Shown here one piece after another: positions 1-64,000 of a stretch of 64,000 bases of DNA. The notes beneath the pieces were generated by a model, which did no database searches, had not been told where the DNA came from, and saw only the letters and a list, made by a program, of their open reading frames with translations. Made by a program: the position numbers and the translations under genes. The stretch's first letter is position 1. Every line of letters begins with the position of its first letter. The stretch covers positions 682,001 to 746,000 of the forward strand of contig WKFK01000014.1 of the NCBI GenBank assembly GCA_014872815.1, given 5' to 3'. The stretch comes from Paracoccaceae bacterium (GTDB lineage: Bacteria; Pseudomonadota; Alphaproteobacteria; Rhodobacterales; Rhodobacteraceae).

Positions 1-698
1 TCCGGCGCAAACAGGAAGGGCATTTTGGCGACCAAGACTTTAGCGCCGTTTTCCCAAAAGTGACCGTCTTCCCAGCTGGCTTCATCGGGATAGACCTGTG
101 CGTCCGCCTCGGTAATACCAAGCAAATCAAACGCGGCATCATTGCCAATCACTTCGTGGAAACTGCGGTGCCACAGCATGACCGGCGTGTTCGGGAACAG
201 CTCGTTTAACAGCGGGCGCTTCACGTCCCCGTGCCATAGTTGGTGATAGCCCCAAGCAATGAACGGCACAGACTGGTCGGGGTTGGACGCTTCATATGTC
301 GCAACCAACTCTTTTAAGCGCGCTACGTAATCGTCATGGGTTTTGGCCCCCGGAAAGTCGCCCGTTGGCAAATGCCAATCATCCGGTGCCAAAAACGGAA
401 ACTGTGTCAGTACAGCTGGCAATGACGGATGAATATGCGGGTCAATGAAACCGGGCATCAGCACTTTGTCGGCAAAGCGATCATCGACCACGGCCCCGTG
501 ATTTTCGACGTAATCGCTCAGGCTGTCCAAACTGCCAACAGAGACAATGCGCCCGTCTGCTACGGCCACAGCCGTCGCTTCGGGAATATTGCTCTCCATC
601 GTAATGATCTTCTGAGCCGTATAAATTGTCATGCCCTCGGCAAAAACAGCCGTCGACATAAACAGCGCCCCCATGGCGCCAAGCGCAAATTTCAACAT
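1..698 (-). CDS. Amidohydrolase family protein, exported (3' end outside window)
   Basis: The first 232 codons of a metal-dependent amidohydrolase of the YtcJ-like type are present; the gene runs off the left edge. An N-terminal signal peptide (hydrophobic stretch ending in AVFA) is followed by the short beta-sandwich (around IYTAQKIITME and VADGRIVSVG) typical of amidohydrolases. The metal-binding HxH motif follows in GFIDPHIHPS, near residue 95. This family hydrolyses amide or related C-N bonds; the substrate cannot be told. The ATG at 698 has an AAAGAGTGG-like ribosome site upstream. The C-terminal metal ligands lie outside the window. Confidence 0.85.
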   Translation of the reverse strand, partial: MLKFALGAMGALFMSTAVFAEGMTIYTAQKIITMESNIPEATAVAVADGRIVSVGSLDSLSDYVENHGAVVDDRFADKVLMPGFIDPHIHPSLPAVLTQFPFLAPDDWHLPTGDFPGAKTHDDYVARLKELVATYEASNPDQSVPFIAWGYHQLWHGDVKRPLLNELFPNTPVMLWHRSFHEVIGNDAAFDLLGITEADAQVYPDEASWEDGHFWENGAKVLVAKMPFLFAP

Positions 699-774
699 GT
701 AACCACTCTTTCAAAAGGACTTCTAAATTCACCTTAGAAGTGTGGCCCCACAAAACAACTGGCTTTAGGACATG

Positions 775-809
775 AAAAAGCGCCGCCCATCATTTGAATA
801 GACGACGCT
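775..809 (-). terminator. Probable Rho-independent terminator after hppD
   Basis: The arms AGCG-C-CG (779-785) and CG-A-CGCT (803-809) pair with one mismatch around a 17-nt loop. On the minus strand the hairpin is followed by five T residues. It lies 41 bases past the hppD stop. The long loop and the mismatch keep confidence moderate. Confidence 0.5.
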
Positions 810-849
810 CCCCTCGCTCCAACCGCGGTTGGAAGGATACCTGTAAGGC

Positions 850-1947
850 TTATTCGGCGGCTTGGATTTCGCCGTTGTTGATCTGCTCTTGTTCGATGCT
901 CTCAAACAGCGCCTTGAAGTTGCCTTCGCCAAAGCCGTCGTCACCCTTGCGCTGGATGAACTCGAAGAAGATCGGACCAATCACTGTTTTGGAGAAGATT
1001 TGCAGCAGGATTTTGGTTTCGCCGCCGTCTACAACACCTTCACCGTCGATCAGGATGCCGTGCTTTTTCATGTGGTCGATGGGCTCGTCATGGCCAACCA
1101 CACGCTCTTTGGACAGATCGTAGTATGCATCTGGGGGACCAGGCATAAACTTGATGCCCTTGTCGGCAATCTTATCGGTGGAGGCATAGATGTCATTGGT
1201 ACCCACCGCGATGTGCTGGATGCCCTCACCGTTGTATTTCTTCAGATAGGCCACGATCTGACCGGTTTCGCCGCGGTCTTCGTTGATCGGGATACGGATT
1301 TTGCCGCAAGGCGAGGTCAGCGCACGGGAGAACAGACCGGTGAACTTGCCTTCGATGTCGAAGAACCGGATTTCACGGAAGTTGAACAGATCGCCGTAGA
1401 ACTTGAACCACTTGTCCATGTTGCCTTTGAACACGTTGTGGGTCAGGTGGTCGAGGTAGAAGAACCCATCGCCTTCCGGCTTGGACGTCACCAGCCAGTC
1501 GAATTCTTCGTTGAAGGGCGAGGTGTCGTAATACTGATCGGTGAAATAGATCAACGAGCCGCCAATGCCTTTGATCGCAGGCCACGCCAGAGTTTTATCG
1601 TCTGCATCATAAGGTTCCGCGCCTTTGGAGACCGCGTGCTCATAGGCTTTCTGTGCATCCACAACGCGCCAGCCCATGGACGGGGCACAGGGACCGTGCT
1701 CTTCCACAAAACGGGAGGCAAAGCTGTTTGGTTCGTTGTTCAGGATGTAGGTCACATCGCCCTGCTGCCACAGCTCGATGGCTTTGGTCTTGTGGTTGGC
1801 GACATGGGCATAGCCCATCTTGGTGAAGAGATCGCGCAGCTCCTGCGGCTCAGGATGGGCAAATTCGACAAATTCAAAACCGTCGGTGCCAGCAGGGTTG
1901 AAATCGGAAATTTCGGCGCGTGGCGCATCATGTGGGAATGGACCCAT
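850..1947 (-). CDS. hppD: 4-hydroxyphenylpyruvate dioxygenase
   Basis: This enzyme converts 4-hydroxyphenylpyruvate to homogentisate in tyrosine catabolism, using non-haem iron and oxygen in the cytosol. The protein is 365 residues, the usual bacterial length. It has the two vicinal-oxygen-chelate halves and all three iron ligands: His167 in DHLTHNV, His245 in EGIQHIA and Glu329 in FFEFIQRKG. The start at 1947 has an AAGGAGA ribosome site. The gene is divergent from an Lrp-type regulator across about 150 bases containing a perfect 13-bp dyad, so local control by that regulator is likely. This pairing is common in Rhodobacterales. Confidence 0.97.
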   Translation of the reverse strand: MGPFPHDAPRAEISDFNPAGTDGFEFVEFAHPEPQELRDLFTKMGYAHVANHKTKAIELWQQGDVTYILNNEPNSFASRFVEEHGPCAPSMGWRVVDAQKAYEHAVSKGAEPYDADDKTLAWPAIKGIGGSLIYFTDQYYDTSPFNEEFDWLVTSKPEGDGFFYLDHLTHNVFKGNMDKWFKFYGDLFNFREIRFFDIEGKFTGLFSRALTSPCGKIRIPINEDRGETGQIVAYLKKYNGEGIQHIAVGTNDIYASTDKIADKGIKFMPGPPDAYYDLSKERVVGHDEPIDHMKKHGILIDGEGVVDGGETKILLQIFSKTVIGPIFFEFIQRKGDDGFGEGNFKALFESIEQEQINNGEIQAAE

Positions 1948-2055
1948 GTCGCGTCTCCTTTAGGGGATTCTTGGATATTGATGTTCGCTGAGGCAAGAAT
2001 ACGCCGCCAATCATGCGGAAACGCCGCGAAGTTACGTGCAATTCCGACAAAATCC

Positions 2056-2068
2056 GCGTAGTCTACGC
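2056..2068. promoter_or_regulatory. Perfect inverted repeat, candidate Lrp operator
   Basis: GCGTAG and CTACGC face each other around a single T. The dyad sits between the divergent hppD (start 1947) and the Lrp-type regulator (start 2102), 34 bases before the regulator ATG. Lrp/AsnC proteins usually bind such short dyads next to their own gene. Binding is inferred. Confidence 0.5.
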
Positions 2069-2101
2069 AAAAAGTTTACAATTCACGCGAAAGATACGCA
2101 G

Positions 2102-2557
2102 ATGCTGGACACCATCGACATGCGCCTGCTCTCCGCGCTTCAGAAAAACGCCCATCTCACCGCACAGGAGTTGGGCGAAATCCTCAACCTCTCGCCCAGT
2201 CAGGCCGGGCGGCGACGGCAAAGGCTGGAGGCGGATGGCTATATTGAGGGCTACAATGCCCGTTTGAGCCCGCAAAAGCTGGGCCTCTCGGTGCAGGCCT
2301 TTATTCAGGTGCAACTGGGCACCCATGGGCCAGAGAACTCGCAAAGCTTTGCCACTTTGATCAGCACCCGTGCCGAAATTGTCAGCGCATGGACATTGAC
2401 CGGCGATGCAGACTATTTGCTGCGCGCCTATTGTGAGGATCTTAATGCGCTTAACCGCTTGATTCATGAGGTTTTGCTCCCACATGCGGCGGTAAGCCGT
2501 GTGCAAAGCCAGATTGTCATGGACCAACTCAAACGAGACGCCCCGCTGCCCACCTAA
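2102..2557 (+). CDS. Lrp/AsnC family transcriptional regulator
   Basis: A 151-residue protein with an N-terminal winged helix (around LTAQELGEILNLSPSQAGRR) and a C-terminal RAM/AsnC ligand-binding domain ending in a typical VSRVQSQIVMDQLK strand. The ATG at 2102 (MLDTIDMRLL) is chosen because the family begins here; an in-frame ATG at 2036 would add 22 atypical residues and read through the candidate operator. Its position opposite hppD suggests that it controls tyrosine or phenylalanine degradation in response to an aromatic amino acid or derivative. The ligand is not known. Confidence 0.9.
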   Translation: MLDTIDMRLLSALQKNAHLTAQELGEILNLSPSQAGRRRQRLEADGYIEGYNARLSPQKLGLSVQAFIQVQLGTHGPENSQSFATLISTRAEIVSAWTLTGDADYLLRAYCEDLNALNRLIHEVLLPHAAVSRVQSQIVMDQLKRDAPLPT

Positions 2558-2586
2558 GCGCCGCGACAGAACAGGACACAGGACGT

Positions 2587-4467
2587 ATGGAAGACGCCCT
2601 TTACACCGCCACTATTTTTCTGATCACTGCGGTGATCGCGGTGCCGATTTCCTCCCGCTTGGGGCTGGGGTCTGTGCTGGGATATTTGGCAGCCGGTATT
2701 TTGATTGGCCCCGTTTTGGGGCTGGTTGGCACACATGAGGCGGACGAACTGCTGCACTACGCCGAATTTGGCGTGGTGATGATGTTGTTCATCATTGGCT
2801 TGGAGTTGGACCCGCGCGCGCTTTGGGCGATGAAAGACAAACTCTTGGGGCTGGGCGGGTTACAGATTGGCCTGACCACCGGCGCGGTGGCGACGGCCTG
2901 TATCTTCCTTGGCTTCTCTGTGAACGTGGCCATTGCCACCGGCCTGATCTTCGCCCTGAGCTCCACGGCGATTGTGCTGCAAACATTGGCGGAAAAAGGC
3001 CTGATGCAAACCAGCGGCGGGCGCTCAACCTTTTCTGTTCTGTTGGCGCAGGACATTGCCGTGATCCCTATGCTCGCGCTGCTGCCACTGCTGGCGATGC
3101 CGGAAGCGATGGAGATTGCCACCAGCGGCGCGATTGCCGAAGGCGGCCACACTGACGAACACGCCATGTCGCTGGTGGACGGGCTGCCAGGTTGGGGCGT
3201 GACGCTGGTAACGCTTGGTGCGGTGGGATCGATTGTGCTTGGCGGTCTCTACCTGATGCGTCCCGTATTCCGCTTTATCCACGCCGCGCATCTACCGGAG
3301 ATGTACACTGCACTAGCGCTGCTGATTGTGGTGGGGATTGCGCTTTTGATGGAGCTGGTGGGCCTCTCCCCTGCCCTTGGTACCTTCCTTGCCGGTGTGC
3401 TGCTGGCAAACTCTGAATTCCGCCACGAGCTGGAAAGCGACATTGCGCCCTTCAAAGGCCTTCTGCTGGGGCTGTTCTTCATCACCGTGGGGGCGCAGAT
3501 CGATTTCAATGTCTTTGCCCGCGCCCCAGGACAGATCATTGGCCTCACCCTGGGCCTGATCGCCATTAAAGCCCTGATCCTCTACCTGCTGGGCCGTGCC
3601 TTTGGGCTGCGGGACCGCAACCTCTGGCTCTTCACTCTGGGTCTGGCGCAAGCAGGTGAATTTGGCTTCGTCTTGATCACCTTCTCGGAACAGCAAAATG
3701 TGATCCCGGCGTGGGCGGCGGAGAAATACCTGCTGATTGTGGCCCTGACCATGCTCGTCACGCCCCTGCTGTTCATCCTGCACGACGTTTTGTCCAAGAT
3801 AACCGCCGAGCGCGGCGACAAAAAAGATCAGCACGAACATGACGACGTTGACGAAACCGGCCCCGTGATCATCGCTGGCATTGGGCGCTTTGGGCAGATT
3901 GTGAACCGTCTGGTGCGCTCCTCTGGCTATCAAACCGTGGTTCTGGACAACGACATGAAAGCCATCGAGAACATGCGCTCCTTTGGCGTGAAAGGCTTCT
4001 TTGGCGATCCGACACGCCCGGAAATCCTACACGCTGCGGGGCTGCGCGAAGCGCGGGTGCTGGTGGTCGCGCTGGACAACATGGAGGCGTCTCTCAAGCT
4101 GGTCGCCTTTGCCCGTCGCGAAAGGCCAGACTTGCACATCATCGCCCGCGCACGAGATCGCGGCAACGTATACCGCCTCTACAAAGCGGGCGCGGATGAC
4201 ATTGTTCGAGAGATGTTTGACAGCTCGCTGCGGGCGGGTCGCTATGTTTTGGAAAATGTCGGCATGAGCGAGTATGAGGCCGCACAGGCGGAACAGGCGT
4301 TTTATAAACACGACCGCTTTGCCATGCAGGAGTTGGCGCAACTCTGGAGCGAAGACGTCCCGTTGTCCAAAAACGAAGCCTACAAAAAGCGCGCGCGGTC
4401 ATTGGAGAAAGAGCTGCAGGATGTGCTTCTGGCCCAACTCGACAGCGATCCGGAGGAGCGCGCCTAG
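2587..4467 (+). CDS. KefB/KefC-like monovalent cation:proton antiporter
   Basis: A 626-residue inner-membrane protein of the CPA2 antiporter family. The first 400 residues or so are strongly hydrophobic with about twelve membrane segments. A cytoplasmic TrkA-N (RCK) domain starts near residue 424 with the Rossmann glycine pattern GIGRFGQ and an acidic strand end (VVLDND). The architecture matches glutathione-gated potassium efflux systems, exchanging K+ or Na+ for protons. It starts 30 bases after the Lrp gene on the same strand, but no functional link is evident. No separate KefF/KefG gene is adjacent. The cation specificity cannot be read from the sequence. Confidence 0.9.
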   Translation: MEDALYTATIFLITAVIAVPISSRLGLGSVLGYLAAGILIGPVLGLVGTHEADELLHYAEFGVVMMLFIIGLELDPRALWAMKDKLLGLGGLQIGLTTGAVATACIFLGFSVNVAIATGLIFALSSTAIVLQTLAEKGLMQTSGGRSTFSVLLAQDIAVIPMLALLPLLAMPEAMEIATSGAIAEGGHTDEHAMSLVDGLPGWGVTLVTLGAVGSIVLGGLYLMRPVFRFIHAAHLPEMYTALALLIVVGIALLMELVGLSPALGTFLAGVLLANSEFRHELESDIAPFKGLLLGLFFITVGAQIDFNVFARAPGQIIGLTLGLIAIKALILYLLGRAFGLRDRNLWLFTLGLAQAGEFGFVLITFSEQQNVIPAWAAEKYLLIVALTMLVTPLLFILHDVLSKITAERGDKKDQHEHDDVDETGPVIIAGIGRFGQIVNRLVRSSGYQTVVLDNDMKAIENMRSFGVKGFFGDPTRPEILHAAGLREARVLVVALDNMEASLKLVAFARRERPDLHIIARARDRGNVYRLYKAGADDIVREMFDSSLRAGRYVLENVGMSEYEAAQAEQAFYKHDRFAMQELAQLWSEDVPLSKNEAYKKRARSLEKELQDVLLAQLDSDPEERA

Positions 4468-4488
4468 ACGCGCTCCCAACACTCGGGC

Positions 4489-5499
4489 TTAGCTGTCAGA
4501 CACACCGGCTTCGGCAAAGGTGGCCATGCCAGAATGGCAGGCCACAGCGGCCTTCAGGATATTGATCGCTACGGCCGCACCCGAACCTTCACCCAGACGC
4601 ATGTTCAGGCTCAAGATCGGCTCCATGCCAAGCTGCGCCAGAAGGGCCGGATGCGCACTCTCTGCGCTTTGATGGCCTGCAATGACGTGATCCAAAGCGC
4701 CATCGACCGCTTCGCCCAGAGTTGCCGCCGCTGCTGTGGCGATGAAGCCATCCAGGATAACCGGAATGCGCAGCACACGGGCGCGCGCAATCGCGCCAAC
4801 CATGCCCGCAAGCTCACGCCCACCAAGACAGCGCAGGGCTTCCAATCCCTTAGGGTCGTTGTTCATGGCAACACCTTCGCGCACCACACGCGCTTTGGTC
4901 GCCAGACCAGCCTCATCCACGCCGGTGCCGCGGCCAACCCACTCTTCTGCCTCGCCAACATAAAGAGCGTGGGCAATTGCGGCGGCGCTGGTGGTGTTGC
5001 CAATGCCCATTTCGCCAACAACCAAGAGGTCCGCATCGTTTTTCACCGCATTCCAGCCTGCCTGCAGCGCCGCAACGACCTCGGCCTCGCTCATTGCTGG
5101 GCCTTTGGTGAAGTCCGCAGTCGGATTGTCCAGATCCAGCGCGATCACATCGAGATCCGCCCCAGCGGCTTTGCTCAATTGATTGATCGCCGCACCACCG
5201 TGCTCGAAGTTCAGCACCATCTGCGCGGTCACTTCGGACGGGAAAGCCGACACGCCTTGTGCCGTCACACCGTGGTTGCCGGCGAAGATGATCACCTGTG
5301 GCGCATCAATGCTGGGGCGCGGGTTGCCACGCCAGCCTGCATACCAAATCGCCATATCTTCCAGACGGCCCAGAGCGCCGGGGGGTTTGGTCAGTTGACC
5401 GTTGCGCGCCTCGGCCTCGCCCATGGCCTGCTGATCGACGCCGGGGGCCGCCGCCAAAAGCTGTTGAAACTCTGCCAAAGAGGTGAATTCTGCGGACAT
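4489..5499 (-). CDS. cobT: Nicotinate-nucleotide--dimethylbenzimidazole phosphoribosyltransferase
   Basis: CobT makes alpha-ribazole phosphate from nicotinate mononucleotide and 5,6-dimethylbenzimidazole for the lower ligand of cobalamin. The protein is 336 residues from the ATG at 5499 ([11 protein letters not shown]); an in-frame start at 5604 would run into the divergent cobS and is unlikely. Family landmarks include [11 protein letters not shown] near the N-terminus, [22 protein letters not shown], and near the C-terminus LGEGSGAA with the catalytic glutamate. It is divergent from cobS, so the two final nucleotide-loop assembly steps are encoded side by side. No cobalamin riboswitch was seen in the short gap. 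Confidence 0.96.
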
Positions 5500-5582
5500 T
5501 GGCCGGGCTCCTGTTGAATTTTTAACGTTAGCGCTGTTTACCTCATATCCAGCCCCCGGCAAGTGAGGAAAAAGACGCAGGT

Positions 5583-6347
5583 ATGGCCAGTTCCGACACG
5601 TCACCGTTTCGCCCCCGCGACATCAATACCGCGTTGGCGCTTTTGACCCGCCTGCCGGTGAAGGCGGATTTCTCCCGCGGAGCCCGCGCCGCTTGGGCCT
5701 ATAGCATTGCAGGGGCGGCTCTGGCGCTGCTGGCGGCGCTACCCACCGCCGCCCTGCTGTTCATCGGTTTGCCGCCGGCCTTGGCCGCCGTGGTCTGGCT
5801 CACCGCCATGATTGTGATGAGCGGTGCCATGCATGAAGACGGGCTTGCAGACACCGCAGACGGCTTCTGGGGCGGCTGGGACAAGGTCCGACGGCTCGAG
5901 ATCATGCGCGACAGCCATATTGGCACCTATGGCGTCATCGCGCTGTGCCTGTCCATTGCCGCGCGCTGGGGCGCGATTGCGATCCTGCTGGAAGCGGACG
6001 TCTGGCTGTTTGGACTGCTGGCCGTTGCGATGCTGTCTCGCGCCAATATGACGCTGGTCATGGCGGCCCTGCCCCATGCCCGCAGCGACGGATTGAGCCA
6101 CTCCCAAGGCCGCGCACCCCGCACAGGCGCGCTCACCGGCTTTGCGCTGGCCAGTGTGACCGCCTTTGGCTGCGTTGGTGTGCCCGGCGTGATCCTCGCA
6201 GGTGTGGCCTTTGTCATGGCGGCGCTGTGCTCAGCTACGGCGCGGGTGAAAATTGGCGGCCAGACCGGCGATGTGTTGGGGGCAACCCAGCAGATCACCG
6301 AGATCACCCTGCTCTTCACCCTCGTGATCCTGGCGCAGTATGTCTAA
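5583..6347 (+). CDS. cobS: Adenosylcobinamide-GDP ribazoletransferase (cobalamin synthase)
   Basis: CobS joins adenosylcobinamide-GDP with alpha-ribazole (phosphate) at the inner membrane, the last step of cobalamin assembly. The protein is 254 residues with several hydrophobic segments and the acidic family motif [13 protein letters not shown] near residue 83, followed by [14 protein letters not shown]. The gene is divergent from cobT. Its stop codon overlaps that of the convergent channel gene by two bases. Length and motifs are normal for the family. Confidence 0.95.
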
Positions 6348-7114
6348 GCGCCATCCGTCTCGATACAGATCGTGGCCCCGCAGTGCTTGCAATGCACGGC
6401 GTCCGGATCATGCCGCAACAGACCGCAGCTCTCACATTTGTGGCGCACCTTTTGCGGTTTGATGATCGCTTGTGCCAGTTGCACAAACAGCGCCACGCCG
6501 CCGACCATCACGCAGATCGAAAACAGTTTGCCGCCGGGACTGTCCAGCGTGATGTCGCCGTAGCCGGTGGTCGTAAGCGTTGCGACAGTGAAATACATTG
6601 CATCGATAAACGGCGTGCTGGTGGCGGTTTTGTCGATGAAAAACACCAACGAGGACGCCGAGGTCACCATCACAAACACAAACAGGTTGATGGTCGCGAT
6701 CACCGCGTCCTCATGGGTGCGAAACCAGCGGCTGTCTCGGCGCAGGTCATACAGCAGGTGATAGGAGTGGATCAGGCGCAGGCCCCGCAGAACACGCAGG
6801 AAAGCCAGATCGCCGGACAGCCACGGGTCAATGAACAGCGAGCCAATCACCACCACATCCGCAACGGTGTATATCCGCGTAAGGAAAAACCGCCGATCCT
6901 CTGCCACCCACCAGCGGGCAATCAGGTCCAGACAGATGATCACCCCAGTCAATCGGCTGGCAAGGATCAGGCCCGGCCCATAGGGCACATGGGCCGTGGC
7001 GATGAAGAACAGGATGGTGACGAAGTCAAAAAGGATCAGCGCATAGCGGAACTTCACCGCGCCCGGCGTGTGATCCGTGTAAAGCCGTTCCACCGTTGCC
7101 TTGAGGTTTTCCAT
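6344..7114 (-). CDS. Voltage-gated-type potassium channel with C-terminal zinc ribbon
   Basis: A 256-residue membrane protein with the layout of a six-segment cation channel. It carries a potassium selectivity filter in TVATLTTTGYGDI (about residues 172-184) and an arginine-containing S4-like stretch (LRVLRGLRLIHSYH). Unusually, the short cytoplasmic tail has two CxxC pairs (Cys227/230 and Cys242/245), the pattern of a zinc ribbon or rubredoxin-like knuckle. The channel part is secure; metal binding by the tail is inferred. It converges with cobS, and the two stop codons overlap. A redox- or zinc-sensing role for the tail is possible but unproven. Confidence 0.88.
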   Translation of the reverse strand: MENLKATVERLYTDHTPGAVKFRYALILFDFVTILFFIATAHVPYGPGLILASRLTGVIICLDLIARWWVAEDRRFFLTRIYTVADVVVIGSLFIDPWLSGDLAFLRVLRGLRLIHSYHLLYDLRRDSRWFRTHEDAVIATINLFVFVMVTSASSLVFFIDKTATSTPFIDAMYFTVATLTTTGYGDITLDSPGGKLFSICVMVGGVALFVQLAQAIIKPQKVRHKCESCGLLRHDPDAVHCKHCGATICIETDGA

Positions 7115-7182
7115 AACACGCCTCTCCCCTTAGAGGCAGTAAACGCCAACACAGAGAGCCGCGCAACGGTTTGATTGCGCAC

Positions 7183-7219
7183 AAAAAAGGGACCGCAGCC
7201 CAAGGCGCGATCCCTTTTT
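7183..7219 (-). terminator. Rho-independent terminator after carD
   Basis: AAAAAGGGA (7184-7192) pairs with TCCCTTTTT (7211-7219), with further inner pairs around 7194-7196 and 7207-7209. The minus-strand product ends in a T run. It begins about 17 bases past the carD stop codon. Confidence 0.75.
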
Positions 7220-7235
7220 AGGTCTCAATGAACGC

Positions 7236-7745
7236 TTATGCGGCGCGGGACACCAGCACGTCGTCCACTTTCTTCGCGGCTGCGGCTTCGTCCCCGTCAG
7301 CAACAGCGGCCACTTCGCGAGTCAGACGCTCCAGCGCGGCTTCGTACAGCTGACGCTCAGAATAGCTCTGTTCACGCTGATCGTCGGTGCGGTGCAGGTC
7401 ACGCACAACCTCGGCAATCGCGATCAGATCACCGGAGTTGATCTTCTGTTCGTATTCTTGCGCGCGACGGGACCACATGGCGCGCTTGACCTTGGCTTTG
7501 CCCTTCAGGGTCTTCATCGCCTGGTCAATCACGTCCGGGCTGCTCAGACACCGCATGCCAATCTCAGTGGCTTTGTTGGTTGGCACCCGCAGGGTCATCT
7601 TGTCTTTTTCAAACGAGATCACGAAGAGCTCCAGCTGCATCCCTGCAACTTCCTGCTCTTCGATGGAAATGATTTGCCCAACGCCATGTGCCGGATAGAC
7701 AACGTATTCGTTCGGGCTGAACTCGTTCTTCTTGGATTTGCTCAT
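7236..7745 (-). CDS. CarD family transcriptional regulator
   Basis: A 169-residue protein with the N-terminal RNA-polymerase-interaction (Tudor-like) domain (FSPNEYVVYPAHGVGQI, FEKDKMTLRVP) and a helical C-terminal half rich in basic and acidic residues. CarD proteins bind the RNA polymerase beta subunit and stabilise open promoter complexes. The ATG at 7745 (MSKSKKNEF) is chosen; an upstream in-frame start at 7946 would add 67 residues unlike the family and cross a perfect dyad in the leader. It lies downstream of the helicase, S4 and ferredoxin genes, but a 295-base gap suggests that it has its own promoter. A terminator follows. Confidence 0.93.
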   Translation of the reverse strand: MSKSKKNEFSPNEYVVYPAHGVGQIISIEEQEVAGMQLELFVISFEKDKMTLRVPTNKATEIGMRCLSSPDVIDQAMKTLKGKAKVKRAMWSRRAQEYEQKINSGDLIAIAEVVRDLHRTDDQREQSYSERQLYEAALERLTREVAAVADGDEAAAAKKVDDVLVSRAA

Positions 7746-7792
7746 GCAGTACTTCCTTTGTGAGCCCCCATCCTGCCAGACAAAAATTGCGC

Positions 7793-7813
7793 TCGGGAAA
7801 GAGTGTTTCCCGA
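7793..7813. repeat. Inverted repeat in the carD leader
   Basis: TCGGGAAA and TTTCCCGA are perfect 8-bp arms separated by GAGTG, 48 bases before the carD start. It could be an operator or an RNA hairpin in the 5' untranslated region. No T run follows on the minus strand. Confidence 0.5.
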
Positions 7814-8040
7814 TACGGAATGTCCTCTGGTAGAAAAAGCCACCCTCAGCAAGTGCGGGGATGGCTCTCAGGCAGTTATGTCCTCTGTAACAGCAATATA
7901 ACACAAAAAACGCCCCCTTGAAAGCGCGACAGGCTTTCACAGGCATTTTGTGTTTATCTATCAGCCCCTTAGAGCTGAGATATGTTCCTTGGACAGCAAT
8001 CTTGTCCCATTTTCAGACCGAATCGGCCTACACCGGTACC

Positions 8041-8379
8041 TTATCCGCCTTCGCCCGGTGCTTCAGAGAAATATTTCTCCATTTTGCCGCTTTCGCCATC
8101 ACGCTCTTCGGCTTCGGGCAGCGGGTCTTTCTTGGTGATGATGACCGGCCACAGCTCGGAGTACTTCCGGTTGAACTCGACCCACTTCTCCATGTCTGGC
8201 TCAGTGTCCGGACGGATCGCATCCGCAGGACATTCTGGTTCACACACACCACAGTCGATGCATTCGTCTGGATGGATCACAAGGAAGTTTTCGCCCTCGT
8301 AGAAACAGTCCACCGGACACACTTCGACACAGTCGGTGTATTTGCAGGCAACGCAGTTCTCGGTAACGACGTAGGTCAT
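8041..8379 (-). CDS. fdxA: Ferredoxin FdxA (7Fe type)
   Basis: A 112-residue soluble electron carrier. The cysteine motifs [14 protein letters not shown] and [12 protein letters not shown] give one [3Fe-4S] and one [4Fe-4S] cluster, as in Azotobacter-type 7Fe ferredoxins. The remaining C-terminal half (residues 60-112) is the usual extension of this family. It is the third gene of the minus-strand run helicase, S4 protein, fdxA, a gene order common in Rhodobacterales. The electron-transfer partner is not evident from context. Confidence 0.95.
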
Positions 8380-8428
8380 GGCTCAGTCTTTCACATCAGC
8401 TTTGGCGAACTGCCTAAAACAGCGCGGC

Positions 8429-8806
8429 TCAATCTTCAAGCGGGGAAGACTTCATAAGATCGAGATTGCGACGATCACGCTTGGTCGGACGCCCTTTTCC
8501 GTCAGAGCCCGGGCTACGCGGAACAGGTTTCTCCTCAGGGGTCAAATCTTCGTACAATGTTTGGGCTTCCGGAGCTGGACCGCGTCGCTCGCCAAGCGCC
8601 AAGACCTTGATTACCCGCACACGTTTGGCCTGAGGAAAGGTCAACACGTCACCAATTGTCACACCTTGGCTGGCTTTGGCGATTTTCTGTCCATTGACGC
8701 GAAGATGTCCGCCGGTGATGACTTTGGCCGACAGGCCACGGGTCTTGAAGAACCGCGCCTGCCAAAGCCATTTGTCAGCCCGAAGTTTGGGGGACGGAGC
8801 GCTCAC
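8429..8806 (-). CDS. RNA-binding S4 domain protein (Hsp15-like)
   Basis: A 125-residue basic protein with an N-terminal S4 RNA-binding fold (RADKWLWQARFFKTRGLSA, then GHLRVNGQKIAKAS). Its C-terminus is rich in arginine and proline. The architecture resembles heat-shock protein 15 (HslR), which binds stalled 50S-nascent-chain-tRNA complexes. It starts with GTG four bases after the stop of the SUV3-like helicase gene, so the two are probably translationally coupled and may act together in RNA metabolism. The ribosome-rescue role is transferred from the family. Confidence 0.88.
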   Translation of the reverse strand: MSAPSPKLRADKWLWQARFFKTRGLSAKVITGGHLRVNGQKIAKASQGVTIGDVLTFPQAKRVRVIKVLALGERRGPAPEAQTLYEDLTPEEKPVPRSPGSDGKGRPTKRDRRNLDLMKSSPLED

Positions 8807-8810
8807 GCGC

Positions 8811-11609
8811 TCAGTCCTTGCCTTTCAGCCCCATAAGCGCTGCGGCAAATGGGTTGTCCGGGTCAATCGCCTTCTCCTTTTTCGGAGGACGGGCCTGGAA
8901 CTGTTTGGGGCCATTGTCACGACGCGGGCCGCCTTTGCCTTTCGGCTTACCACCCTTGCCGCGCGGCTTATCGCCCTGACGGTCGTTGCGACGCTGGCCC
9001 TGACCACCGCCACGACGTTGCTGGTTGCGGGTGCCACCATGACGGCCAGCCCAAGTGAAGGTGTAGAACACTTCCATCTCAGGCTCGGCAGCCTCAGCAG
9101 GCGCTTCGGCCACAGCAGCTTCTGGTGCCGCTTCAGTTTCTGCAGGTGCCTCTTCCGACGCAGGCGCTTCAGTCTCTTCTGCAGGTGTTTCCGCAGCCGC
9201 TTCTTCAGCCGGAGCCGCTTCTGGCGCCGCTTTCACTTTCGCGCGCTCACCTTTCTCCGCCGCATAGCCAAGGCCCTGCATCAGATCGGCAAACTGCTCC
9301 AGCGTCATGCCAGTGATCGACAGCATATCCGCTTTGGCTTCAAAGCCGCCGCGGCTGTCTTCGCTGCGCAGCATATCGGCCAGACGTTCCAGCATGTCGA
9401 TACGGATCGCCCGTTCTCCCGCCGCGCGGTACCCAGACATGGCGTAGTAGCCACGTGGCGCGTCTTTGATGGTTGGCACAGTGACCAAGCCGGGGGGCGG
9501 CGACTCTGGGAAGTCCTGCAGCCCTTGTGCCAGCGACCACAGCACCAGACGCAGACGGGTTGGGGCTGGTTTCAGCAGCAGTGGCATGAAGATGGTGAAC
9601 TGACCAAAGCGGATACCATGCTTACGCAACGTGCCGCGTGCGTCCTGATCCAGCTCTTTCACTTCGGTGGCCACATCGCCCCGCGGAATGATGCCGAGGT
9701 TCTCAACCATGCGGAAAGCAAAGCCGCGCGCCAGACCGGTCAGCTCTTCGTCTTTGCTGAGGTTCAGCAGAGGCTCAAACAGGGCCGCAATCTTGCGGTC
9801 GATGAAGTGCTGCAGACGACGTTCCACCTTCTGCGCTACATCGGCACCGGCTTCTTCGTCGACAAACACGTCGATCATCGGTTTCAGAGGTTCCGCGCCG
9901 GCAACCAATTTGCCGACCGCGTGCTCGCCCCACATGAGGCCACCCTGCTCGGTGAAGTCGATTTCCGTATCCGGCGCGTTGTAAAACCGATCCGCGCGCA
10001 GATGGAACTGCGGCGCCAGTGCCTGCAAGCTCGCTGATTTCAGCGTCTTGGCTTCCTGACCGCTGGCTTCTTTGTCCGCAATAAAACGGAATCCTTCAAG
10101 ACGACCGACGAATTCGCCCTCGACGGTCACCTCACCTTTATCATTCACTTCGGCCAAAAGGGCCTCCTTCTGCTTGAGCCGGCGCATCAAAACGGATGTG
10201 CGCCGATCCACAAATCTTTGGGTTAGACGCTCATGCAGAGCATCCGATAGGCGATCTTCTACCGCGCGGGTTTCCCCGCGCCAATGGTTTTCGTCACTTA
10301 CCCAGTTTTTACGTTGTGCGACATATGTCCACGTGCGGATAAACGCCAGACGTTTCGACAATGTGTCAATGTCGCCATCGGCGCGATCCAGCCGTTTGAC
10401 TTGCCGCGCCAACCAATCATCCGGCACTTTGCCCTTTTCATGCAAAAAGCCAAAAATGTTCTCGATCAGTTGGGCGTGTTCTGCGTGACTAATTCCGCGA
10501 AAATCCGGAATACGACACACATCCCACAAGAGTTGCACCGAGCGCCCGTCGCTGGCCCGCGCCATAACTTCCGCCTCACGCGACACAGTTTTCAGCGCGC
10601 GCAGATCGTCCGCCTCCCGCGCCTTGATCAGCAGCTCATCATCGGAGCCCATTTCCAAAGACTTGATCAGCGCATCCACCGTGCCAAATTGCAGCGCCGC
10701 ATTGCGCCAGTTCAGCTTGCGCACCGGGGTGAAGCGATGCTCCATGATCGCCTCGGCCACCCCCTCATCCAGCGGCGGCGCTTCGCCGGTCACCCCAAAG
10801 GTGCCGTGGCTCATGCCCCGCCCTGCCCGGCCCGCGATCTGCGCAAGCTCATTGGGCGCCAAAGGCCGCATGCGTCGCCCGTCGAATTTGGTAGTGGAAG
10901 CAAAGGCCACATGATCAATATCGAGGTTGAGCCCCATGCCAATGGCATCGGTCGCTACAAGGTAATCCACGTCGCCGTTTTGATAGAGCTCCACCTGCGC
11001 ATTGCGCGTGCGCGGACTGAGCGCGCCCATCACCACCGCCGCGCCGCCTTTTTGACGGCGGATCAACTCGGCAATTGCGTAGACACTGTCCACCGAAAAC
11101 CCTACGATGGCAGACCGTGGCTGCATCCGGCTGATCTTCCGACTGCCAGAATAGCTAAGCGTCGACATACGTTCGCGCCGCATGAACTGCGCCTCAGGCA
11201 CCAGCTCTGCAATGGTGCCGCGCATAGTGTCGCTGCCCAAGAACAGTGTCTCATGCGTGCCGCGCATGCGCAGCAAACGGTCGGTGAACACATGTCCCCG
11301 CTCGGGATCGGCGCAGAGCTGGATTTCGTCAATCGCAACAAAATCCGCGCCCAGACCCTCAGGCATCGCCTCAACCGTGGCCACCCAATACTGAGCGCGC
11401 GGCGGCACAATGCGTTCCTCGCCGGTAACCAATGCCACAACAGACGGCCCGCGCGCGGCCACGATGCGGTCGTAGACTTCACGCGCCAAAAGCCGCAACG
11501 GCAGGCCAATCACCCCAGTGCGATAGCCCAGCATCCGCTCGATGGCGTAATGGGTTTTGCCTGTGTTGGTGGGGCCCAACACCGCCGTGATCTGCCGCTG
11601 TCCGGCCAT
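8811..11609 (-). CDS. SUV3-like DEAD/DEAH-family RNA helicase
   Basis: A 932-residue superfamily 2 helicase. Walker A is GPTNTGKT near residues 12-19, the DExH box is DEIQ in FVAIDEIQLC, and motifs V and VI appear as TDAIGMGLNLD and QIAGRAGRG. The middle resembles mitochondrial SUV3-type RNA helicases. The C-terminal 150 residues switch to an Ala/Glu-rich stretch and then a Gly/Arg/Lys-rich basic tail, likely disordered and RNA-binding. It heads the cluster with the S4 protein and ferredoxin. A role in RNA decay or ribosome metabolism is inferred from the family. Confidence 0.9.
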   Translation of the reverse strand: MAGQRQITAVLGPTNTGKTHYAIERMLGYRTGVIGLPLRLLAREVYDRIVAARGPSVVALVTGEERIVPPRAQYWVATVEAMPEGLGADFVAIDEIQLCADPERGHVFTDRLLRMRGTHETLFLGSDTMRGTIAELVPEAQFMRRERMSTLSYSGSRKISRMQPRSAIVGFSVDSVYAIAELIRRQKGGAAVVMGALSPRTRNAQVELYQNGDVDYLVATDAIGMGLNLDIDHVAFASTTKFDGRRMRPLAPNELAQIAGRAGRGMSHGTFGVTGEAPPLDEGVAEAIMEHRFTPVRKLNWRNAALQFGTVDALIKSLEMGSDDELLIKAREADDLRALKTVSREAEVMARASDGRSVQLLWDVCRIPDFRGISHAEHAQLIENIFGFLHEKGKVPDDWLARQVKRLDRADGDIDTLSKRLAFIRTWTYVAQRKNWVSDENHWRGETRAVEDRLSDALHERLTQRFVDRRTSVLMRRLKQKEALLAEVNDKGEVTVEGEFVGRLEGFRFIADKEASGQEAKTLKSASLQALAPQFHLRADRFYNAPDTEIDFTEQGGLMWGEHAVGKLVAGAEPLKPMIDVFVDEEAGADVAQKVERRLQHFIDRKIAALFEPLLNLSKDEELTGLARGFAFRMVENLGIIPRGDVATEVKELDQDARGTLRKHGIRFGQFTIFMPLLLKPAPTRLRLVLWSLAQGLQDFPESPPPGLVTVPTIKDAPRGYYAMSGYRAAGERAIRIDMLERLADMLRSEDSRGGFEAKADMLSITGMTLEQFADLMQGLGYAAEKGERAKVKAAPEAAPAEEAAAETPAEETEAPASEEAPAETEAAPEAAVAEAPAEAAEPEMEVFYTFTWAGRHGGTRNQQRRGGGQGQRRNDRQGDKPRGKGGKPKGKGGPRRDNGPKQFQARPPKKEKAIDPDNPFAAALMGLKGKD

Positions 11610-11641
11610 CTGTCTGCCCCGTCTGGCTTAGAGTTCGTCGC

Positions 11642-12235
11642 TTAGAGCTCTTGCCCACGCACCAGCGGCGCGAGTCGCTCCAGAGCTTCTGTTAGGCCCG
11701 CCTGATGGGGATGTATAGCCTCGACCTGTTGATAGGCCTCATAGGCATCCTCAGGTTTGCCCATTTCATCAAGCATCACCGCGAGGCCCATAATGGCGTC
11801 AAAATGCGTGGGGTTCAGGGCTATCACCTGCTCCAGATCACTCAGCGCCGGTCCATAGAGGTCCAGCGCGTAGTAGGCCCGTGCGCGCTCCGCCCAGCCC
11901 TGGGCAAACTCCGGCGCGTGGTCAACCAAGGCCGTGGCATGTTCCACCGCCACTTCCATCTCAGATATGTCGATGGCTTTGCGGGTGCGCCGCAGCAGGT
12001 AGTCCGCCGTGGCCGACCCCGAGGCGTCCCACAAATGTCGGATCTGCCCTGCCACCTGCTCCGCCCGTGCCGGTTCCGCAGATCTCAGCTCAGCCATCAA
12101 TCTCGGCAAATCGTCGCCGACACCGGTCGCAGCCGCGTCACTTTCCTGAGAAATCGCAACTGGCGATTGAAATACCGTGACACAGAGCACAAATGCCGCA
12201 ACGGTAGGTTTGAGAAGATGTCGTAAGTTGACCAT
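11642..12235 (-). CDS. Exported tetratricopeptide-repeat protein
   Basis: A 197-residue protein with an N-terminal signal peptide (hydrophobic core VAAFVLCVTVF) and TPR motifs in its second half (AQGWAERARAYYALDLYGPALSDLEQ, followed by FDAIMGLAVMLDEMGKPEDA). TPRs normally mediate protein contacts, here presumably in the periplasm. The ATG at 12235 is preferred because it gives the signal peptide. A longer in-frame reading to 12559 lies opposite the SCP2 gene and is rejected. It is 32 bases upstream of the helicase gene on the same strand. No specific partner is known. Confidence 0.82.
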   Translation of the reverse strand: MVNLRHLLKPTVAAFVLCVTVFQSPVAISQESDAAATGVGDDLPRLMAELRSAEPARAEQVAGQIRHLWDASGSATADYLLRRTRKAIDISEMEVAVEHATALVDHAPEFAQGWAERARAYYALDLYGPALSDLEQVIALNPTHFDAIMGLAVMLDEMGKPEDAYEAYQQVEAIHPHQAGLTEALERLAPLVRGQEL

Positions 12236-12305
12236 AACGTAAATCAGTGTAGCCCGTGCCTGTCTGATTCCCAAGATGTGCACAAGAATTTGAAGGATCA
12301 AGAAG

Positions 12306-12596
12306 ATGAGCGATATCATTTCCTCCGCCGTAGAGGCCCTGACCGCGAAACTCGGAGGCGAAAGCTTTGACGGCTCTGCCAAATTTGCCATCGAAGGCGA
12401 AGGCGCAATCATCATCGACGCAGACGGTGTACGTGCCGGTGACGACGACGCAGATGTGACCATGACCGCAGATGTCGACACTTTCCAAGCGATTCTCGAA
12501 GGCGAGTTGAACCCCACAGCGGCCTTCATGTCCGGCAAGCTGACCATCGACGGCGACATGGGCGCAGCGATGAAACTGGGCGGCGTGCTGGCCTAA
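12306..12596 (+). CDS. SCP2 sterol-binding domain protein
   Basis: A 96-residue single-domain protein with the SCP2 fold signature: an N-terminal helix, then alternating strands with GEGAIIIDADGV, followed by MTADVDTFQAILEGELNP and the C-terminal LTIDGDMGAAMKLG. SCP2 domains bind lipids such as fatty acyl-CoA. Its stop codon overlaps the ATG of the following hydrolase by one base (TAATG), so the two are coupled and may act on the same lipid substrate. The ribosome site AAGAAG precedes the start. Confidence 0.9.
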   Translation: MSDIISSAVEALTAKLGGESFDGSAKFAIEGEGAIIIDADGVRAGDDDADVTMTADVDTFQAILEGELNPTAAFMSGKLTIDGDMGAAMKLGGVLA

Positions 12597-13549
12597 TGAC
12601 ACTGCAAAGCGCACCGTTCCATCACGACGTCGCCGAAGGCCCTGAGGCAAACGCTTACTGGGTCACAGCGGATGATGGGGTACGCCTGCGCTTTGCCCAC
12701 TGGCCTTTGGACACCAGCCAAGGTCCAGTCAAAGGCACTGTGCTGCTGTTTCCCGGCCGCACGGAATATGTGGAAAAATACGGCCGTGCCGCCGCAGATT
12801 TTGCGGCGCGCGGCTACGAAATGATTGCCATCGACTGGCGCGGTCAGGGATTGGCAGATCGCATGGTCGAGCCCCGCTATGTGGGCTATGTGGAAACTTT
12901 TGATGACTTTCAACGCGACGTGAAAGCCGTCCTTGCTGCTCTCAACGAGCTTGACCTCCCAAAACCATGGCACCTTCTGGGCCACTCTATGGGTGGCTGC
13001 ATTGGCCTGCGCGCGTTGCACGAAGGCCTGCCGGTCAAGACCGCGTCTTTCTCCGCCCCGATGTGGGGCATCGGTCTCGCCCCCTATCTGCGTGCAGCGG
13101 CTTGGGCGGTGGGTGCGCTCAGCAAGCCTTTGGGTTTTGGCGCACGCCTGTCGCCGTCAACCTCACCGGTGACGCTGGTGCTGGACCAACCCTTTGACGA
13201 CAACACCCTGACCAAAGACCCTGACATGTATGCCTACATGCAGCGGCAAATGACCGAGCAGCCGGATCTGGCCTTGGCGGGTCCTGCAATCAACTGGGTC
13301 TATGAAGCTTTGAAAGAATGCAAAACCCTGCGCGCCAAACCTTCGCCGGACATTCCCTGCCTAACGTTCCTTGGTACAGATGAGCGCATTGTGCACACAG
13401 GCGACATCCATGATCGCATGGCACGCTGGCCAAACGGCACCCTAGACCTCATTGAAGACGGCGAGCACGAAGTGTTGATGGAAGTGCCGGACACACGCAC
13501 CCACATCTTTGACGCCTGTGCCGCCTTCTACGATAGGCACAACGCCTAG
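12596..13549 (+). CDS. Alpha/beta hydrolase, lysophospholipase-like
   Basis: A 317-residue alpha/beta hydrolase resembling PldB/monoacylglycerol lipase. The nucleophile elbow is GHSMGG near residues 128-133, the oxyanion region is LLFPGRTEYVEKYG, and the probable acid and histidine lie in FLGTDERIVHT and DGEHEVLME near the C-terminus. No signal peptide is seen, so it is probably cytosolic or membrane-associated. It is coupled by a one-base overlap to the SCP2 lipid-binding gene. Lysophospholipid or monoglyceride hydrolysis is inferred from the family. Confidence 0.88.
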   Translation: MTLQSAPFHHDVAEGPEANAYWVTADDGVRLRFAHWPLDTSQGPVKGTVLLFPGRTEYVEKYGRAAADFAARGYEMIAIDWRGQGLADRMVEPRYVGYVETFDDFQRDVKAVLAALNELDLPKPWHLLGHSMGGCIGLRALHEGLPVKTASFSAPMWGIGLAPYLRAAAWAVGALSKPLGFGARLSPSTSPVTLVLDQPFDDNTLTKDPDMYAYMQRQMTEQPDLALAGPAINWVYEALKECKTLRAKPSPDIPCLTFLGTDERIVHTGDIHDRMARWPNGTLDLIEDGEHEVLMEVPDTRTHIFDACAAFYDRHNA

Positions 13550-13819
13550 CTTTCTCATTCTCGGGGTGTGTGAGGGGCTGGCCTCTCACGTGTCTTCGCC
13601 TGCAGTTATTCCGGCAGCCAAAAAACAAGCAGCGCGTGCCAATCGCCTTCGCAGCGGCAAGGTGCAGGGCCATACTCTCGCACAAGTCACCTCCCTGCCC
13701 TCGCCTTTGGCCTGCCGTTACTGTCATGCGCAGCCCAAAGGAGTGCCGCCCCCTCTTGAACCTCCCGCCCCGCTCTGCCTATCTGATCCACAACAGATTA
13801 TTGAACAAAGGCCGCGTCC

Positions 13820-15649
13820 ATGCTGAACCTTCCCTTCCCCGCCCCAGAACTTCTACGTGATGCAAACGCCTCCTCCGGCGCACATGAATTTGGCGACCTG
13901 CCCGAGTGGGACCTGAGCGACCTGTATAAAAGCGACGACGCACCAGAGCTGACTGCCGACTTGGAATGGCTCGAAGGCGAATGTGCCGCCTTTGCTGCCG
14001 ACTATGAAGGCAAGCTGGCCGATCTGTCCGCGAGTGACCTGCTAACCTGCGTGCAGCGCAACGAGAAGATTTCGCAGGTGTCAGGACGCATCATGTCTTA
14101 CGCTGGTCTGCGCTACTACCAACTGACCACCGACGCCGAGCGCGCGCAGTTCATGGCTAACATGCAGGAAAAGCTGACAAATTTCTCCACGCCGCTGGTG
14201 TTTTTCACGCTGGAACTCAACCGCATCGAAGACGACAAACTCTCCGCCGCCTTTGCAGAAAACGCAGAACTTGCCCGCTATGAGCCGGTCTTCCGCCGCA
14301 TCCGCGCAATGAAGCCACATCAGCTGTCCGATGAGTTGGAGAAATTCCTGCATGACCTCGGCGTGGTCGGCGACGCTTGGGAGCGTCTGTTTGACGAAAC
14401 CATCGCAGGGCTGACCTTCAACGTGAACGGCGAAGAGCTGAACATCGAAGGCACGCTCAACTTCCTGACCGACCCGGATCGTGCAAAACGCGAAGCGGCG
14501 GCGCGGGGACTGGCCGAGGTCTTTGCCGAAAACATCAAAATCTTTGCGCGCGTGCACAACACCGCCGCCAAGGAAAAAGAGGTCATCGACCGCTGGCGCA
14601 ACATGCCCACGGCGCAAACCGGCCGCCACCTCTCCAACGATGTGGAGCCGGAAGTGGTCGAGGCCCTGCGCGATGCGGTAGTGGCTGCCTACCCCAAGCT
14701 CAGCCACCGCTATTATGAGCTGAAACGCAAATGGCTCGGCTTGGACAAGATGCAGGTCTGGGACCGCAACGCCCCCCTGCCGATGGAAGACCCCACCACC
14801 GTGGATTGGGACACCGCGCAGAAAACCGTGATGGACGCCTACAATGCCTTTGACCCGCGTATGGGTGAGTTGGCCGAGCCGTTCTTCACCAAGGGCTGGA
14901 TCGATGCGGGCGTGAAACCGGGCAAAGCCCCCGGCGCCTTTGCCCATCCCACCGTGACCAACGTGCACCCCTACGTGATGCTGAACTACCTCGGCAAACC
15001 ACGGGACGTGATGACCCTCGCGCACGAACTGGGCCACGGCGTGCACCAAGTGCTGGCCGCCGAGCAAGGCGAGATGTTGTCTTCCACGCCGCTCACATTG
15101 GCAGAGACCGCCTCGGTCTTTGGGGAAATGCTCACCTTCCGCGCCATGCTGGACAAGGCCGAAACCCAAGAGCAGCGCAAAATCCTGCTCGCGGGCAAAG
15201 TCGAGGACATGATCAACACCGTGGTCCGCCAGATCGCGTTTTACGATTTTGAATGCAAGCTGCATGCTGCCCGTCGCGAAAGCGAGCTGACGCCAGAAGA
15301 CATCAACGCGCTGTGGATGTCTGTGCAGGCTGAAAGCCTCGGCGAAGCGTTTGAATACATGGACGGTTATGAGACCTTCTGGGCCTACATCCCGCACTTC
15401 GTACACTCGCCCTTCTACGTCTACGCCTATGCCTTTGGCGACGGCCTCGTAAACGCGCTCTATGCGGTCTATGCCGAGGGTGACGAAGGCTTTGAGGACA
15501 AATACTTCGAGATGCTCAAAGCAGGCGGCTCCAAGCACCACTCCGAACTGCTCGCCCCCTTTGGTCTGGACGCCTCCGATCCGAAGTTCTGGGACAAGGG
15601 CCTGAGCATGATTTCGTCGATGATCGACGAGCTTGAGGCGATGGAATGA
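13820..15649 (+). CDS. pepF: M3 family oligoendopeptidase (PepF type)
   Basis: A 609-residue zinc metallopeptidase that cleaves short peptides in the cytosol. The gluzincin motif HELGHGVHQ is near residue 400, with the third ligand glutamate in ETASVFGEM downstream. The N-terminal M3B domain starts after about 30 residues (LPEWDLSDLYKSDDAPEL). The start has AAAGG upstream. A strong hairpin with a short T run follows. The preceding 270 bases (13,550-13,819) hold no supported gene and presumably contain its promoter. Confidence 0.95.
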   Translation: MLNLPFPAPELLRDANASSGAHEFGDLPEWDLSDLYKSDDAPELTADLEWLEGECAAFAADYEGKLADLSASDLLTCVQRNEKISQVSGRIMSYAGLRYYQLTTDAERAQFMANMQEKLTNFSTPLVFFTLELNRIEDDKLSAAFAENAELARYEPVFRRIRAMKPHQLSDELEKFLHDLGVVGDAWERLFDETIAGLTFNVNGEELNIEGTLNFLTDPDRAKREAAARGLAEVFAENIKIFARVHNTAAKEKEVIDRWRNMPTAQTGRHLSNDVEPEVVEALRDAVVAAYPKLSHRYYELKRKWLGLDKMQVWDRNAPLPMEDPTTVDWDTAQKTVMDAYNAFDPRMGELAEPFFTKGWIDAGVKPGKAPGAFAHPTVTNVHPYVMLNYLGKPRDVMTLAHELGHGVHQVLAAEQGEMLSSTPLTLAETASVFGEMLTFRAMLDKAETQEQRKILLAGKVEDMINTVVRQIAFYDFECKLHAARRESELTPEDINALWMSVQAESLGEAFEYMDGYETFWAYIPHFVHSPFYVYAYAFGDGLVNALYAVYAEGDEGFEDKYFEMLKAGGSKHHSELLAPFGLDASDPKFWDKGLSMISSMIDELEAME

Positions 15650-15680
15650 CGCTCAGAGAACTCAGCTGATTGTTTAAGGG

Positions 15681-15706
15681 AACCGGGGCCAACGCTCCGG
15701 TTTTCG
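15681..15706 (+). terminator. Rho-independent terminator after pepF
   Basis: AACCGGGGC (15681-15689) pairs with GCTCCGGTT (15694-15702), one G:U pair included, around a CAAC loop, followed by a T-rich tail. It lies 32 bases past the pepF stop. Confidence 0.7.
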
Positions 15707-15800
15707 TTTGCGTCAAGGAAATTATGTACTCAAATTCGTCACTCCCAGCTCATTCCTAACGCCTCAGTGTCTTTACAATCAAAGCCTGGGTGTCGCGCCA

Positions 15801-16286
15801 TCAAAACACCCCCATCACGAGGCCAGCTCCCAACGCTGCGCCCAGCTCGGAACAGCGTTCCAATTCCGCGGCCCCAATCACCTTCTCCGCCAAAATCTCC
15901 TCCTGCGTCTGCGCATGGGTGCAGACAATCAGCGGTGCCTGCACCTCTTTGAGCCGCCAGCCTGTGGCGATGCGGGCCAACTGCCGCGCCGCGCCTTCGC
16001 CGTCTGATCCCGCACAGATCATCTGCGCATACGGCCGCCCCTCGATTTGCCCCAGAACCGGATAGTAACAGCGGTCAAAAAACTCCTTCATCGCACCGGA
16101 AAGCGCAGCGAGGTTTTCCGGCGCGCAGAACAGATAGCCTTGCGCCGCCAGCACATCCTCGGGCATGGCCTCTTCCGCCCGCAACAGCCGCGCCTCTCCC
16201 TCGGCCTGCGCCGCCACAAACGCCGCCTCCGCCATCTGCCGGCTGCCCCCTGTGCGGGAGTGATAGACAATCAAAACCTGCGCCAT
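15801..16286 (-). CDS. Flavodoxin-family / NADPH-dependent FMN reductase-like protein
   Basis: A 161-residue protein with a flavodoxin-like fold. The FMN phosphate-binding loop is YHSRTGGSRQMAEA near residue 8, after a hydrophobic first strand (MAQVLIVY). The second flavin loop is probably FCAPENLAALSGAMKEFFDRCYY. Such proteins bind FMN and act as quinone reductases or electron carriers. It stands alone, convergent with pepF and divergent from a small exported protein gene. The substrate is unknown. Confidence 0.85.
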   Translation of the reverse strand: MAQVLIVYHSRTGGSRQMAEAAFVAAQAEGEARLLRAEEAMPEDVLAAQGYLFCAPENLAALSGAMKEFFDRCYYPVLGQIEGRPYAQMICAGSDGEGAARQLARIATGWRLKEVQAPLIVCTHAQTQEEILAEKVIGAAELERCSELGAALGAGLVMGVF

Positions 16287-16444
16287 AGTTACCTCTTCGT
16301 CACGGCTGCATCGCCAAGCCTACCTGCGCCTCTGTACCAAAGGCAATCACACTCAAGGATTGCAGGCCTTCTGTGACTGCATTACGGTTTACGAGCCCGT
16401 CTCTGCGTATTCTGTGCGCCTGTTTGTCCTGAAGGAGACCCGAT

Positions 16445-16885
16445 ATGAAAGCCGTCCTGACCGCTGCTGCCCTTGCCCTGTGCACCGCGCCATTGGCCTC
16501 TGCGCAATCGATCATTGGCACCTGGACCTGCGTGCGCACCACAGCCGACAATGATGCGGTGTCCAATGTCACCTTCGCGGACAGTGGCCGCCTAGATGCG
16601 CTGGTGAACATCGACTTCTTGGGCCTGGACCAAGAGGTCTTTGCCCAGGCCCGCTACCGCTCGGATTACCAAATGGACAATGGAATGCTCCGAGACACAC
16701 CGGTCAGCGCCTATGTGAATAAACTGGTGATCGACGGTCAGGATGCCACGCGCAGCGAACACGCCGACACCCTGCGCCAAGGCTTGTTGGACGGCAGCGA
16801 CGCCAGCGCCAAGGTTACGTTTACCTCAGACAACTACATGATCCTGTCCACAGACAGCGCGCCCATCAACTGCGTGCGCATGTAA
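16445..16885 (+). CDS. Small exported protein of unknown function
   Basis: A 146-residue protein with a clear signal peptide (MKAVLTAAALALCTAPLASA). The mature part begins QSIIGTWTC and contains two cysteines (in TWTC and near the C-terminus, INCVRM) that could form a disulfide. The pattern of a GTW start followed by alternating polar strands resembles small beta-barrel or lipocalin-like periplasmic proteins, but I do not recognise a named family. The start has a strong GAAGGAGA ribosome site. It lies upstream of the M19 dipeptidase on the same strand. Confidence 0.75.
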   Translation: MKAVLTAAALALCTAPLASAQSIIGTWTCVRTTADNDAVSNVTFADSGRLDALVNIDFLGLDQEVFAQARYRSDYQMDNGMLRDTPVSAYVNKLVIDGQDATRSEHADTLRQGLLDGSDASAKVTFTSDNYMILSTDSAPINCVRM

Positions 16886-16972
16886 ACCCGCGCATTTCCC
16901 CCGACGTCAACCTTTGACAAATGCGCGCGCGCTCCTAGGCTGCGATCAAACACACGCATTGGGGGAGAGAGT

Positions 16973-18160
16973 ATGCGCACCTTGGGGAAATGGCTGGGAC
17001 GCCTGTTGATGGTTGTTGTGGGGGCTGTGGCCGCCTTTCTGATTATCGCGCCGGGGCATGTGGAGAAATCTCGCAACACGGTGAAGGACCACGCGCCCTA
17101 TGCGGTCAGCGAGGCTGCCAAGGACCTGCACGCCAGCCTCACCGTGGGCGACTGGCACGCCGACACGCTGCTGTGGAAACGGGACCCACTGGAACACTCC
17201 AGTCGTGGCCACGTGGACCTGCCCCGCCTGATCGAAGGCAACGTCGCGGTGCAAGTCTTCACCGCCGTGACCAAATCTCCCGCCGGTCAGAACTACGACA
17301 GCAACTCCGCCGATGCGCGCGACAACATCACGCTTCTGGCGGTGGGCCAGATGTGGCCGCCGCGCACCTGGGACAGCATCTTTGAGCGCGCGGTCTATCA
17401 GGCCGAGCGCCTGCACGATGCAGAAGCCCGCTCTAACGGTCAATTGCGCATCGTGCGCACCAAGGCGGAGCTCGACGCTGTGCTGGCCGACCGCGCCGCT
17501 GGCAAAACCGTGGTCGCCGGCATGTTGGGCATCGAAGGCGCCCACCCGCTGGAAGGCAACCTCGACAATCTGCAAAAGCTGCAAGACGTTGGCTACCGCG
17601 TGATTGGCCTGCAGCACTTCTTTGACAACGCGCTTGGCGGCTCGCTGCATGGCATTGGCAACAAAGGCCTGACCGACTTTGGCCGCGAGGTGGTGAAAGC
17701 TGTGGAAGACCGCAATCTGGTGATCGACGTGGCCCACTCCAGCCCTCAAGTGGCGCGTGAGGTGATCGAAATGACCGATATGCCAATGATCGTCAGCCAC
17801 ACCGGCATCTACGGCAACTGCCCGGTGAAGCGGAACTACGAGGACGCGCTGATGCAGGCGATTGTGCAAAACGGCATGGACCAGGGCGGCGGCGTGGTTG
17901 GCATCGGCTATTGGGCCGATGTGACCTGTGACGACAGCCCGGCCGGCGTGGCCAAAACCGTGAAAGCGGCGGTGGACCTGCTAGGGGAAAACCACGTGTC
18001 CTTGGGGTCAGACTTCGACGGCTCCGTGGGCACGGCGTTTGACACGTCTGAGTTGGCGGCCTTGACCCAAGCGCTGATGGATGCAGGATTGAGCGAGGCG
18101 CAAATCCGCAAGGTCATGGGCGAGAACATGCTGCGGGTTTTGCGGGCGCGGTTGGAGTGA
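16973..18160 (+). CDS. Membrane dipeptidase, peptidase family M19
   Basis: A 395-residue renal-dipeptidase-like zinc enzyme. An N-terminal membrane segment (residues 8-27) anchors it or directs export. M19 landmarks are GDWHADTL (first metal site), LGIEGAHPLEGN, GLQHFFDNALGGSLHG, VIDVAHSS, MIVSHTGI and LGSDFDG. The enzyme hydrolyses dipeptides, including some with a C-terminal D-residue, probably in the periplasm. A GGGGGAGAGAG ribosome site precedes the ATG. A hairpin lies 28 bases after the stop. Confidence 0.92.
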   Translation: MRTLGKWLGRLLMVVVGAVAAFLIIAPGHVEKSRNTVKDHAPYAVSEAAKDLHASLTVGDWHADTLLWKRDPLEHSSRGHVDLPRLIEGNVAVQVFTAVTKSPAGQNYDSNSADARDNITLLAVGQMWPPRTWDSIFERAVYQAERLHDAEARSNGQLRIVRTKAELDAVLADRAAGKTVVAGMLGIEGAHPLEGNLDNLQKLQDVGYRVIGLQHFFDNALGGSLHGIGNKGLTDFGREVVKAVEDRNLVIDVAHSSPQVAREVIEMTDMPMIVSHTGIYGNCPVKRNYEDALMQAIVQNGMDQGGGVVGIGYWADVTCDDSPAGVAKTVKAAVDLLGENHVSLGSDFDGSVGTAFDTSELAALTQALMDAGLSEAQIRKVMGENMLRVLRARLE

Positions 18161-18187
18161 CCATTCTCAATTCAATAGGCTGTAAGT

Positions 18188-18207
18188 TCCCGGATAGGCA
18201 TCCGGGA
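18188..18207 (+). terminator. Stem-loop after the M19 dipeptidase gene
   Basis: TCCCGGAT and ATCCGGGA are perfect 8-bp arms around an AGGC loop. A T run occurs only about 18 bases later (18226-18232), so this may be a weak terminator or an mRNA 3' stabiliser. Confidence 0.45.
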
Positions 18208-18273
18208 GCCGCCCTTTCCACATTGTATTTTTTTGATGTCCGAGAGGGCTGAATCGGTGCCTCAAGCCTGTTT

Positions 18274-18711
18274 TTACAAAAGGTTCTCCACAAACAAACG
18301 CTTTACTTTGACCTCAAACTCATCAAGCTGTGCGTCGGTAAGGCCAGCCTTCTCCAGCCAAGGCTTTGCCAAAAGTAGCCCATTTAGATAGGCGCGTTCT
18401 CGTTCCTCTCGCGTCCCTCTGCGGAACAAATCGCAGTTCAAATGGGGCGAGTGATAAACTCTGTTATCAGTCTTGGAATAGGATGACCGTGCCGGATAAA
18501 GGTCGACAAAATCAACGCCCATAACAATCGGAATGTAACAGACCTCCAGATCAATAGCTGCAAGCTTCCCACTTGCCATTTCGTTTCGCAGCTCCACTTC
18601 AACATGAGCCTCTGTCGCCTTCAGTGACGATTGGCAGCCCTGTTCAACCTCTGCACTAAACCAAATATGCACTTGATGGGCACTCCTACGACCAATCCAC
18701 ATTGCTAACAT
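18274..18711 (-). CDS. Hypothetical protein
   Basis: An open reading frame of about 145 residues from the ATG at 18711; a longer form starting at 18849 (191 residues) would have to read through the fbpA terminator and is less likely. I recognise no family. Visible features are an acidic/basic middle section, a hydrophobic IDLEVCYIPIVMGVDFVDLYP stretch, and a charged C-terminal helix (REERERAYLNGLLLAKPWLE). No good ribosome site is seen at either start. Base composition is more AT-rich than the neighbours, which may indicate recent acquisition. It could be a real orphan gene or a relic. Confidence 0.5.
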   Translation of the reverse strand: MLAMWIGRRSAHQVHIWFSAEVEQGCQSSLKATEAHVEVELRNEMASGKLAAIDLEVCYIPIVMGVDFVDLYPARSSYSKTDNRVYHSPHLNCDLFRRGTREERERAYLNGLLLAKPWLEKAGLTDAQLDEFEVKVKRLFVENLL

Positions 18712-18808
18712 TATGCATTTAAAAACCGCCGACAAGATTTGTGCGAGATTCTCAATTCCTCTGTCGCCGAGTGCGCAAATCACCGAACCCAAATCTAAGT
18801 TGGACAAC

Positions 18809-18834
18809 AAAAAAGGCGGCCCAAAGGCCGCCTT
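18809..18834 (-). terminator. Rho-independent terminator after the iron-binding protein gene
   Basis: GGCGGCC (18815-18821) and GGCCGCC (18826-18832), extended by AA/TT, enclose a CAAA loop. The minus strand then reads six T residues. It lies 24 bases after the stop of the fbpA-like gene. Confidence 0.85.
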
Positions 18835-18857
18835 CTTCGTCTCACTCAACAGCCGGT

Positions 18858-19871
18858 TTAGCCGTCGAAATCAACCTGCTCGGTGATTTTCAGCGCTTGG
18901 GAGCGGTGACCGGCGAGGGTCATCAGGTTCACGTCATCAGCGGTGAACTCACCCCAGCTTTTTACCAGATCAGAGGCTTCGGTGCCTGGCGCGATTGGGT
19001 ACTCGAAGTTGGCTTCCGCGTAGATTTCCTGCGCTTTTGGCGAGGTCAGGAATTCCATCATCTTCACAGCGTTTTCTTTGTTAGGTGCGGATTTGGTCAG
19101 CGCCACACCGGAAACGTTCACGTGGGTGCCGCCGTTCTCAAAAGTTGGGAACACGATGCGCACGCTGTCGGCCCATTCTTTCTGCTCTTCATCCCCCAGC
19201 ATCTTACCCATGTAGTAGGTGTTGCCCACGGAGATGTCACATTCGCCAGCCCAGATCGCTTTCACCTGCGCGCGGTCGTTGCCCTGTGGCTTGCGTGCGA
19301 GGTTGGACTTCACGCCTTCCAGCCAGGTTTTGGCACCCTCTTCACCGTGATGCTCAATCACTGCGGAGGTCAGAGCCACGTTATAGGCGTTGGTGCCGGA
19401 ACGGGTGCAGATGCGGCCCGCCCACTTTGCGTCGGCCAGATCTTCGTAGGTGGTGACTTCGCCGTCGGCCACGCGGTCTTTGGACGCATACACGATACGA
19501 GCACGGGTGGTCAGACCAAACCACTGGTTGTCCGGGTCACGGTACTGCGCTGGCACGTTGGCGTTGATCACGTCGCTTTCCACCGGCTGGGTCAGACCTG
19601 CGTTCACAACACCAGCCAGACGGGAGATGTCCACGGTGAGCACGAGGTCAGCTGGAGAGCGATCACCTTCGGCTTCCAGACGCTCGATCATGCCTTTTTT
19701 CAAGTAGGCCACGTTCACTTTGATGCCGGTTTCAGCAGTGAACGCATCGGTCAGCGGCTTGATCAGCTCAGGCTGGCGATAGGAGTAGACGTTGACTTCT
19801 TCAGCCAGCACTGGCGCGGCAACGGCTGCAGCGGCTGTAAAGAAGATCGACGTGGAAAGAAATTTGGTCAT
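18858..19871 (-). CDS. fbpA: Fe(3+) ABC transporter substrate-binding protein
   Basis: A 337-residue periplasmic ferric-iron binding protein of the FbpA/FutA type. A signal peptide (AAAAVAAPVLAEEV) is followed by VNVYSYRQPELIKPL and the family core. Adjacent tyrosines and aspartates near NTYYMGKM are candidate iron ligands. The start at 19871 is chosen because it gives the signal peptide; the longer frame from 19952 overlaps the end of mazG. A TGA-N9-TCA box lies about 70 bases upstream, fitting iron control. The permease and ATPase genes are not adjacent. A strong terminator follows. Confidence 0.92.
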   Translation of the reverse strand: MTKFLSTSIFFTAAAAVAAPVLAEEVNVYSYRQPELIKPLTDAFTAETGIKVNVAYLKKGMIERLEAEGDRSPADLVLTVDISRLAGVVNAGLTQPVESDVINANVPAQYRDPDNQWFGLTTRARIVYASKDRVADGEVTTYEDLADAKWAGRICTRSGTNAYNVALTSAVIEHHGEEGAKTWLEGVKSNLARKPQGNDRAQVKAIWAGECDISVGNTYYMGKMLGDEEQKEWADSVRIVFPTFENGGTHVNVSGVALTKSAPNKENAVKMMEFLTSPKAQEIYAEANFEYPIAPGTEASDLVKSWGEFTADDVNLMTLAGHRSQALKITEQVDFDG

Positions 19872-19940
19872 GTCATCACTCACGGTGTCACGGTTTCGAT
19901 GACGCCGCTTTAATCCGAGTTTTTTAATCAGGTCAATACC

Positions 19941-19955
19941 TGAATAATTCATTCA
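19941..19955 (-). promoter_or_regulatory. Candidate iron-Rhodo-box (RirA-type site) before fbpA
   Basis: The sequence matches TGA-N9-TCA exactly and sits in a perfect inverted repeat of CCTGAAT/ATTCAGG (19939-19957) with a 5-base centre. A second overlapping dyad, TCAGG/CCTGA, occupies 19928-19943. TGA-N9-TCA is the published iron-responsive motif of Rhizobiales and Rhodobacterales. The site overlaps the last codons of mazG and lies about 70 bases before the fbpA start. Confidence 0.6.
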
Positions 19956-20782
19956 GGATTAATTTTTTGTGATTTCTCTTCCGCCTTCACCTCGTCCCAA
20001 AGCGCATCCATCTCCGCAAGGTCGCTCTCCTGCGGTGTCTTTCCGCGTTCCTTAAGCTTGGCCTCCACACCCTCAAAACGCCTGATAAACTTGGCATTTG
20101 TGGCCCTCAGCGCCGCCTCGGGCTCGATCTTCAAATGCCGTGCCAGATTGGCGATCACAAATAGCATATCGCCAAACTCTTCTTCGATTTCCGCCTGCGA
20201 CAGCCTGTCCCGTGCCTCTGCCAGCTCTCCAGCTTCCTCAACAATTTTGTCAACTACTTGCGAAATATCCGGCCAGTCAAAACCCACACGCGCGGCGCGG
20301 TTCTGCAACTTCACAGCGCGCAAGAGGGCTGGCAGCCCAAGCGCCACACCATCCAGCGTACCTTGCTGCGCCTTCCCTGCCCGCTCTGCCGCCTTCACGG
20401 CCTCCCAATCACGGGTCTGTTGTTCCGCGGATTTGTCCCGGCTCTCATCGCCAAACACATGCGGATGCCGCGCGACCATCTTGTCCGACATCGTGTCCGC
20501 CACCTCGTCAAAGGTGAACAATCCCCGCTCTGTCGCCATCTGCGCATGAAACACCGATTGAAACAGCAAATCGCCCAGCTCGCCTTTCAGCTCATCCCAA
20601 GCCTCACGCTCAATGGCATCAGCCACTTCATAGGCTTCCTCGATGGTGTAGGGTGCGATGGTTGCGAAATCCTGCTCGATATCCCAGGGGCAGCCAGTCT
20701 CCGGATCGCGCAAACGCCGCATGATCTCCAGAAGACGCGGCAATCCGCCGTTGGGATTGAGGATAAGGGGATCTTCGGCCAT
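19949..20782 (-). CDS. mazG: Nucleoside triphosphate pyrophosphohydrolase MazG
   Basis: A 277-residue tandem-domain MazG, the usual length. It hydrolyses (d)NTPs to monophosphates and pyrophosphate, removing aberrant nucleotides and lowering ppGpp in some bacteria. The first domain carries MRRLRDPETGCPWDIEQ and EEAYEVADAIE with EELGDLLFQ-type metal ligands (ELKGELGDLLFQ); the second repeats the pattern in EEAGELAEA and EEEFGDMLFV. Its last codons contain the iron box of the downstream fbpA gene. It is divergent from the M20 hydrolase gene. Confidence 0.95.
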   Translation of the reverse strand: MAEDPLILNPNGGLPRLLEIMRRLRDPETGCPWDIEQDFATIAPYTIEEAYEVADAIEREAWDELKGELGDLLFQSVFHAQMATERGLFTFDEVADTMSDKMVARHPHVFGDESRDKSAEQQTRDWEAVKAAERAGKAQQGTLDGVALGLPALLRAVKLQNRAARVGFDWPDISQVVDKIVEEAGELAEARDRLSQAEIEEEFGDMLFVIANLARHLKIEPEAALRATNAKFIRRFEGVEAKLKERGKTPQESDLAEMDALWDEVKAEEKSQKINPE

Positions 20783-20847
20783 TGCGTCGCGCTCCGGAAT
20801 TTGCTTTTGATGTTAACTGAACGACCATTCAGAGAAGGTGTCCACCC

Positions 20848-22008
20848 ATGCCTGTTGTAAACCGTATTGCCGATTTTTCCGACGAAATGAAGGGCTGGCG
20901 TCGCCACCTGCACGCGCACCCGGAACTGGCGTTTGATTGCCACGAGACTGCGGCCTTTGTGGTTGACCGTCTGAAAGAGTTTGGCGTCGACGAGATCCAC
21001 GAAGGCATTGCCACCTCCGGCGTGGTTGCGATCATCAACGGTCAGGGCGACGGCCCCACCATTGGCCTGCGTGCTGACATGGACGCCCTGCCGATGGATG
21101 AGATCACCGGTCTGGACCATGCCAGCACCGTGGACGGCAAAATGCACGCCTGTGGGCATGACGGACACACCACCATGCTGCTTGGCGCGGCCAAATACCT
21201 TGCGGAAACCCGCAAGTTCTCCGGTCGTGTGGCGCTGTTCTTCCAGCCTGCTGAAGAAGACGGCGGCGGCGCGGGTGTGATGGTGGAAGAAGGCGCGATG
21301 GAGCGCTTTGACGTGAAAGACATCTACGCCATCCACAACGTGCCCGGTGTGCCCTTCGGCGAGTTCTACACCACGCCCGGCCCGATCATGGCGGCCGTGG
21401 ACAGCTTCACCATCAAGCTTCAAGGCAAAGGCGGCCATGGCGCTTACCCGCAGGACACCGTCGACCCTGTGGTGGCGGCAGTGGCCATGGTCAACGCAAT
21501 CCAGACCATCGTCAGCCGCAACCACGACACCCGCAACGAATGTGTGGTCTCTGTCACCCAGATCCACGCCGGCTCCGCCGACAACGTGATCCCCGATGGC
21601 GGTTTCATCAACGGCACCATCCGCACCTTTGACAAAGAGGTGCAGGCGATGATCCACCGCCGTCTGGAGGAGATCACCAAAGGCACCGCTGCCGCCTATG
21701 GTCTTGAGGCCGAACTGAACATCGACGTGGGATACCCCGCCACTGTGAACCACGAAGCGCAAACCGCCTTTGCTGCCGACGTGGCGCGCGACATCGCTGG
21801 CGACGTGGCTGTGAACGCGGACCAAGGCATGGAAATGGGTGCTGAGGATTTTGCCTACATGCTCGAATCCCGTCCCGGCGCCTACCTCTTCCTGGGCGCA
21901 GGCGAAGGGGCTGGCCTGCACCACCCCGCGTTTGACTTTAATGACGACATCTCCCCAATCGGCGCGTCTTTCTTTGCCCGCTTGGTGGAAACCGCGCAGC
22001 CGCTGTAA
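20848..22008 (+). CDS. M20 family amidohydrolase (hippurate hydrolase-like)
   Basis: A 386-residue M20D-type metallohydrolase. Metal ligands are visible in MHACGHDGHTTMLLG, in QPAEEDGGGAG, and in the C-terminal GAEDFAYML and HHPAFDFND. These enzymes remove N-acyl groups from amino acids (hippurate, indole-3-acetyl or N-acetyl amino acids). The dimerisation domain is inserted after AIHNVPGVPFGEF. The gene precedes agmatinase on the same strand with a hairpin between them, so nitrogen scavenging is a plausible common theme. The exact substrate is not known. Confidence 0.92.
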   Translation: MPVVNRIADFSDEMKGWRRHLHAHPELAFDCHETAAFVVDRLKEFGVDEIHEGIATSGVVAIINGQGDGPTIGLRADMDALPMDEITGLDHASTVDGKMHACGHDGHTTMLLGAAKYLAETRKFSGRVALFFQPAEEDGGGAGVMVEEGAMERFDVKDIYAIHNVPGVPFGEFYTTPGPIMAAVDSFTIKLQGKGGHGAYPQDTVDPVVAAVAMVNAIQTIVSRNHDTRNECVVSVTQIHAGSADNVIPDGGFINGTIRTFDKEVQAMIHRRLEEITKGTAAAYGLEAELNIDVGYPATVNHEAQTAFAADVARDIAGDVAVNADQGMEMGAEDFAYMLESRPGAYLFLGAGEGAGLHHPAFDFNDDISPIGASFFARLVETAQPL

Positions 22009-22018
22009 CCAATTTGAG

Positions 22019-22041
22019 GGCGGTCTTGGCACAAGATCGCC
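22019..22041 (+). other. Stem-loop between the M20 hydrolase and agmatinase genes
   Basis: GGCGGTCTTG and CAAGATCGCC pair over ten positions (one G:U) around a GCA loop, 10 bases after the M20 stop. No T run follows. It could set relative transcript stability within an operon. Confidence 0.5.
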
Positions 22042-22117
22042 TGCACCGCCTCTTCAGGCTTGACCTTTCCGGTGGATTTGCGAAATTTGATCAAATTCTG
22101 CAGGAAGGAACACGCCC

Positions 22118-23077
22118 ATGGCACTGGAAGATGCCAAAACCCAAGTTGATATGGCCTTCACCCGCGACGACCCGCGCGGCTTGAGCTTTGAAAACACCTT
22201 TGGCGGGGCCACGTCTTTCCTGCGCCGCCGCTATTCCAAAGACCTCACCGGCGTGGACATCGCCATCACAGGAATCCCCTTTGACCAGGCTGTGACCAAC
22301 CGCCCCGGCACCCGCCTTGGCCCGCGCGCCATCCGCGAGGCCAGCGCCATTCAAGCGTTTGATCCGCCTTATGGCTGGGGCTACGATCCGCTGAGCGAGC
22401 TCAACATCGTGGATTATGGTGATGTGGCCTTTGACTACGCTCGCGTGGCCGACTTTCCCGAGGCGCTGACCAACCACATTCGCGGCATTCTTGCGGGTGG
22501 CGCGGCCAGCATTGCTTTGGGCGGTGATCACTACATCACCTACCCCATCCTCAAAGCCTATGCCGAGAAATTTGGTCCGCTGAGCCTGTTGCAGTTTGAC
22601 GCCCACACCGACACCTGGGCGGATGATGAACCCAACCGCATTGACCATGGCACCATGTTCTACAAGGCAGTGAAGGATGGTCTGATCGACCCCAAACGCT
22701 CCGTGCAAGTTGGCATCCGCACGGAAAACCCGGACACATTGGGTTTCAACATCATCGACGCGCGCGAAGTGCATGAAACCGGCCCAGTGGCCGTGGCGCA
22801 GAAAATCCGTGACATCCTGGGCGACCACCCAACCTATCTGACCTTTGACATCGACGGGTTGGACCCGGCCTTTGCCCCCGGCACCGGCACCCCGGTTTGG
22901 GGCGGTCTCACCAGCGGACAGGCCAGCATCATCCTGCGCGACATTGCAGGTATCAATCTGGTCGGCGGCGACGTGGTCGAGGTCTCTCCCCCCTTTGACA
23001 CCACCGGAGCCACCGCCGTGGCCGGGGCGCATATTGCCTTGGAATTGATCTGTCTCTGGGGATGGACGCGGCGTTAA
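22118..23077 (+). CDS. speB: Agmatinase
   Basis: A 319-residue ureohydrolase converting agmatine to putrescine and urea with a dinuclear manganese centre. Ligand motifs are ALGGDHYIT, FDAHTDTW and TFDIDGLDPAFAPGTGTP. Length and spacing are typical. The ribosome site AGGAAGGA precedes the ATG. Without a paired arginine decarboxylase nearby, it may serve agmatine or another guanidino compound. A strong hairpin lies 46 bases after the stop. Confidence 0.94.
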   Translation: MALEDAKTQVDMAFTRDDPRGLSFENTFGGATSFLRRRYSKDLTGVDIAITGIPFDQAVTNRPGTRLGPRAIREASAIQAFDPPYGWGYDPLSELNIVDYGDVAFDYARVADFPEALTNHIRGILAGGAASIALGGDHYITYPILKAYAEKFGPLSLLQFDAHTDTWADDEPNRIDHGTMFYKAVKDGLIDPKRSVQVGIRTENPDTLGFNIIDAREVHETGPVAVAQKIRDILGDHPTYLTFDIDGLDPAFAPGTGTPVWGGLTSGQASIILRDIAGINLVGGDVVEVSPPFDTTGATAVAGAHIALELICLWGWTRR

Positions 23078-23122
23078 CTTGCTTGTCTCTGGAAACCCAC
23101 ATACGCGCGGCTTAGGGTACCA

Positions 23123-23145
23123 GCGTCGGGTGATCTACCCGACGC
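23123..23145 (+). other. Strong stem-loop after speB
   Basis: GCGTCGGGT and ACCCGACGC are perfect 9-bp arms around GATCT. There is no T run, so it is not a classical terminator; it may block 3' exonucleases or act as an operator for the next gene. Confidence 0.5.
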
Positions 23146-23210
23146 ACCAAAGCGTATGATCTCTAAAATGGAGGGCAGCGCTTCGGCCTGTAAGTTTTGG
23201 GGTGCGGAAA

Positions 23211-23606
23211 ATGACATTTCTTTGGCTGATTATTGTGCTGGCCCTTGGCCTTGCCGCGTATGTGCGTTTTGCACCAAGCGCCCCCACCAAATGGCACAAA
23301 GAGCCTCAAATCGCTCAGGACAGCGACGGCGAAAACGCCGTGCGTCGGCTTGTGGTGGTCGGCCCCGACGGCCTCGCCCGCTTTCATCAAGTGGCGGTCG
23401 GTACGCCGCGCACCACCGTGCTTGCGGGCTCTGTTGGCGAGGGTATGGTCACCTATGTGACCCGCTCTAAATTGATGGCCTATCCGGACTACACCACCGC
23501 CCATCAGGACGGTGATGTGCTTAAAATCTATGGCCGCTCACGATTTGGACGCAAGGATTTTGGTGTGAACGCCACCCGCGTCGAGGCTTGGATCGACGCT
23601 CTGTAA
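23211..23606 (+). CDS. DUF1499 family protein
   Basis: A 131-residue protein with one N-terminal membrane segment (FLWLIIVLALGLAAYV) and a C-terminal DUF1499-type domain ending in IYGRSRFGRKDFGVNATRVEAW. The function of the family is unknown. The ATG at 23211 has GGGGTG upstream; a GTG at 23202 is also possible. Its last 69 bases overlap the 3' end of the convergent small exported protein gene. Confidence 0.75.
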   Translation: MTFLWLIIVLALGLAAYVRFAPSAPTKWHKEPQIAQDSDGENAVRRLVVVGPDGLARFHQVAVGTPRTTVLAGSVGEGMVTYVTRSKLMAYPDYTTAHQDGDVLKIYGRSRFGRKDFGVNATRVEAWIDAL

Positions 23607-23849
23607 CGGCGCGTTCAGACTGGAGCTCAGGCACCCGGGCGAAATCTCGCGCCACATCGGCACGTTAAGCGACATCTGGCACTGCGCCATGAACATACGC
23701 CCATCCACCTGCAAACAGATGGTCTCGCCAATCTCGATGCGCTGGCCTTGTTTGTCGGTGCAGTAGCAATCCACCGGCACGCCGTTAATCATGCCATCCG
23801 CTGTGGCCGTGCCCGCCAAAAGGGCAAATATCAGGGTCAGTTGCTTCAT
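23538..23849 (-). CDS. Small exported cysteine-containing protein
   Basis: A 103-residue protein with a signal peptide (MKQLTLIFALLAGTATA). The mature part has five cysteines in CYC, TICLQ, AQCQM and PGC, and a conserved-looking RMFMAQCQMSLNVPMW core. I recall similar small proteins next to prfA in related genomes, but the function is unknown. The C-terminal 25 residues or so overlap the DUF1499 gene antisense and look like an unconserved extension. The start at 23849 is 61 bases from the divergent prfA start. Confidence 0.7.
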   Translation of the reverse strand: MKQLTLIFALLAGTATADGMINGVPVDCYCTDKQGQRIEIGETICLQVDGRMFMAQCQMSLNVPMWREISPGCLSSSLNAPLQSVDPSLDAGGVHTKILASKS

Positions 23850-23910
23850 ACGCCCAGTATAGCGCAAACCCTGCCCTTGACCAAACCCGCGTATTGTCCC
23901 ACTTAGCGGC

Positions 23911-24960
23911 ATGGTACCGATAGAACGACTGCATCAGATCACCCAACGTTTTGAGTTCCTTGAGGCCCAGATGGCCGAAGGCAGCGGCGATATTGCCGCG
24001 CTTGCCAAAGAGTATTCCGATCTCAAACCAGTGGTGGAGCAGGTACAGGCCTACCAAAAGCTTCTCGGCGACATCGAAGAAGCCGAAGAGATGCTGTCTG
24101 ATCCGGACATGAAAGATCTGGCCGAAGAAGAGCTGCCAGAGTTGCGCGCCGCCCTGCCCGAAGCTGAGCACGCCCTGCAACTCGCACTCCTGCCCAAAGA
24201 CGCCGCAGACGCACGTCCGGCCATTTTGGAAATCCGCCCGGGCACCGGTGGCGACGAAGCAGCCTTGTTTGCCGGTGACCTGCTGCGCATGTACCAGCGC
24301 TACGCCGAAACCCGCGGCTGGAAGCTGGAAATCCTCGAAGAGAACGCCACTGAACTGGGCGGCATCAAAGAGGTGGTGGCCCATATCAAAGGCGAAAACG
24401 TCTTTGCCCGCATGAAATACGAATCTGGCGTGCACCGCGTGCAGCGTGTGCCCACCACCGAAAGCGGTGGGCGCATTCACACCTCCGCCGCCACCGTCGC
24501 CGTGTTGCCCGAAGCCGAAGACGTGGACATTCAGATCGACGCCAACGACATCCGCATCGACACCATGCGCGCGTCCGGCTCTGGTGGTCAGCACGTGAAC
24601 ACCACCGACTCCGCTGTGCGCATCACCCACCTGCCGACCGGCATCATCGTGACCAGCTCGGAAAAGTCGCAACACCGCAACCGCGAGATCGCGATGCAGG
24701 TTCTGAAGACCCGCCTGTTTGATCTGGAGCGCCAACGCCTGGCCGACGAACGCGCCGCAGAGCGCGCCGGTCAGGTGGGGTCTGGCGACCGCTCTGAGCG
24801 CATTCGTACCTACAACTTTCCGCAAGGCCGCATGACCGACCACCGTATCAACCTCACGCTTTATAAGCTCGATCAGGTGATGGCTGGAGATCTGGACGAA
24901 ACCATCGATGCGCTGACGGCGGATGCGCAAGCAACGGCGCTGGCGGAGATGAACGGGTGA
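23911..24960 (+). CDS. prfA: Peptide chain release factor 1
   Basis: A 349-residue class I release factor that recognises UAG and UAA. The catalytic GGQ is at residues 225-227 (SGSGGQHVN). The stop-recognition domain contains [11 protein letters not shown] before the expected strands. Its stop codon overlaps the GTG start of prmC (GTGA), so the factor and its methylase are translationally coupled. The ribosome site is weak. Confidence 0.97.
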
Positions 24961-25790
24961 CCGGCACCATCGCCGCGTTGGTGAAACGCGCCGTTGAGGT
25001 CTTGCAGGACATTCCGGTCAACGATCCGGTGAAGGAAGCCCGCCTTCTGGTCAGCCATGCTACTGGCCTTCGCCCAGACCGGCTTACGCTGGAATTGCGC
25101 GAAGAGGCGTCTCCAGAACAGGCGGAGGCGCTGGAAACGCTGCTCAAGCGCCGCCAATCTCGCGAACCTGTCTCCCACATTCTAGGCAAACGCGCGTTTT
25201 ACAATCACGAGTTCATTGTCACGGCCAATACGCTTGATCCCCGACCGGAGACAGAAATTCTCGTGTCGCTGGCCCTCGGCATCCGCTTCTCCAAGGTGTT
25301 GGACATGGGCACCGGCACTGGCGCCATCATTTTGTCGGTTCTCGCTGAATCCCCGACAGCCAAAGGCGTCGCCACCGACCTTTCGCCTGCCGCACTGAAA
25401 GTGGCAGAACAAAACGCCGGAGCGCTAGAGCTAAGCGATAGGCTAACCCTGCTCCAAAGCGACTGGTATTCGGCCATCGATGGCACTTTCGACCTGATCG
25501 TCTCCAATCCGCCCTACATTGCGCTGGACGAAATGCCGTCCCTCGCGCCGGAACTCTCTTTTGAGCCGCGCATGGCCCTCACCGACGAAGCCGACGGCCT
25601 TACCGCCTATCGCAAGATCGCCGCTGGCGCGCCAGAGCACCTCAATGCGGGCGGCTGGCTGATGGTGGAGATCGGGTGGCAACAAGGTCCGGAAGTGGCT
25701 GCGCTCTTTGAGGATGCGGGCCTGATAAACGTCGCCATCAAGCCTGATCTGGACGGACGCGACCGCGTGGTGATCGGGCAAAAGGTCTAA
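24957..25790 (+). CDS. prmC: Release factor glutamine methyltransferase
   Basis: A 277-residue S-adenosylmethionine-dependent enzyme that methylates the glutamine of the GGQ motif in release factors. The SAM loop is DMGTGTGAI and the glutamine-binding catalytic motif is NPPY in [13 protein letters not shown]. It starts at GTG 24957 inside the prfA stop region, a four-base overlap. Downstream, 222 bases without a gene lead to the DUF4167 gene. Confidence 0.96.
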
Positions 25791-26012
25791 AACCCACGCA
25801 AATTTTCCTTTTTGCAAGCTTTGGCGCGATAAAAGCACTTGTGCGAACGCCCAAGGCGCAATATCAAGTTCCTGTCCTTTTGGTGGATGCCCCTTTCGCG
25901 GGCGGTCCCGATTGGACATCAAGCCATAAATTGTCGCCCCCGGAAGACAGAGCGCACGAGGCGTGAAACGGGATGAGCGATTGCCATTGACCAAGGCTGG
26001 ATTACAAAAACA

Positions 26013-26681
26013 ATGAGATCTTCGAAGTCACGTTCGCGGAACAAATCTAACCGCAACCGTCCCTCCGGCAACATCGTCAACCGCGTGTTCGACAGCTCCG
26101 GCCCAGAAGGCAAGGTGCGCGGCACCCCGCAGCAGGTGATCGACAAATACAACCAACTCGCCCGCGACAGCCAGTTGAGTAATGACCGGGTTGCCACGGA
26201 AAACTTCCAACAGCACGCAGAACATTACCAGCGCATGCTGAACGAAGCACAGCGCGAACAAGAAGCGCGCCGCGAAGAGCAGGACCGCCAGAACCGTGAA
26301 CGTCAGGCCGAGCGCGATCGCGAACGCCGCGAGCGCATGGAGCGTCAAGAACGCGAAGGCAATGGCGGTGGCAACCGAGACAAAGCCCCTACCCCAGTCG
26401 AAGCCGACGCGCAGCCTGTGGTTGACCCATCCGAAGCTGATCAGCCAGACCTGATCGTGGACGTGGCCGAAAGCAGCTTGGTAGACACACCAGAAGCCGA
26501 AGCGCCTGCGCCGAAGAAAGCGCCGCGCAAACGCGCGCCACGCAAAAAGGCCGAGGACAAGGCGGACGCGCCTGAGGAGAAGACCGAGAAGAAGACCGAG
26601 AAGAAACCGCGTCGCTCTTCCAAAAAGGCAGCAACCTCAGCAGAGCCTGCCCCTACGGAAGAAAGCAACGCAGCCGAATAA
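26013..26681 (+). CDS. DUF4167 domain protein
   Basis: A 222-residue highly charged protein. The N-terminal 80 residues match DUF4167 (NIVNRVFDSSGPEGKVRGTP, QLARDSQLSNDRVATENFQQ, HAEHYQRML). The rest is low complexity: a Glu/Arg-rich predicted coiled coil (residues 85-115), then a Lys/Ala/Glu-rich tail resembling histone H1. Nucleic acid binding is plausible from composition, but the function is unknown. It is restricted to alphaproteobacteria as far as I know. A strong bidirectional terminator follows. Confidence 0.88.
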   Translation: MRSSKSRSRNKSNRNRPSGNIVNRVFDSSGPEGKVRGTPQQVIDKYNQLARDSQLSNDRVATENFQQHAEHYQRMLNEAQREQEARREEQDRQNRERQAERDRERRERMERQEREGNGGGNRDKAPTPVEADAQPVVDPSEADQPDLIVDVAESSLVDTPEAEAPAPKKAPRKRAPRKKAEDKADAPEEKTEKKTEKKPRRSSKKAATSAEPAPTEESNAAE

Positions 26682-26705
26682 TCCGGTCTGCGATCTAAGC
26701 AATAG

Positions 26706-26746
26706 AAAACCCCTCGCCAGCGCTTGCCTGCGAGGGGTTTTCTTTT
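26706..26746 (+). terminator. Bidirectional Rho-independent terminator
   Basis: AAAACCCCTCGC (26706-26717) and GCGAGGGGTTTT (26730-26741) are perfect 12-bp arms around a 12-base loop, with A and T runs on both flanks. It serves the DUF4167 gene on the plus strand and the oxidoreductase gene on the minus strand. Confidence 0.92.
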
Positions 26747-26762
26747 GACCAATTGCGCGGTG

Positions 26763-27731
26763 TCAGCCCTGCGCCAGCACCTGATCAATCATGACTTGCG
26801 TGCCTCGCGCCTGCTCCAGCGGCCAGGCATAAGCTTCGCCCTCCCGCATGGCGCGGCCAAAAGCCTCCACCTGCTGCACATATTGGTTCACCACAGGAAA
26901 GCGCTCAATCCGCTTTGTCTGATCCGGCATCGACATATGCAGTTCCGCCTGATCAAACTTGCCTGCATTAAACGGACAGGTGAGCGTCATCAGGCCCTTC
27001 TCGCCATGGAAATGCATCTCTTGCCGTGGGGCCGAGCGGATGGAGGTATAGGCTTGGTAGGTGAAGCCCCCAAAGGTGAAGCCCATGTCGGCAAACGTGT
27101 CGACACCGTGCTCCCATTGCAGGCGCGCATAGTCTAGCTGCACCGGTTCCAGACCGGTGGCAAAGCGCACGCACCCCATGACGTAAACCCCAATGTCACG
27201 CAGCCCACCGCCACCCGCCGCCGCCTGATTGCGAATGTTGCCGGTATCATCATTGAAGAAAGAAAACGCCCCATTCACATGCACCAGTTTGCCAATCGCC
27301 CCTTCGGCCAACAACGCTTTGGCGCGCTGCCACTGGGGGTGGTGCACAATCATATAGGCTTCCGCTGCCAACAGCCCTGATGCATCTCGTGCAGCGATCA
27401 GGCGGTCAATTTCCGCCACATCCATGCCTACAGGTTTTTCGATCAACACGGGCTTGCCTGCCTCCAGCGCCTTAATGCCCCATTCCACATGCAAATGGTT
27501 GGGCAGCGGGATGTATACCGCGTCAATTTCCGGATCGGCGAGCAGATCCTCGTAGCTCTGATGATGCCGCACCCTAGGCGCAAACGCTGCAAACCCTGCA
27601 ACCTTCTCGGCGCTGGAGGAGGCCACAGCAGCCAGCTCCGCGCCTGTGGCGGCATGGATGGCTGGTCCCATGGTGGTCTTGGCAAAGTTGGCGGCTCCGA
27701 GGATGCCCCAACGGACAGGTGAGGTGATCAT
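26763..27731 (-). CDS. Gfo/Idh/MocA family oxidoreductase
   Basis: A 322-residue NAD(P)-dependent sugar or polyol dehydrogenase. The N-terminal Rossmann fold begins WGILGAANFA; the family motif is EKPVGMD in GKPVLIEKPVGMD, followed by the C-terminal beta-sheet dimerisation domain. The ATG at 27731 has GGGAGCG upstream and is preferred to an in-frame start at 27758. It is flanked by terminators on both sides, so it is probably a single-gene unit. The substrate is unknown. Confidence 0.9.
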   Translation of the reverse strand: MITSPVRWGILGAANFAKTTMGPAIHAATGAELAAVASSSAEKVAGFAAFAPRVRHHQSYEDLLADPEIDAVYIPLPNHLHVEWGIKALEAGKPVLIEKPVGMDVAEIDRLIAARDASGLLAAEAYMIVHHPQWQRAKALLAEGAIGKLVHVNGAFSFFNDDTGNIRNQAAAGGGGLRDIGVYVMGCVRFATGLEPVQLDYARLQWEHGVDTFADMGFTFGGFTYQAYTSIRSAPRQEMHFHGEKGLMTLTCPFNAGKFDQAELHMSMPDQTKRIERFPVVNQYVQQVEAFGRAMREGEAYAWPLEQARGTQVMIDQVLAQG

Positions 27732-27785
27732 GATAGCGCTCCCATTTTGTGCCACCACCCTAGTTCATCCGCTCCCGTGGACAAC

Positions 27786-27814
27786 AAAAAACCGGCCCAC
27801 CAAGGGGCCGGTTT
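27786..27814 (-). terminator. Rho-independent terminator after rpoH
   Basis: AAACCGGCCC (27789-27798) pairs with GGGCCGGTTT (27805-27814) around a six-base loop. The minus strand ends in six T residues. It begins about 25 bases past the rpoH stop. Confidence 0.88.
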
Positions 27815-27839
27815 CAGTGTTTGATTTTCCAGCGATTGC

Positions 27840-28736
27840 TTAGTGCGCTGTCAACATCCCACGGGAGGCAGCCAATTCGCGCATCCGTTTTTGCAACTTT
27901 TCAAACGCGCGCACCTCGATCTGACGGATCCGCTCACGGCTCACATTATACTGACCGCTTAGGTCTTCCAGAGTGACCGCCTTCTCCGCCAAGCGGCGCT
28001 GGGTCAGAATGTCCTTCTCACGATCATTCAACACATCCATAGCCTCAACCAGAAGCTCGCGGCGCGCATCGAGCTCGTCCTTCGCTTCATAGTCGGCAGC
28101 TTGGTTGGCGGTTTCATCCTCCAGCCAATCCTGCCACTCCATGGTGCCTTCACCCTCGGTGCCAACCTGCGCGTTCAGCGAAGCGTCCCCACCAGACAGG
28201 CGCCGGTTCATCGAGATCACCTCGTCCTCGGTCACGCCAAGGTCGGTCGCAATCCGCTGCACATTTTCAGGGCGCAGATCACCATCTTCCAGCGCGCCAA
28301 TACGCGCTTTCGCCTTACGCAGGTTGAAGAAGAGCTTCTTTTGCGCCGAGGTGGTGCCAAGCTTCACCATGGACCAACTGCGCAGCACATACTCCTGAAT
28401 ACTCGCACGGATCCACCACATGGCATAGGTCGCCAGACGGAAGCCCTTTTCAGGATCAAATTTCTTCACAGCCTGCATCAGACCCACGTTGGCCTCGGAA
28501 ATCACTTCCGCCTGAGGCAAGCCGTAGCCGCGATAGCCCATGGCGATTTTGGCCGCGAGACGCAGGTGGGAGGTCACCATCTTATGCGCTGCTTCCGCGT
28601 CCTGTTCCTCAACCCAGCGTTTGGCCAGCATGTATTCTTCTTCTGGCTCCAGAAGCGGGAACTTGCGAATTTCCTGAAGATAGCGGTTGAGGCCACCTTC
28701 TGGTGTGGGTGCCGGCAGATTCTTGTAGTTGCTCAT
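27840..28736 (-). CDS. rpoH: RNA polymerase sigma factor RpoH (heat shock sigma-32)
   Basis: A 298-residue group 3 sigma factor. Region 2 contains FDPEKGFRLATYAMWWIR; the RpoH box QKKLFFNLR is at residues 132-140; region 4 ends in the helix-turn-helix [20 protein letters not shown]. It directs RNA polymerase to heat-shock promoters. Rhodobacterales usually carry two RpoH proteins; this one has the features of the general heat-shock RpoHI. It lies downstream of the rluA-type gene, from which a hairpin-containing 204-base gap separates it. Confidence 0.96.
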   Translation of the reverse strand: MSNYKNLPAPTPEGGLNRYLQEIRKFPLLEPEEEYMLAKRWVEEQDAEAAHKMVTSHLRLAAKIAMGYRGYGLPQAEVISEANVGLMQAVKKFDPEKGFRLATYAMWWIRASIQEYVLRSWSMVKLGTTSAQKKLFFNLRKAKARIGALEDGDLRPENVQRIATDLGVTEDEVISMNRRLSGGDASLNAQVGTEGEGTMEWQDWLEDETANQAADYEAKDELDARRELLVEAMDVLNDREKDILTQRRLAEKAVTLEDLSGQYNVSRERIRQIEVRAFEKLQKRMRELAASRGMLTAH

Positions 28737-28889
28737 GGCGAATGCCTCCCTTGTCTGTCTTACGCTGCTTCACTGCGCGCATGTTTAAACCTTTAACATC
28801 CATGTAGGGCGCTAACGGAGGGTTTCAAGCATGCCGCGCAAATTTCCGACTCTCACAGTAAGGTTTCCTACGCAGGCTTTCCACGGCTG

Positions 28890-28911
28890 ACGTGGTTTTT
28901 CACAACCACGT
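28890..28911. repeat. Inverted repeat between rpoH and the RluA gene
   Basis: ACGTGGTT and AACCACGT are perfect 8-bp arms with a TTTCAC centre, 154 bases upstream of rpoH and 29 bases past the RluA-gene stop. It could be a weak terminator (no T run) or an operator. Confidence 0.45.
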
Positions 28912-28940
28912 GCAGATTGTTACAAGCCTGTTTGCGCCCG

Positions 28941-29969
28941 TCACTGCCCGCCGAGATCCGCAATCAGCTGCGCCATGTCCTCTGGCAAAGGCGCTTCAAA
29001 CCGCAGGTCTTCGCCGGTCACCGGATGCTCAAAACCCAGTACAGCTGCGTGCAAGGCCTGGCGCGCAAAGGCTTTGGCCGCCGCCGCGCCTTTGACGCCG
29101 ATGGCCTTTTCGCCCAACTTGCGCCGCCCGCCATACACAGGATCGCCAATCAACCCGTGACCGGCGTGGGCCATATGCACGCGGATTTGGTGTGTGCGCC
29201 CAGTTTCCAGCCAGCACTCCACCAAACAGGCGACCGCAGGATCGCCAAAAGGTTCGACAATCCGCACCCGGGTCACCGCGTGGCGCCCACCTTCAAACAA
29301 CACCGCCTGACGCTGCCGGTCGGTCTTATGGCGGGCCAGATGCGTGGTGACTTTCATGATGTTACCGGGCTCAAAATTCACCCCACGCACGCCCCGCAGA
29401 CGGGGATCATTGGCATCGGGCACGCCGTAGCACACCGCGCGGTAGTAGCGCTCGACGGTGTGGGCCTCAAACTGCGCCGCCAGCCCTTGGTGGGCCGCGT
29501 CGGTTTTGGCCACCACCAGCAACCCACTGGTTTCTTTGTCGATCCGATGCACAATACCGGGCCGCTTCATGCCGCCCACCCCGGACAGCGTATCGCCGCA
29601 GTGATGCAGCAGCGCGTTCACCAACGTGCCATTGGGCGTGCCCGGCGCCGGATGCACCACCATGCCCGCCGGTTTGTTGATCACAATCAGATCATCATCT
29701 TCCCAGATCACCGCCAGCGGAATGTCTTCCGGCCCGATATGGCTCTCCTCGGCCACCGGCACCGTGATCACTACGACCTCCCCGCCTGCAACCTTGTGCT
29801 TTGGATCCGCGACCGCAACGCCATCCAAGGTCACGCTGCCTTCCGCAATCAGCTTGGCCAAGCGGGTGCGGCTCAGACTGGCTTCCACTGGCACATCGCG
29901 CGAAAGCGCCTTATCAAGACGCTTGGGCGGGTTGTCCGCAATCACAAATTCTACAAGGGCCTCAGCCAT
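28941..29969 (-). CDS. RluA family pseudouridine synthase (RluD-like)
   Basis: A 342-residue rRNA modification enzyme. An N-terminal S4 domain (PPKRLDKALSRDVP, SRTRLAKLIAEGSVTLDG) precedes the catalytic domain, whose active-site aspartate is in HRIDKETSGLLVV. The architecture fits RluD, which modifies helix 69 of 23S rRNA. The ATG at 29969 has a GGAGAAGAG ribosome site and shares two bases with the start codon of the divergent DUF6476 gene. A longer frame up to 30227 runs antisense through that gene and is rejected. Confidence 0.93.
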   Translation of the reverse strand: MAEALVEFVIADNPPKRLDKALSRDVPVEASLSRTRLAKLIAEGSVTLDGVAVADPKHKVAGGEVVVITVPVAEESHIGPEDIPLAVIWEDDDLIVINKPAGMVVHPAPGTPNGTLVNALLHHCGDTLSGVGGMKRPGIVHRIDKETSGLLVVAKTDAAHQGLAAQFEAHTVERYYRAVCYGVPDANDPRLRGVRGVNFEPGNIMKVTTHLARHKTDRQRQAVLFEGGRHAVTRVRIVEPFGDPAVACLVECWLETGRTHQIRVHMAHAGHGLIGDPVYGGRRKLGEKAIGVKGAAAAKAFARQALHAAVLGFEHPVTGEDLRFEAPLPEDMAQLIADLGGQ

Positions 29970-30291
29970 GGACTCTTCTCCGGAACCAATTGAACCCGCC
30001 AACCTGCGCTTCCTGCGCCTATTGGTGACGGGCATGACGGTGGTGATGGTTGTCGGGCTTTTAGCCTTGGTTGTCCTGCTTGTCATGCGCTTCCGTGACG
30101 ATGGCCCAATCTTGCCGGAAAACTTAGCGCTGGAAGACGGCGCAGTGGCGCAGGCGGTCACCATGGGCGACGGTTGGGTCGCGATTGTGACCGAGGACAA
30201 CCGCATCCTGATCCATGACCGCATCACCGGCGCGTTGCGTCAGGAAGTGGTGTTGTCTCCGGGCGCATTTGGGGCTTCGGTCAGCGAGTAA
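29968..30291 (+). CDS. DUF6476-type small membrane protein
   Basis: A 107-residue protein with one transmembrane segment (residues 20-42, VVMVVGLLALVVLLVM) and a C-terminal domain with repeated strands (DGWVAIVTEDNRILIHD) that reads like a single propeller-like motif. I assign it to DUF6476 from memory of Roseobacter relatives. Function is unknown. The ATG at 29968 overlaps the ATG of the divergent rluA-type gene in the tetranucleotide CATG, so each ribosome site lies in the other gene's coding region. Confidence 0.75.
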   Translation: MDSSPEPIEPANLRFLRLLVTGMTVVMVVGLLALVVLLVMRFRDDGPILPENLALEDGAVAQAVTMGDGWVAIVTEDNRILIHDRITGALRQEVVLSPGAFGASVSE

Positions 30292-30353
30292 GGGGGCCTT
30301 GCCCCCGGCGCCGCACGCCGCGCCTCGCCCAAGACATTTGTGGAATGAGAAGA

Positions 30354-32084
30354 TTAGGGCAGCTTTTCCAACTGTTTGGTCTCGGCTTGCGCAGCAAATA
30401 CCGGGATTGGATCGGCATAACCCTTGAGGCGCACGGCAGCCAACTCTTGCAGTGTTATGCCTTCATCGACCAAATCACAGGTCTCCCGATCCACCAACAC
30501 CTGCCACGGTCCTGCCTGGCCGCAAAGCCGCGCGGCCAAGTTCACGGTTGAGCCCAGCACCGTGTAGTCCATTCGATCCCGCGCGCCCATCGCGCCAAGC
30601 ACCACGTCGCCGGAGGCAATGCCCACCCCCACGGCCAATTCCCGCCCGCTCTCCGCACCAAACGACGCCGCCAACGCGTCTTTGATTTCCACAGCGCAGC
30701 GCACTGCGCGGTCCTCTTTGTCTTCACCAACAAACATCGCCATCAGTTCGTCGCCGACAAACTTGTCGATATCCCCGCCATGGCGTTCCACAATCTCGGA
30801 CTGGATTTCAAAATAGCGATTGAGCACATCAATCACCTCTTCCGGCGACACAGTTTCCGAAAACGCCGTATAGCCGCGAATGTCAGAGAACAGCATGGTC
30901 ACCTCCCGCCGCTCGCCGCCGCGCCGCATCCGGTCGCCATCCCGGTTTTGAATGGCCGTCACCGTCTCGTGGCTGACAAATTTCATCAGCTCCAACCGTT
31001 CCCCCAATTGCCCAGCCATCACGTTGATCCGCCCGGCCAGATCGCCAATTTCGTCGCGAGACCGCACGCCCTCAACCCGTTGCGAGAAATCGCCCTCGCC
31101 GACGGCATCCGCCACGCGCCCAATTTTCAGGATCGGACGTGTCAGGCGGCGCGAGAAAATCAACGCGCCCATGGAGGCCGCAGCAAAGCCCAAGCTGCCC
31201 ACAATCAAGATGCGCTGCATCATCTGAGATATGACCGCATAGGCTGTTTCTTCGCTCAGTTCGGCAATCACCGCGAATGGAAACCAATCCGGAAAGGCAT
31301 AAGCCCCCAACATTTCCATGCCATCCGGCCGTACGTACGCCTCCAGCGCATCCGCTCGCGCCCCCGCCACAATCAGTGGCATGGCGGAGGCGACAATGGC
31401 ACGCTCTGCCAGTACCTCTGGCGCGTCCACCAAAACCGCGCGCCCTGCATGATCCACAATGGTGATCTCCCCCCGCGCTGCAAAGGGATGGCGCATCACA
31501 CTGCGCTGCAACGTGCTGAGGTTGATGCGCGCGCCAAGCGTGAGCTTGCGCCCGGCAATGGTGCTTTCCATCGGCAGAGCCAACGTGGCCAACCAGTCAC
31601 CAGTTGCCGGAACTTGACTGATAAGCGGCCGCCCAAACTGTCCGGTGCCCTCGATATTGGCGAGCAGGTCATTGCTGATCGACAAGGTTTGCACCGGATC
31701 AAGCCCAGCCGTCGACAGCTGCGCGGCAAAATCCTCATTGCTCACCAGAACCGGAATGTCGGACCCTTCAACGCTCAGCTGCAAGGACACCATATCCGGC
31801 AGCTGCGCCATGCCTTCGGTCAACAGCGCCACCTTCAGGGCCACATCCAGCTCCGGGTTGTCCACGCCAGAGCGGATCACCATCAACGGCGCGAGCCAAC
31901 GCCCTTGATACAGGCTGTCAAACTCGCTGCGCAATTGCCCAGCCACGCCGGTAAGGTCCTCGTTCACCGCGCTTTTGAGCTCTTCGCGGGCAATCTGCAC
32001 CAGGTTATTGCCCACCAACGCCAAAGGCACCACGGCAATCAACGCGGCAAACAGAAAGAACTTGAGCGGCAGCGGGAACCGCAT
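30354..32084 (-). CDS. Class III adenylate/guanylate cyclase with Cache-like sensor and HAMP
   Basis: A 576-residue inner-membrane signalling enzyme. TM1 is residues 8-25, followed by a periplasmic Cache-like sensor of about 260 residues, TM2 (ILIVGSLGFAAASMGALIF), a HAMP linker (TRPILKIGRVADAVGEGDF) and the cyclase domain. Catalytic features are metal aspartates in LFSDIRGYT and KFVGDELMAM, the base-selecting Lys in IDKFVGDE, Thr in YTVLGSTVN, and the Asn/Arg of VNLAARL; Lys with Thr favours ATP and cAMP. Its ATG overlaps the stop of the PKD-repeat gene by one base (TGATG), so it is the third cistron of a coupled operon. The ligand is presumably linked to the two exported partners. Confidence 0.9.
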   Translation of the reverse strand: MRFPLPLKFFLFAALIAVVPLALVGNNLVQIAREELKSAVNEDLTGVAGQLRSEFDSLYQGRWLAPLMVIRSGVDNPELDVALKVALLTEGMAQLPDMVSLQLSVEGSDIPVLVSNEDFAAQLSTAGLDPVQTLSISNDLLANIEGTGQFGRPLISQVPATGDWLATLALPMESTIAGRKLTLGARINLSTLQRSVMRHPFAARGEITIVDHAGRAVLVDAPEVLAERAIVASAMPLIVAGARADALEAYVRPDGMEMLGAYAFPDWFPFAVIAELSEETAYAVISQMMQRILIVGSLGFAAASMGALIFSRRLTRPILKIGRVADAVGEGDFSQRVEGVRSRDEIGDLAGRINVMAGQLGERLELMKFVSHETVTAIQNRDGDRMRRGGERREVTMLFSDIRGYTAFSETVSPEEVIDVLNRYFEIQSEIVERHGGDIDKFVGDELMAMFVGEDKEDRAVRCAVEIKDALAASFGAESGRELAVGVGIASGDVVLGAMGARDRMDYTVLGSTVNLAARLCGQAGPWQVLVDRETCDLVDEGITLQELAAVRLKGYADPIPVFAAQAETKQLEKLP

Positions 32085-35000
32085 CAATTGCCCTCACTCC
32101 GAGACACGGCCAGCACCTGCACGCTGTCGGTGGACACGCCACAGGCCAATCCGGTGCTGTCGCGCGCCGTCACCGTGGCTGTATATGTGCCCGGCGCGCC
32201 GTAGGCATGGCGGGTCACAGCACCATAGCCCCCTGCCCCGTCGCCAAATTGCCAGCTGACCTCCACGCCATGCCCATCCGGATCGCGCACATCGCTGACG
32301 TCAAAGCGCAGCACATCATGCGCCGCCCCCACCGGGGTTTCACGATCTTCACCCGCGCTGATCACCGGCGCGGCATTCACCAAAATCTCCGCCGTGTCTT
32401 GCCCAACAGCACAGCTGGCACCGCTGTCATCGGTCACAATCAAGGTTGCGGTGACAGGCCCTGCGGTGTCAAACCGCCGGCTGACGTCTGCGCCGGACAA
32501 CTCAACCCCATCGGAAAAGCGCCACAGCAGATCGGTAATCTTGCCGTCCATATCATAAGCCCCGGCCCGAAACGCCACGTCTTCACCCGGACAGACCACG
32601 CGGTCGGGCCCCGCGTCGGCGGTCGGCGGTGCATTCACCCGTGCATAGACCTGCTCCAACTGGCTGGAGTTCGCCAAGCCTTTGCCATCATCGGTGGACA
32701 CCGTAACCGGGTACAGCCCCGGCGTGGTGTAGCGGTGTGTCACCGCCGCGCCTTTGCCCGTGCCGCCATCGCCAAAATCCCAGGCCACCGCCACCCCCGG
32801 CCCCACCGACAACTCCCAAGCTTTGTCGTCACCCGCACACAAGGCCCCAGCCACATCCACGCCAGTCAATGGCGCCGGGTTCACCTGCATCTCACGGGTC
32901 CATATGGCGCTGCTGTTGGCAACGCCGGCGTCGTCCGTAACCTCCAACGACAAATCATAGACGCCGGGCGTCTCATACCGATGCACGACCGACACGCCCT
33001 CCGCCGTTTGACCGTCGCCAAAATCCCAAAGGTAGCGGGTGATCACCCCGTCGCTGTCCTCCGCGTCGGTGGCATCAAACCGCGCCAAAACGCCAACTGC
33101 CACCTGTGCAGGGGCGTCCACGTCAGGTGTCGGCGCAGCATTGATCAGGATTTTGTGGCGCGTGACCAATTGCCCGCAGTCCTGCGTGCCGCCTTCCAGC
33201 GTCGTGGTCAGCGTCGCCAAATAAGCGCCCGCCTCGGCAAAGGCGTAGGACACTTCTGCGCCTTCAGCCGCGCCTCCGTCCGAGAAGGTCCAGTCATACC
33301 GCACAGGCTCGCCCGTGCCTGTCTCATCGCCCAGTACGGCGGCAAAGGTCACGGCGCTGTTCACTGGCGCGCGCTCCACCGCGTCGATCCGCTGACTACG
33401 GGCAGGCAAGACCTTCACATTGACTGTGTCGGTATCCAGCGGGCTGCATTCCCCAACCGCGTCGCCGGTGATGGTGAGCGTGACCGCATAGTCGCCCGCC
33501 CGTTCAAAGCTCTTGATCGGCGTCGCCCCGCTGGCCCGGCTGCCATCGCCAAAGGTCCATTCAAACCCATTGACCGACCCGTCCGCATCAGTGGAGCCGC
33601 TTCCATCCATGCGCACCTCCTGATTGACACAGACCGTCATGTCCGGCCCGGCATTGGCAATCGGACCCTCGCGCACAATCACCGCGATCCGGTCCAGATC
33701 AGACCCCCGTGTGCTGCCGCTCTCATCTTCCACTTGAAGAGTGACCGGGTAAGTGCCTGGCATTTCGTAAGTTTTAGTCGGATTGATCACCTCAGACAAC
33801 GTGCCATCGCCAAAGTCCCACAGATACTTCAGCAGGTCCCCATCCTCATCCGCGCTGGCCGAAGCATCAAAGATAATCGACTGGCCGGAGCACACATCTT
33901 TGTTGCCCCCGGCATCCGCCACCGGCGCGGCGTTGATGATCACCGTGGTGGCATCCACATCCTGCGCGTTGCTCAGCCCCGTGCCATCATCCACGCGCAG
34001 CGTAACCGGATAGCTGCCCGCCTTGGGGAAAACGTGGCTCACTGTTTTGCCAATCATCGGCTGAGACCCGTCGCCAAAATCCCAAAGATACATCAGCGCG
34101 TCGCCATCCGCATCGCTACTGCCACTGGCATCCAAGGTGACCAGCAACCGATCCGTATCAATCGCCGGTCCCGCCTCTGCTTCGGGGCGGTGGTTCACAT
34201 GGATGGTCACGCTGTCCTGCGCGGTGGAGTTGGCCACGCCGCTGCCATCCCGCACCACCAAACGCGCATTGTACACCCCCGCCACCGGCCAAGCGCGCTC
34301 CACCACCGCGGCCTCCAACGGGGCCTGCAGATCATCAAACTCCCAACGATATCCGGCGAGCAGCCCGTCTTTGTCAAAGCTTGAGCGCGCATCAAACCGC
34401 ACCGTGTCATCTGGTGCCACGCGCAGATCCGGCCCCGCCTGCGCCACCGGCGGCGCGTTTACGGTGATCAAAACCTCACTCTCATCCACCGCGCCGCCGC
34501 CGACAAAATCATCTGTCACCTGCAGGCGCACCCGATGCAGCCCCGGCGTGTCAAAGCGCTGCGCCACCCGCACGCCGTCTTGCGTGCTGCCATCCTCAAA
34601 TTGCCACAGGTACTGCGCGACTGAACCATCCGGATCCACCGAGGCCCCGCCATCGAGCACAAACTCCTCACCTGGCGCGACGGTCAACGCTGGACCTGCG
34701 TCGGCTATGGGTCGACTGTTGACCACCACCTGCATTGTGTCCCGATGGCTGCTTTGGGGCGCACCGCTGTCATCCGCGACAGTTAAGGCCACCTCGTAAA
34801 CCCCTGGAATTTCGTAATAATGAAGTGGCCTCACCCCTTCTGCCGTGCGCCCATCGCCAAACTCCCAGACATAGCGCGCAATCTGCCCGTCAATGTCACG
34901 CGATCCGCTGCCGTCAAACTGGACCTCGGACACGGTGACAAACTGGTCCGGCCCGGCCTCTGCCACCGGTCGGGTGTTCACAACCACCTCAAACCGCGTG

Positions 35001-36979
35001 CGCTGGGTCGCCGATTGTGTGCCGCTGTCATCAATCACGGTGAGGGTCACCTCATAGACACCGGGGCTGGCCCAAGCGTATTCCGCCACCGGCCCTTCGC
35101 CCATGGCCCCATCGCCAAAGTCCCAGAGGTGCGACAGGATCACGCCATCCGCATCGCTGGACCGGCTGCCATCCAGGATCACCGCCTCACCCACAGCCAC
35201 CGGCGCCTCCGGCCCGTCAATTGCGGGAACTGGTGGCGCGTTCACACGAATGGTCAAACGGTCGGTGCTTGTCGCATTGGCCACACCACTGTCATCGCGC
35301 ACCGACAAGGCCACCTGATAGATCCCGGGCTGCTGATACACATGCGTCACCCGACTGCCGTCGCGCTCTGTGCCGTCCCCCAAGTCCCAAACATAGCCGG
35401 TGATGGCCCCATCAACGTCATAGCTCGCCGCCCCGTCCAGCGTGACCGCCCGCCCCACAATGGTGTTCACATCCGTGCCCGCCTCGGCCACGGGCGGGAA
35501 ATTCACCATCACCAACCGGGTCGCCACGCCAAAGTTACAGGGGTGCACCGCGTCGTCACTCACGCGCAAAACCGCACGATACTCTCCCGGCTCTGTGTAA
35601 ACATGGCTGGCCTCCACCGTGTCTGCTGCCGCGCCGTCGCCAAAGCTCCACAGATAGCGCGTGATCGGACTATCGGATGGCAAGGACCCTGCGCCGGAAA
35701 ACGGCACCACGTCCCCCGGCGCGACGACAATGGCACCGCCCGCCGCGGCCCTTGGGGCCAGGCGCACATGCACAGGTACTTCCGCCTCAGCCCCGCGCGC
35801 CGCGCGCGTGCCCGGCAGCCGCACCCGCAGCCGTGCGTCATACCGCCCCGGCGCGCCATAGCTGTACACAATCACCGGCTCTTCTGAGTTGCCTCCGTCG
35901 CCATAGTCCCAGCGATAGGCCAGCAGCGGATCGCCCTCCGCCAAGCTACCGTCAAAGGCCACGCTGGAACAATCCGCCAGCTCCCGCGCCCTTGGCAGCG
36001 CCTCTGGCCGCGCGGGCACCGGCGCCAATCGGGGCGGCATTAACATCGGCACCGCTTGGCCATCCGCGTCAAACAGGCTCAGCGTCACATCATTGGGCGT
36101 CTCAAAGCCACCCTGCAGCGTCAGCGACAGAATATCCTCGCCTGCCAGTTCTTCCGCCGCCACAACCTCACTGGCCCAGACATTCTGACCGGACGCCCGC
36201 AACGCATAGTCCGAATACATCCGGTCGAGCCGCAAATCGCCCCGCGCCCCGTCAAAATTCTGCACCATCAGGTCCCCGGTCGGGGCCAGAAACTCCACAC
36301 GCGTGCCCGGCCCGGACCCGGGCCAGCGTATGGTCGGTTGATAGGCGATCATCTCAAGCCCCTCAGGCCGCCGATGCGCATCCCTCAGCAGACTCACATC
36401 CACGTTGAACCCGTTGCCGTCATCCCCATCGGCGCCAAGTACCTCCAACCGGAACCACGCGCGGTCCCCAATCACCTCGCCTTGCCGCGCGCGCACACTT
36501 CCCAGCGACACCCATTGCTGATCGGTTTCTGCCTCGGAACCAAACTCGGCTTCCCGCAAGACCTCTCCAGCACCCGCGGCCAAAACCGCGTCGCGCGTCA
36601 CCTTGGTTGGCGTCTCGCCGTCAACAACAGGCACAGGCATGGGCACCCCGTTGCGCGCGCCGTCACCACCATAGACCCGATAGAGCGTGCGAGAATTGCC
36701 CCCACCACCATAGCGGAAATCATGCTCCCCACGCATTTCTGGATCAAACACACGCACATAAACTCTATCTCGCAACCCACTTGGAACGCTAAAAAATATC
36801 ACTTCACGGTGGTCAATATCTCCTTCCCGCGTTGGTGCAGCAGAGCCGTACACAACCAATTGACCATGATCTGCAGGCGACGCCATGTCCTGCGCATTGG
36901 CCTGTGCCTTCCAAAGCCCCCAAGCCGACAAAACCGCGACCATCAGTTTCAGCCAAGTCATGCGCGCGCTCCTCTTCAT
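32084..36979 (-). CDS. Exported giant protein with 15 PKD repeats
   Basis: A 1,631-residue protein with a signal peptide (LKLMVAVLSAWGLWKAQANA). The first 350 residues form a unique N-terminal region. Fifteen consecutive PKD-type repeats follow, each with a core like YLWDFGDG, then an H.Y..PG.Y.V.L.V.D strand; repeats 6, 7, 11 and 14 deviate (FEDG, FDDL, FSDG). PKD domains are beta-sandwiches found in surface and adhesive proteins. There is no sortase motif, RTX repeat or C-terminal anchor, so it is probably periplasmic or loosely surface-held. It overlaps the upstream FecR-like gene by four bases (ATGA) and the cyclase start by one. A role as the sensing scaffold for the cyclase is inferred. 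Confidence 0.88.
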   Translation of the reverse strand: MKRSARMTWLKLMVAVLSAWGLWKAQANAQDMASPADHGQLVVYGSAAPTREGDIDHREVIFFSVPSGLRDRVYVRVFDPEMRGEHDFRYGGGGNSRTLYRVYGGDGARNGVPMPVPVVDGETPTKVTRDAVLAAGAGEVLREAEFGSEAETDQQWVSLGSVRARQGEVIGDRAWFRLEVLGADGDDGNGFNVDVSLLRDAHRRPEGLEMIAYQPTIRWPGSGPGTRVEFLAPTGDLMVQNFDGARGDLRLDRMYSDYALRASGQNVWASEVVAAEELAGEDILSLTLQGGFETPNDVTLSLFDADGQAVPMLMPPRLAPVPARPEALPRARELADCSSVAFDGSLAEGDPLLAYRWDYGDGGNSEEPVIVYSYGAPGRYDARLRVRLPGTRAARGAEAEVPVHVRLAPRAAAGGAIVVAPGDVVPFSGAGSLPSDSPITRYLWSFGDGAAADTVEASHVYTEPGEYRAVLRVSDDAVHPCNFGVATRLVMVNFPPVAEAGTDVNTIVGRAVTLDGAASYDVDGAITGYVWDLGDGTERDGSRVTHVYQQPGIYQVALSVRDDSGVANATSTDRLTIRVNAPPVPAIDGPEAPVAVGEAVILDGSRSSDADGVILSHLWDFGDGAMGEGPVAEYAWASPGVYEVTLTVIDDSGTQSATQRTRFEVVVNTRPVAEAGPDQFVTVSEVQFDGSGSRDIDGQIARYVWEFGDGRTAEGVRPLHYYEIPGVYEVALTVADDSGAPQSSHRDTMQVVVNSRPIADAGPALTVAPGEEFVLDGGASVDPDGSVAQYLWQFEDGSTQDGVRVAQRFDTPGLHRVRLQVTDDFVGGGAVDESEVLITVNAPPVAQAGPDLRVAPDDTVRFDARSSFDKDGLLAGYRWEFDDLQAPLEAAVVERAWPVAGVYNARLVVRDGSGVANSTAQDSVTIHVNHRPEAEAGPAIDTDRLLVTLDASGSSDADGDALMYLWDFGDGSQPMIGKTVSHVFPKAGSYPVTLRVDDGTGLSNAQDVDATTVIINAAPVADAGGNKDVCSGQSIIFDASASADEDGDLLKYLWDFGDGTLSEVINPTKTYEMPGTYPVTLQVEDESGSTRGSDLDRIAVIVREGPIANAGPDMTVCVNQEVRMDGSGSTDADGSVNGFEWTFGDGSRASGATPIKSFERAGDYAVTLTITGDAVGECSPLDTDTVNVKVLPARSQRIDAVERAPVNSAVTFAAVLGDETGTGEPVRYDWTFSDGGAAEGAEVSYAFAEAGAYLATLTTTLEGGTQDCGQLVTRHKILINAAPTPDVDAPAQVAVGVLARFDATDAEDSDGVITRYLWDFGDGQTAEGVSVVHRYETPGVYDLSLEVTDDAGVANSSAIWTREMQVNPAPLTGVDVAGALCAGDDKAWELSVGPGVAVAWDFGDGGTGKGAAVTHRYTTPGLYPVTVSTDDGKGLANSSQLEQVYARVNAPPTADAGPDRVVCPGEDVAFRAGAYDMDGKITDLLWRFSDGVELSGADVSRRFDTAGPVTATLIVTDDSGASCAVGQDTAEILVNAAPVISAGEDRETPVGAAHDVLRFDVSDVRDPDGHGVEVSWQFGDGAGGYGAVTRHAYGAPGTYTATVTARDSTGLACGVSTDSVQVLAVSRSEGN

Positions 36980-39306
36980 CGGATCACCTCATTGCCAGCG
37001 TAGTCCTGCACCACCACCTCGATCAGACGCATCTCTCCCGGTGTCGGCGGCAGGCTCGCGCGGCAAATGCCTCTGGCACTGTCACAGCGCAGGTAGCCCT
37101 CGAACTCTTCGCCCCCGACCTCGACCAGATACGGCGCCGCCTGACGCAACCCGCTCACATCCTGCGCCGTAACCACAATCTCAACCGGCCCATCCTCGCC
37201 CTGCGGCCGGGACAACCCTGCGTCCAGAATCTCCGGTGGTGTGAGATCCAGAAGCGTCTCAATCACCAACACCCCAACGTTGCCCGCCGCATCCACTGCG
37301 CGCAATTCCAGCAGATTTAGCCCTTCTGTCAGCGCCGCCTGCATCGCAAAGCTGCCGTCAAAGATGTCCTGCTTTGCGCCATTGAGTTCCAACGTCACCG
37401 CATCCCCAAGCGTGCCCGTCAAGTCGATCGCCTTATCCGTCGTGGCGCGCGGTGGCGGAACATCCAGCACCAGTTCCGGCGCGGCGCTGTCCCGAACCAC
37501 ATGAAACGCCAACGTCCCCGTGGACACCCCGCCTTCCGACAGAACCTCGACACTGAACGCGCGCGGTTCTTGTGCCACCGGCACCGTGATTGCCAAAACC
37601 CCGCCCGCCGCAATCCGCGTGCGCCCGGCCTCTGTCCCAACGGCATCCCGCAGAATGACCTCTTGTCCAGGTTTCGCTGACGTCGCAGCGACAACCGTCA
37701 TCTCTGCGTTGCGGCTCACCAGCTGCCCCGCGTCATCCCGCGCCATATCCGGGTTCAGCGTCATCGTCGTTGCTACGCGCGGCACATAACGTAACTGCCC
37801 GCGTTTCTCGGACACATTGCCCGCCGGATCGGTCGCCACCAGCACGATCTGGTTGGCCCCAGGCGTTAGCGCCAATGTAGCTTCAAAGCTCCCATCCGCC
37901 GCCACCTCTACGGCCATTCCATTCATCGTCAGCGTCACCCCTGCTTCAGACGCCCCCAACACTTCAACGTCAGGTGCCTCCACCAACACGCCTTCCGCCG
38001 GAGACAACAACGTCAAAAACGGCGGCGTGCTGTCCTGGCGCATTTCAAAACGGCGCACTTCGCTCCATTTGCCGGGCAATCCGAGGCCATCCAGCGCCGC
38101 CACACGCCAATAGTGGGCACCGGGGGCCAGCCCAGCCACGTCAAAGCCAAGATCTTTCACGCCCCACTCTGTCGCAATCATCTGGTTAAACGCCGGATCA
38201 CCTGCGACCTCAAACCAATACCCGCTGGCCTCCGGATACGCCTGCCACGCCAGGCGTACACCCGAGCCGTACACATCTTCTCGATCCATCGGTGCGCTCA
38301 ACAAAGGCCATTCCAACACCTTGGCCCGCGTCGCGACGCCATCTTCGGTGATCACCACGCCCTCGTCCTGTCCCAAAGACACTTTGGTGGTCTCGGCCTC
38401 AATATCCAGTGGCGCGGAATCATAGTTCACAAACAGTGCTTTGTCGGCGTCCTTCTTGATCCAGAAGTCATCGCTGTCGGTGGTGGTCTGCAGGCCCGGC
38501 ACATCAATTTCAAAACTGTCGCGATCCGACAGCTGATTGAGCAACGCATAGAAATCCCCGTTGGCCAGCGACACTTTCGTGACCTCTTTGCCGGTCAAAG
38601 GATCAGAGCGCATCCGCTGAATAGTGGCGTTGGAATTGGGGTTCAGCCGCAGCCGGCTTAGATCGCGGAAGGTCACCTGCGTGGTCGAGTTGGTCAGGGT
38701 GCGCACTTTCTCAAACTCGATCAGCACATCGTTTAGGCCGCGATCGGACCACGCCGCCTCGGCAGGCTCGCGCCCCTCCACGCGTCCATGAATGTCGGTG
38801 ATCAACGCTTCGGCCGCACGATCCCGCTGCGCCAGTGCAATCTCAAACGCCTCTGTCGCGTGTCCGGTTGCGGATCCGGCAAAGCGCACCACCTTGCGCC
38901 AGGCCCCTTCCCCCCGCGCACCAATCGCCGCCTCTCGATCCGCGATCGCGGCCCCAATCTCCTGTGGCGCAAACAGCCGTGCGCCTTCCGATGTCGCTTT
39001 CTGGATGGCTTGCAGAGCCTCGCTCAGCGCTGCATCCGCCGCCGCCACCTGCGCCACTGGCATCTGCAACACCGCCCCCGGGGCAAGGTCCGCGGGCGAG
39101 GTCAATTTGTTGATCTGCAACACGGTCGGCCAGAGATCAGGATCATTGAGATGCCGTGCCACAAAATCGCGCAAGGTCTCGTCGCCATCATAGGTCACCT
39201 CGGCATAAGGCACCTCCAGCGGGTCCACCTCTGCCGATACCACCGGCGCGAGAGTCCCACCTACGCAGGCGGCCAGCAGGCCCAACACGCGCACAATTGT
39301 CTTCAT
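36976..39306 (-). CDS. Exported LysM/FecR/Ig-like multidomain protein
   Basis: A 776-residue protein with a signal peptide ending in VVSAEVDP. Domains in order are a LysM-like segment (YDGDETLRDFVARHLNDPDLW, near residues 35-85), an alpha-helical stretch, a FecR-type domain (TTQVTFRDLSRLRLNPNSNA and VSLANGDFYALLNQ, about 205-310), a fibronectin-like module (VRLAWQAYPEASGYWFEV), and several bacterial Ig-like repeats (DGSFEATLALTPGANQIVLV, DGSFAMQAALTEGLNLLEL). The LysM part suggests peptidoglycan contact. The start at 39306 gives the signal peptide; a frame from 39378 is less likely. It heads the coupled operon with the PKD protein and cyclase. Confidence 0.85.
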   Translation of the reverse strand: MKTIVRVLGLLAACVGGTLAPVVSAEVDPLEVPYAEVTYDGDETLRDFVARHLNDPDLWPTVLQINKLTSPADLAPGAVLQMPVAQVAAADAALSEALQAIQKATSEGARLFAPQEIGAAIADREAAIGARGEGAWRKVVRFAGSATGHATEAFEIALAQRDRAAEALITDIHGRVEGREPAEAAWSDRGLNDVLIEFEKVRTLTNSTTQVTFRDLSRLRLNPNSNATIQRMRSDPLTGKEVTKVSLANGDFYALLNQLSDRDSFEIDVPGLQTTTDSDDFWIKKDADKALFVNYDSAPLDIEAETTKVSLGQDEGVVITEDGVATRAKVLEWPLLSAPMDREDVYGSGVRLAWQAYPEASGYWFEVAGDPAFNQMIATEWGVKDLGFDVAGLAPGAHYWRVAALDGLGLPGKWSEVRRFEMRQDSTPPFLTLLSPAEGVLVEAPDVEVLGASEAGVTLTMNGMAVEVAADGSFEATLALTPGANQIVLVATDPAGNVSEKRGQLRYVPRVATTMTLNPDMARDDAGQLVSRNAEMTVVAATSAKPGQEVILRDAVGTEAGRTRIAAGGVLAITVPVAQEPRAFSVEVLSEGGVSTGTLAFHVVRDSAAPELVLDVPPPRATTDKAIDLTGTLGDAVTLELNGAKQDIFDGSFAMQAALTEGLNLLELRAVDAAGNVGVLVIETLLDLTPPEILDAGLSRPQGEDGPVEIVVTAQDVSGLRQAAPYLVEVGGEEFEGYLRCDSARGICRASLPPTPGEMRLIEVVVQDYAGNEVIR

Positions 39307-39441
39307 TGGATTTTGGTCGTCCGCAGGAACACACATGCCTGCACTCCCAAAAGGGCCGTGAAAAGAAATTATGGTCAATTGTTCTTATAATCGTTCAACA
39401 GCTTGGAATGCCGCGCAAGAATTTTGCGTCTTCACACGGCC

Positions 39442-39464
39442 ATTGGCTCCCAGTTGGAACCAAT
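39442..39464. repeat. Imperfect inverted repeat upstream of the FecR-PKD-cyclase operon
   Basis: ATTGGCTCC and GGAACCAAT match at eight of nine positions around a five-base centre, 136 bases before the FecR-like start. It is a candidate operator for the operon. Confidence 0.4.
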
Positions 39465-39606
39465 ACTGCATGACCTCACAGCATTCCCCTCAATACGGAA
39501 ACAGAATACGCAGTTTGGGCCATTTCTCCAATGAGATTTTCTGCACAATAAGTGACCGCCCCCCTCTCAAGTTGCTGCCCATCGCCGGAAAATCGGTCCA
39601 ATCCCG

Positions 39607-39635
39607 GCGTTAACGAATCGTGATTCCGTTAACGC
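39607..39635. promoter_or_regulatory. Inverted repeat upstream of the haem peroxidase, candidate operator
   Basis: GCGTTAACG and CGTTAACGC are perfect 9-bp arms separated by 11 bases that themselves read AATCGTGATTC. The site is 143 bases before the peroxidase ATG. Its GCGTTAA and TCACG elements recur in the dyad at 44913-44934. Confidence 0.5.
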
Positions 39636-39777
39636 GCACGCCTCACATGTGACAAAACAAACCGGTTTTTCCCCTTATTTTCTTCGCCAATGCGCGAAAA
39701 TGCGCGACCTTACTGCATTTTATCGCAAAGTCGCATTTCTCGTTAGAGTGGTCTCAGCAATCAAAAGGACTGAGCCA

Positions 39778-41355
39778 ATGTCGCACCGTGATCTTGAAGT
39801 TGATGACGTCTTCGCCCCAACCAGCGGCGCGTCCCCCGCCTCCCCGCTCACCGAGGAGATGACCATCTACCTCGCGACTCTGCTCAACAACAACAACAGC
39901 GCGACCAACGCGTCCAAGGGCTTCCTGAACGCCCCTAGCGGCAGCCATCTGGGGGTACCAGCAGGCTATTCCTACCTGTTCCAACTTGCAGGCCATGACC
40001 TTGTGTTCAGCTCCATGGTCCCGCGCACCTTTGACGACATTGGTGGCCGCTCGCAAAACCTGCGTCAGGAAAAACTGGCATTGGAAACCCTGTTTGGCGG
40101 CGGCCCCATTGTGTGCCCCCATGCCTTTGACATGAACCATGCCGACGGAACACACCGGTTGCGCCTTGGCAAATTCCGCCCCGCAGGACGCATGTCCGAT
40201 GACCGTCTGGCGCCTGCTGCCGACCTGCCCCGCAGCCGATATAGTGCCGACACACCGGACGCGGACGGCCCCTTCACCGATGTGTTGATCCCGGATTCCC
40301 GAAATGACGACAACAACATCCTGGCGCAGCTCACCGCCTTCTTTCATGCGGTCTACAACACGCTTGTGGCGCAAACCGCGACTGTGCCTTTGCCCGGCAC
40401 ACAAGACCCAATTCCACCGCATCACCGCTCCCGCGTGGCCCGCCTCGCAACGGCGCGCATCTATCGCCGCATCCTGCGTCACGACCTACTGCCGCGCATC
40501 ATGCCTTCTGATGTACTGGCCCTGTTTGAGGCTACGCCAACGCTGGAGCCGCTTGGCCGCAGCGCACCAGATACAAATGATCTCTTCGCCTACGGCATCG
40601 CCCGTATGGCGCACAGCATGGTGCGCCCGGAATACACGCTGAACAACGGTGTTGGCCCTCATGACCTCGGCGAGGTCGATCTGCGCAAAATCATCAACCA
40701 TTCCTCCCTGCATGAACCCGGCATGGTGCCCACGCCGATTGATTGGAAAATCGACTGGGATCTGTTCTTCACCGCCCCCGGCGCGCCACTAGCTGACAAT
40801 TTCAACTGGGCGATCCGGTTTGGTCCTCACACGGCAGATGGCATGACGCTGGCCACCGCCGGCAAACCCACCAAACCCACCTACCCGGCGGGCACCGCTA
40901 TGCGTGATCTCGTGCGCGAAAAATGGATTGGTCTGGGCCGCGTGCAGGACCTCATTCAAGCGGCGGCATCCGCACTCACCACACAGGGCATTGCAGTGCC
41001 CTTTGATGCCGCCACCCACTATGACCGCGTCGCCACCACCGGAATGGCTGCGCTCGAAGCCGCTGTGCGTCCGGGCCACAAGCCCCCCATGTCCGACACG
41101 GACAAAGCCACCATCACGGCCAACCTGCCGCTCGTGACCTTCCTTGCGCTTGAGGCACAGATCGACGGCGGCAATGGCGCCACCTACGGCCCGCTCGGCG
41201 GATTAATCCTCGGCGCAGCTTTCCGCCCTGTATTTGCCGACGACACGCCAACAAGCACGGACGCACATCTCGCCCTAGCATTGGAACAGGCCGCCTATGG
41301 CACCTCGCCCATCCGCGACATGCCGACACTGGTCGCGGCAACCGACATCACCTGA
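39778..41355 (+). CDS. Animal-type haem peroxidase family protein
   Basis: A 525-residue protein of the peroxidase-cyclooxygenase superfamily. Landmarks align in order with animal peroxidases: distal region LFQLAGHDLVF (His73), ALETLFGGGP, AFFHAVYNTLV near residue 190, RIYRRILRHDLLPRI near 230, and the proximal haem histidine in IARMAHSMV (His279). No signal peptide or RTX repeat is seen, which is unusual because most bacterial relatives are secreted. The ATG at 39778 has AAAAGGA upstream; an in-frame extension to 39649 is unlike the family. It is followed 29 bases later by a small gene with its own strong ribosome site. Confidence 0.88.
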   Translation: MSHRDLEVDDVFAPTSGASPASPLTEEMTIYLATLLNNNNSATNASKGFLNAPSGSHLGVPAGYSYLFQLAGHDLVFSSMVPRTFDDIGGRSQNLRQEKLALETLFGGGPIVCPHAFDMNHADGTHRLRLGKFRPAGRMSDDRLAPAADLPRSRYSADTPDADGPFTDVLIPDSRNDDNNILAQLTAFFHAVYNTLVAQTATVPLPGTQDPIPPHHRSRVARLATARIYRRILRHDLLPRIMPSDVLALFEATPTLEPLGRSAPDTNDLFAYGIARMAHSMVRPEYTLNNGVGPHDLGEVDLRKIINHSSLHEPGMVPTPIDWKIDWDLFFTAPGAPLADNFNWAIRFGPHTADGMTLATAGKPTKPTYPAGTAMRDLVREKWIGLGRVQDLIQAAASALTTQGIAVPFDAATHYDRVATTGMAALEAAVRPGHKPPMSDTDKATITANLPLVTFLALEAQIDGGNGATYGPLGGLILGAAFRPVFADDTPTSTDAHLALALEQAAYGTSPIRDMPTLVAATDIT

Positions 41356-41384
41356 AAACACTGTCTAAACAAGGAGGACAACCA

Positions 41385-41756
41385 ATGGATCCCTATGAGA
41401 TCAAAATCAAAAACTACTTGAAGATGGGAGAAATCCTACAAGGCTGGGCGCGCAATGCCGACACCGTGCCCGCCACTGTGGGGGACTTCCGGGCGCAGGT
41501 GCCCAGCAACGTGGCTGAACTGGCTGACGAATTCAAAGACGAAGATCCGTTGCAAATCTTCAACGCGCCGGATCAGAAGGTGGTGAGCATCATGCTGCCG
41601 CACCCAGATGACCTCGACCTGCCACCGCCCAGCCCTTACACGCTGCCGGATTTCTACGACGAAGCCTATAACGCGACGCTGGTCACACCGCCGGAAGAAG
41701 AGCACAATTTCCGCTCCAAACGAATTGCGGACTACGCCCTGCGCAAATGCGTGTAA
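41385..41756 (+). CDS. Hypothetical protein downstream of the haem peroxidase
   Basis: A 123-residue acidic protein that I do not recognise. It has an N-terminal helix (MDPYEIKIKNYLKMGEILQGW), a proline-rich middle (DLPPPSPYTLPDFYDE) and a basic end finishing RKCV with the only cysteine. The ribosome site AAGGAGGA and the short 29-base spacing make co-translation with the peroxidase very likely. It could be a peroxidase partner or substrate; its single cysteine argues against a classical azole RiPP precursor. It converges with the BTAD regulator gene across 15 bases. Confidence 0.75.
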   Translation: MDPYEIKIKNYLKMGEILQGWARNADTVPATVGDFRAQVPSNVAELADEFKDEDPLQIFNAPDQKVVSIMLPHPDDLDLPPPSPYTLPDFYDEAYNATLVTPPEEEHNFRSKRIADYALRKCV

Positions 41757-41771
41757 CCCCGCACTAATGCT

Positions 41772-43799
41772 TTAGGATGTGCCGGGATCCAATTGATATC
41801 CAAGCGCAATTTTATCGCTCTGAATCAAATCAGGCACCGGCATATCCGCCAAGCGCAACCCATCTCGCAGCGCAAGCCAGACCTTGCGATTGCGGATCGG
41901 GAAGCCGGACACCAACCACCGTGTGATCTCGGCCCGCTCCGGTGGCCCTTCCGCCACCCAGTTGGCCCGCGCAATGCTCTCAAACCGCCGCGCCACCGAC
42001 GCCGCTTCAGACAACCGCCCAACCAGCCCCAACGCAGACGCATGCCAGGCCGGAACGTCGTGGGAAATCTCATCAGATTTCTCAGACGCCGCGATACAGC
42101 CCTCGTAATCCCCAGCCATAAACCGGCTCGCTGCCACATAACTCCAATGTGACGGCTGCAAACGGAACTTCAGCTTGAACAACAAATCCAGCAACCGCCC
42201 GGAAGCCTCCAACTGGTCACAAAAAGCCAGACCCACAGCGGAGGATGTCATCGTCCAAGGGTCGTTTTCATTGTATTGAAATGCCAGATCAAAGGCCAAT
42301 TCGGCCTGCTCAAACTGGCGTGACATGGCCGCCGACCAGCCCATAGCCAACTGTCCGCGGCTGTCCATGGGATCCAGTTCAATCGCCCGCCGTGCCAGTC
42401 GCAGCCCTTCGACATGCATATCCGGCGAGCTGTACAGCCCCGGGAACGAAATCTGCCGCATATTCTCAATCGACGCTCGGCTGGAATAGGCGCGGCTGAA
42501 GTCCGGATAGTCCCGGATCAAGTCATCCAGCAAACCCTCTGCGGTTTTCCATCCTTCCAGCGTGAACTGCAGAATATGTCCCTGCGCCTCCACCCAGCGC
42601 TCATAGGCACTCGGCGCGGTCTTGTTCGTTGCGCTCAATGGACCTTTGAAGGCAGACAAATGCATGTTCAACGCCACAGCCAAACGCGCTGCCGCCCCTG
42701 GCCCTTCCGCCAAAGTCATCTGCCCCGCATCAGTCAGTGTCTCAGACCACAACAACTCGCCCGTGCCGCGATCTGACAATACCGCGCGACAGGACAGCTC
42801 GCCCCCCAAATCCTGCGGCTGCAACACCAACGCATAGCTTGCGGCCCCCGGCTCGCCCACCTGCACGTTATCAGCCATGAGCCCGGCATCAAAAATCTGC
42901 CACTCACGAAAGCGCGAAAGATTGGCGCAGAGCGCCTGACGCAAGGCTTCCGCCTCCCCCGCCCGCGCCGCAGTGAGATGCCCATAGTTGGGCTGCGCCA
43001 CAACAATCACCGGGCGCAGGGTTTTGGGTGCCTGCGCCTGTCCCGGTGATTTGATGTCAATCACAAGCTGCTGCGTTTCCTCGGAAGGCTCTTCGCCGTA
43101 TTCCTGATCCAACAGGCTCCACAGCGATTGATAGACGGTCAGCGCATTCGCCATCTGCCCGCTTTTCCAAAACGCCTTGATCAGCCGACGCGCCGCGCCT
43201 TCATCCGCCGGATCCATACCCGCGATGAACTGCAAAATCTCAAGTTGCTGTTCCTGCGTTGCGGCACTGTCCGCCGCCGCATTCAGCCGATGGCGCATCA
43301 ACCCACTGACATGCTGCATGGCCTCTGTCACGCGCGAGGCAAAGACGTCGTTGATCTCAACTTGGTCACGATCAAACTGTGCCAGCTTTTGCGGATCGAC
43401 CCGCAGGACTTTGTCCATGTCCCCCCGGTCCGCCGCCTCCAGCAGAACATCAAGGTCAATGGACACCCGCTCTTGCGCCAACCAGATGTCGCTGCGGTCG
43501 GTAAAGACTCCGTCAAAACCAGCATCCGAAAGCGACGCTTTGAGGGCCCAAACAGCATTGCGCAAACTGGTCTGCGCAGCCGTTTCAGAACTGTCCGGCC
43601 AAAGCACGCCGCGCAGTTTCTCCCGCGTCATGCGCAGCTCTGGCGTCAGGGCCAACAACACAAGCAAGGCAGCGGCTTTTTTCTTTTTGATGTCAACACG
43701 CCGATCCCCACAACGGGCCTGAAACCCGCCAATCAACGTGATGTGAAGCCGCTCTGGTGCCTTGTCTGGCACCGCAGAATTGCTCTGCTCCCGTCCCAT
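41772..43799 (-). CDS. BTAD/SARP-type transcriptional regulator with TPR sensor region
   Basis: A 675-residue protein. The N-terminal winged helix (RLHITLIGGFQARCGDRRVD, KKKKAAALLVLLAL, LRGVLWPDSSE) and the helical bacterial transcriptional activation domain (DQVEINDVF through GAARRLIKAFWKSGQMANAL) match the SARP architecture. The rest contains a region like the CadC/TPR-type sensor (ALVLQPQDLGGELSCRAVL) and TPR-like repeats (DPMDSRGQLAMGWSAAMSRQ). The start at 43799 is chosen because its ATG overlaps the stop of the YcaO gene (TGATG); an in-frame start at 43862 has no ribosome site. Coupling implies that it controls the YcaO unit and perhaps the neighbouring operons. Confidence 0.88.
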   Translation of the reverse strand: MGREQSNSAVPDKAPERLHITLIGGFQARCGDRRVDIKKKKAAALLVLLALTPELRMTREKLRGVLWPDSSETAAQTSLRNAVWALKASLSDAGFDGVFTDRSDIWLAQERVSIDLDVLLEAADRGDMDKVLRVDPQKLAQFDRDQVEINDVFASRVTEAMQHVSGLMRHRLNAAADSAATQEQQLEILQFIAGMDPADEGAARRLIKAFWKSGQMANALTVYQSLWSLLDQEYGEEPSEETQQLVIDIKSPGQAQAPKTLRPVIVVAQPNYGHLTAARAGEAEALRQALCANLSRFREWQIFDAGLMADNVQVGEPGAASYALVLQPQDLGGELSCRAVLSDRGTGELLWSETLTDAGQMTLAEGPGAAARLAVALNMHLSAFKGPLSATNKTAPSAYERWVEAQGHILQFTLEGWKTAEGLLDDLIRDYPDFSRAYSSRASIENMRQISFPGLYSSPDMHVEGLRLARRAIELDPMDSRGQLAMGWSAAMSRQFEQAELAFDLAFQYNENDPWTMTSSAVGLAFCDQLEASGRLLDLLFKLKFRLQPSHWSYVAASRFMAGDYEGCIAASEKSDEISHDVPAWHASALGLVGRLSEAASVARRFESIARANWVAEGPPERAEITRWLVSGFPIRNRKVWLALRDGLRLADMPVPDLIQSDKIALGYQLDPGTS

Positions 43800-44851
43800 C
43801 AGTACAATGGCCCCTGTGTCTGACGTCTTATCCCCGTAAGCGCCGACGCAAACCTTGGGCAAACATGGGTTTCTCGGCCCAATTGCAACGCAGCACTTAC
43901 AGCCTTGATGACCCGAAACTGCCCTTCAACACAACCCAGATCGACAATGCCAATCCCATTCTCTTGCAAAACGTCGGGCCAAGCCTGTTTGGGCATGCTT
44001 GTGCACATTTCAGTCTGCGATTGAAGCGATCTGCAGTCGCCCACCATATCTGTTTCCAACTGCGCCAACGTGAGGGTCTGGGCGGTCAAACCCGTATCAT
44101 TCGATATCATATCCGTGCCACGCGATCGCTCAAGGGCTAGCCCAAACTCTGCCGCACCAAGTTCTCTTATGGCCGCCTCCACCGCCGCCACCAGAGAAAC
44201 ACGCGCCGCCGCCCCAAAACAGAACCCGCCGCCCTGCGCATCAAACGACGCGGCCACAACAGCGGGCACACCCGTGTCACAGGTCACATCCAAAATCCGG
44301 GTGCTGCGCGTCCGCCCGGCGCCAAGCATACCGTCGACCATGTCGTCCGTGCCGGACAAAAGCACCGCCTTGGTCGCTCCCGCCCACCAATGCGCCGCCG
44401 CATCCCGCTCAAACAATTCCAGCACCCCATGGTCAACGGCCTCTGAAAACGCCACATGCGCGGCCAACCCTTCCGAAAACCCTGCCGTTTCAGACGACGA
44501 CAACGGCAACACATCCCGGTCCAAGCCCCCGGTTCTGGCCCCTTGCCAATCCAACACAGGCACGTCCTGATCGCGTGGGAGCCCGTCAACTGCTGCACGC
44601 AAGCCCAATTGCTCTGCCGCTTCGCCAGCCAGGCGGATCAACGCGCCCGTTCGGCGCTGTCCTGCTCCGGAAACCGGAGTGCCGTCCGTCAACAGGCCAC
44701 CCGCGACCACCAGGCCCGGCACGACGCTCGGCCGGCCAACAAAGACAAAGTTCAAACGTCGCAGCACCGCCGCACAAAACGCAGGCGTTTCAGGCGGCAG
44801 GATCAGATCCCCATCCAATCGCCGCTCAAATTCCTGCAATTGCGTGAACAT
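43799..44851 (-). CDS. YcaO-like family protein
   Basis: A 350-residue YcaO-superfamily protein. YcaO enzymes use ATP to activate peptide amides, making azolines or thioamides in RiPPs or modifying ribosomal proteins and methyl-CoM reductase. The ATP-site pattern is seen in SGAGQRRTGALIRLAGEAAEQ (residues 61-81) and in VLELFERDAAAHWW (about 143-156), both close to the family consensus. The later Gln/Glu region is only partly recognisable (AAIRELGAAEFGLAL), and the PxPxP end of azoline-forming members is absent. The ATG at 44851 has a GGGAGGCGGGAAG ribosome site. No TfuA, E1-like partner or obvious precursor peptide is adjacent. Confidence 0.82.
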   Translation of the reverse strand: MFTQLQEFERRLDGDLILPPETPAFCAAVLRRLNFVFVGRPSVVPGLVVAGGLLTDGTPVSGAGQRRTGALIRLAGEAAEQLGLRAAVDGLPRDQDVPVLDWQGARTGGLDRDVLPLSSSETAGFSEGLAAHVAFSEAVDHGVLELFERDAAAHWWAGATKAVLLSGTDDMVDGMLGAGRTRSTRILDVTCDTGVPAVVAASFDAQGGGFCFGAAARVSLVAAVEAAIRELGAAEFGLALERSRGTDMISNDTGLTAQTLTLAQLETDMVGDCRSLQSQTEMCTSMPKQAWPDVLQENGIGIVDLGCVEGQFRVIKAVSAALQLGRETHVCPRFASALTGIRRQTQGPLY

Positions 44852-44912
44852 GTCTTCCCGCCTCCCAAGCGCTTTGCGCACCACATAAACCCACCTTCTT
44901 GCACACCACAAA

Positions 44913-44934
44913 GCGTGATTAACGCAAATCACGC
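44913..44934. promoter_or_regulatory. Perfect inverted repeat between ycaO-like and protease genes
   Basis: GCGTGATT and AATCACGC are perfect 8-bp arms around AACGCA. The dyad is centred in the 139-base divergent gap, 62 bases from the YcaO start and 57 from the protease start. It shares the GCGTTAA and TCACG elements with the site before the peroxidase. Confidence 0.55.
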
Positions 44935-44990
44935 AAGAATAACGCTGGGTTTGGCACATTTACCTCAAAGACGATCAAAAGGAGGTTTCA

Positions 44991-46379
44991 ATGTCCCGCC
45001 CCCGCCCAACAGACCAGCTTACGACTGACAACGCCGCCCCAGCAGACGACCACCAAGCGGCGCTGGCCGCTTTGCGGGATATGTACCATGACCGCAAAGA
45101 TGTGACCGGCTATGACATCGGCTTTAAACGGGTCGGAGGCTTGGCCACCAACTCGATCTCTCTTCGGGTTCATGTGGACGCCAAATTGCCCGAAGACGAG
45201 CTCGACCCAGGCCAGCGCATTGTGCGACGCATCAAGGGCTTTCCAGTGGATGTCGTGGCCAGCACCTATAAAGTCCACCGCGATCAGTGCGACACCCAAA
45301 ACACGTATGAAACCACGCTCCTGTCCGGCAGTACCTGCCAACGTCGCGGTGCCAACGCGGGCACCATTGGCGCCATTGTCATTGACCGCGCCACCGGCAA
45401 ACCGGGCATCCTGTCCAATTGGCACGTCCTATCCTCCCCTGCGGGCGCGGACAGTGACCTTGTCTATGGCCAGCGGACGTCCGGCCTGCCCATCGGCCGA
45501 CTGACCAAATCCATGTTGTCGCGTCAGGGCGATGCAGCCGTCGCCACACTGACCGGTGCGATGCCTTGGCACCCGACACTCAAGCAATTGGACCTACCGC
45601 TTACAGGGGTTGCGCCTGCCGCCTTAGGACGCACCCTGTGCAAGTATGGCCGCACGACTGGATTAACCCATGCGCGCGTGGATGGCGTTGGCACCTACAA
45701 AGTGGTGCACACACATGGAAACGGAGTCCAAAAAATCGTCGAAATCGATGGTTTCCGCCTTGTGCCAAAAGACGCCTCGGCCCCGATGGCGTCGCTCTCT
45801 TTGCCCGGTGACAGTGGTGCCTGCTGGGTGGATCCTGACACTGGAAATGCGGTTGGGCTGCATATGGCGGGCGAAGGCACTGACTGGCCTGGCGGGGATT
45901 GCGCGTTGGCCTGCCACATGGATCGTGTGATGGACCACCTGGATCTGCGTCTTGCCACGCTGTCTGACCTGCACAGCCCGTCGGACGACACCGCACTCCG
46001 CACACAGCCGGCACAGGCACTGCATATGGTGCCCGGCATGATACGCCCCGCCAACACATTCGAACTGCAATCCGTTGGTGACTCCGGCTGCGTTTTCAGT
46101 GTTCAGGGCAACATCTGGAATGAGTTTCTCAACACCATGCTCATACAGCACCCAGAGTTTTCACAGATCCCTTTCGACATAGACGACGCCGTCGCCGACT
46201 ACTTTGGATACGGCACGTCAGGCGAAGCTCTGCATGCGATTGTTCTTGCCTCCGCCACCTTTTTACGTGATGGGGCCGTGCCGGATCTGGCAGTTCTGAC
46301 CAAGGAAGTGACCTTTCGCGGCGTTTGTTTCCGCATTGCAGAGGCCTACCGGGCGCGCGGCTATCACGTGACCGCCTAA
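44991..46379 (+). CDS. Trypsin-like serine protease with C-terminal extension
   Basis: A 462-residue protein with a chymotrypsin-fold catalytic triad: His145 in LSNWHVL, Asp181 in RQGDAAVATL and Ser275 in LPGDSGACW. The first 90 residues form a separate N-terminal module (DIGFKRVGG, SISLRVHVDAKLP). The last 120 residues (from FELQSVGDSGCVF) are an alpha-rich extension that I do not recognise. There is no signal peptide, so the protease should act in the cytosol. The ribosome site AAAGGAGG is ideal. It is divergent from the YcaO-BTAD pair and precedes the 209-residue protein gene. Confidence 0.85.
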   Translation: MSRPRPTDQLTTDNAAPADDHQAALAALRDMYHDRKDVTGYDIGFKRVGGLATNSISLRVHVDAKLPEDELDPGQRIVRRIKGFPVDVVASTYKVHRDQCDTQNTYETTLLSGSTCQRRGANAGTIGAIVIDRATGKPGILSNWHVLSSPAGADSDLVYGQRTSGLPIGRLTKSMLSRQGDAAVATLTGAMPWHPTLKQLDLPLTGVAPAALGRTLCKYGRTTGLTHARVDGVGTYKVVHTHGNGVQKIVEIDGFRLVPKDASAPMASLSLPGDSGACWVDPDTGNAVGLHMAGEGTDWPGGDCALACHMDRVMDHLDLRLATLSDLHSPSDDTALRTQPAQALHMVPGMIRPANTFELQSVGDSGCVFSVQGNIWNEFLNTMLIQHPEFSQIPFDIDDAVADYFGYGTSGEALHAIVLASATFLRDGAVPDLAVLTKEVTFRGVCFRIAEAYRARGYHVTA

Positions 46380-46406
46380 CCCCTCATGCCAAAGGACCAA
46401 CCGCAT

Positions 46407-47036
46407 ATGTGTCAACGGATTTACGCCGTCGATGAGGTGTCACTGACCCGACAAGACGCACAGTCGTCCAATCTTCTGGTTCAGGTGCAAGCGCGCGCGG
46501 TCACATCGGGATGGCGCACGCCGACACTCAAGCGTCACAGTTATAAAACCCCGCCAGAGGACGGTATATTGACCTATGATCTGCAGGCCATCGCCCCGAA
46601 TGCGGAGGATACAGTCTTGCCCGTGCTCACACGTGTATGCGCCGACACGGCGCTAACTGCTGTCGACATTAAAAACTTTTGGGGACCGGGACAGCCTCTT
46701 GTTGGGGTGCGGTGCAACGCGCAAAGCAACAATAAGCTGACGCTTCTGGAATCCAGACTGGGGGGCTCTGAAATGGCAGCTGCGCCTCAGCAGAGTTATT
46801 CGGAGGAATATATTCCACAGTTCGCGCGCGACATCCGTCCGCTGTTTCGCCCATACGACATCGCCATGATGATGCGGGTACGTGATCTCGATCTCGGCTC
46901 CTACGAGGCGGTGTGCCAACACGGCGCCTTGATTCTGTCCCGCCTGAAAGATGGCTCGATGCCCAACGACGGCCCATGGCCCGCCAGTGATGTGGCGCTG
47001 TTTGAACAATGGCTGCTCAAAGGCAAGGCGCCATAG
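46407..47036 (+). CDS. Hypothetical protein with DIRPLF...MPxxGPW tail
   Basis: A 209-residue protein. The N-terminal 120 residues look like a beta-rich domain (SNLLVQVQARAVTSGW, PPEDGILTYDLQAIAP). The C-terminal 75 residues begin FARDIRPLFRPYDIAMM and end MPNDGPWPASDVALFEQWL, a short helical module that I recall from the ends of various oxidoreductase-associated proteins; it lacks a CxxCH haem site. The ATG at 46407 has AAAGGAC upstream, preferred to the one at 46386. It is in an operon with the trypsin-like protease. Function unknown. Confidence 0.75.
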   Translation: MCQRIYAVDEVSLTRQDAQSSNLLVQVQARAVTSGWRTPTLKRHSYKTPPEDGILTYDLQAIAPNAEDTVLPVLTRVCADTALTAVDIKNFWGPGQPLVGVRCNAQSNNKLTLLESRLGGSEMAAAPQQSYSEEYIPQFARDIRPLFRPYDIAMMMRVRDLDLGSYEAVCQHGALILSRLKDGSMPNDGPWPASDVALFEQWLLKGKAP

Positions 47037-47080
47037 CATAAGCCCCCGAACGCTCTGCTGTCGGGACAAGAACACTCACC

Positions 47081-47105
47081 GTTGATGGATCATCCCCCCA
47101 TCAAC
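47081..47105 (+). other. Stem-loop after the protease operon
   Basis: GTTGATGG and CCATCAAC are perfect 8-bp arms around a nine-base C-rich loop, 45 bases past the last gene of the protease operon. No T run follows, so termination is uncertain. The rest of 47,037-47,268 shows no gene. Confidence 0.45.
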
Positions 47106-47268
47106 ACCCGTTGACGCACTCACATCCCCATCGGTGTGTCAACGTTTCGGGGCGGTTTGCGGGTTATGTCCTCCCGCAGCCGCCCCACATTTTTGGGCAC
47201 GTCAAAACGGTATCCATGCGCAATACGCCATGATGCATGAGCAGATGAACAATCAAAAAAGGGGGGGG

Positions 47269-47345
47269 TGGTACCGCCTCTCCGGCTCGAACGGAGGACC
47301 CCTGGTTCCACAAACCAGTGCTCTAACCAACTGAGCTAAGGCGGC
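47269..47345 (-). tRNA. tRNA-His (GTG anticodon)
   Basis: A 77-nt cloverleaf including an encoded CCA end. The D-arm TAGCTCAGTTGGTTAGAGC, the anticodon loop TTTGTGG (anticodon GTG, histidine) and the T-arm GTTCGAGCC are all clear. The acceptor stem GCCGCCT/AGGCGGT gives a G1:U72 pair, and the discriminator is A73, with no encoded G-1. This is the altered histidine identity described for many alphaproteobacteria. Confidence 0.95.
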
Positions 47346-47387
47346 AACAAGGGCGGTTTACCGCCAGTGTTCGGGGGATGCAAGCAC

Positions 47388-47876
47388 CTAAAATACAATT
47401 TTGTATGTTTGTTCGATCAGATCGCAACCAAAGCTCGTCACCGGCTTCTCAGCCTCAAGCGCAAAGCCGTTTTTTTCATAGAGCGCGCAGGCTGCGGCGT
47501 GGCTTTTGTGGGTCCAAAGCGTCATGCCGTCATAGCCGACGCCCCGGGCAAACCCCAAACACGTCTCCAAAAGATGCTGCCCCAAGCCGAATCCCCGCGC
47601 CTGCGGCAGCACCAAAAACAGACGCAATTTGGCTAAAGTGGGCTGCGGGCTTTGCACACAGAAAATGCTGCCCAGCCGATACCCGTCATGCGTCGCCACC
47701 CAACCGCGCTCGCGCACATCGTCATGCTGCAACAGGAAACCGTGCAAGATGGTCTCCACCAGGGGCCCAAAACTGTCGTCAAAGCCTTCCTCGCGCGCAT
47801 AAAGCGTGGCGTGGGCCTCCACCAGCCAATCCAGATCTGCCCCCGTAAAGGGACGCAGCGTGATATCGCCAATCAT
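47388..47876 (-). CDS. GNAT family N-acetyltransferase
   Basis: A 162-residue acetyl-CoA-dependent acetyltransferase. Motif A is visible in LRLFLVLPQARGFGLGQHLLETCLG (the QxxGxG/A loop as QARGFGLG), and motif B in MTLWTHKSHAAACALYEKNGF. The ATG at 47876 (MIGDITLRPF) has GAGGGA upstream and fits the family start; an in-frame ATG at 47909 is less likely. Substrate unknown. It stands between tRNA-His and a small divergent gene. Confidence 0.88.
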   Translation of the reverse strand: MIGDITLRPFTGADLDWLVEAHATLYAREEGFDDSFGPLVETILHGFLLQHDDVRERGWVATHDGYRLGSIFCVQSPQPTLAKLRLFLVLPQARGFGLGQHLLETCLGFARGVGYDGMTLWTHKSHAAACALYEKNGFALEAEKPVTSFGCDLIEQTYKIVF

Positions 47877-48008
47877 AATCGTTCCCTCGTCCGTTCTAGA
47901 CAGGCTCAAAGCTGCGGTATTCTTGCCTTTGGGCCGCGATCACGATACCCGAATTCCCAAGATAAGAGAACGTGCCCTTCGGGGCCACACATCCGCCAGG
48001 AGACAGTC

Positions 48009-48197
48009 ATGGGCATCAACACCGAAAGCGACATCGAAGCCAACCTGCAAATCGGCCCCACAGATCAGGGGTTTGTGCGGATTTACATCGAAGGCGGCGG
48101 CATCGAAATCCCAATGGATTTTGACCCGGAAGAAGCAGAAGAAATCGCCGAGGAAATTCGCGCGGCGGCAGCCACCGCCCGACAGATGGCGAAATAA
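48009..48197 (+). CDS. Small acidic protein, DUF6324-type
   Basis: A 62-residue protein (start MGINTESDIEANLQ) with two short strands (FVRIYIEGGGIEIPM) and a C-terminal Glu/Ala-rich helix. I recall near-identical small proteins throughout Rhodobacterales, labelled DUF6324; the function is unknown. The start at 48009 has AGGAGAC upstream. It converges with mmcB. Confidence 0.75.
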   Translation: MGINTESDIEANLQIGPTDQGFVRIYIEGGGIEIPMDFDPEEAEEIAEEIRAAAATARQMAK

Positions 48198-48272
48198 GAA
48201 TTCAGGAGGGGCCAGCCCCTCCGCTGCAGCAAGCTGCACCTCCTCCCCGGGATATTTGGGGACTGAGAATGC

Positions 48273-48740
48273 TTAAGAGCTTTCTTCCGGCATCGGGGCC
48301 AGTTTGGGATCGCGGTACCGGTGCAAACGCCGCGCCGCGTCGGTGGCAAACTTCTGGATCATCTTCTTGCGCCGCGCCGGGGCCAGCTTGTCCTCTGGCG
48401 CCATGCGGATGATCTCCGCATCATAGGCATCTGCAAAGATCAGCCCTGTGCCCTCCGGCAACAGATCTGTGGGAAATTCCGTGTCCACGGCCCAGAAGTA
48501 CCGGTCACACCACTCCAGATAGCCCTGCCATTTGGTGTCCGTCTGAAAGTCCGCCCGGCTGGATTTGCACTCAATCACCCAAAGCTCCCCTTTGGGTCCA
48601 AGGGCCATCACATCCACCCGCAGGCCGCGCGTGGGCACAAACTCCTCAATCGAGACATAGCCATGGCTGCGCAGGTGGCGACTGACGCCACGGGCGAGCA
48701 ATTGGCCGGGCTGCATCGTGATGAGGGACGTGTCTTCCAT
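48273..48740 (-). CDS. mmcB: MmcB family DNA repair protein
   Basis: A 155-residue protein of the MmcB (DUF1052) family, a restriction-endonuclease-like fold. The putative nuclease core is in LRVDVMALGPKGELWVIECKSSRADFQTD, with the D...ExK pattern (Asp in RVDV, ECK). In Caulobacter a homologue is SOS-induced and needed for mitomycin C resistance. A GTTC-N7-GTTC LexA-type box lies 12 bases before the ATG at 48740. No Shine-Dalgarno sequence is seen, so the mRNA may be leaderless. Confidence 0.9.
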   Translation of the reverse strand: MEDTSLITMQPGQLLARGVSRHLRSHGYVSIEEFVPTRGLRVDVMALGPKGELWVIECKSSRADFQTDTKWQGYLEWCDRYFWAVDTEFPTDLLPEGTGLIFADAYDAEIIRMAPEDKLAPARRKKMIQKFATDAARRLHRYRDPKLAPMPEESS

Positions 48741-48751
48741 GGCAACAGCGT

Positions 48752-48766
48752 GAACATTTAGAGAAC
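48752..48766 (-). promoter_or_regulatory. LexA (SOS) box before mmcB
   Basis: On the minus strand the sequence is GTTC-TCTAAAT-GTTC, an exact match to the alphaproteobacterial LexA direct-repeat box GTTC-N7-GTTC. It is 12 bases upstream of the mmcB start. Confidence 0.8.
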
Positions 48767-48937
48767 AAAATGCAAGAGGCGATTTGCGCCCCCTGCCCCT
48801 TGCGCCGCCTCTGCGCTGCGCCTAGATAGAGGGTCGGCGGGTGCTGCCCTTCTCGTGATACGGTTGCATTCCGGTGGCCTTAAGCAATTCCGAGGGAGCT
48901 GGCTCTGTCCTGGTCCTGGCCTGGTTACCTGGCGCCC

Positions 48938-48953
48938 ACCTGTATATACAGGT
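48938..48953. repeat. Perfect 16-bp palindrome with lux-box-like half-sites
   Basis: ACCTGTATATACAGGT is its own reverse complement. The ACCTGTA/TACAGGT halves equal those of the Vibrio lux box, but the centre is four bases shorter. It lies in the 260-base gap between the ATP-grasp gene (upstream) and mmcB (downstream) on the minus strand. Confidence 0.5.
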
Positions 48954-49000
48954 CCTCGGGAATGAGATAACCACACGGCTGCGTTTGCGGGCCCGCCACT

Positions 49001-49786
49001 TTACGCCTCACACAAACGTTCTATTGCATGGATCAAAGGCTCCAAGTCCGCTGCATAGAAGCCGGCGGCATTGATGCCGTTTGTCTCGATGATACGCAGA
49101 CCAGCCTTTGTCCGGCAGATGTCAATGACATAGGCGGGCGCATAACCACTGTTAAGCTGCGCCATCTTCTGTCCAAAACTCAGTGCGTCCTCTGGAATGT
49201 CATGCACATACCCAACTTGCCCCGCCTGCTTGTAGCGCGAGTAGGTGACAACGCGGTCCTCGACCACCCAAAGGCGCCACTCCTCATCAATTGTTTGCGG
49301 TTCTGTCAACATGACCAACGTGTCCGCCCGTAAGGAACCAATCGGTAGCTCCCCTTCAGGCAACGCCGAAACGCGCGCTGACAAGTCCGCAATGTCTTGA
49401 GCCGCCATGACGCGGCCTGGAACTTCCTTGCTGTCTTCTACCGGACGCAAGAACCACATCTTGCTGTCCCCCGAAAAGCAGCTAGCGCATTCGCCAAACG
49501 ACATCACACGGGCATCCGTGCCATTGAGTAAGTATGGATGCCAGACAGACTGCTGAAGAAACGGCGCAATTCGAAAGACCCCAGGTTCTAACTTGTGCGA
49601 TTCCGCATACTTCCACATGCTATAGGCACCAAACAACACCACAGCTTTTGGGTCTTTAATGATTGGCCGAGGCGTCAGGTCACCGACAAAAGGAACAATT
49701 TTGTGCCAACTGACATCTCGCCCCAAAGACGTGAGCGCATCCCCAAGTTTCCGTGTGTCTTCAAAATCTTGCAGCAACCATTGCAT
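49001..49786 (-). CDS. ATP-grasp domain protein (DUF4343-like)
   Basis: A 261-residue protein whose second half fits an ATP-grasp ligase: hinge and metal region in EEWRLWVVEDRVVTYSRYK, then APAYVIDICRTKAGLRIIETNGINAAGFY, where Asp (VIDI) and Glu/Asn (IETN) would bind magnesium. ATP-grasp enzymes join a carboxylate to an amine or thiol through acyl phosphate. The ATG at 49786 has AGGTGA upstream. No amino-acid or peptide biosynthesis genes are adjacent, so the substrate is unknown. Similar single genes occur in phages and scattered bacteria. Confidence 0.8.
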   Translation of the reverse strand: MQWLLQDFEDTRKLGDALTSLGRDVSWHKIVPFVGDLTPRPIIKDPKAVVLFGAYSMWKYAESHKLEPGVFRIAPFLQQSVWHPYLLNGTDARVMSFGECASCFSGDSKMWFLRPVEDSKEVPGRVMAAQDIADLSARVSALPEGELPIGSLRADTLVMLTEPQTIDEEWRLWVVEDRVVTYSRYKQAGQVGYVHDIPEDALSFGQKMAQLNSGYAPAYVIDICRTKAGLRIIETNGINAAGFYAADLEPLIHAIERLCEA

Positions 49787-49908
49787 GCCATTCACCTGTA
49801 TCTCAAAAGTCTCGGTACGGCAGAAGGACGCAATCCGCCGTCAACCGCAGCACATAAACTTCAACCAAAATGTACTAATTACTCGCTTTGTACACCCCAA
49901 GCCCCTAC

Positions 49909-50805
49909 TCACTCCGGCTCCAGCCCATTGGCCTCCAGCATGTCGTCCGGCTCCACGTGAATGGTGGTGCGCGCCTCAGGGATTTGCGCCTGTATGCTGT
50001 CTTCAATCGCATCACAAATTTCATGGGCCCGGTGCACCGTCATTTGACCGTCGACCACCAAATGGAACTCGATGAAAACCACCCGTCCGGCGCGCCGCGT
50101 CCTCAGATCATGAATTTGCAAAGCCCCTTGGGACGCCCCGGTGACAGCGGCCTCAATCACCTCGCGCTCCTCAGACGCTACCGACGAATCCATCAAATCG
50201 CCTGCGGAGGAGACGACAACCTTCCAGCCCTCTCGAAGAATGTTGAGCGCCACCACCGCTGCAAGCAGCGAGTCCAAGACGTGCCATCCAGTCAAGGAAA
50301 CCAGCATCAAACCCGCCAACACGCCCGCCGTGGTCCAAACATCTGTCATCAAGTGACGCCCATTGGCCTCCAAAGCGGGCGAGCGCCGCTGATGTCCTGC
50401 CCCAATCAATACCCGCGCCCAAACGAAGTTCAGCACCAGAGCAACACCGCTCACCCCCAAACCAACCGCGCCAATCTCCGGCTGGTCGGCCGCACGCAAC
50501 GCCGTCACGGCCTCCTGCAGGATCAGAACGGCCGCCACCACGATGAGCGAGCCTTCCGCAATCGCCGAGAAATTCTCCGCCTTATGGTGCCCAAACGGGT
50601 GCCCTTTGTCCGCAGGCCGCTCCGCAAACCAAATCGCTCCCCAAGCCAACACGGCCCCGGCCACGTTCACAAAGGACTCCATCGCATCGGAATAGAGCGC
50701 AACCGACCCTGTGAGGCGCCAAGCGACGATTTTCATAGCGAGCACAGCGAGCGCGACAAGGATGCTCCCCGTGGCCAGAGTCTGAGAGGAAAGTCTACGC
50801 GCCAC
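49909..50805 (-). CDS. Cation diffusion facilitator family metal exporter
   Basis: A 298-residue inner-membrane transporter of zinc, iron or manganese by proton exchange. Six membrane segments are predicted; the metal site shows as SVALYSDAMES in TM2 and as HxxxD-like LMTDVWTTAG in TM5, with HPFGHHKAEN between. The cytoplasmic C-terminal domain carries EFHLVVDGQMTVHRAHEICD. I chose the GTG at 50805 (VARRLSSQTL) because it fits the family start; the open frame continues to 51126 with unlikely sequence, and a GTG at about 50850 is also possible. Confidence 0.88.
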   Translation of the reverse strand: MARRLSSQTLATGSILVALAVLAMKIVAWRLTGSVALYSDAMESFVNVAGAVLAWGAIWFAERPADKGHPFGHHKAENFSAIAEGSLIVVAAVLILQEAVTALRAADQPEIGAVGLGVSGVALVLNFVWARVLIGAGHQRRSPALEANGRHLMTDVWTTAGVLAGLMLVSLTGWHVLDSLLAAVVALNILREGWKVVVSSAGDLMDSSVASEEREVIEAAVTGASQGALQIHDLRTRRAGRVVFIEFHLVVDGQMTVHRAHEICDAIEDSIQAQIPEARTTIHVEPDDMLEANGLEPE

Positions 50806-51032
50806 GAGCCTAAAAACACCTGTACTTATTGGATTTCGAACATCTCTCACAGTGATGCCCGTATTTGAAGGAACGCACAACCCAACCGGTGCCCACATCG
50901 CGTCGTTGGCGCAACGCCACATGGAATCCCTTGCGCGAGACAGCTGTCCCCGACGCCTTACACGCGGTGGCACACGACACAGACTGGCATGGCCTCCTGT
51001 CCAACCCTGCACAGCATCGAGGACCCCGAAAC

Positions 51033-51058
51033 AAAAAGCGCCCCGCGATTGGGGCGCT
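51033..51058 (-). terminator. Rho-independent terminator
   Basis: AGCGCCCC (51037-51044) and GGGGCGCT (51051-51058) are perfect arms around GCGATT, and the minus strand then reads five T residues. It lies 28 bases past the stop of the 109-residue membrane protein gene. Confidence 0.9.
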
Positions 51059-51085
51059 TGCAGCTTGCAGCCTATCCAAGCCGGA

Positions 51086-51415
51086 TCAGCGGCGGATCTG
51101 ACTCTGTTGCGGGGTGCGGCGGTCAATCTTCACCGGCACCGGCTCTGCCAGCATCACCGGCAACGCGCTGCGCTTGCCACCCCCTGGCTGATCATCGTCC
51201 TTCATGCGCATGATCGCGATGCCAAACTGCACCCCGGCAAAGACAATGCCGTTGAGCACCCACATGACAATCACCGCCAGAACGCCGTCCGAACTGCTGC
51301 TCACCAGATGCCACAGATTGGCAACGTTGAAATACAGCAGCATCGCCACAAAGGCGGCGGAAATGGCGAACCCAATGGCCACCTGACGAATATAAAGTGA
51401 AATCAGCTTTGGCAT
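51086..51415 (-). CDS. Small membrane protein of unknown function
   Basis: A 109-residue protein with two transmembrane segments (residues 11-30, VAIGFAISAAFVAMLLYF; and 45-68, VLAVIVMWVLNGIVFAGVQF) and a basic, proline-containing cytoplasmic tail. The start has a GAGGAGG ribosome site. I do not recognise a named family, though similar proteins are common near nusB in Rhodobacterales. A strong terminator follows. Confidence 0.78.
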   Translation of the reverse strand: MPKLISLYIRQVAIGFAISAAFVAMLLYFNVANLWHLVSSSSDGVLAVIVMWVLNGIVFAGVQFGIAIMRMKDDDQPGGGKRSALPVMLAEPVPVKIDRRTPQQSQIRR

Positions 51416-51508
51416 GGCAGTGCCTCCTCACGCACCATTAAACGACAGCCGTTTCAAAACGGCAAGTCACAGAAGCGCGACACATTGGCCGCACCGCGAC
51501 CAAAGCGC

Positions 51509-51537
51509 AAAAAACGCGCAACCTTTCGATTGCGCGT
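51509..51537 (-). terminator. Rho-independent terminator after nusB
   Basis: ACGCGCAA (51514-51521) and TTGCGCGT (51530-51537) enclose an eight-base loop; the minus strand ends in six T residues. It closes the ribE-ribB-ribH-nusB unit. Confidence 0.88.
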
Positions 51538-51575
51538 CACACTGACTGAGCAAAGTTAACGTGGGATAAACCGCG

Positions 51576-52046
51576 TTAAAAGGCTTCGGGCTTGGCTTCA
51601 CGCGCCATGTGATCCAGCACCGCGTTCACGAACTTGCCCTCTTTGCCGTCCGGGAAGAAGGCATTGGCAATCGCCACATATTCGGTGATCGCCACTTTGG
51701 CAGGCACATCGCTTTGCAGCAGCTCGGCACCCGCCGCACGAAACAGCGCCCGCAGGGTTGGGTCGATCCGGTCGATCGGCCATTTCGCCACCAATGCGCG
51801 ATCAGTCATCTGGTCAATCGGTGCCTGATAGTTCACCGCATCTTCGATGGTCTTGCGGAAGTGATCCACATCGCCTTCGATCATGTCGGTGCCATCATCC
51901 ACCTCGGCACCAAACCGGTGATCCAGAAACTCCACCCGCACCTGATCCACGGTCTGGCCGGAGTGCTCCATCTGAAAGAGCGCCTGCACCGCATAGAGGC
52001 GGGAAGCGGATTTCATCTTGCGTTTCTGGTTGCCGGATAGGGTCAT
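51576..52046 (-). CDS. nusB: Transcription antitermination protein NusB
   Basis: A 156-residue all-helical protein. NusB with NusE (S10) binds boxA RNA and prevents early termination in rRNA operons. Landmarks are SASRLYAVQALFQMEHSG at the N-terminus, PIDRIDPTLRALFRAAGAELL, and the C-terminal KVAITEYVAIANAFF. Its ATG overlaps the ribH stop by four bases (ATGA), the classical ribH-nusB coupling. A terminator follows. Confidence 0.95.
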   Translation of the reverse strand: MTLSGNQKRKMKSASRLYAVQALFQMEHSGQTVDQVRVEFLDHRFGAEVDDGTDMIEGDVDHFRKTIEDAVNYQAPIDQMTDRALVAKWPIDRIDPTLRALFRAAGAELLQSDVPAKVAITEYVAIANAFFPDGKEGKFVNAVLDHMAREAKPEAF

Positions 52047-52594
52047 GCCGTTGGATTGTCCTTGAGTTCACCAGCGATCTTGATTTCTTCAGAAGCGGGC
52101 ATAAAGCCGACTCCCTTGCGCTGAGCGCCCCACTTACGGCTCAACGCCACAAGATGCAAGGCCGCAGCCGCCGCACCACCGCCTTTGTTCTGATCTTTCG
52201 GATCAGCACGCACCTCGGCTTGCGGACGGTTTTCCACCGTCAGAATACCATTGCCGATGCACAGCCCTTGCAGCCCCAGCAGTTGGATCGCGCGCGAGCT
52301 GTCGTTGCACACGGTCTCATAATGGGTGGTCTCGCCACGAATGACACAGCCCAAGGCGACATAGCCATCAAAGTTGCTCATACGCTCGGCAATGCCAATC
52401 GCCGTTGGGATTTCGAGCGCGCCGGGCACTTCAACCACCTCATAGGTGCCGCCCACAGCTTCGATCTCCGCCACAGCCCCGGCCAGCATATTGTCGGCGA
52501 TGTCCTTGTAGTAAGGCGACATCACAATCGCCAGCTTCACCGGCTTATCGAATTCCGCACGCGGCATGATGTAGTGTTTTTCAGCGCCAGCCAT
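52043..52594 (-). CDS. ribH: 6,7-dimethyl-8-ribityllumazine synthase
   Basis: A 183-residue lumazine synthase, which condenses 3,4-dihydroxy-2-butanone 4-phosphate with the ribityl-aminopyrimidine. Landmarks are VEVPGALEIPTAI, ALGCVIRGETTHYE (with the catalytic His nearby) and ICIGNGILTVEN-like GLCIGNGILTVEN. The C-terminus extends about 25 residues past the usual end with a basic stretch. It lies three bases after ribB and overlaps nusB by four. Confidence 0.95.
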   Translation of the reverse strand: MAGAEKHYIMPRAEFDKPVKLAIVMSPYYKDIADNMLAGAVAEIEAVGGTYEVVEVPGALEIPTAIGIAERMSNFDGYVALGCVIRGETTHYETVCNDSSRAIQLLGLQGLCIGNGILTVENRPQAEVRADPKDQNKGGGAAAAALHLVALSRKWGAQRKGVGFMPASEEIKIAGELKDNPTA

Positions 52595-52597
52595 GAC

Positions 52598-53719
52598 TTA
52601 TTCCTCCGTCAGGATCGGGCGTGTGCCCACAATGGACAGCCCATAGGCGTCCAGGCCAAGATACTTTGTTTGCGGGCTGTCTGTGAGCAGGATCAGTTCA
52701 GAACACCCCAGATTGGAGAGGATCTGCGCGCCCAGACCGGTGCGCTTCACCGTGCGGGGGCCTTCGTCTTCTTCGGCATAAAGACCGTGACGCACTTCGC
52801 GGAACAGGCAGACAACGCCCCGTCCCTCTTCGGCAATCTTGCGCATGGCTGCTGGCAGCTCGTTCACAGACTTCGGGCCCAGCCCCAGAACATCACTCGC
52901 TTCATGCAGCGCATGGGTCCGCGTTAGAACCGGCTCAGGCGTGGTGATGTCGCCTTTGATCATCACAACATGCTCAATGCCGTGAATCTGATCGGTGAAG
53001 ATGCGCATCTCCCAGTCGCCGCCATACTCGGACGTCACGGTTTCGCGCGAGGTTTCCACCACCTCATTGTCATTGCGCGAACGATACGCAATCAAGTCGC
53101 TGATCGTACCAATCTTCATGTCGTGTTTTTTGGCAAACTCCACCAGCTCCGGCAGACGCGACATGGTGCCGTCTTCATTCATGATCTCACAGATCACCGC
53201 GCTGGGGTGACAGCCTGCCAGACGGGAAATGTCCACAGACGCTTCGGTATGACCGGCCCGCACCAATACACCGCCACGTTTGGCACGCAGCGGGAACACG
53301 TGGCCCGGTGTGGCAATCGCTGCCATGGTGTTCTGCTCGTTGATCGCGGTGGCAATGGTCAGCGCGCGATCACCCGCTGAAATCCCAGTGCTCACCCCTT
53401 CGCGCGCCTCAATCGACACGGTGAAGGCAGTTTCGTGACGGGACGAGTTGTTCACCGCCATCATCGGCAGGCCCAGACGGTCAATGCGCTCTGCGGTCAT
53501 CGGCAGGCAGATCAGCCCGCGCCCGTGCGTCGCCATGAAGTTGATCGCATCCGCATCGGCAAACTCCGCCGGGATGATCAGATCGCCTTCGTTTTCGCGA
53601 TCCTCATGGTCGACAAGGATATACATCTTGCCCGCCTTGGCGTCGGCAATGATCTCTTCAATTGGGCTGATCGCGTCACGCAGGCTCTGCTCAACGGGTC
53701 CGGGCTGTTCAAAGGACAT
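52598..53719 (-). CDS. ribB: 3,4-dihydroxy-2-butanone 4-phosphate synthase with decayed RibA domain
   Basis: A 373-residue protein. The N-terminal 210 residues are a complete RibB: DHEDRENEGDLIIPAE (metal/phosphate loop), FMATHGRGLICLP and GHTEASVDISRLAG. The C-terminal part is a GTP cyclohydrolase II-like domain in which the zinc cysteine motif is missing: the expected C-x2-GD-x8-CxC site reads VLTRTHALHEASDVL. It therefore probably makes only DHBP, as described for RibBX-type proteins, and a separate RibA must exist elsewhere. It is coupled to ribH. Confidence 0.93.
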   Translation of the reverse strand: MSFEQPGPVEQSLRDAISPIEEIIADAKAGKMYILVDHEDRENEGDLIIPAEFADADAINFMATHGRGLICLPMTAERIDRLGLPMMAVNNSSRHETAFTVSIEAREGVSTGISAGDRALTIATAINEQNTMAAIATPGHVFPLRAKRGGVLVRAGHTEASVDISRLAGCHPSAVICEIMNEDGTMSRLPELVEFAKKHDMKIGTISDLIAYRSRNDNEVVETSRETVTSEYGGDWEMRIFTDQIHGIEHVVMIKGDITTPEPVLTRTHALHEASDVLGLGPKSVNELPAAMRKIAEEGRGVVCLFREVRHGLYAEEDEGPRTVKRTGLGAQILSNLGCSELILLTDSPQTKYLGLDAYGLSIVGTRPILTEE

Positions 53720-53908
53720 AAGGTCTCTCCGCTTGGTTGCGGCTCAGATAGCCCATGCGGCACGCGATTGCCAGTGCAGCCACGACGCCCTAGCCCTCAA
53801 AAACGCAACGGCACTGTGCGCGGATGCGCGATCAACCAGGTGTCACCGCTCGTCTTAGGAACAGCTGACACGTTCAACCCGTGCGCAACCTGACAGGAGG
53901 CCACAAAT

Positions 53909-53977
53909 ATGCGCCTCTTCATTTGGCCCACATTATCCGGGGATCTGGGAGTTGCTCCCCAGCCGTCCAAATCTTAA
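53909..53977 (+). CDS. Possible 22-codon micro-ORF
   Basis: An ATG at 53909 preceded by a perfect AGGAGG (53895-53900) at eight-base spacing opens a frame encoding MRLFIWPTLSGDLG and eight more residues. It runs antisense in the ribE-ribB gap. Only the ribosome site supports it; no family is known. Confidence 0.25.
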   Translation: MRLFIWPTLSGDLGVAPQPSKS

Positions 53978-54020
53978 CGCCCACAGCGCATGCAACAGGC
54001 GCCAAAATCGCACCTCCGCA

Positions 54021-54053
54021 ATACAGTCGCGATACCGACGCAATACCGACGTG
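54021..54053. repeat. Three tandem 11-base repeats
   Basis: ATACAGTCGCG, ATACCGACGCA and ATACCGACGTG follow one another exactly. They end 21 bases before the ribE stop codon on the minus strand. The purpose is unknown; they might be iteron-like protein sites or slipped-strand duplications. Confidence 0.6.
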
Positions 54054-54074
54054 TTGCGCCCGCCGCACGCTGGC

Positions 54075-54665
54075 TTAAGAATTCATCTCCGCCAGCCGCG
54101 CCACATAGCGCGCCAAAGTGTCGATCTCGAGGTTGATCTTGTCGCCCACCTTGGAATGCCCCCAGGTGGTGACCTCTTTGGTGTGCGGAATGATGTTCAC
54201 GCCAAAATCACAACCTTCGACCTCATTTACCGTCAAAGACGTGCCATTCAGCGCTACAGACCCTTTGGGTGCAATGAATTTTGCCAGGCTTTCCGGGGCT
54301 TTGAAGGTGAAGCGCGTGCTGTCACCCTCGTCCTTCATGGCCACAATCTCCGCCACACCATCCACATGGCCGGACACGATATGCCCCCCCAGTTCATCGC
54401 CCACTTTCAAGGCGCGCTCCAGGTTCACAGGCCGCCCTTCGGTCCAGTCACCGAGGTTGGTCTTGGACACGGTTTCCGCTGAAATTTCAACGTCATACCA
54501 ATCATCCCCTAGGGCAATCACGGTCAGGCAGACGCCATCACTTGCAATCGACGCACCCAGCTCAATGCCTGAGGTGTCATAGGCCGTCTTGATGCGTGCC
54601 TTCAGGTCGCCACGCTGCTCCAAGGCAACAATTTCGCCAACGTCAGTGATAATTCCGGTAAACAC
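54075..54665 (-). CDS. ribE: Riboflavin synthase, alpha chain
   Basis: A 196-residue enzyme that dismutates two lumazines to riboflavin and the pyrimidine. It shows the typical internal duplication of two lumazine-binding barrels: MFTGIITDVGEI, SIASDGVCLTV and GGHIVSGHVDG, then repeats with SVALNGTSLTVNEVEG. It starts with GTG at 54665. The last residues end in LAEMNS. It is divergent from the capsule gene kpsS. Confidence 0.95.
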   Translation of the reverse strand: MFTGIITDVGEIVALEQRGDLKARIKTAYDTSGIELGASIASDGVCLTVIALGDDWYDVEISAETVSKTNLGDWTEGRPVNLERALKVGDELGGHIVSGHVDGVAEIVAMKDEGDSTRFTFKAPESLAKFIAPKGSVALNGTSLTVNEVEGCDFGVNIIPHTKEVTTWGHSKVGDKINLEIDTLARYVARLAEMNS

Positions 54666-54806
54666 GGGCCGCGCTCCATATCTGTGATCGGCCTAAGACC
54701 TACAAGCCGAACCGCCCCAAGACAAGCCGCCCAATCTGCGGCGATCGATGACCATATTTTTGCCACGCCGCTGGACTAACATTCCCTTAAGAGAAGGCGT
54801 ATAGGT

Positions 54807-56108
54807 TTGAGCGTTATGACAATTCCGTCCGGCGACAACAAAGTGTTCCTGTTCCTGCAAGGCCCCCATGGGCCATTTTTTGCGGCGCTGGCGCGCATGT
54901 TGCGCCGCTCGGGCGCCACGGTCTGGCGGGTCGGGTTTAATGCCGGAGACCGCGCGTTCTGGCCCCATCAAAAGAGCTTCATTCCCTATCTGGATACCCC
55001 CGAGGCTTGGCCCGAGACCTACAAAAACATCCTGACGGACAAAGGCGTGACCGACATTGTGCTCTATGGCGACGTGCGCCCGATCCATGCGCAGGCGGTG
55101 GAGATCGCCAAAGCCTCAGGCATCCGCGTGCATGTCTTTGAAGAGGGCTACCTGCGCCCCTATTGGGTGACCTATGAACGCGGTGGCTCCAACGGCAACT
55201 CGCGCCTGATGAACATGGACATCGAGCAGATGGAAAAAGCGCTGGAAGGCTCGGATATGGAAACCCCGATGCCGCCGGGCCATTGGGGCGACATGCGCCA
55301 CCATGTCTTTTATGGCGCGCTCTACCACTGGTTTGTGATGTTCACCAACCGCAAATTCCGCAATTTCAAACCTCACCGCTCATTGACGGTCACACGCGAA
55401 TTTCAGCTGTATTTGCAACGGCTTCTGCTGATGCCCTTCCACGCGATCGAACGCCGCATCGCCACGCTCCGCATTCGCTACGGCGGCTTCCCGTATCATC
55501 TGGCGTTGCTGCAACTGGAACATGACAGCAGCTTTCAGAAGCACTCGCCCTTTGACACGATGACCGACTTCTTGTCGCTGGTGATTGAGAACTTCGCTCA
55601 AAGCGCGCCGCAGCACCACCACTTGGTCTTCAAGGCCCACCCACTTGAGGACGGCCGCGTACCTCTGCGCAAAGAGATCCATGATTTGTCAAAGCGTTAC
55701 GGCGTTTCCAAGCGTGTGCACTACGTGCGTGGCGGCAAACTTGCGCAGCTTCTCAATGACACCCGCACCGCCGTGACAGTCAACTCGACGGCTGCGCAAC
55801 AGGTGCTTTGGCGCGGAATCCCGATTAAAGCCTTTGGCGATGCGGTCTACAACCAGCCAGAATTTGTCAGCACGCAATCCCTGCCAGAGTTTTTTGCCGC
55901 CGCCATGCGCCCAGACAACCGCGCCTATAAAACCTACCGCCGCTATCTGCTTGAAACCAGCCAAGTTCCCGGAGGTTTCTACTCCGCGCGCGGACGCCGC
56001 CGCCTTCTGCGCCAAGTCGTCGACATGATGCTGTCGGATCACGACCCCTATCAGGCGCTTGCGGCTGGCACAGCGGCACCAAGGCAACAGTTGCGTCTGG
56101 TGAAGTAG
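54807..56108 (+). CDS. kpsS: Capsular polysaccharide biosynthesis protein, KpsS-like
   Basis: A 433-residue glycosyltransferase-like protein of the KpsS family, which with KpsC builds the Kdo linker of group 2 capsules at the inner membrane. Landmarks are FLFLQGPHGPFFAALARMLR, VHVFEEGYLRPYWVT, LVFKAHPLEDGR and VTVNSTAAQQVLWRGIP. The TTG at 54807 has GAGAAGG nine bases before it and is preferred; an ATG at 54816 is the alternative. It is the first of three plus-strand capsule genes inserted between ribE and ribD. Confidence 0.9.
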   Translation: MSVMTIPSGDNKVFLFLQGPHGPFFAALARMLRRSGATVWRVGFNAGDRAFWPHQKSFIPYLDTPEAWPETYKNILTDKGVTDIVLYGDVRPIHAQAVEIAKASGIRVHVFEEGYLRPYWVTYERGGSNGNSRLMNMDIEQMEKALEGSDMETPMPPGHWGDMRHHVFYGALYHWFVMFTNRKFRNFKPHRSLTVTREFQLYLQRLLLMPFHAIERRIATLRIRYGGFPYHLALLQLEHDSSFQKHSPFDTMTDFLSLVIENFAQSAPQHHHLVFKAHPLEDGRVPLRKEIHDLSKRYGVSKRVHYVRGGKLAQLLNDTRTAVTVNSTAAQQVLWRGIPIKAFGDAVYNQPEFVSTQSLPEFFAAAMRPDNRAYKTYRRYLLETSQVPGGFYSARGRRRLLRQVVDMMLSDHDPYQALAAGTAAPRQQLRLVK

Positions 56109-56202
56109 CGACCACAAGGTCTAGCGCTGGATTTTTAGTTAGGATTTCTGTAAGTTGTCTCAAAAAACTGAGGCAGAATAATCAGGTCGAGGAGACCGAG
56201 CA

Positions 56203-57339
56203 GTGAAATCCTTTGCATCCCGACTGGGGAAGTGCGCCGTCGTTTTGACGCTGGCGACCGCCGTTGCATCGTGCAGCCTTGTGCCGCGCTCCGGCCCCAA
56301 CAAACGCGAAATCTACGCAGGTTCTGTGCAGCGCGAAGGCGACGCCTTTATCGTTGCTGTCAACGACCGCGTCTCGCGCGCCACGGCTGTGGTGCCCGCC
56401 CTTGGGTTCTCCGACGGCTTCCAAAACGCGGGTCAACTTGGATCTGACACGATTCGACCCGGCGACATTTTGGCGCTGACCATTTGGGAAAACGTCGATA
56501 AACCGCTTCTGGGTCCAGAGGGCCAAGTGGCTGCAGTGCTTGAAGAGGTTCAGGTGGACGGCGCAGGCTTTATCTTTGTGCCCTACGCCGGTCGCATCCG
56601 CGCCGCGGGCAACACGCCCGAAGGTATCCGCCGCATCATCTCCTCCAAACTCGAAGAACAGACCCCCGACCCTCAAGTCGAAGTGCGCCGCGCTGCTGGT
56701 GACGGTGCCACCGTTTCCCTCGTGGGCGCGGTTGGCGCGCAGGGTGTTTACCCAATCGAACGTCCGACAAGAACGCTGTCTACCATGCTGGCGCAGGCTG
56801 GCGGCGTGACTATTGTGCCTGAAATCGCGCAGATCACCGTACTGCGCGGCCAAGAGACTGGGGAGATCTGGTTCCAGGATCTTTATGACAATCCTGAACT
56901 CGATATCGCCCTGCGCGGCGGTGACCGCATTCTGGTGGAAGAAGACACCCGCGCGTTCACCGCACTGGGCGCCACCGGCACCCAAAGCCGGGTGAACTTT
57001 TTCACCAAAGACCTCTCAGCAATTGAAGCGCTCGCTCAGGTTGGCGGTTTGACACCAACCAACTCCGATCCAACCGGCGTGTTTGTCTTCCGCAACGAAG
57101 CAGACAAAGTGGCCAACAACGTGCTTGGCCGCAAGGACCTCATTGGGGCGCAACGCATGGTCTATGTGCTTGATCTGACCAAGCCAAACGGCATGTTTAT
57201 GGCGCGGGACTTCATCATCCGCGACGGCGACACGCTTTATGTCACTGAAGCTCCGATCACGACTTGGGACAAAACCATCTCGGCGATCACAGGTACTCTA
57301 ACCTCTGCTGACACATTGAGCAGCCTCGGCGGCCTCTAA
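56203..57339 (+). CDS. Polysaccharide export lipoprotein (Wza/KpsD/CtrA-like)
   Basis: A 378-residue outer-membrane polysaccharide export protein. A lipoprotein signal ends at a lipobox cysteine (TAVASCS). The poly-export domain includes IRPGDILALTIWENVD, GFIFVPYAGRIRAAGNTPEG and two SLBB-like segments (ATVSLVGAVGAQGVYPI; VNFFTKDLSAIEALAQVGG). It would form the export channel for the polysaccharide made by the neighbours. GTG at 56203 has GAGGAGA upstream. The C-terminus lacks the transmembrane helix seen in E. coli Wza as far as can be judged. Confidence 0.9.
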   Translation: MKSFASRLGKCAVVLTLATAVASCSLVPRSGPNKREIYAGSVQREGDAFIVAVNDRVSRATAVVPALGFSDGFQNAGQLGSDTIRPGDILALTIWENVDKPLLGPEGQVAAVLEEVQVDGAGFIFVPYAGRIRAAGNTPEGIRRIISSKLEEQTPDPQVEVRRAAGDGATVSLVGAVGAQGVYPIERPTRTLSTMLAQAGGVTIVPEIAQITVLRGQETGEIWFQDLYDNPELDIALRGGDRILVEEDTRAFTALGATGTQSRVNFFTKDLSAIEALAQVGGLTPTNSDPTGVFVFRNEADKVANNVLGRKDLIGAQRMVYVLDLTKPNGMFMARDFIIRDGDTLYVTEAPITTWDKTISAITGTLTSADTLSSLGGL

Positions 57340-57341
57340 AC

Positions 57342-59348
57342 GTGCAGAGTGACCATGAAAATCAAGCCGTCGGGGGCGACGACCCCCGGCGGCTTTTTGC
57401 ATTTAATGGCGGCTTTTTCTTCCAGAAACGCCTGCGCCGTATCCTGTCGCTTGCAGGGTATGAACTACGCTTTGGCCGCCCGACCGCCGATGACCTGATC
57501 GCGATCTGGGGCAACAGCCCAACGGCTGATCGCGGGCACGCTATGGCCGAAAAAACAGGTGCCAAGCAACTCTATTTTGAGGACGCCTTCCTGCGTTCTC
57601 TCTTCCCCGGCCGCACCGGCAAAGAGCCCCCTATTGGACTGATGATCGATAGCACCTGCCCACACTTCGATCCAAGCCAACCCTCTGACTTGGAACGCAT
57701 TCTCAAGCACGACCCTTTGGATGACACGGTTCTCTTAAACCGGGCCCGCGGCGCTATTGAACGTCTCAAGGAAGCTCATCTCACCAAATACGCCGCAGTT
57801 GATCCCGACCTGCCAGCACCCGATCCCGGCTATGTGCTGGTGATCGACCAAACCCGCGACGATGCCGCCGTGACTGCCTCTGGTGCCAATGACCTCAGGT
57901 TTCAAGAAATGCTGGTCATGGCGCAGGAGGAGAACCCCGGCGCGCGCGTCTTGATCAAGACCCACCCCGAAACCCAAAAAGGCGCCCGTGCGGGCTACTA
58001 CAGCGAGAAAGACACCCGCGACAACGTCGCGCTCTACACCGACCCGATCTGCCCCTGGGTGCTACTCGACGGCGCCATCGCGGTCTACACAGTCTCCTCA
58101 CAGCTCGGCTTCGAGGCCATTCTAGCGGGCCATAAACCTCGCGTGTTTGGACAGCCGTTCTACGCCGGCTGGGACCTCACACAGGACGAGTTCCCGCTCT
58201 ACCGGCGCCAACGTCGCCTGACACGCGCCCAACTCTTTGCCGCTGCGATGATCCTTTACCCGACTTGGTATGATCCTTGCCGGGATACACTCTGCGAACT
58301 TGAAGACAGCCTCGAACAGCTCGCGGCCCAATCCCGCGCGTGGCGCGAGGATCGCCACGGCTGGAACGCCTTTGGCATGCGGATGTGGAAACGCAAGCCA
58401 CTGCAAGGTTTCTTTGGCAGACACCAAGCACTGACCTTTGAGAAAAAACGCTCCCCTCGCCCTGCCATGGTCTGGGCCAGCAAACCCGGCCCCGACGATG
58501 CGACACGGATCGAAGACGGCTTCTTACGCTCTCGCGGCCTTGGCGCCGAGCTGGTGCCCCCTATGTCATTGGTCTGCGATGACCTTGGCATCTACTATGA
58601 CCCCGAACAGGAAAGCCGCTTAGAACGTCTGATTTCAGACCGCGCCACATTGCGTCCGGATCAACAGCTCCGCGCTCATCAACTGATCAAAGCGCTGAAA
58701 AAACATCGGATTACCAAATACAATCTCGGCGGCTCTTCCTTTGACCTCCCCGAGGGTCATCGCATTCTTGTCCCCGGCCAAGTCGAAGACGACGCCTCGA
58801 TCCTGACAGGTACTACAGGGATCAAAACGAACCTCGACCTGCTGAAAGCCACGCGCGCCGCCAATCCAACAGCGCGCATTCTATACAAGCCACACCCCGA
58901 CGTCGAAGCAGGCCTTCGCAAAGGGCACATCGCACGCGAGGAGGCGGAAGCACTGGCCGACATGGTGCTGGATCAAGCCGACATGGCGGCGCTACTTGAA
59001 GAGGTTGATGAAGTCTGGACCATGACGTCGCTTACCGGTTTCGAAGCGCTGCTGCACAGTTGCAAAGTCACCACTTTGGGCGCTCCGTTTTATGCAGGCT
59101 GGGGCCTCACAGATGATCGCGGACACATCCCAGCGCGCCGCACGGCACAGCCCAGCCTCGAAGGCTTGGTACATGCAGCGCTCATCGATTACCCCCGCTA
59201 CCGAGACCCTGTTTCAGGCCTACCCTGCTCTGTTGAAGTGGCTTTGGAACGACTGGCGTCCGGAGACATCCCGCACCCTGGCTGGGGAAACCGACTGCTG
59301 TCAAAACTGCAAGGTCGCTTTGCAAGCTACCAATCGCTCTGGCGGTGA
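57342..59348 (+). CDS. kpsC: Capsular polysaccharide biosynthesis protein, KpsC-like
   Basis: A 668-residue protein made of two related halves, as in KpsC, the dual-module beta-Kdo transferase that starts the poly-Kdo linker. Paired motifs are IWGNSP and VWASKPG, EDAFLRS and EDGFLRS, VLIKTHPE and ILYKPHPD, and SSQLGFEAILAGHKPRVFGQPFYAGWD matching SLTGFEALLHSCKVTTLGAPFYAGWG. GTG at 57342 comes two bases after the export gene stop. It converges with ribD across three bases. Confidence 0.93.
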   Translation: MQSDHENQAVGGDDPRRLFAFNGGFFFQKRLRRILSLAGYELRFGRPTADDLIAIWGNSPTADRGHAMAEKTGAKQLYFEDAFLRSLFPGRTGKEPPIGLMIDSTCPHFDPSQPSDLERILKHDPLDDTVLLNRARGAIERLKEAHLTKYAAVDPDLPAPDPGYVLVIDQTRDDAAVTASGANDLRFQEMLVMAQEENPGARVLIKTHPETQKGARAGYYSEKDTRDNVALYTDPICPWVLLDGAIAVYTVSSQLGFEAILAGHKPRVFGQPFYAGWDLTQDEFPLYRRQRRLTRAQLFAAAMILYPTWYDPCRDTLCELEDSLEQLAAQSRAWREDRHGWNAFGMRMWKRKPLQGFFGRHQALTFEKKRSPRPAMVWASKPGPDDATRIEDGFLRSRGLGAELVPPMSLVCDDLGIYYDPEQESRLERLISDRATLRPDQQLRAHQLIKALKKHRITKYNLGGSSFDLPEGHRILVPGQVEDDASILTGTTGIKTNLDLLKATRAANPTARILYKPHPDVEAGLRKGHIAREEAEALADMVLDQADMAALLEEVDEVWTMTSLTGFEALLHSCKVTTLGAPFYAGWGLTDDRGHIPARRTAQPSLEGLVHAALIDYPRYRDPVSGLPCSVEVALERLASGDIPHPGWGNRLLSKLQGRFASYQSLWR

Positions 59349-59351
59349 GTC

Positions 59352-60461
59352 TCACCGCGGATGGCGCTGTGCCTCAATACGGTGCCAAACGCTCATGACG
59401 TCCTGCCCCATGCGCTGATGCGACACCAAATCAAACCGTGGCGCTTCGCCCAGACGCGCCAATCCCATGGCGCCAATCGCGGGATGGCCTTCAGCCCCAA
59501 TCACAACACCCGCAGAAAAGGTGATGAGCTCATCCACCATATCTGCGGCCAACAACGACGCTGCAAGCGCCCCACCGCCCTCACAAAACACCCGCGTTAA
59601 CCCCTGTTTCCCAAGCGCTTCCAACACGCCTTTCGCGGACAAATGCACGCCCTCCAGCGGGCATGGCAACAACGTCGCCCCAAGATCTCGCCAGGTTTGC
59701 TGCAAGGATGTATCCGCATCGGTGCCATGCACAATCCAGACCGGCACATCTTTGGCCGTCTGCGCAAGGACACTCATCAATGGCAGGTCCAAGCGTCGCG
59801 ACACCACCACGCGCACTGGCTGCGCCACATCTCCAAAGTCGCGCACAGTCAGTGACGGATCATCCGCCCGCGCCGTGCCACCGCCAACCATCACTGCATC
59901 ATGTCGCAGGCGCATGCCATGCACGGCCCGGCGAGACTCCGGTCCGGTGATCCAGCGGCTTTGCCCCGTGGCTGTGGCAATTCGCCCATCCAATGTGGTA
60001 GCCAATTTCAAAGTCAAGAACGGACGACCAAGATCGGTCTTCAGGAAGAACCCCTGCAAATCCCGCGCCGCTTCATCTGCCAGCACACCGGTGGTCACTT
60101 CAATACCTGCGTCGCGCAGCATCGCTAGCCCCCGCCCCGACACCCGTGCATCACTGTCTTCCACCGCCACCACAACACGGGCCACCTGCGCCGCAATCAG
60201 CGCCTCGGCACAGGGTGGCGTTTGTCCATGATGAGCACAGGGTTCCAAAGTCACATAGGCAGTTGCGCCGCGCGCCGCTGTACCGGCTTGCGCCAAGGCA
60301 ACCGGCTCCGCATGGGGTCGTCCGCCGGGCTGAGTCCAGCCTCGCCCAACAACACGCCCATCCTTCACGATGACACACCCCACGGCCGGATTTGGCCAGC
60401 AGACACCCTGACCGCGTCGGCCCAATGAAAGGGCCAACGCCATGAAACGGCGATCAGTCAC
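59352..60461 (-). CDS. ribD: Bifunctional diaminohydroxyphosphoribosylaminopyrimidine deaminase / reductase
   Basis: A 369-residue two-domain enzyme for steps two and three of riboflavin synthesis. The deaminase has the zinc site GRPHAEPVAL (HAE) and PCAHHGQTPPCAEAL. The reductase follows after about residue 150 with TLKLATTLDGRIA and CEGGGALAASLL. It starts with GTG two bases after nrdR. In this genome the capsule genes separate it from ribE. Confidence 0.95.
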   Translation of the reverse strand: MTDRRFMALALSLGRRGQGVCWPNPAVGCVIVKDGRVVGRGWTQPGGRPHAEPVALAQAGTAARGATAYVTLEPCAHHGQTPPCAEALIAAQVARVVVAVEDSDARVSGRGLAMLRDAGIEVTTGVLADEAARDLQGFFLKTDLGRPFLTLKLATTLDGRIATATGQSRWITGPESRRAVHGMRLRHDAVMVGGGTARADDPSLTVRDFGDVAQPVRVVVSRRLDLPLMSVLAQTAKDVPVWIVHGTDADTSLQQTWRDLGATLLPCPLEGVHLSAKGVLEALGKQGLTRVFCEGGGALAASLLAADMVDELITFSAGVVIGAEGHPAIGAMGLARLGEAPRFDLVSHQRMGQDVMSVWHRIEAQRHPR

Positions 60462-60463
60462 GT

Positions 60464-60931
60464 TTAGTCCTCAGGAGATGGATCGGGACGCAGTTCACTC
60501 ACAAATTTATCAAAGTCATCGGCAGCTTGGAAGTTTTTGTAGACGCTGGCGAAGCGCACGTAAGCCACGGTATCAATCCTAGCTAAGGCTTCCATGACGA
60601 TCTCACCGATGGTCTTGGACGGGATATCCGTCTCGCCCATGCTTTCCAAACGGCGCACAATACCGCTGATCATCTGATCAATGCGTTCCGGCTCAACCGG
60701 GCGTTTTTGCATGGAAATGCGGATCGAGCGCTCAAGCTTGTCGCGGTCAAAATCTTCGCGACGCCCGTTGGATTTCACCACCACCAAATCGCGCAACTGC
60801 ACGCGTTCGTAGGTTGTAAAGCGTCCGCCGCAAGCGGGACAAAACCGGCGACGTCGGATCGACACATGATCCTCCGCAGGCCGCGAATCTTTCACCTGAG
60901 TGTCGATGTTTCCGCAAAACGGACAGCGCAT
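60464..60931 (-). CDS. nrdR: Transcriptional repressor NrdR
   Basis: A 155-residue repressor of ribonucleotide reductase genes. The N-terminal zinc ribbon is [16 protein letters not shown] with [12 protein letters not shown]. The ATP-cone domain follows ([20 protein letters not shown]) and senses ATP/dATP. It is two bases upstream of ribD, the standard nrdR-ribD arrangement. The 228 bases upstream (60,932-61,159) contain no gene that I can support. Confidence 0.96.
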
Positions 60932-61159
60932 AGACTTCCCCTTGTTCCAACTGCTCTTTGCCTGTGCCGCAATACGTTACGGCGCGGGTTGGGTATTTTC
61001 CCAAGTTATCCACAGGCACTATAGGAAAGCTACAAGCCTTTGGGTAGAGGCAAAAAGCCACCCCAAGATGGCGGTACTGGGAAACCACATTCGGTTTTCC
61101 CCCTGAAGATTTTCAGCCACGGCCCTATATCAATCTCAAAGGCCCAACGGTCTTTCCAT

Positions 61160-61582
61160 TCATGCACCTAAATGCGCTGCCACACACCTCGTGTGCGGCG
61201 CATTCCTGTGTTCAAACAGATAAATTCCTTGCCAAGTTCCCAGTGCTAACTGACCGTTTGTGACTGGAATAGACAAAGACACAGGCATCATCGCCGCCTT
61301 GATATGCGCGGGCATGTCGTCCGGTCCTTCATAGGTATGTGTCAGGTAGCGCATCGACGGATCTGTCGTCGGCGGCACAAGGCGATGAAAAAAGTTCTGC
61401 AAATCGGTTTGCACCTCGGGGTCGGCGTTCTCCTGAATGAGCAAACTGCAAGACGTGTGGCGCACAAACAGTGTCAACAATCCGGTGTGCCCACTCTGCG
61501 AGACCCAGCGTGCGACCTCTCCCGTGAACTCACACAGGCCTGGCCCCATAGTGTGAACCAGAAATTCCTTTTGAAGGCTCAA
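61160..61582 (-). CDS. YjbQ/UPF0047 family protein (secondary thiamine-phosphate synthase type)
   Basis: A 140-residue single-domain protein. Family features are LTLFVRHTSCSLLIQENADPEVQTD and the C-terminal LGTWQGIYLFEHRN, where His residues line the active site. YjbQ proteins show thiamine-phosphate synthase side activity in some bacteria; the physiological role is unsettled. It lies downstream of three lipoprotein genes on the same strand. Confidence 0.9.
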   Translation of the reverse strand: MSLQKEFLVHTMGPGLCEFTGEVARWVSQSGHTGLLTLFVRHTSCSLLIQENADPEVQTDLQNFFHRLVPPTTDPSMRYLTHTYEGPDDMPAHIKAAMMPVSLSIPVTNGQLALGTWQGIYLFEHRNAPHTRCVAAHLGA

Positions 61583-61606
61583 AGTTGCCGCCTATCCAAC
61601 AAAGGA

Positions 61607-62038
61607 TCAGTCATCGCTGCTCGGCAAAGGTGCGCAACTTCGACGCGCACTGCCGACAGTCGTTGACTGACCAACCTCAGGACCCCAACCACGGTTGGCA
61701 GGGCGATTTGTGGCGCCTGAAACCTGAGAGGGCGGCTTTAACGCAAATTGAGCCGCATCCGGACCATCAAAGGTCACCCCGCGCCCCGCTCCTCCGACTG
61801 CATACACCGGAGCACTATCAGGTGCGCCTAACTCGCGGGACGCATAGCTGCCCGCACCGCACCAAAAGTCAGACTGCCTGCCGTTGGGGCGCGCGAACAC
61901 CTCAAAAACGTCTTCATTGACCGGGTGCACACGCACGCCGTTTTGCGCAGTGAAAGCCATGCTGGATACACATCCGCTAAGGGCCGCCAAACCAGCAACA
62001 AATGCACACTGCCTCACTGAGTTTCCTACGCGCTTCAT
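61607..62038 (-). CDS. Putative lipoprotein, tandem paralogue 1
   Basis: A 143-residue predicted lipoprotein (lipobox ALSGC near residue 22). It shares with the next two genes the block GVRVHPVNEDVFEV, FWCGAGSYA, LGA, VYAVGGAG, AAQFALKPP and GWGPEVG, ending VGSARRSC. Two conserved cysteines (WCGAG and ARRSC) may form a disulfide. The ATG at 62038 overlaps the stop of paralogue 2 by one base (TGATG). Function unknown. Confidence 0.8.
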   Translation of the reverse strand: MKRVGNSVRQCAFVAGLAALSGCVSSMAFTAQNGVRVHPVNEDVFEVFARPNGRQSDFWCGAGSYASRELGAPDSAPVYAVGGAGRGVTFDGPDAAQFALKPPSQVSGATNRPANRGWGPEVGQSTTVGSARRSCAPLPSSDD

Positions 62039-62457
62039 CACGACCAGAAATCATTGCTGTCGATGCCACATTGGTTTCTCGCAAGGCCAACAGTCTTACT
62101 GCTCCCTAGGCGAGGTCCCCAGGACCCTGACCGCCCTGTTGCGCCCTGCACTTCCTGCGGTGGCTTAAGCGAAAATTGCGCGGTCTCAGGATTATTGCTC
62201 ACGGTTCCAGGGCCGGTCCCACCAACCACATAGACGCGTACGCTGTCAGAAGCCCCTAGCTGCCGACGTGCATAGTCGCCGGCACCACACCAAAAGTTTG
62301 CTTCTATTGCATTGGGCCGAACACCAACTTCAAAGACGTCGGCATTGACGGGAATAACCCGAATACCGCCACGCGAAACGAAGCCGCCACTTGACGTATC
62401 CATACAAGCACCAAGTGCCGCCGCGCCCAATGACAAGAAGAACCAGTAGCTTTTCAT
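62038..62457 (-). CDS. Putative lipoprotein, tandem paralogue 2
   Basis: A 139-residue predicted lipoprotein (lipobox AALGAC, around residue 18). Paralogue core: GIRVIPVNADVFEV, FWCGAGDYARRQLGA, VYVVGGTGPG, TAQFSLKPP and WGPRLG, ending ARNQC. The start at 62457 has GAGAGAGGGTGAT upstream. The longer in-frame start at 62790 runs across paralogue 3 and is rejected. It is coupled to paralogue 1. Function unknown. Confidence 0.8.
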   Translation of the reverse strand: MKSYWFFLSLGAAALGACMDTSSGGFVSRGGIRVIPVNADVFEVGVRPNAIEANFWCGAGDYARRQLGASDSVRVYVVGGTGPGTVSNNPETAQFSLKPPQEVQGATGRSGSWGPRLGSSKTVGLARNQCGIDSNDFWS

Positions 62458-62542
62458 ATCACCCTCTCTCAGACCACAATCCGAATACGTCCGGAACTCG
62501 AAGCGGTCTTTCCATTTGTTGCATCCAGTCAAAGCAGCGGCC

Positions 62543-62965
62543 TTAGAAACCTCTGCCAAACCGAAGTCTGTCGCAATAATATCGCGCATCGCCCACGAAC
62601 TCGTCTTCCCCCAACCGTGGGCCCCAAGTCCCCTTACGGCCAGAAGCACCAGCCGCCTGCCCGGGAGGCTTAAGGGAGAATTGCGCTGCGTCACGGCTCT
62701 CGCTCGTGTAGCCAGGCCCAGCCTCACCGACCACATAGATTCTGGCATTAGCCGGGGCTCCCAATGCCTGGCTGGCATAGTTCCCGGCACCGCACCACAG
62801 TGCGTTGTACATATTCAAATTGGGTCGTGCTGCGACTTCAAAAACATCCGCGGAAACAGGGTTAACCCGCACGCCACCAGTCGTAACAAATCCAGTGTTT
62901 CCACTGCCGGACGTTTCCGAGCAACTGGCTAAAATTGCAAAAGCAAAAGCAGAAATTCGTTTCAT
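62543..62965 (-). CDS. Putative lipoprotein, tandem paralogue 3
   Basis: A 140-residue predicted lipoprotein (short signal, lipobox ILASC). Paralogue core: GVRVNPVSADVFEVAARPN, LWCGAGNYASQALGA, IYVVGEAGPGY, AAQFSLKPP and WGPRLGEDEFVG, ending ARYYC. It is first in the transcribed order. Its C-terminal tail (DRLRFGRGF) differs from the others. Function unknown. Confidence 0.8.
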   Translation of the reverse strand: MKRISAFAFAILASCSETSGSGNTGFVTTGGVRVNPVSADVFEVAARPNLNMYNALWCGAGNYASQALGAPANARIYVVGEAGPGYTSESRDAAQFSLKPPGQAAGASGRKGTWGPRLGEDEFVGDARYYCDRLRFGRGF

Positions 62966-63032
62966 GGCTATCTCTTAATGCGATATCCACCAAAAACAGC
63001 AGACAATCCCAGCTTACTCTTTGAATTCCCAT

Positions 63033-63058
63033 AAGGAAAGAGCGCCCAATGGACGCTC
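63033..63058 (-). terminator. Probable terminator after hlyU
   Basis: GAGCG-C-CC (63040-63047) pairs with GG-A-CGCTC (63051-63058), one mismatch, with a three-base loop and a pyrimidine-rich TTTCCTT tail on the minus strand. Confidence 0.55.
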
Positions 63059-63106
63059 CCTGACACTCTTGCCAACAGTGTTCGACGATTTTAGTAGACA
63101 CAATGA

Positions 63107-63391
63107 TCAGAAGATCATGTCTCCCATTTGATCAATCATCTGTTTTGCCTTGCCAATTGAGGCTTCAACCGCTTCGTTTTGATCTCGCAGAACATCCGCG
63201 CGGATCAGCGTATGGCTCTTGGCCTCGCCGTTCACGTTTCCGTCAATACGAGCCGAGATGCGGAACTGTCCACCTTCAGCAATTGGACAAGGGGTGATTT
63301 GATACCCCTTGTACTCAACCGGTTGCTCCGTTTTTTCAGCAGCCGCGCCTTGATCAGCGCCGCCACCAAAGAACTTCTTCAGAAACGACAT
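63107..63391 (-). CDS. HlyU family protein
   Basis: A 94-residue protein matching the HlyU family (EYKGYQITPCPIAEGGQFRI, HTLIRADVLRDQNEAVEA). The N-terminus is a short basic FLKKFFGGG stretch. The family name comes from a Vibrio regulator, but these alphaproteobacterial members are unrelated in detail, so the function should be treated as unknown. It starts three bases after the rpoD stop on the same strand and is probably co-transcribed. Confidence 0.8.
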   Translation of the reverse strand: MSFLKKFFGGGADQGAAAEKTEQPVEYKGYQITPCPIAEGGQFRISARIDGNVNGEAKSHTLIRADVLRDQNEAVEASIGKAKQMIDQMGDMIF

Positions 63392-63394
63392 GGC

Positions 63395-64000
63395 TTACTG
63401 ATCCAGGAAGCTGCGCAGTTTGCGCGAACGGCTTGGATGCTTCAGCTTGCGCAACGCCTTAGCCTCGATCTGACGGATACGTTCACGTGTCACGCTGAAC
63501 TGCTGGCCCACTTCCTCAAGTGTGTGGTCGGTGTTCATGCCGATGCCAAAGCGCATCCGCAGAACCCGCTCCTCACGCGGGGTGAGGCTTGCAAGTACGC
63601 GGGTGGTGGTCTCCTTAAGGTTTTCCTGAATGGCGCTGTCCAGCGGCAGCACAGCATTCTTGTCCTCGATGAAATCACCCAGCTGGCTGTCTTCCTCATC
63701 CCCAATCGGGGTTTCCAGAGAGATCGGCTCCTTGGCGATTTTCATCACCTTGCGCACCTTCTCCAGCGGCATCTGCAGCTTCTCCGCCAGTTCTTCCGGC
63801 GTCGGCTCGCGGCCAATTTCATGCAGCATCTGACGCGAGGTCCGCACCAGCTTGTTGATCGTTTCGATCATATGCACAGGAATACGGATGGTGCGGGCTT
63901 GGTCGGCAATCGAACGGGTGATCGCCTGACGGATCCACCAAGTCGCATAGGTCGAGAACTTATAGCCGCGACGGTATTCAAACTTGTCCACCGCCTTCAT
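63395..64000 (-). CDS. rpoD: RNA polymerase primary sigma factor RpoD (3' part)
   Basis: The C-terminal 201 residues of sigma-70; the 5' part lies beyond the right edge. Region 2.3-2.4 ([20 protein letters not shown]), region 3 ([14 protein letters not shown]), and region 4.2 with the -35 helix-turn-helix ([28 protein letters not shown]) are complete. The methionine at 64000 is internal. HlyU follows directly. Confidence 0.97.

Follow-up and report, generated by a model that had tools for sequence, protein, structure and literature searches.

Four neighboring genes recur together across genera in scattered Alphaproteobacteria; they encode a YcaO enzyme, an animal-type haem peroxidase, a BTAD/TPR regulator and a cysteine-tailed protein, termed here the CX protein. 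One such locus, from Shimia, lies in the 64,000-nucleotide stretch of Paracoccaceae DNA analyzed here (the window). The reading favored here, tentatively and somewhat short of probable, is that the four genes constitute a protein-modification module in which YcaO acts at the CX tail with the peroxidase as its oxidative partner. In such a pathway, YcaO would use ATP to activate the backbone amide beside the penultimate Cys of the CX protein, most likely yielding an azoline at the very end of the chain. The haem peroxidase, dedicated to the module, would then oxidize the tail, for instance from azoline to azole, or change it by some other reaction driven by H2O2.

All six open reading frames of a preliminary description of this DNA are present in the window (Table 1), and inspection by eye agrees with its statement that they lack signal peptides. 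The YcaO stop codon and the ATG of the regulator overlap by one base. Among the window proteins, Pfam recognizes the YcaO (5e-20) and the BTAD domain (8.7e-10); p123, the protease and p216 have no Pfam match. A role in anti-phage defence was rejected, as none of the six window proteins matched a PADLOC model at E≤0.01.

Table 1. Features of the module and adjoining genes, in window coordinates.
Feature	Position	Strand	Remark
Animal-type haem peroxidase, module subfamily	39778..41355	+	likely start ATG 39778; Q-L-A-G-H-D at distal His
123-aa cysteine-tailed (CX) protein, p123, proposed substrate	41385..41756	+	
Conserved C-terminal tail KRIADYALRKCV of p123	41718..41753	+	penultimate Cys codon TGC, 41748-41750
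Winged-helix/BTAD/TPR regulator	41772..43799	-	convergent with CX gene
YcaO enzyme, ATP/Mg-site glutamates intact	43799..44851	-	best start
Putative NAL1-like trypsin-fold protease, accessory	44991..46379	+	
p216, lineage-specific	46386..47036	+	209 aa if second ATG used

The block of peroxidase, p123, BTAD, YcaO and protease genes is found in all four of the other Shimia loci compared with the window. Given this conservation and the recurrence of the four-gene core across genera, the adjacency in the window is more than chance. The earlier proposal of a YcaO-centered system is supported in so far as a conserved system exists, and no prior description of it was found. Among 33 fetched loci with a module-type BTAD, an intact YcaO is present in 31, a module-type peroxidase in 30 and a CX protein in 31. 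A codon-usage ORF caller overlooks the YcaO gene in L082, L095 and L111, and these counts are taken from a six-frame scan of the fetched loci. Two of the 33 gave no CX tail in that scan. Of these, L166/G516 shows no peroxidase, no YcaO and no CX protein of the sole group covered by profile A5; in L116/G347 the YcaO-BTAD pair lies about 12 kb from the peroxidase and a CX protein found by profile. In L087/G354, no CX protein was found, and YcaO and the peroxidase sit at a contig end in a genome that is about 70% complete. Pairwise distances of the module proteins correlate in a mirror-tree comparison (YcaO-peroxidase, r = 0.85; YcaO-BTAD, 0.80; peroxidase-BTAD, 0.895), a pattern in which co-function and co-transfer are not separable. 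The neighborhoods of YcaO homologs had been set beforehand as the test of the pairing of YcaO with a peroxidase and a protease; the link to the peroxidase stands, and a general link to the protease is refuted, with 28/33 module loci lacking it.

To our knowledge, many stand-alone YcaO enzymes lack an assigned substrate. In the module, E77, E80, E145, E148 and R149, the ATP/Mg-binding residues, are invariant in an alignment of 18 YcaO sequences. The nearest solved YcaO structures by profile are TruD and LynD, and TIGR03604 matches the enzyme far under its cut-off. In G1037, the local YcaO is a fragment and a second, open YcaO is encoded elsewhere in the genome. As of 2015, substrates were not known for the non-TOMM and TfuA YcaO groups (PMC4603692).

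As called, the CX proteins span 75-244 aa, and they fall into five groups with bodies that share no BLAST links. What they have in common is the C-terminus, [VLIF][GA]x[YIF]xxxxC-X, which almost always ends in Cys plus one residue. This tail occurs in 31/33 loci with a module BTAD vs 1/50 other loci in the six-frame scan, and no examined genome has a CX protein without an open YcaO. In 23 of 36 CX proteins, the tail Cys is the sole Cys among the last 120 open-frame residues. The pattern DYxxxxCX-stop gives eight matches in the DNA of the source genome, one of them p123, vs four in a reversed control. An amphipathic helical tail was rejected, the hydrophobic moment at 100 degrees being 0.225 vs 0.226 for column shuffles. 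Of the two substrates suggested in the preliminary description, the 123-aa protein is now the best candidate, and the 209/216-aa protein was rejected, as it is missing in two of four Shimia relatives.

The window peroxidase by itself yields a Pfam match of only E = 0.35. However, PF03098 matches 24 of the 27 peroxidases aligned (21 module-type, including that of the window, and 6 others; the window protein is not among the 24), and the profile of the 27 matches lactoperoxidase at E = 1.7e-19. The identification as an animal-type haem peroxidase was thus right, by way of its relatives. The module peroxidases group in a single clade (support 0.978); in the records seen, they carry the label "peroxidase family protein" or "hypothetical protein." Q83, H87, R290 and H293 occur in 27/27 sequences and R189 in 26/27, so that the distal His with Gln and Arg and the proximal His are conserved as in the lactoperoxidase, myeloperoxidase and peroxinectin family. 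In contrast to that family, module members are linked to YcaO, have mostly lost the Glu three residues after the Arg (kept in 3/21 vs 6/6 others) and lack the Asp preceding the distal His (0/26 vs 10/10 non-module peroxidases), with Gly in its place in the window. In mammalian-type peroxidases, this Asp forms an ester with the covalently bound haem. Its loss in all 26 indicates that the haem site of module peroxidases is altered. As a separate observation, a KatG-type peroxidase gene lies near the L095 module.

Several features lead us to infer that the CX tail is the YcaO substrate. The tail tracks the module BTAD and, in the genomes examined, does not occur without an open YcaO; the ATP-site residues are invariant, TruD and LynD are the closest structures, and the YcaO, peroxidase and BTAD distances correlate. 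In addition, TfuA was not found in any of the five genomes searched (0/5), nor SagB dehydrogenase in the source genome, in agreement with the earlier statement that this is not a standard RiPP cluster. A wider SagB search found the gene absent from G000, G160 and G304, whereas G221 gave a weak match and G959 a strong match, both off the module contig. The module has in common with the TOMM or azol(in)e RiPP systems (TruD, LynD, McbD) the YcaO fold and the ATP/Mg residues. However, it has no E1/ThiF-like gene by Pfam among the 13 window genes from 32.1 to 52.0 kb, and no short precursor with a leader and a core rich in Cys, Ser and Thr; it has instead a haem peroxidase and a 75-244-aa protein with Cys at its end. 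With TfuA-associated thioamidating YcaO enzymes, it shares only the stand-alone YcaO. Several observations count against the CX protein as substrate: the missing E1/ThiF-like gene; the lack of a CX match in L087/G354; the large bodies with a single tail Cys, which are unlike azoline precursors; the position of the CX gene with the peroxidase rather than YcaO; and the rates of evolution in Shimia, where YcaO is fastest (dN 0.31-0.39) and CX slowest (0.02-0.05), the reverse of the usual contrast between enzyme and precursor.

A more far-reaching reading of the same sequence features, possible but rather doubtful, is that the module represents new YcaO chemistry, an ATP-dependent and peroxidase-assisted change at the penultimate Cys of unrelated folded proteins. 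The tail would then serve as a C-terminal tag for recognition by YcaO and BTAD instead of a leader-guided core. If so, this would be the first YcaO system paired with a haem peroxidase as far as the literature search reached. YcaO biology would then extend to haem-peroxidase chemistry and to the tagging of proteins at the C-terminus, and a generically annotated peroxidase subfamily would gain a function. The search, which left most subscription journals outside its scope, found nothing linking the two. YcaO and peroxidase are both mentioned, but not as one system, in three articles (PMC8776678, PMC9867215, PMC12779148), both words are also present in two others (PMC11166776, PMC10218137), and "YCao" in another is an author (PMC5145892). 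Since the candidate substrate, reactive residue and oxidative partner can all be named from sequence, the proposal is testable by co-expression of the three genes.

The CX protein might instead be an accessory subunit of the peroxidase that acts in assembly, haem loading or electron relay through its C-terminal Cys, with YcaO targeting the peroxidase or something encoded elsewhere. This is a serious though doubtful alternative. In 30 of the 34 loci having both, the CX gene immediately follows the peroxidase gene in the same orientation. CX is fused to the peroxidase C-terminus in L079, and in G347 it adjoins the peroxidase divergently, 12 kb from YcaO-BTAD; the altered haem site also fits such a role. 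However, L094/G418 keeps CX with YcaO-BTAD and without the module peroxidase, the only such case, and the sole peroxidase relative found there is an unlinked Asp-type protein. The YcaO gene also sits between peroxidase and CX in L081 and L096, and five unrelated bodies would all need to act through the tail alone.

The regulator has a weak winged-helix match together with BTAD and TPR domains, features common to AfsR/SARP-type regulators. The BTAD domain of the window scores 39.6 bits against a Pfam cut-off of 22.1, but by score the module regulators are a distinct subfamily, and their genes are linked to those of YcaO and CX. Cyclase-fused versions occur in L092 and L115. These fusions, together with the KatG-type gene near L095, are consistent with a regulatory and oxidative-stress unit, in which BTAD (together with a cyclase in some lineages) would sense a signal, YcaO would modify the regulator or CX as a switch, and the peroxidase would be the output, with no peptide product. 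Such a unit seems unlikely, as one would not expect a stress output gene to have a Cys tail that is nearly invariant among unrelated proteins.

The pathway first proposed, in which YcaO would modify p123 or p216 before cleavage by the trypsin-like protease, is highly improbable: although the protease and YcaO genes diverge in the window, in G035 (L083) and in 4/4 other Shimia loci, and GNAT and MmcB-like genes flank the site wherever the locus is long enough to show them, most module loci lack the protease and p216 is present in only 2/4 Shimia relatives. The protease was therefore rejected as a core part; among the loci seen, its linkage is confined to Shimia and one other genus, and just one of seven other family genomes with a protease relative has the module alongside. 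A trypsin triad is visible by eye in the window protease (SNWHVL, GDAAVA, PGDSG), and among its relatives, two score against NAL1_N and one against Trypsin_2, each short of the cut-off. The four-gene module itself is plasmid-borne in Mesorhizobium huakuii, Paroceanicella profunda and two Paracoccus, and may thus be mobile.

The YcaO gene of the window belongs to a real four-gene system, in which it is joined by a BTAD/TPR regulator, an animal-type haem peroxidase and a protein termed CX (p123 in the window), the proposed YcaO substrate, with a conserved C-terminal tail and a penultimate Cys. Neither the protease nor p216 is part of this core, both being local additions, and searches of an open-access library turned up no description of the system. 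All six genes, including these two, lie where the preliminary description had placed them.

Of 83 fetched loci (numbered L; genomes are numbered G) scanned with profiles in all six frames, 33 carry a module-type BTAD, defined by 500 bits or more. YcaO exceeds 100 bits in 31 of these (exceptions L166 and L171, the latter with a fragment), the residue before the peroxidase distal His is not Asp in 30 (exceptions L094, L116, and L166), and the CX tail occurs in 31 (exceptions L116 and L166). The tail matches in one of the 50 other loci (L197, a stray match), and L036 has a second, stray match besides its real tail. L198 and L206, fetched after the tail rule was set, both obey it. The genome of L116, G347, encodes a CX protein and an adjoining divergent peroxidase whose diagnostic residue is Glu, and the two genes lie some 12 kb away from YcaO-BTAD; in the genome of L166, G516, neither peroxidase, YcaO, nor CX of the single group covered by profile A5 was found. 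L087 holds YcaO and a module-type peroxidase but stops at a contig edge, and no CX was found elsewhere in its genome (about 70% complete).

Selection of the loci relied on homology to one of four proteins (YcaO, peroxidase, protease, BTAD), and thus linkage among these four is in part built in by the selection, in which the CX tail played no role. Family draws of about 390 genomes each, almost one per genus and always counting the window's own, gave matches to YcaO in 28/394, to the peroxidase in 29/388, and to the protease in 8/388. Neighbourhoods were fetched for all 28 non-own peroxidase genomes, all seven non-own protease genomes and, with the exception of G139, the non-own YcaO genomes (26 of 27). 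The BTAD profile search covered 381 class and 393 phylum genomes with at most three candidates scored per genome, making its counts lower bounds; scores fell into two ranges (≥540 and ≤405 bits), and the loci fetched comprise the 10 high scorers outside the window's own genome and, as controls, nine low-scoring ones (a tenth, L144, was left unscanned). Gene calls in fetched loci were made within the present analysis.

CX candidates were chosen by position downstream of the peroxidase, and the tail was first spotted in sequence-linked relatives of p123, then checked among the remaining proteins. A C-X end is found in 14 of 16 aligned proteins, one being the fused domain of L079; since five of the 16 came from the set in which the tail was first spotted, the independent check is 9/11. 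In L081 and L096, the two without it, a C-X protein is instead encoded between the YcaO and BTAD genes. All 26 representatives, whose bodies form five groups unconnected by BLAST, have Cys at −2 (after a one-residue shift of L165, which terminates in C-G-P), Y, I, or F at −7, and G or A at −9. In a set of 36 proteins picked by a Cys-containing pattern, 35 have the Cys at −2 and the remaining one has it at −3. Of 733 ORFs in the first set of loci, 29 have Cys as the penultimate residue, and 20 of these 29 are CX protein tails; each other position from −1 to −8 holds Cys in 1-10 ORFs. By the six-frame rule, 30 of 34 loci with both genes have CX immediately downstream of the peroxidase; CX is fused to it in one (L079) and apart in L081, L096, and L088, the last adjacent by ORF call. 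In 33 of these 34 loci, the CX and BTAD genes are convergent.

The window gene is identified as a peroxidase through its relatives. Only YcaO and BTAD receive confident Pfam names in the window; in an alignment of 27 peroxidases, 24 match PF03098 and the window's is one of the three that do not, and a profile of these 27 (six non-module) matches lactoperoxidase at 1.7e-19. Its most likely start is 39778, as the genes of L036 and L037 begin with the same MSHRDLE, and that of YcaO is most likely the ATG at 44851 (MFxELRE), common to its Shimia relatives. The 26 module peroxidases group in a single clade, apart from 10 non-module sequences (support 0.978), with Asp before the distal His in 0/26 versus 10/10. 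Of 20 Asp-type peroxidases in the 83-locus scan, 19 are in loci without module BTAD and one is in L170. In mammalian peroxidases this Asp bears a haem ester bond, and its loss implies a changed haem site in the module peroxidases. Distances among YcaO, peroxidase, and BTAD correlate (0.80-0.895; Mantel p about 0.0005), a pattern consistent with the genes having been inherited or transferred together.

The YcaO retains its ATP-site residues, and its nearest profile neighbours, TruD and LynD, are azoline-forming. Since neither TfuA nor a SagB dehydrogenase was found in the own genome, the simplest reading, suggested by linkage, is that YcaO would form an azoline at the tail Cys with the peroxidase serving as oxidase. 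CcaB, a published YcaO, left C-terminal Cys, Ser, or Thr unmodified, and the authors of that study propose that a follower sequence might be required (PMC10676384); a penultimate, not terminal, Cys would fit that suggestion. CX follows YcaO by presence and the peroxidase by position. It occurs without a module peroxidase in L094 (G418), and in no examined genome without an open YcaO, the local copy in G1037 being broken and an intact one lying elsewhere. A subunit role for CX would also fit the fusion in L079, the position of CX next to the peroxidase, and the arrangement in G347. No E1 gene was found among 13 window genes scanned.

Within Shimia, full-length YcaO relatives occur in 3/18 same-genus genomes, the window's not counted; a scan of genome contigs gave the same three and one Shimia MAG. 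Peroxidase, p123, BTAD, YcaO, and protease are all present in the four other Shimia loci (L035-L038), and p216 in two. Relative to the window, p123 has the lowest dN (0.02-0.05), followed by peroxidase and BTAD (0.07-0.10), the protease (0.12-0.20), and YcaO (0.31-0.39); dN/dS ratios are rough because dS approaches saturation (0.5-2.4). L036 and L038 retain the FecR gene next to the module, where L035 and L037 have other genes.

A peroxidase relative is present in 27 plasmid records; six of these were examined, and four carry YcaO, a module-type peroxidase, and the CX tail. On plasmids with an Asp-type peroxidase (Sinorhizobium meliloti pSymA and Paracoccus yeei) no module partners were found. 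Within the sample, complete modules were confined to Alphaproteobacteria.

Genes in and around module loci, and plasmid loci with YcaO, module-type peroxidase, and CX tail
Sequence	Position	Feature
Window	32084-39378	Upstream FecR/Ig-domain protein and 1631-aa protein with 15 PKD domains
Window	49001-49795	Downstream of block; 264-aa protein with R2K-type ATP-grasp domain; relative in L038
L084 (G035)	9177-10697	Second, unlinked NAL1-like protease
L094 (G418)	12988-15156	Upstream of CX gene; 722-aa protein, not a peroxidase; CarboxypepD_reg and M74-type murein endopeptidase matches
L095	4398-6542	Catalase-peroxidase-type gene (PF00141), about 3 kb from a module
L111	11839-14340	GDSL/Amidase_3/M15 peptidoglycan hydrolase-like gene, divergent from module YcaO, at the place of the Shimia protease
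L170	12880-14358	Extra Asp-type haem peroxidase adjoining a complete module
L171 (G1037)	11205-11894	Module YcaO fragment, middle missing
L227 (G1037)	9107-10444	Second, open module-type YcaO
L210		Mesorhizobium huakuii plasmid; module BTAD 479 bits
L212		Paroceanicella profunda plasmid; module BTAD 601 bits
L213		Paracoccus denitrificans plasmid; module BTAD 536 bits
L215		Paracoccus sp. SMMA_5_TC plasmid; module BTAD not found

The unlinked protease of G035 is closer to that of the window than is the linked one of the same genome, and the C-terminal region of the window's protease is present in it. In the BTAD proteins of L092, L093, L095, L114, L115, and L173 the N-terminus is extended by about 170-220 aa, and Pfam identifies a class III cyclase domain in both extended proteins scanned (L092 and L115).
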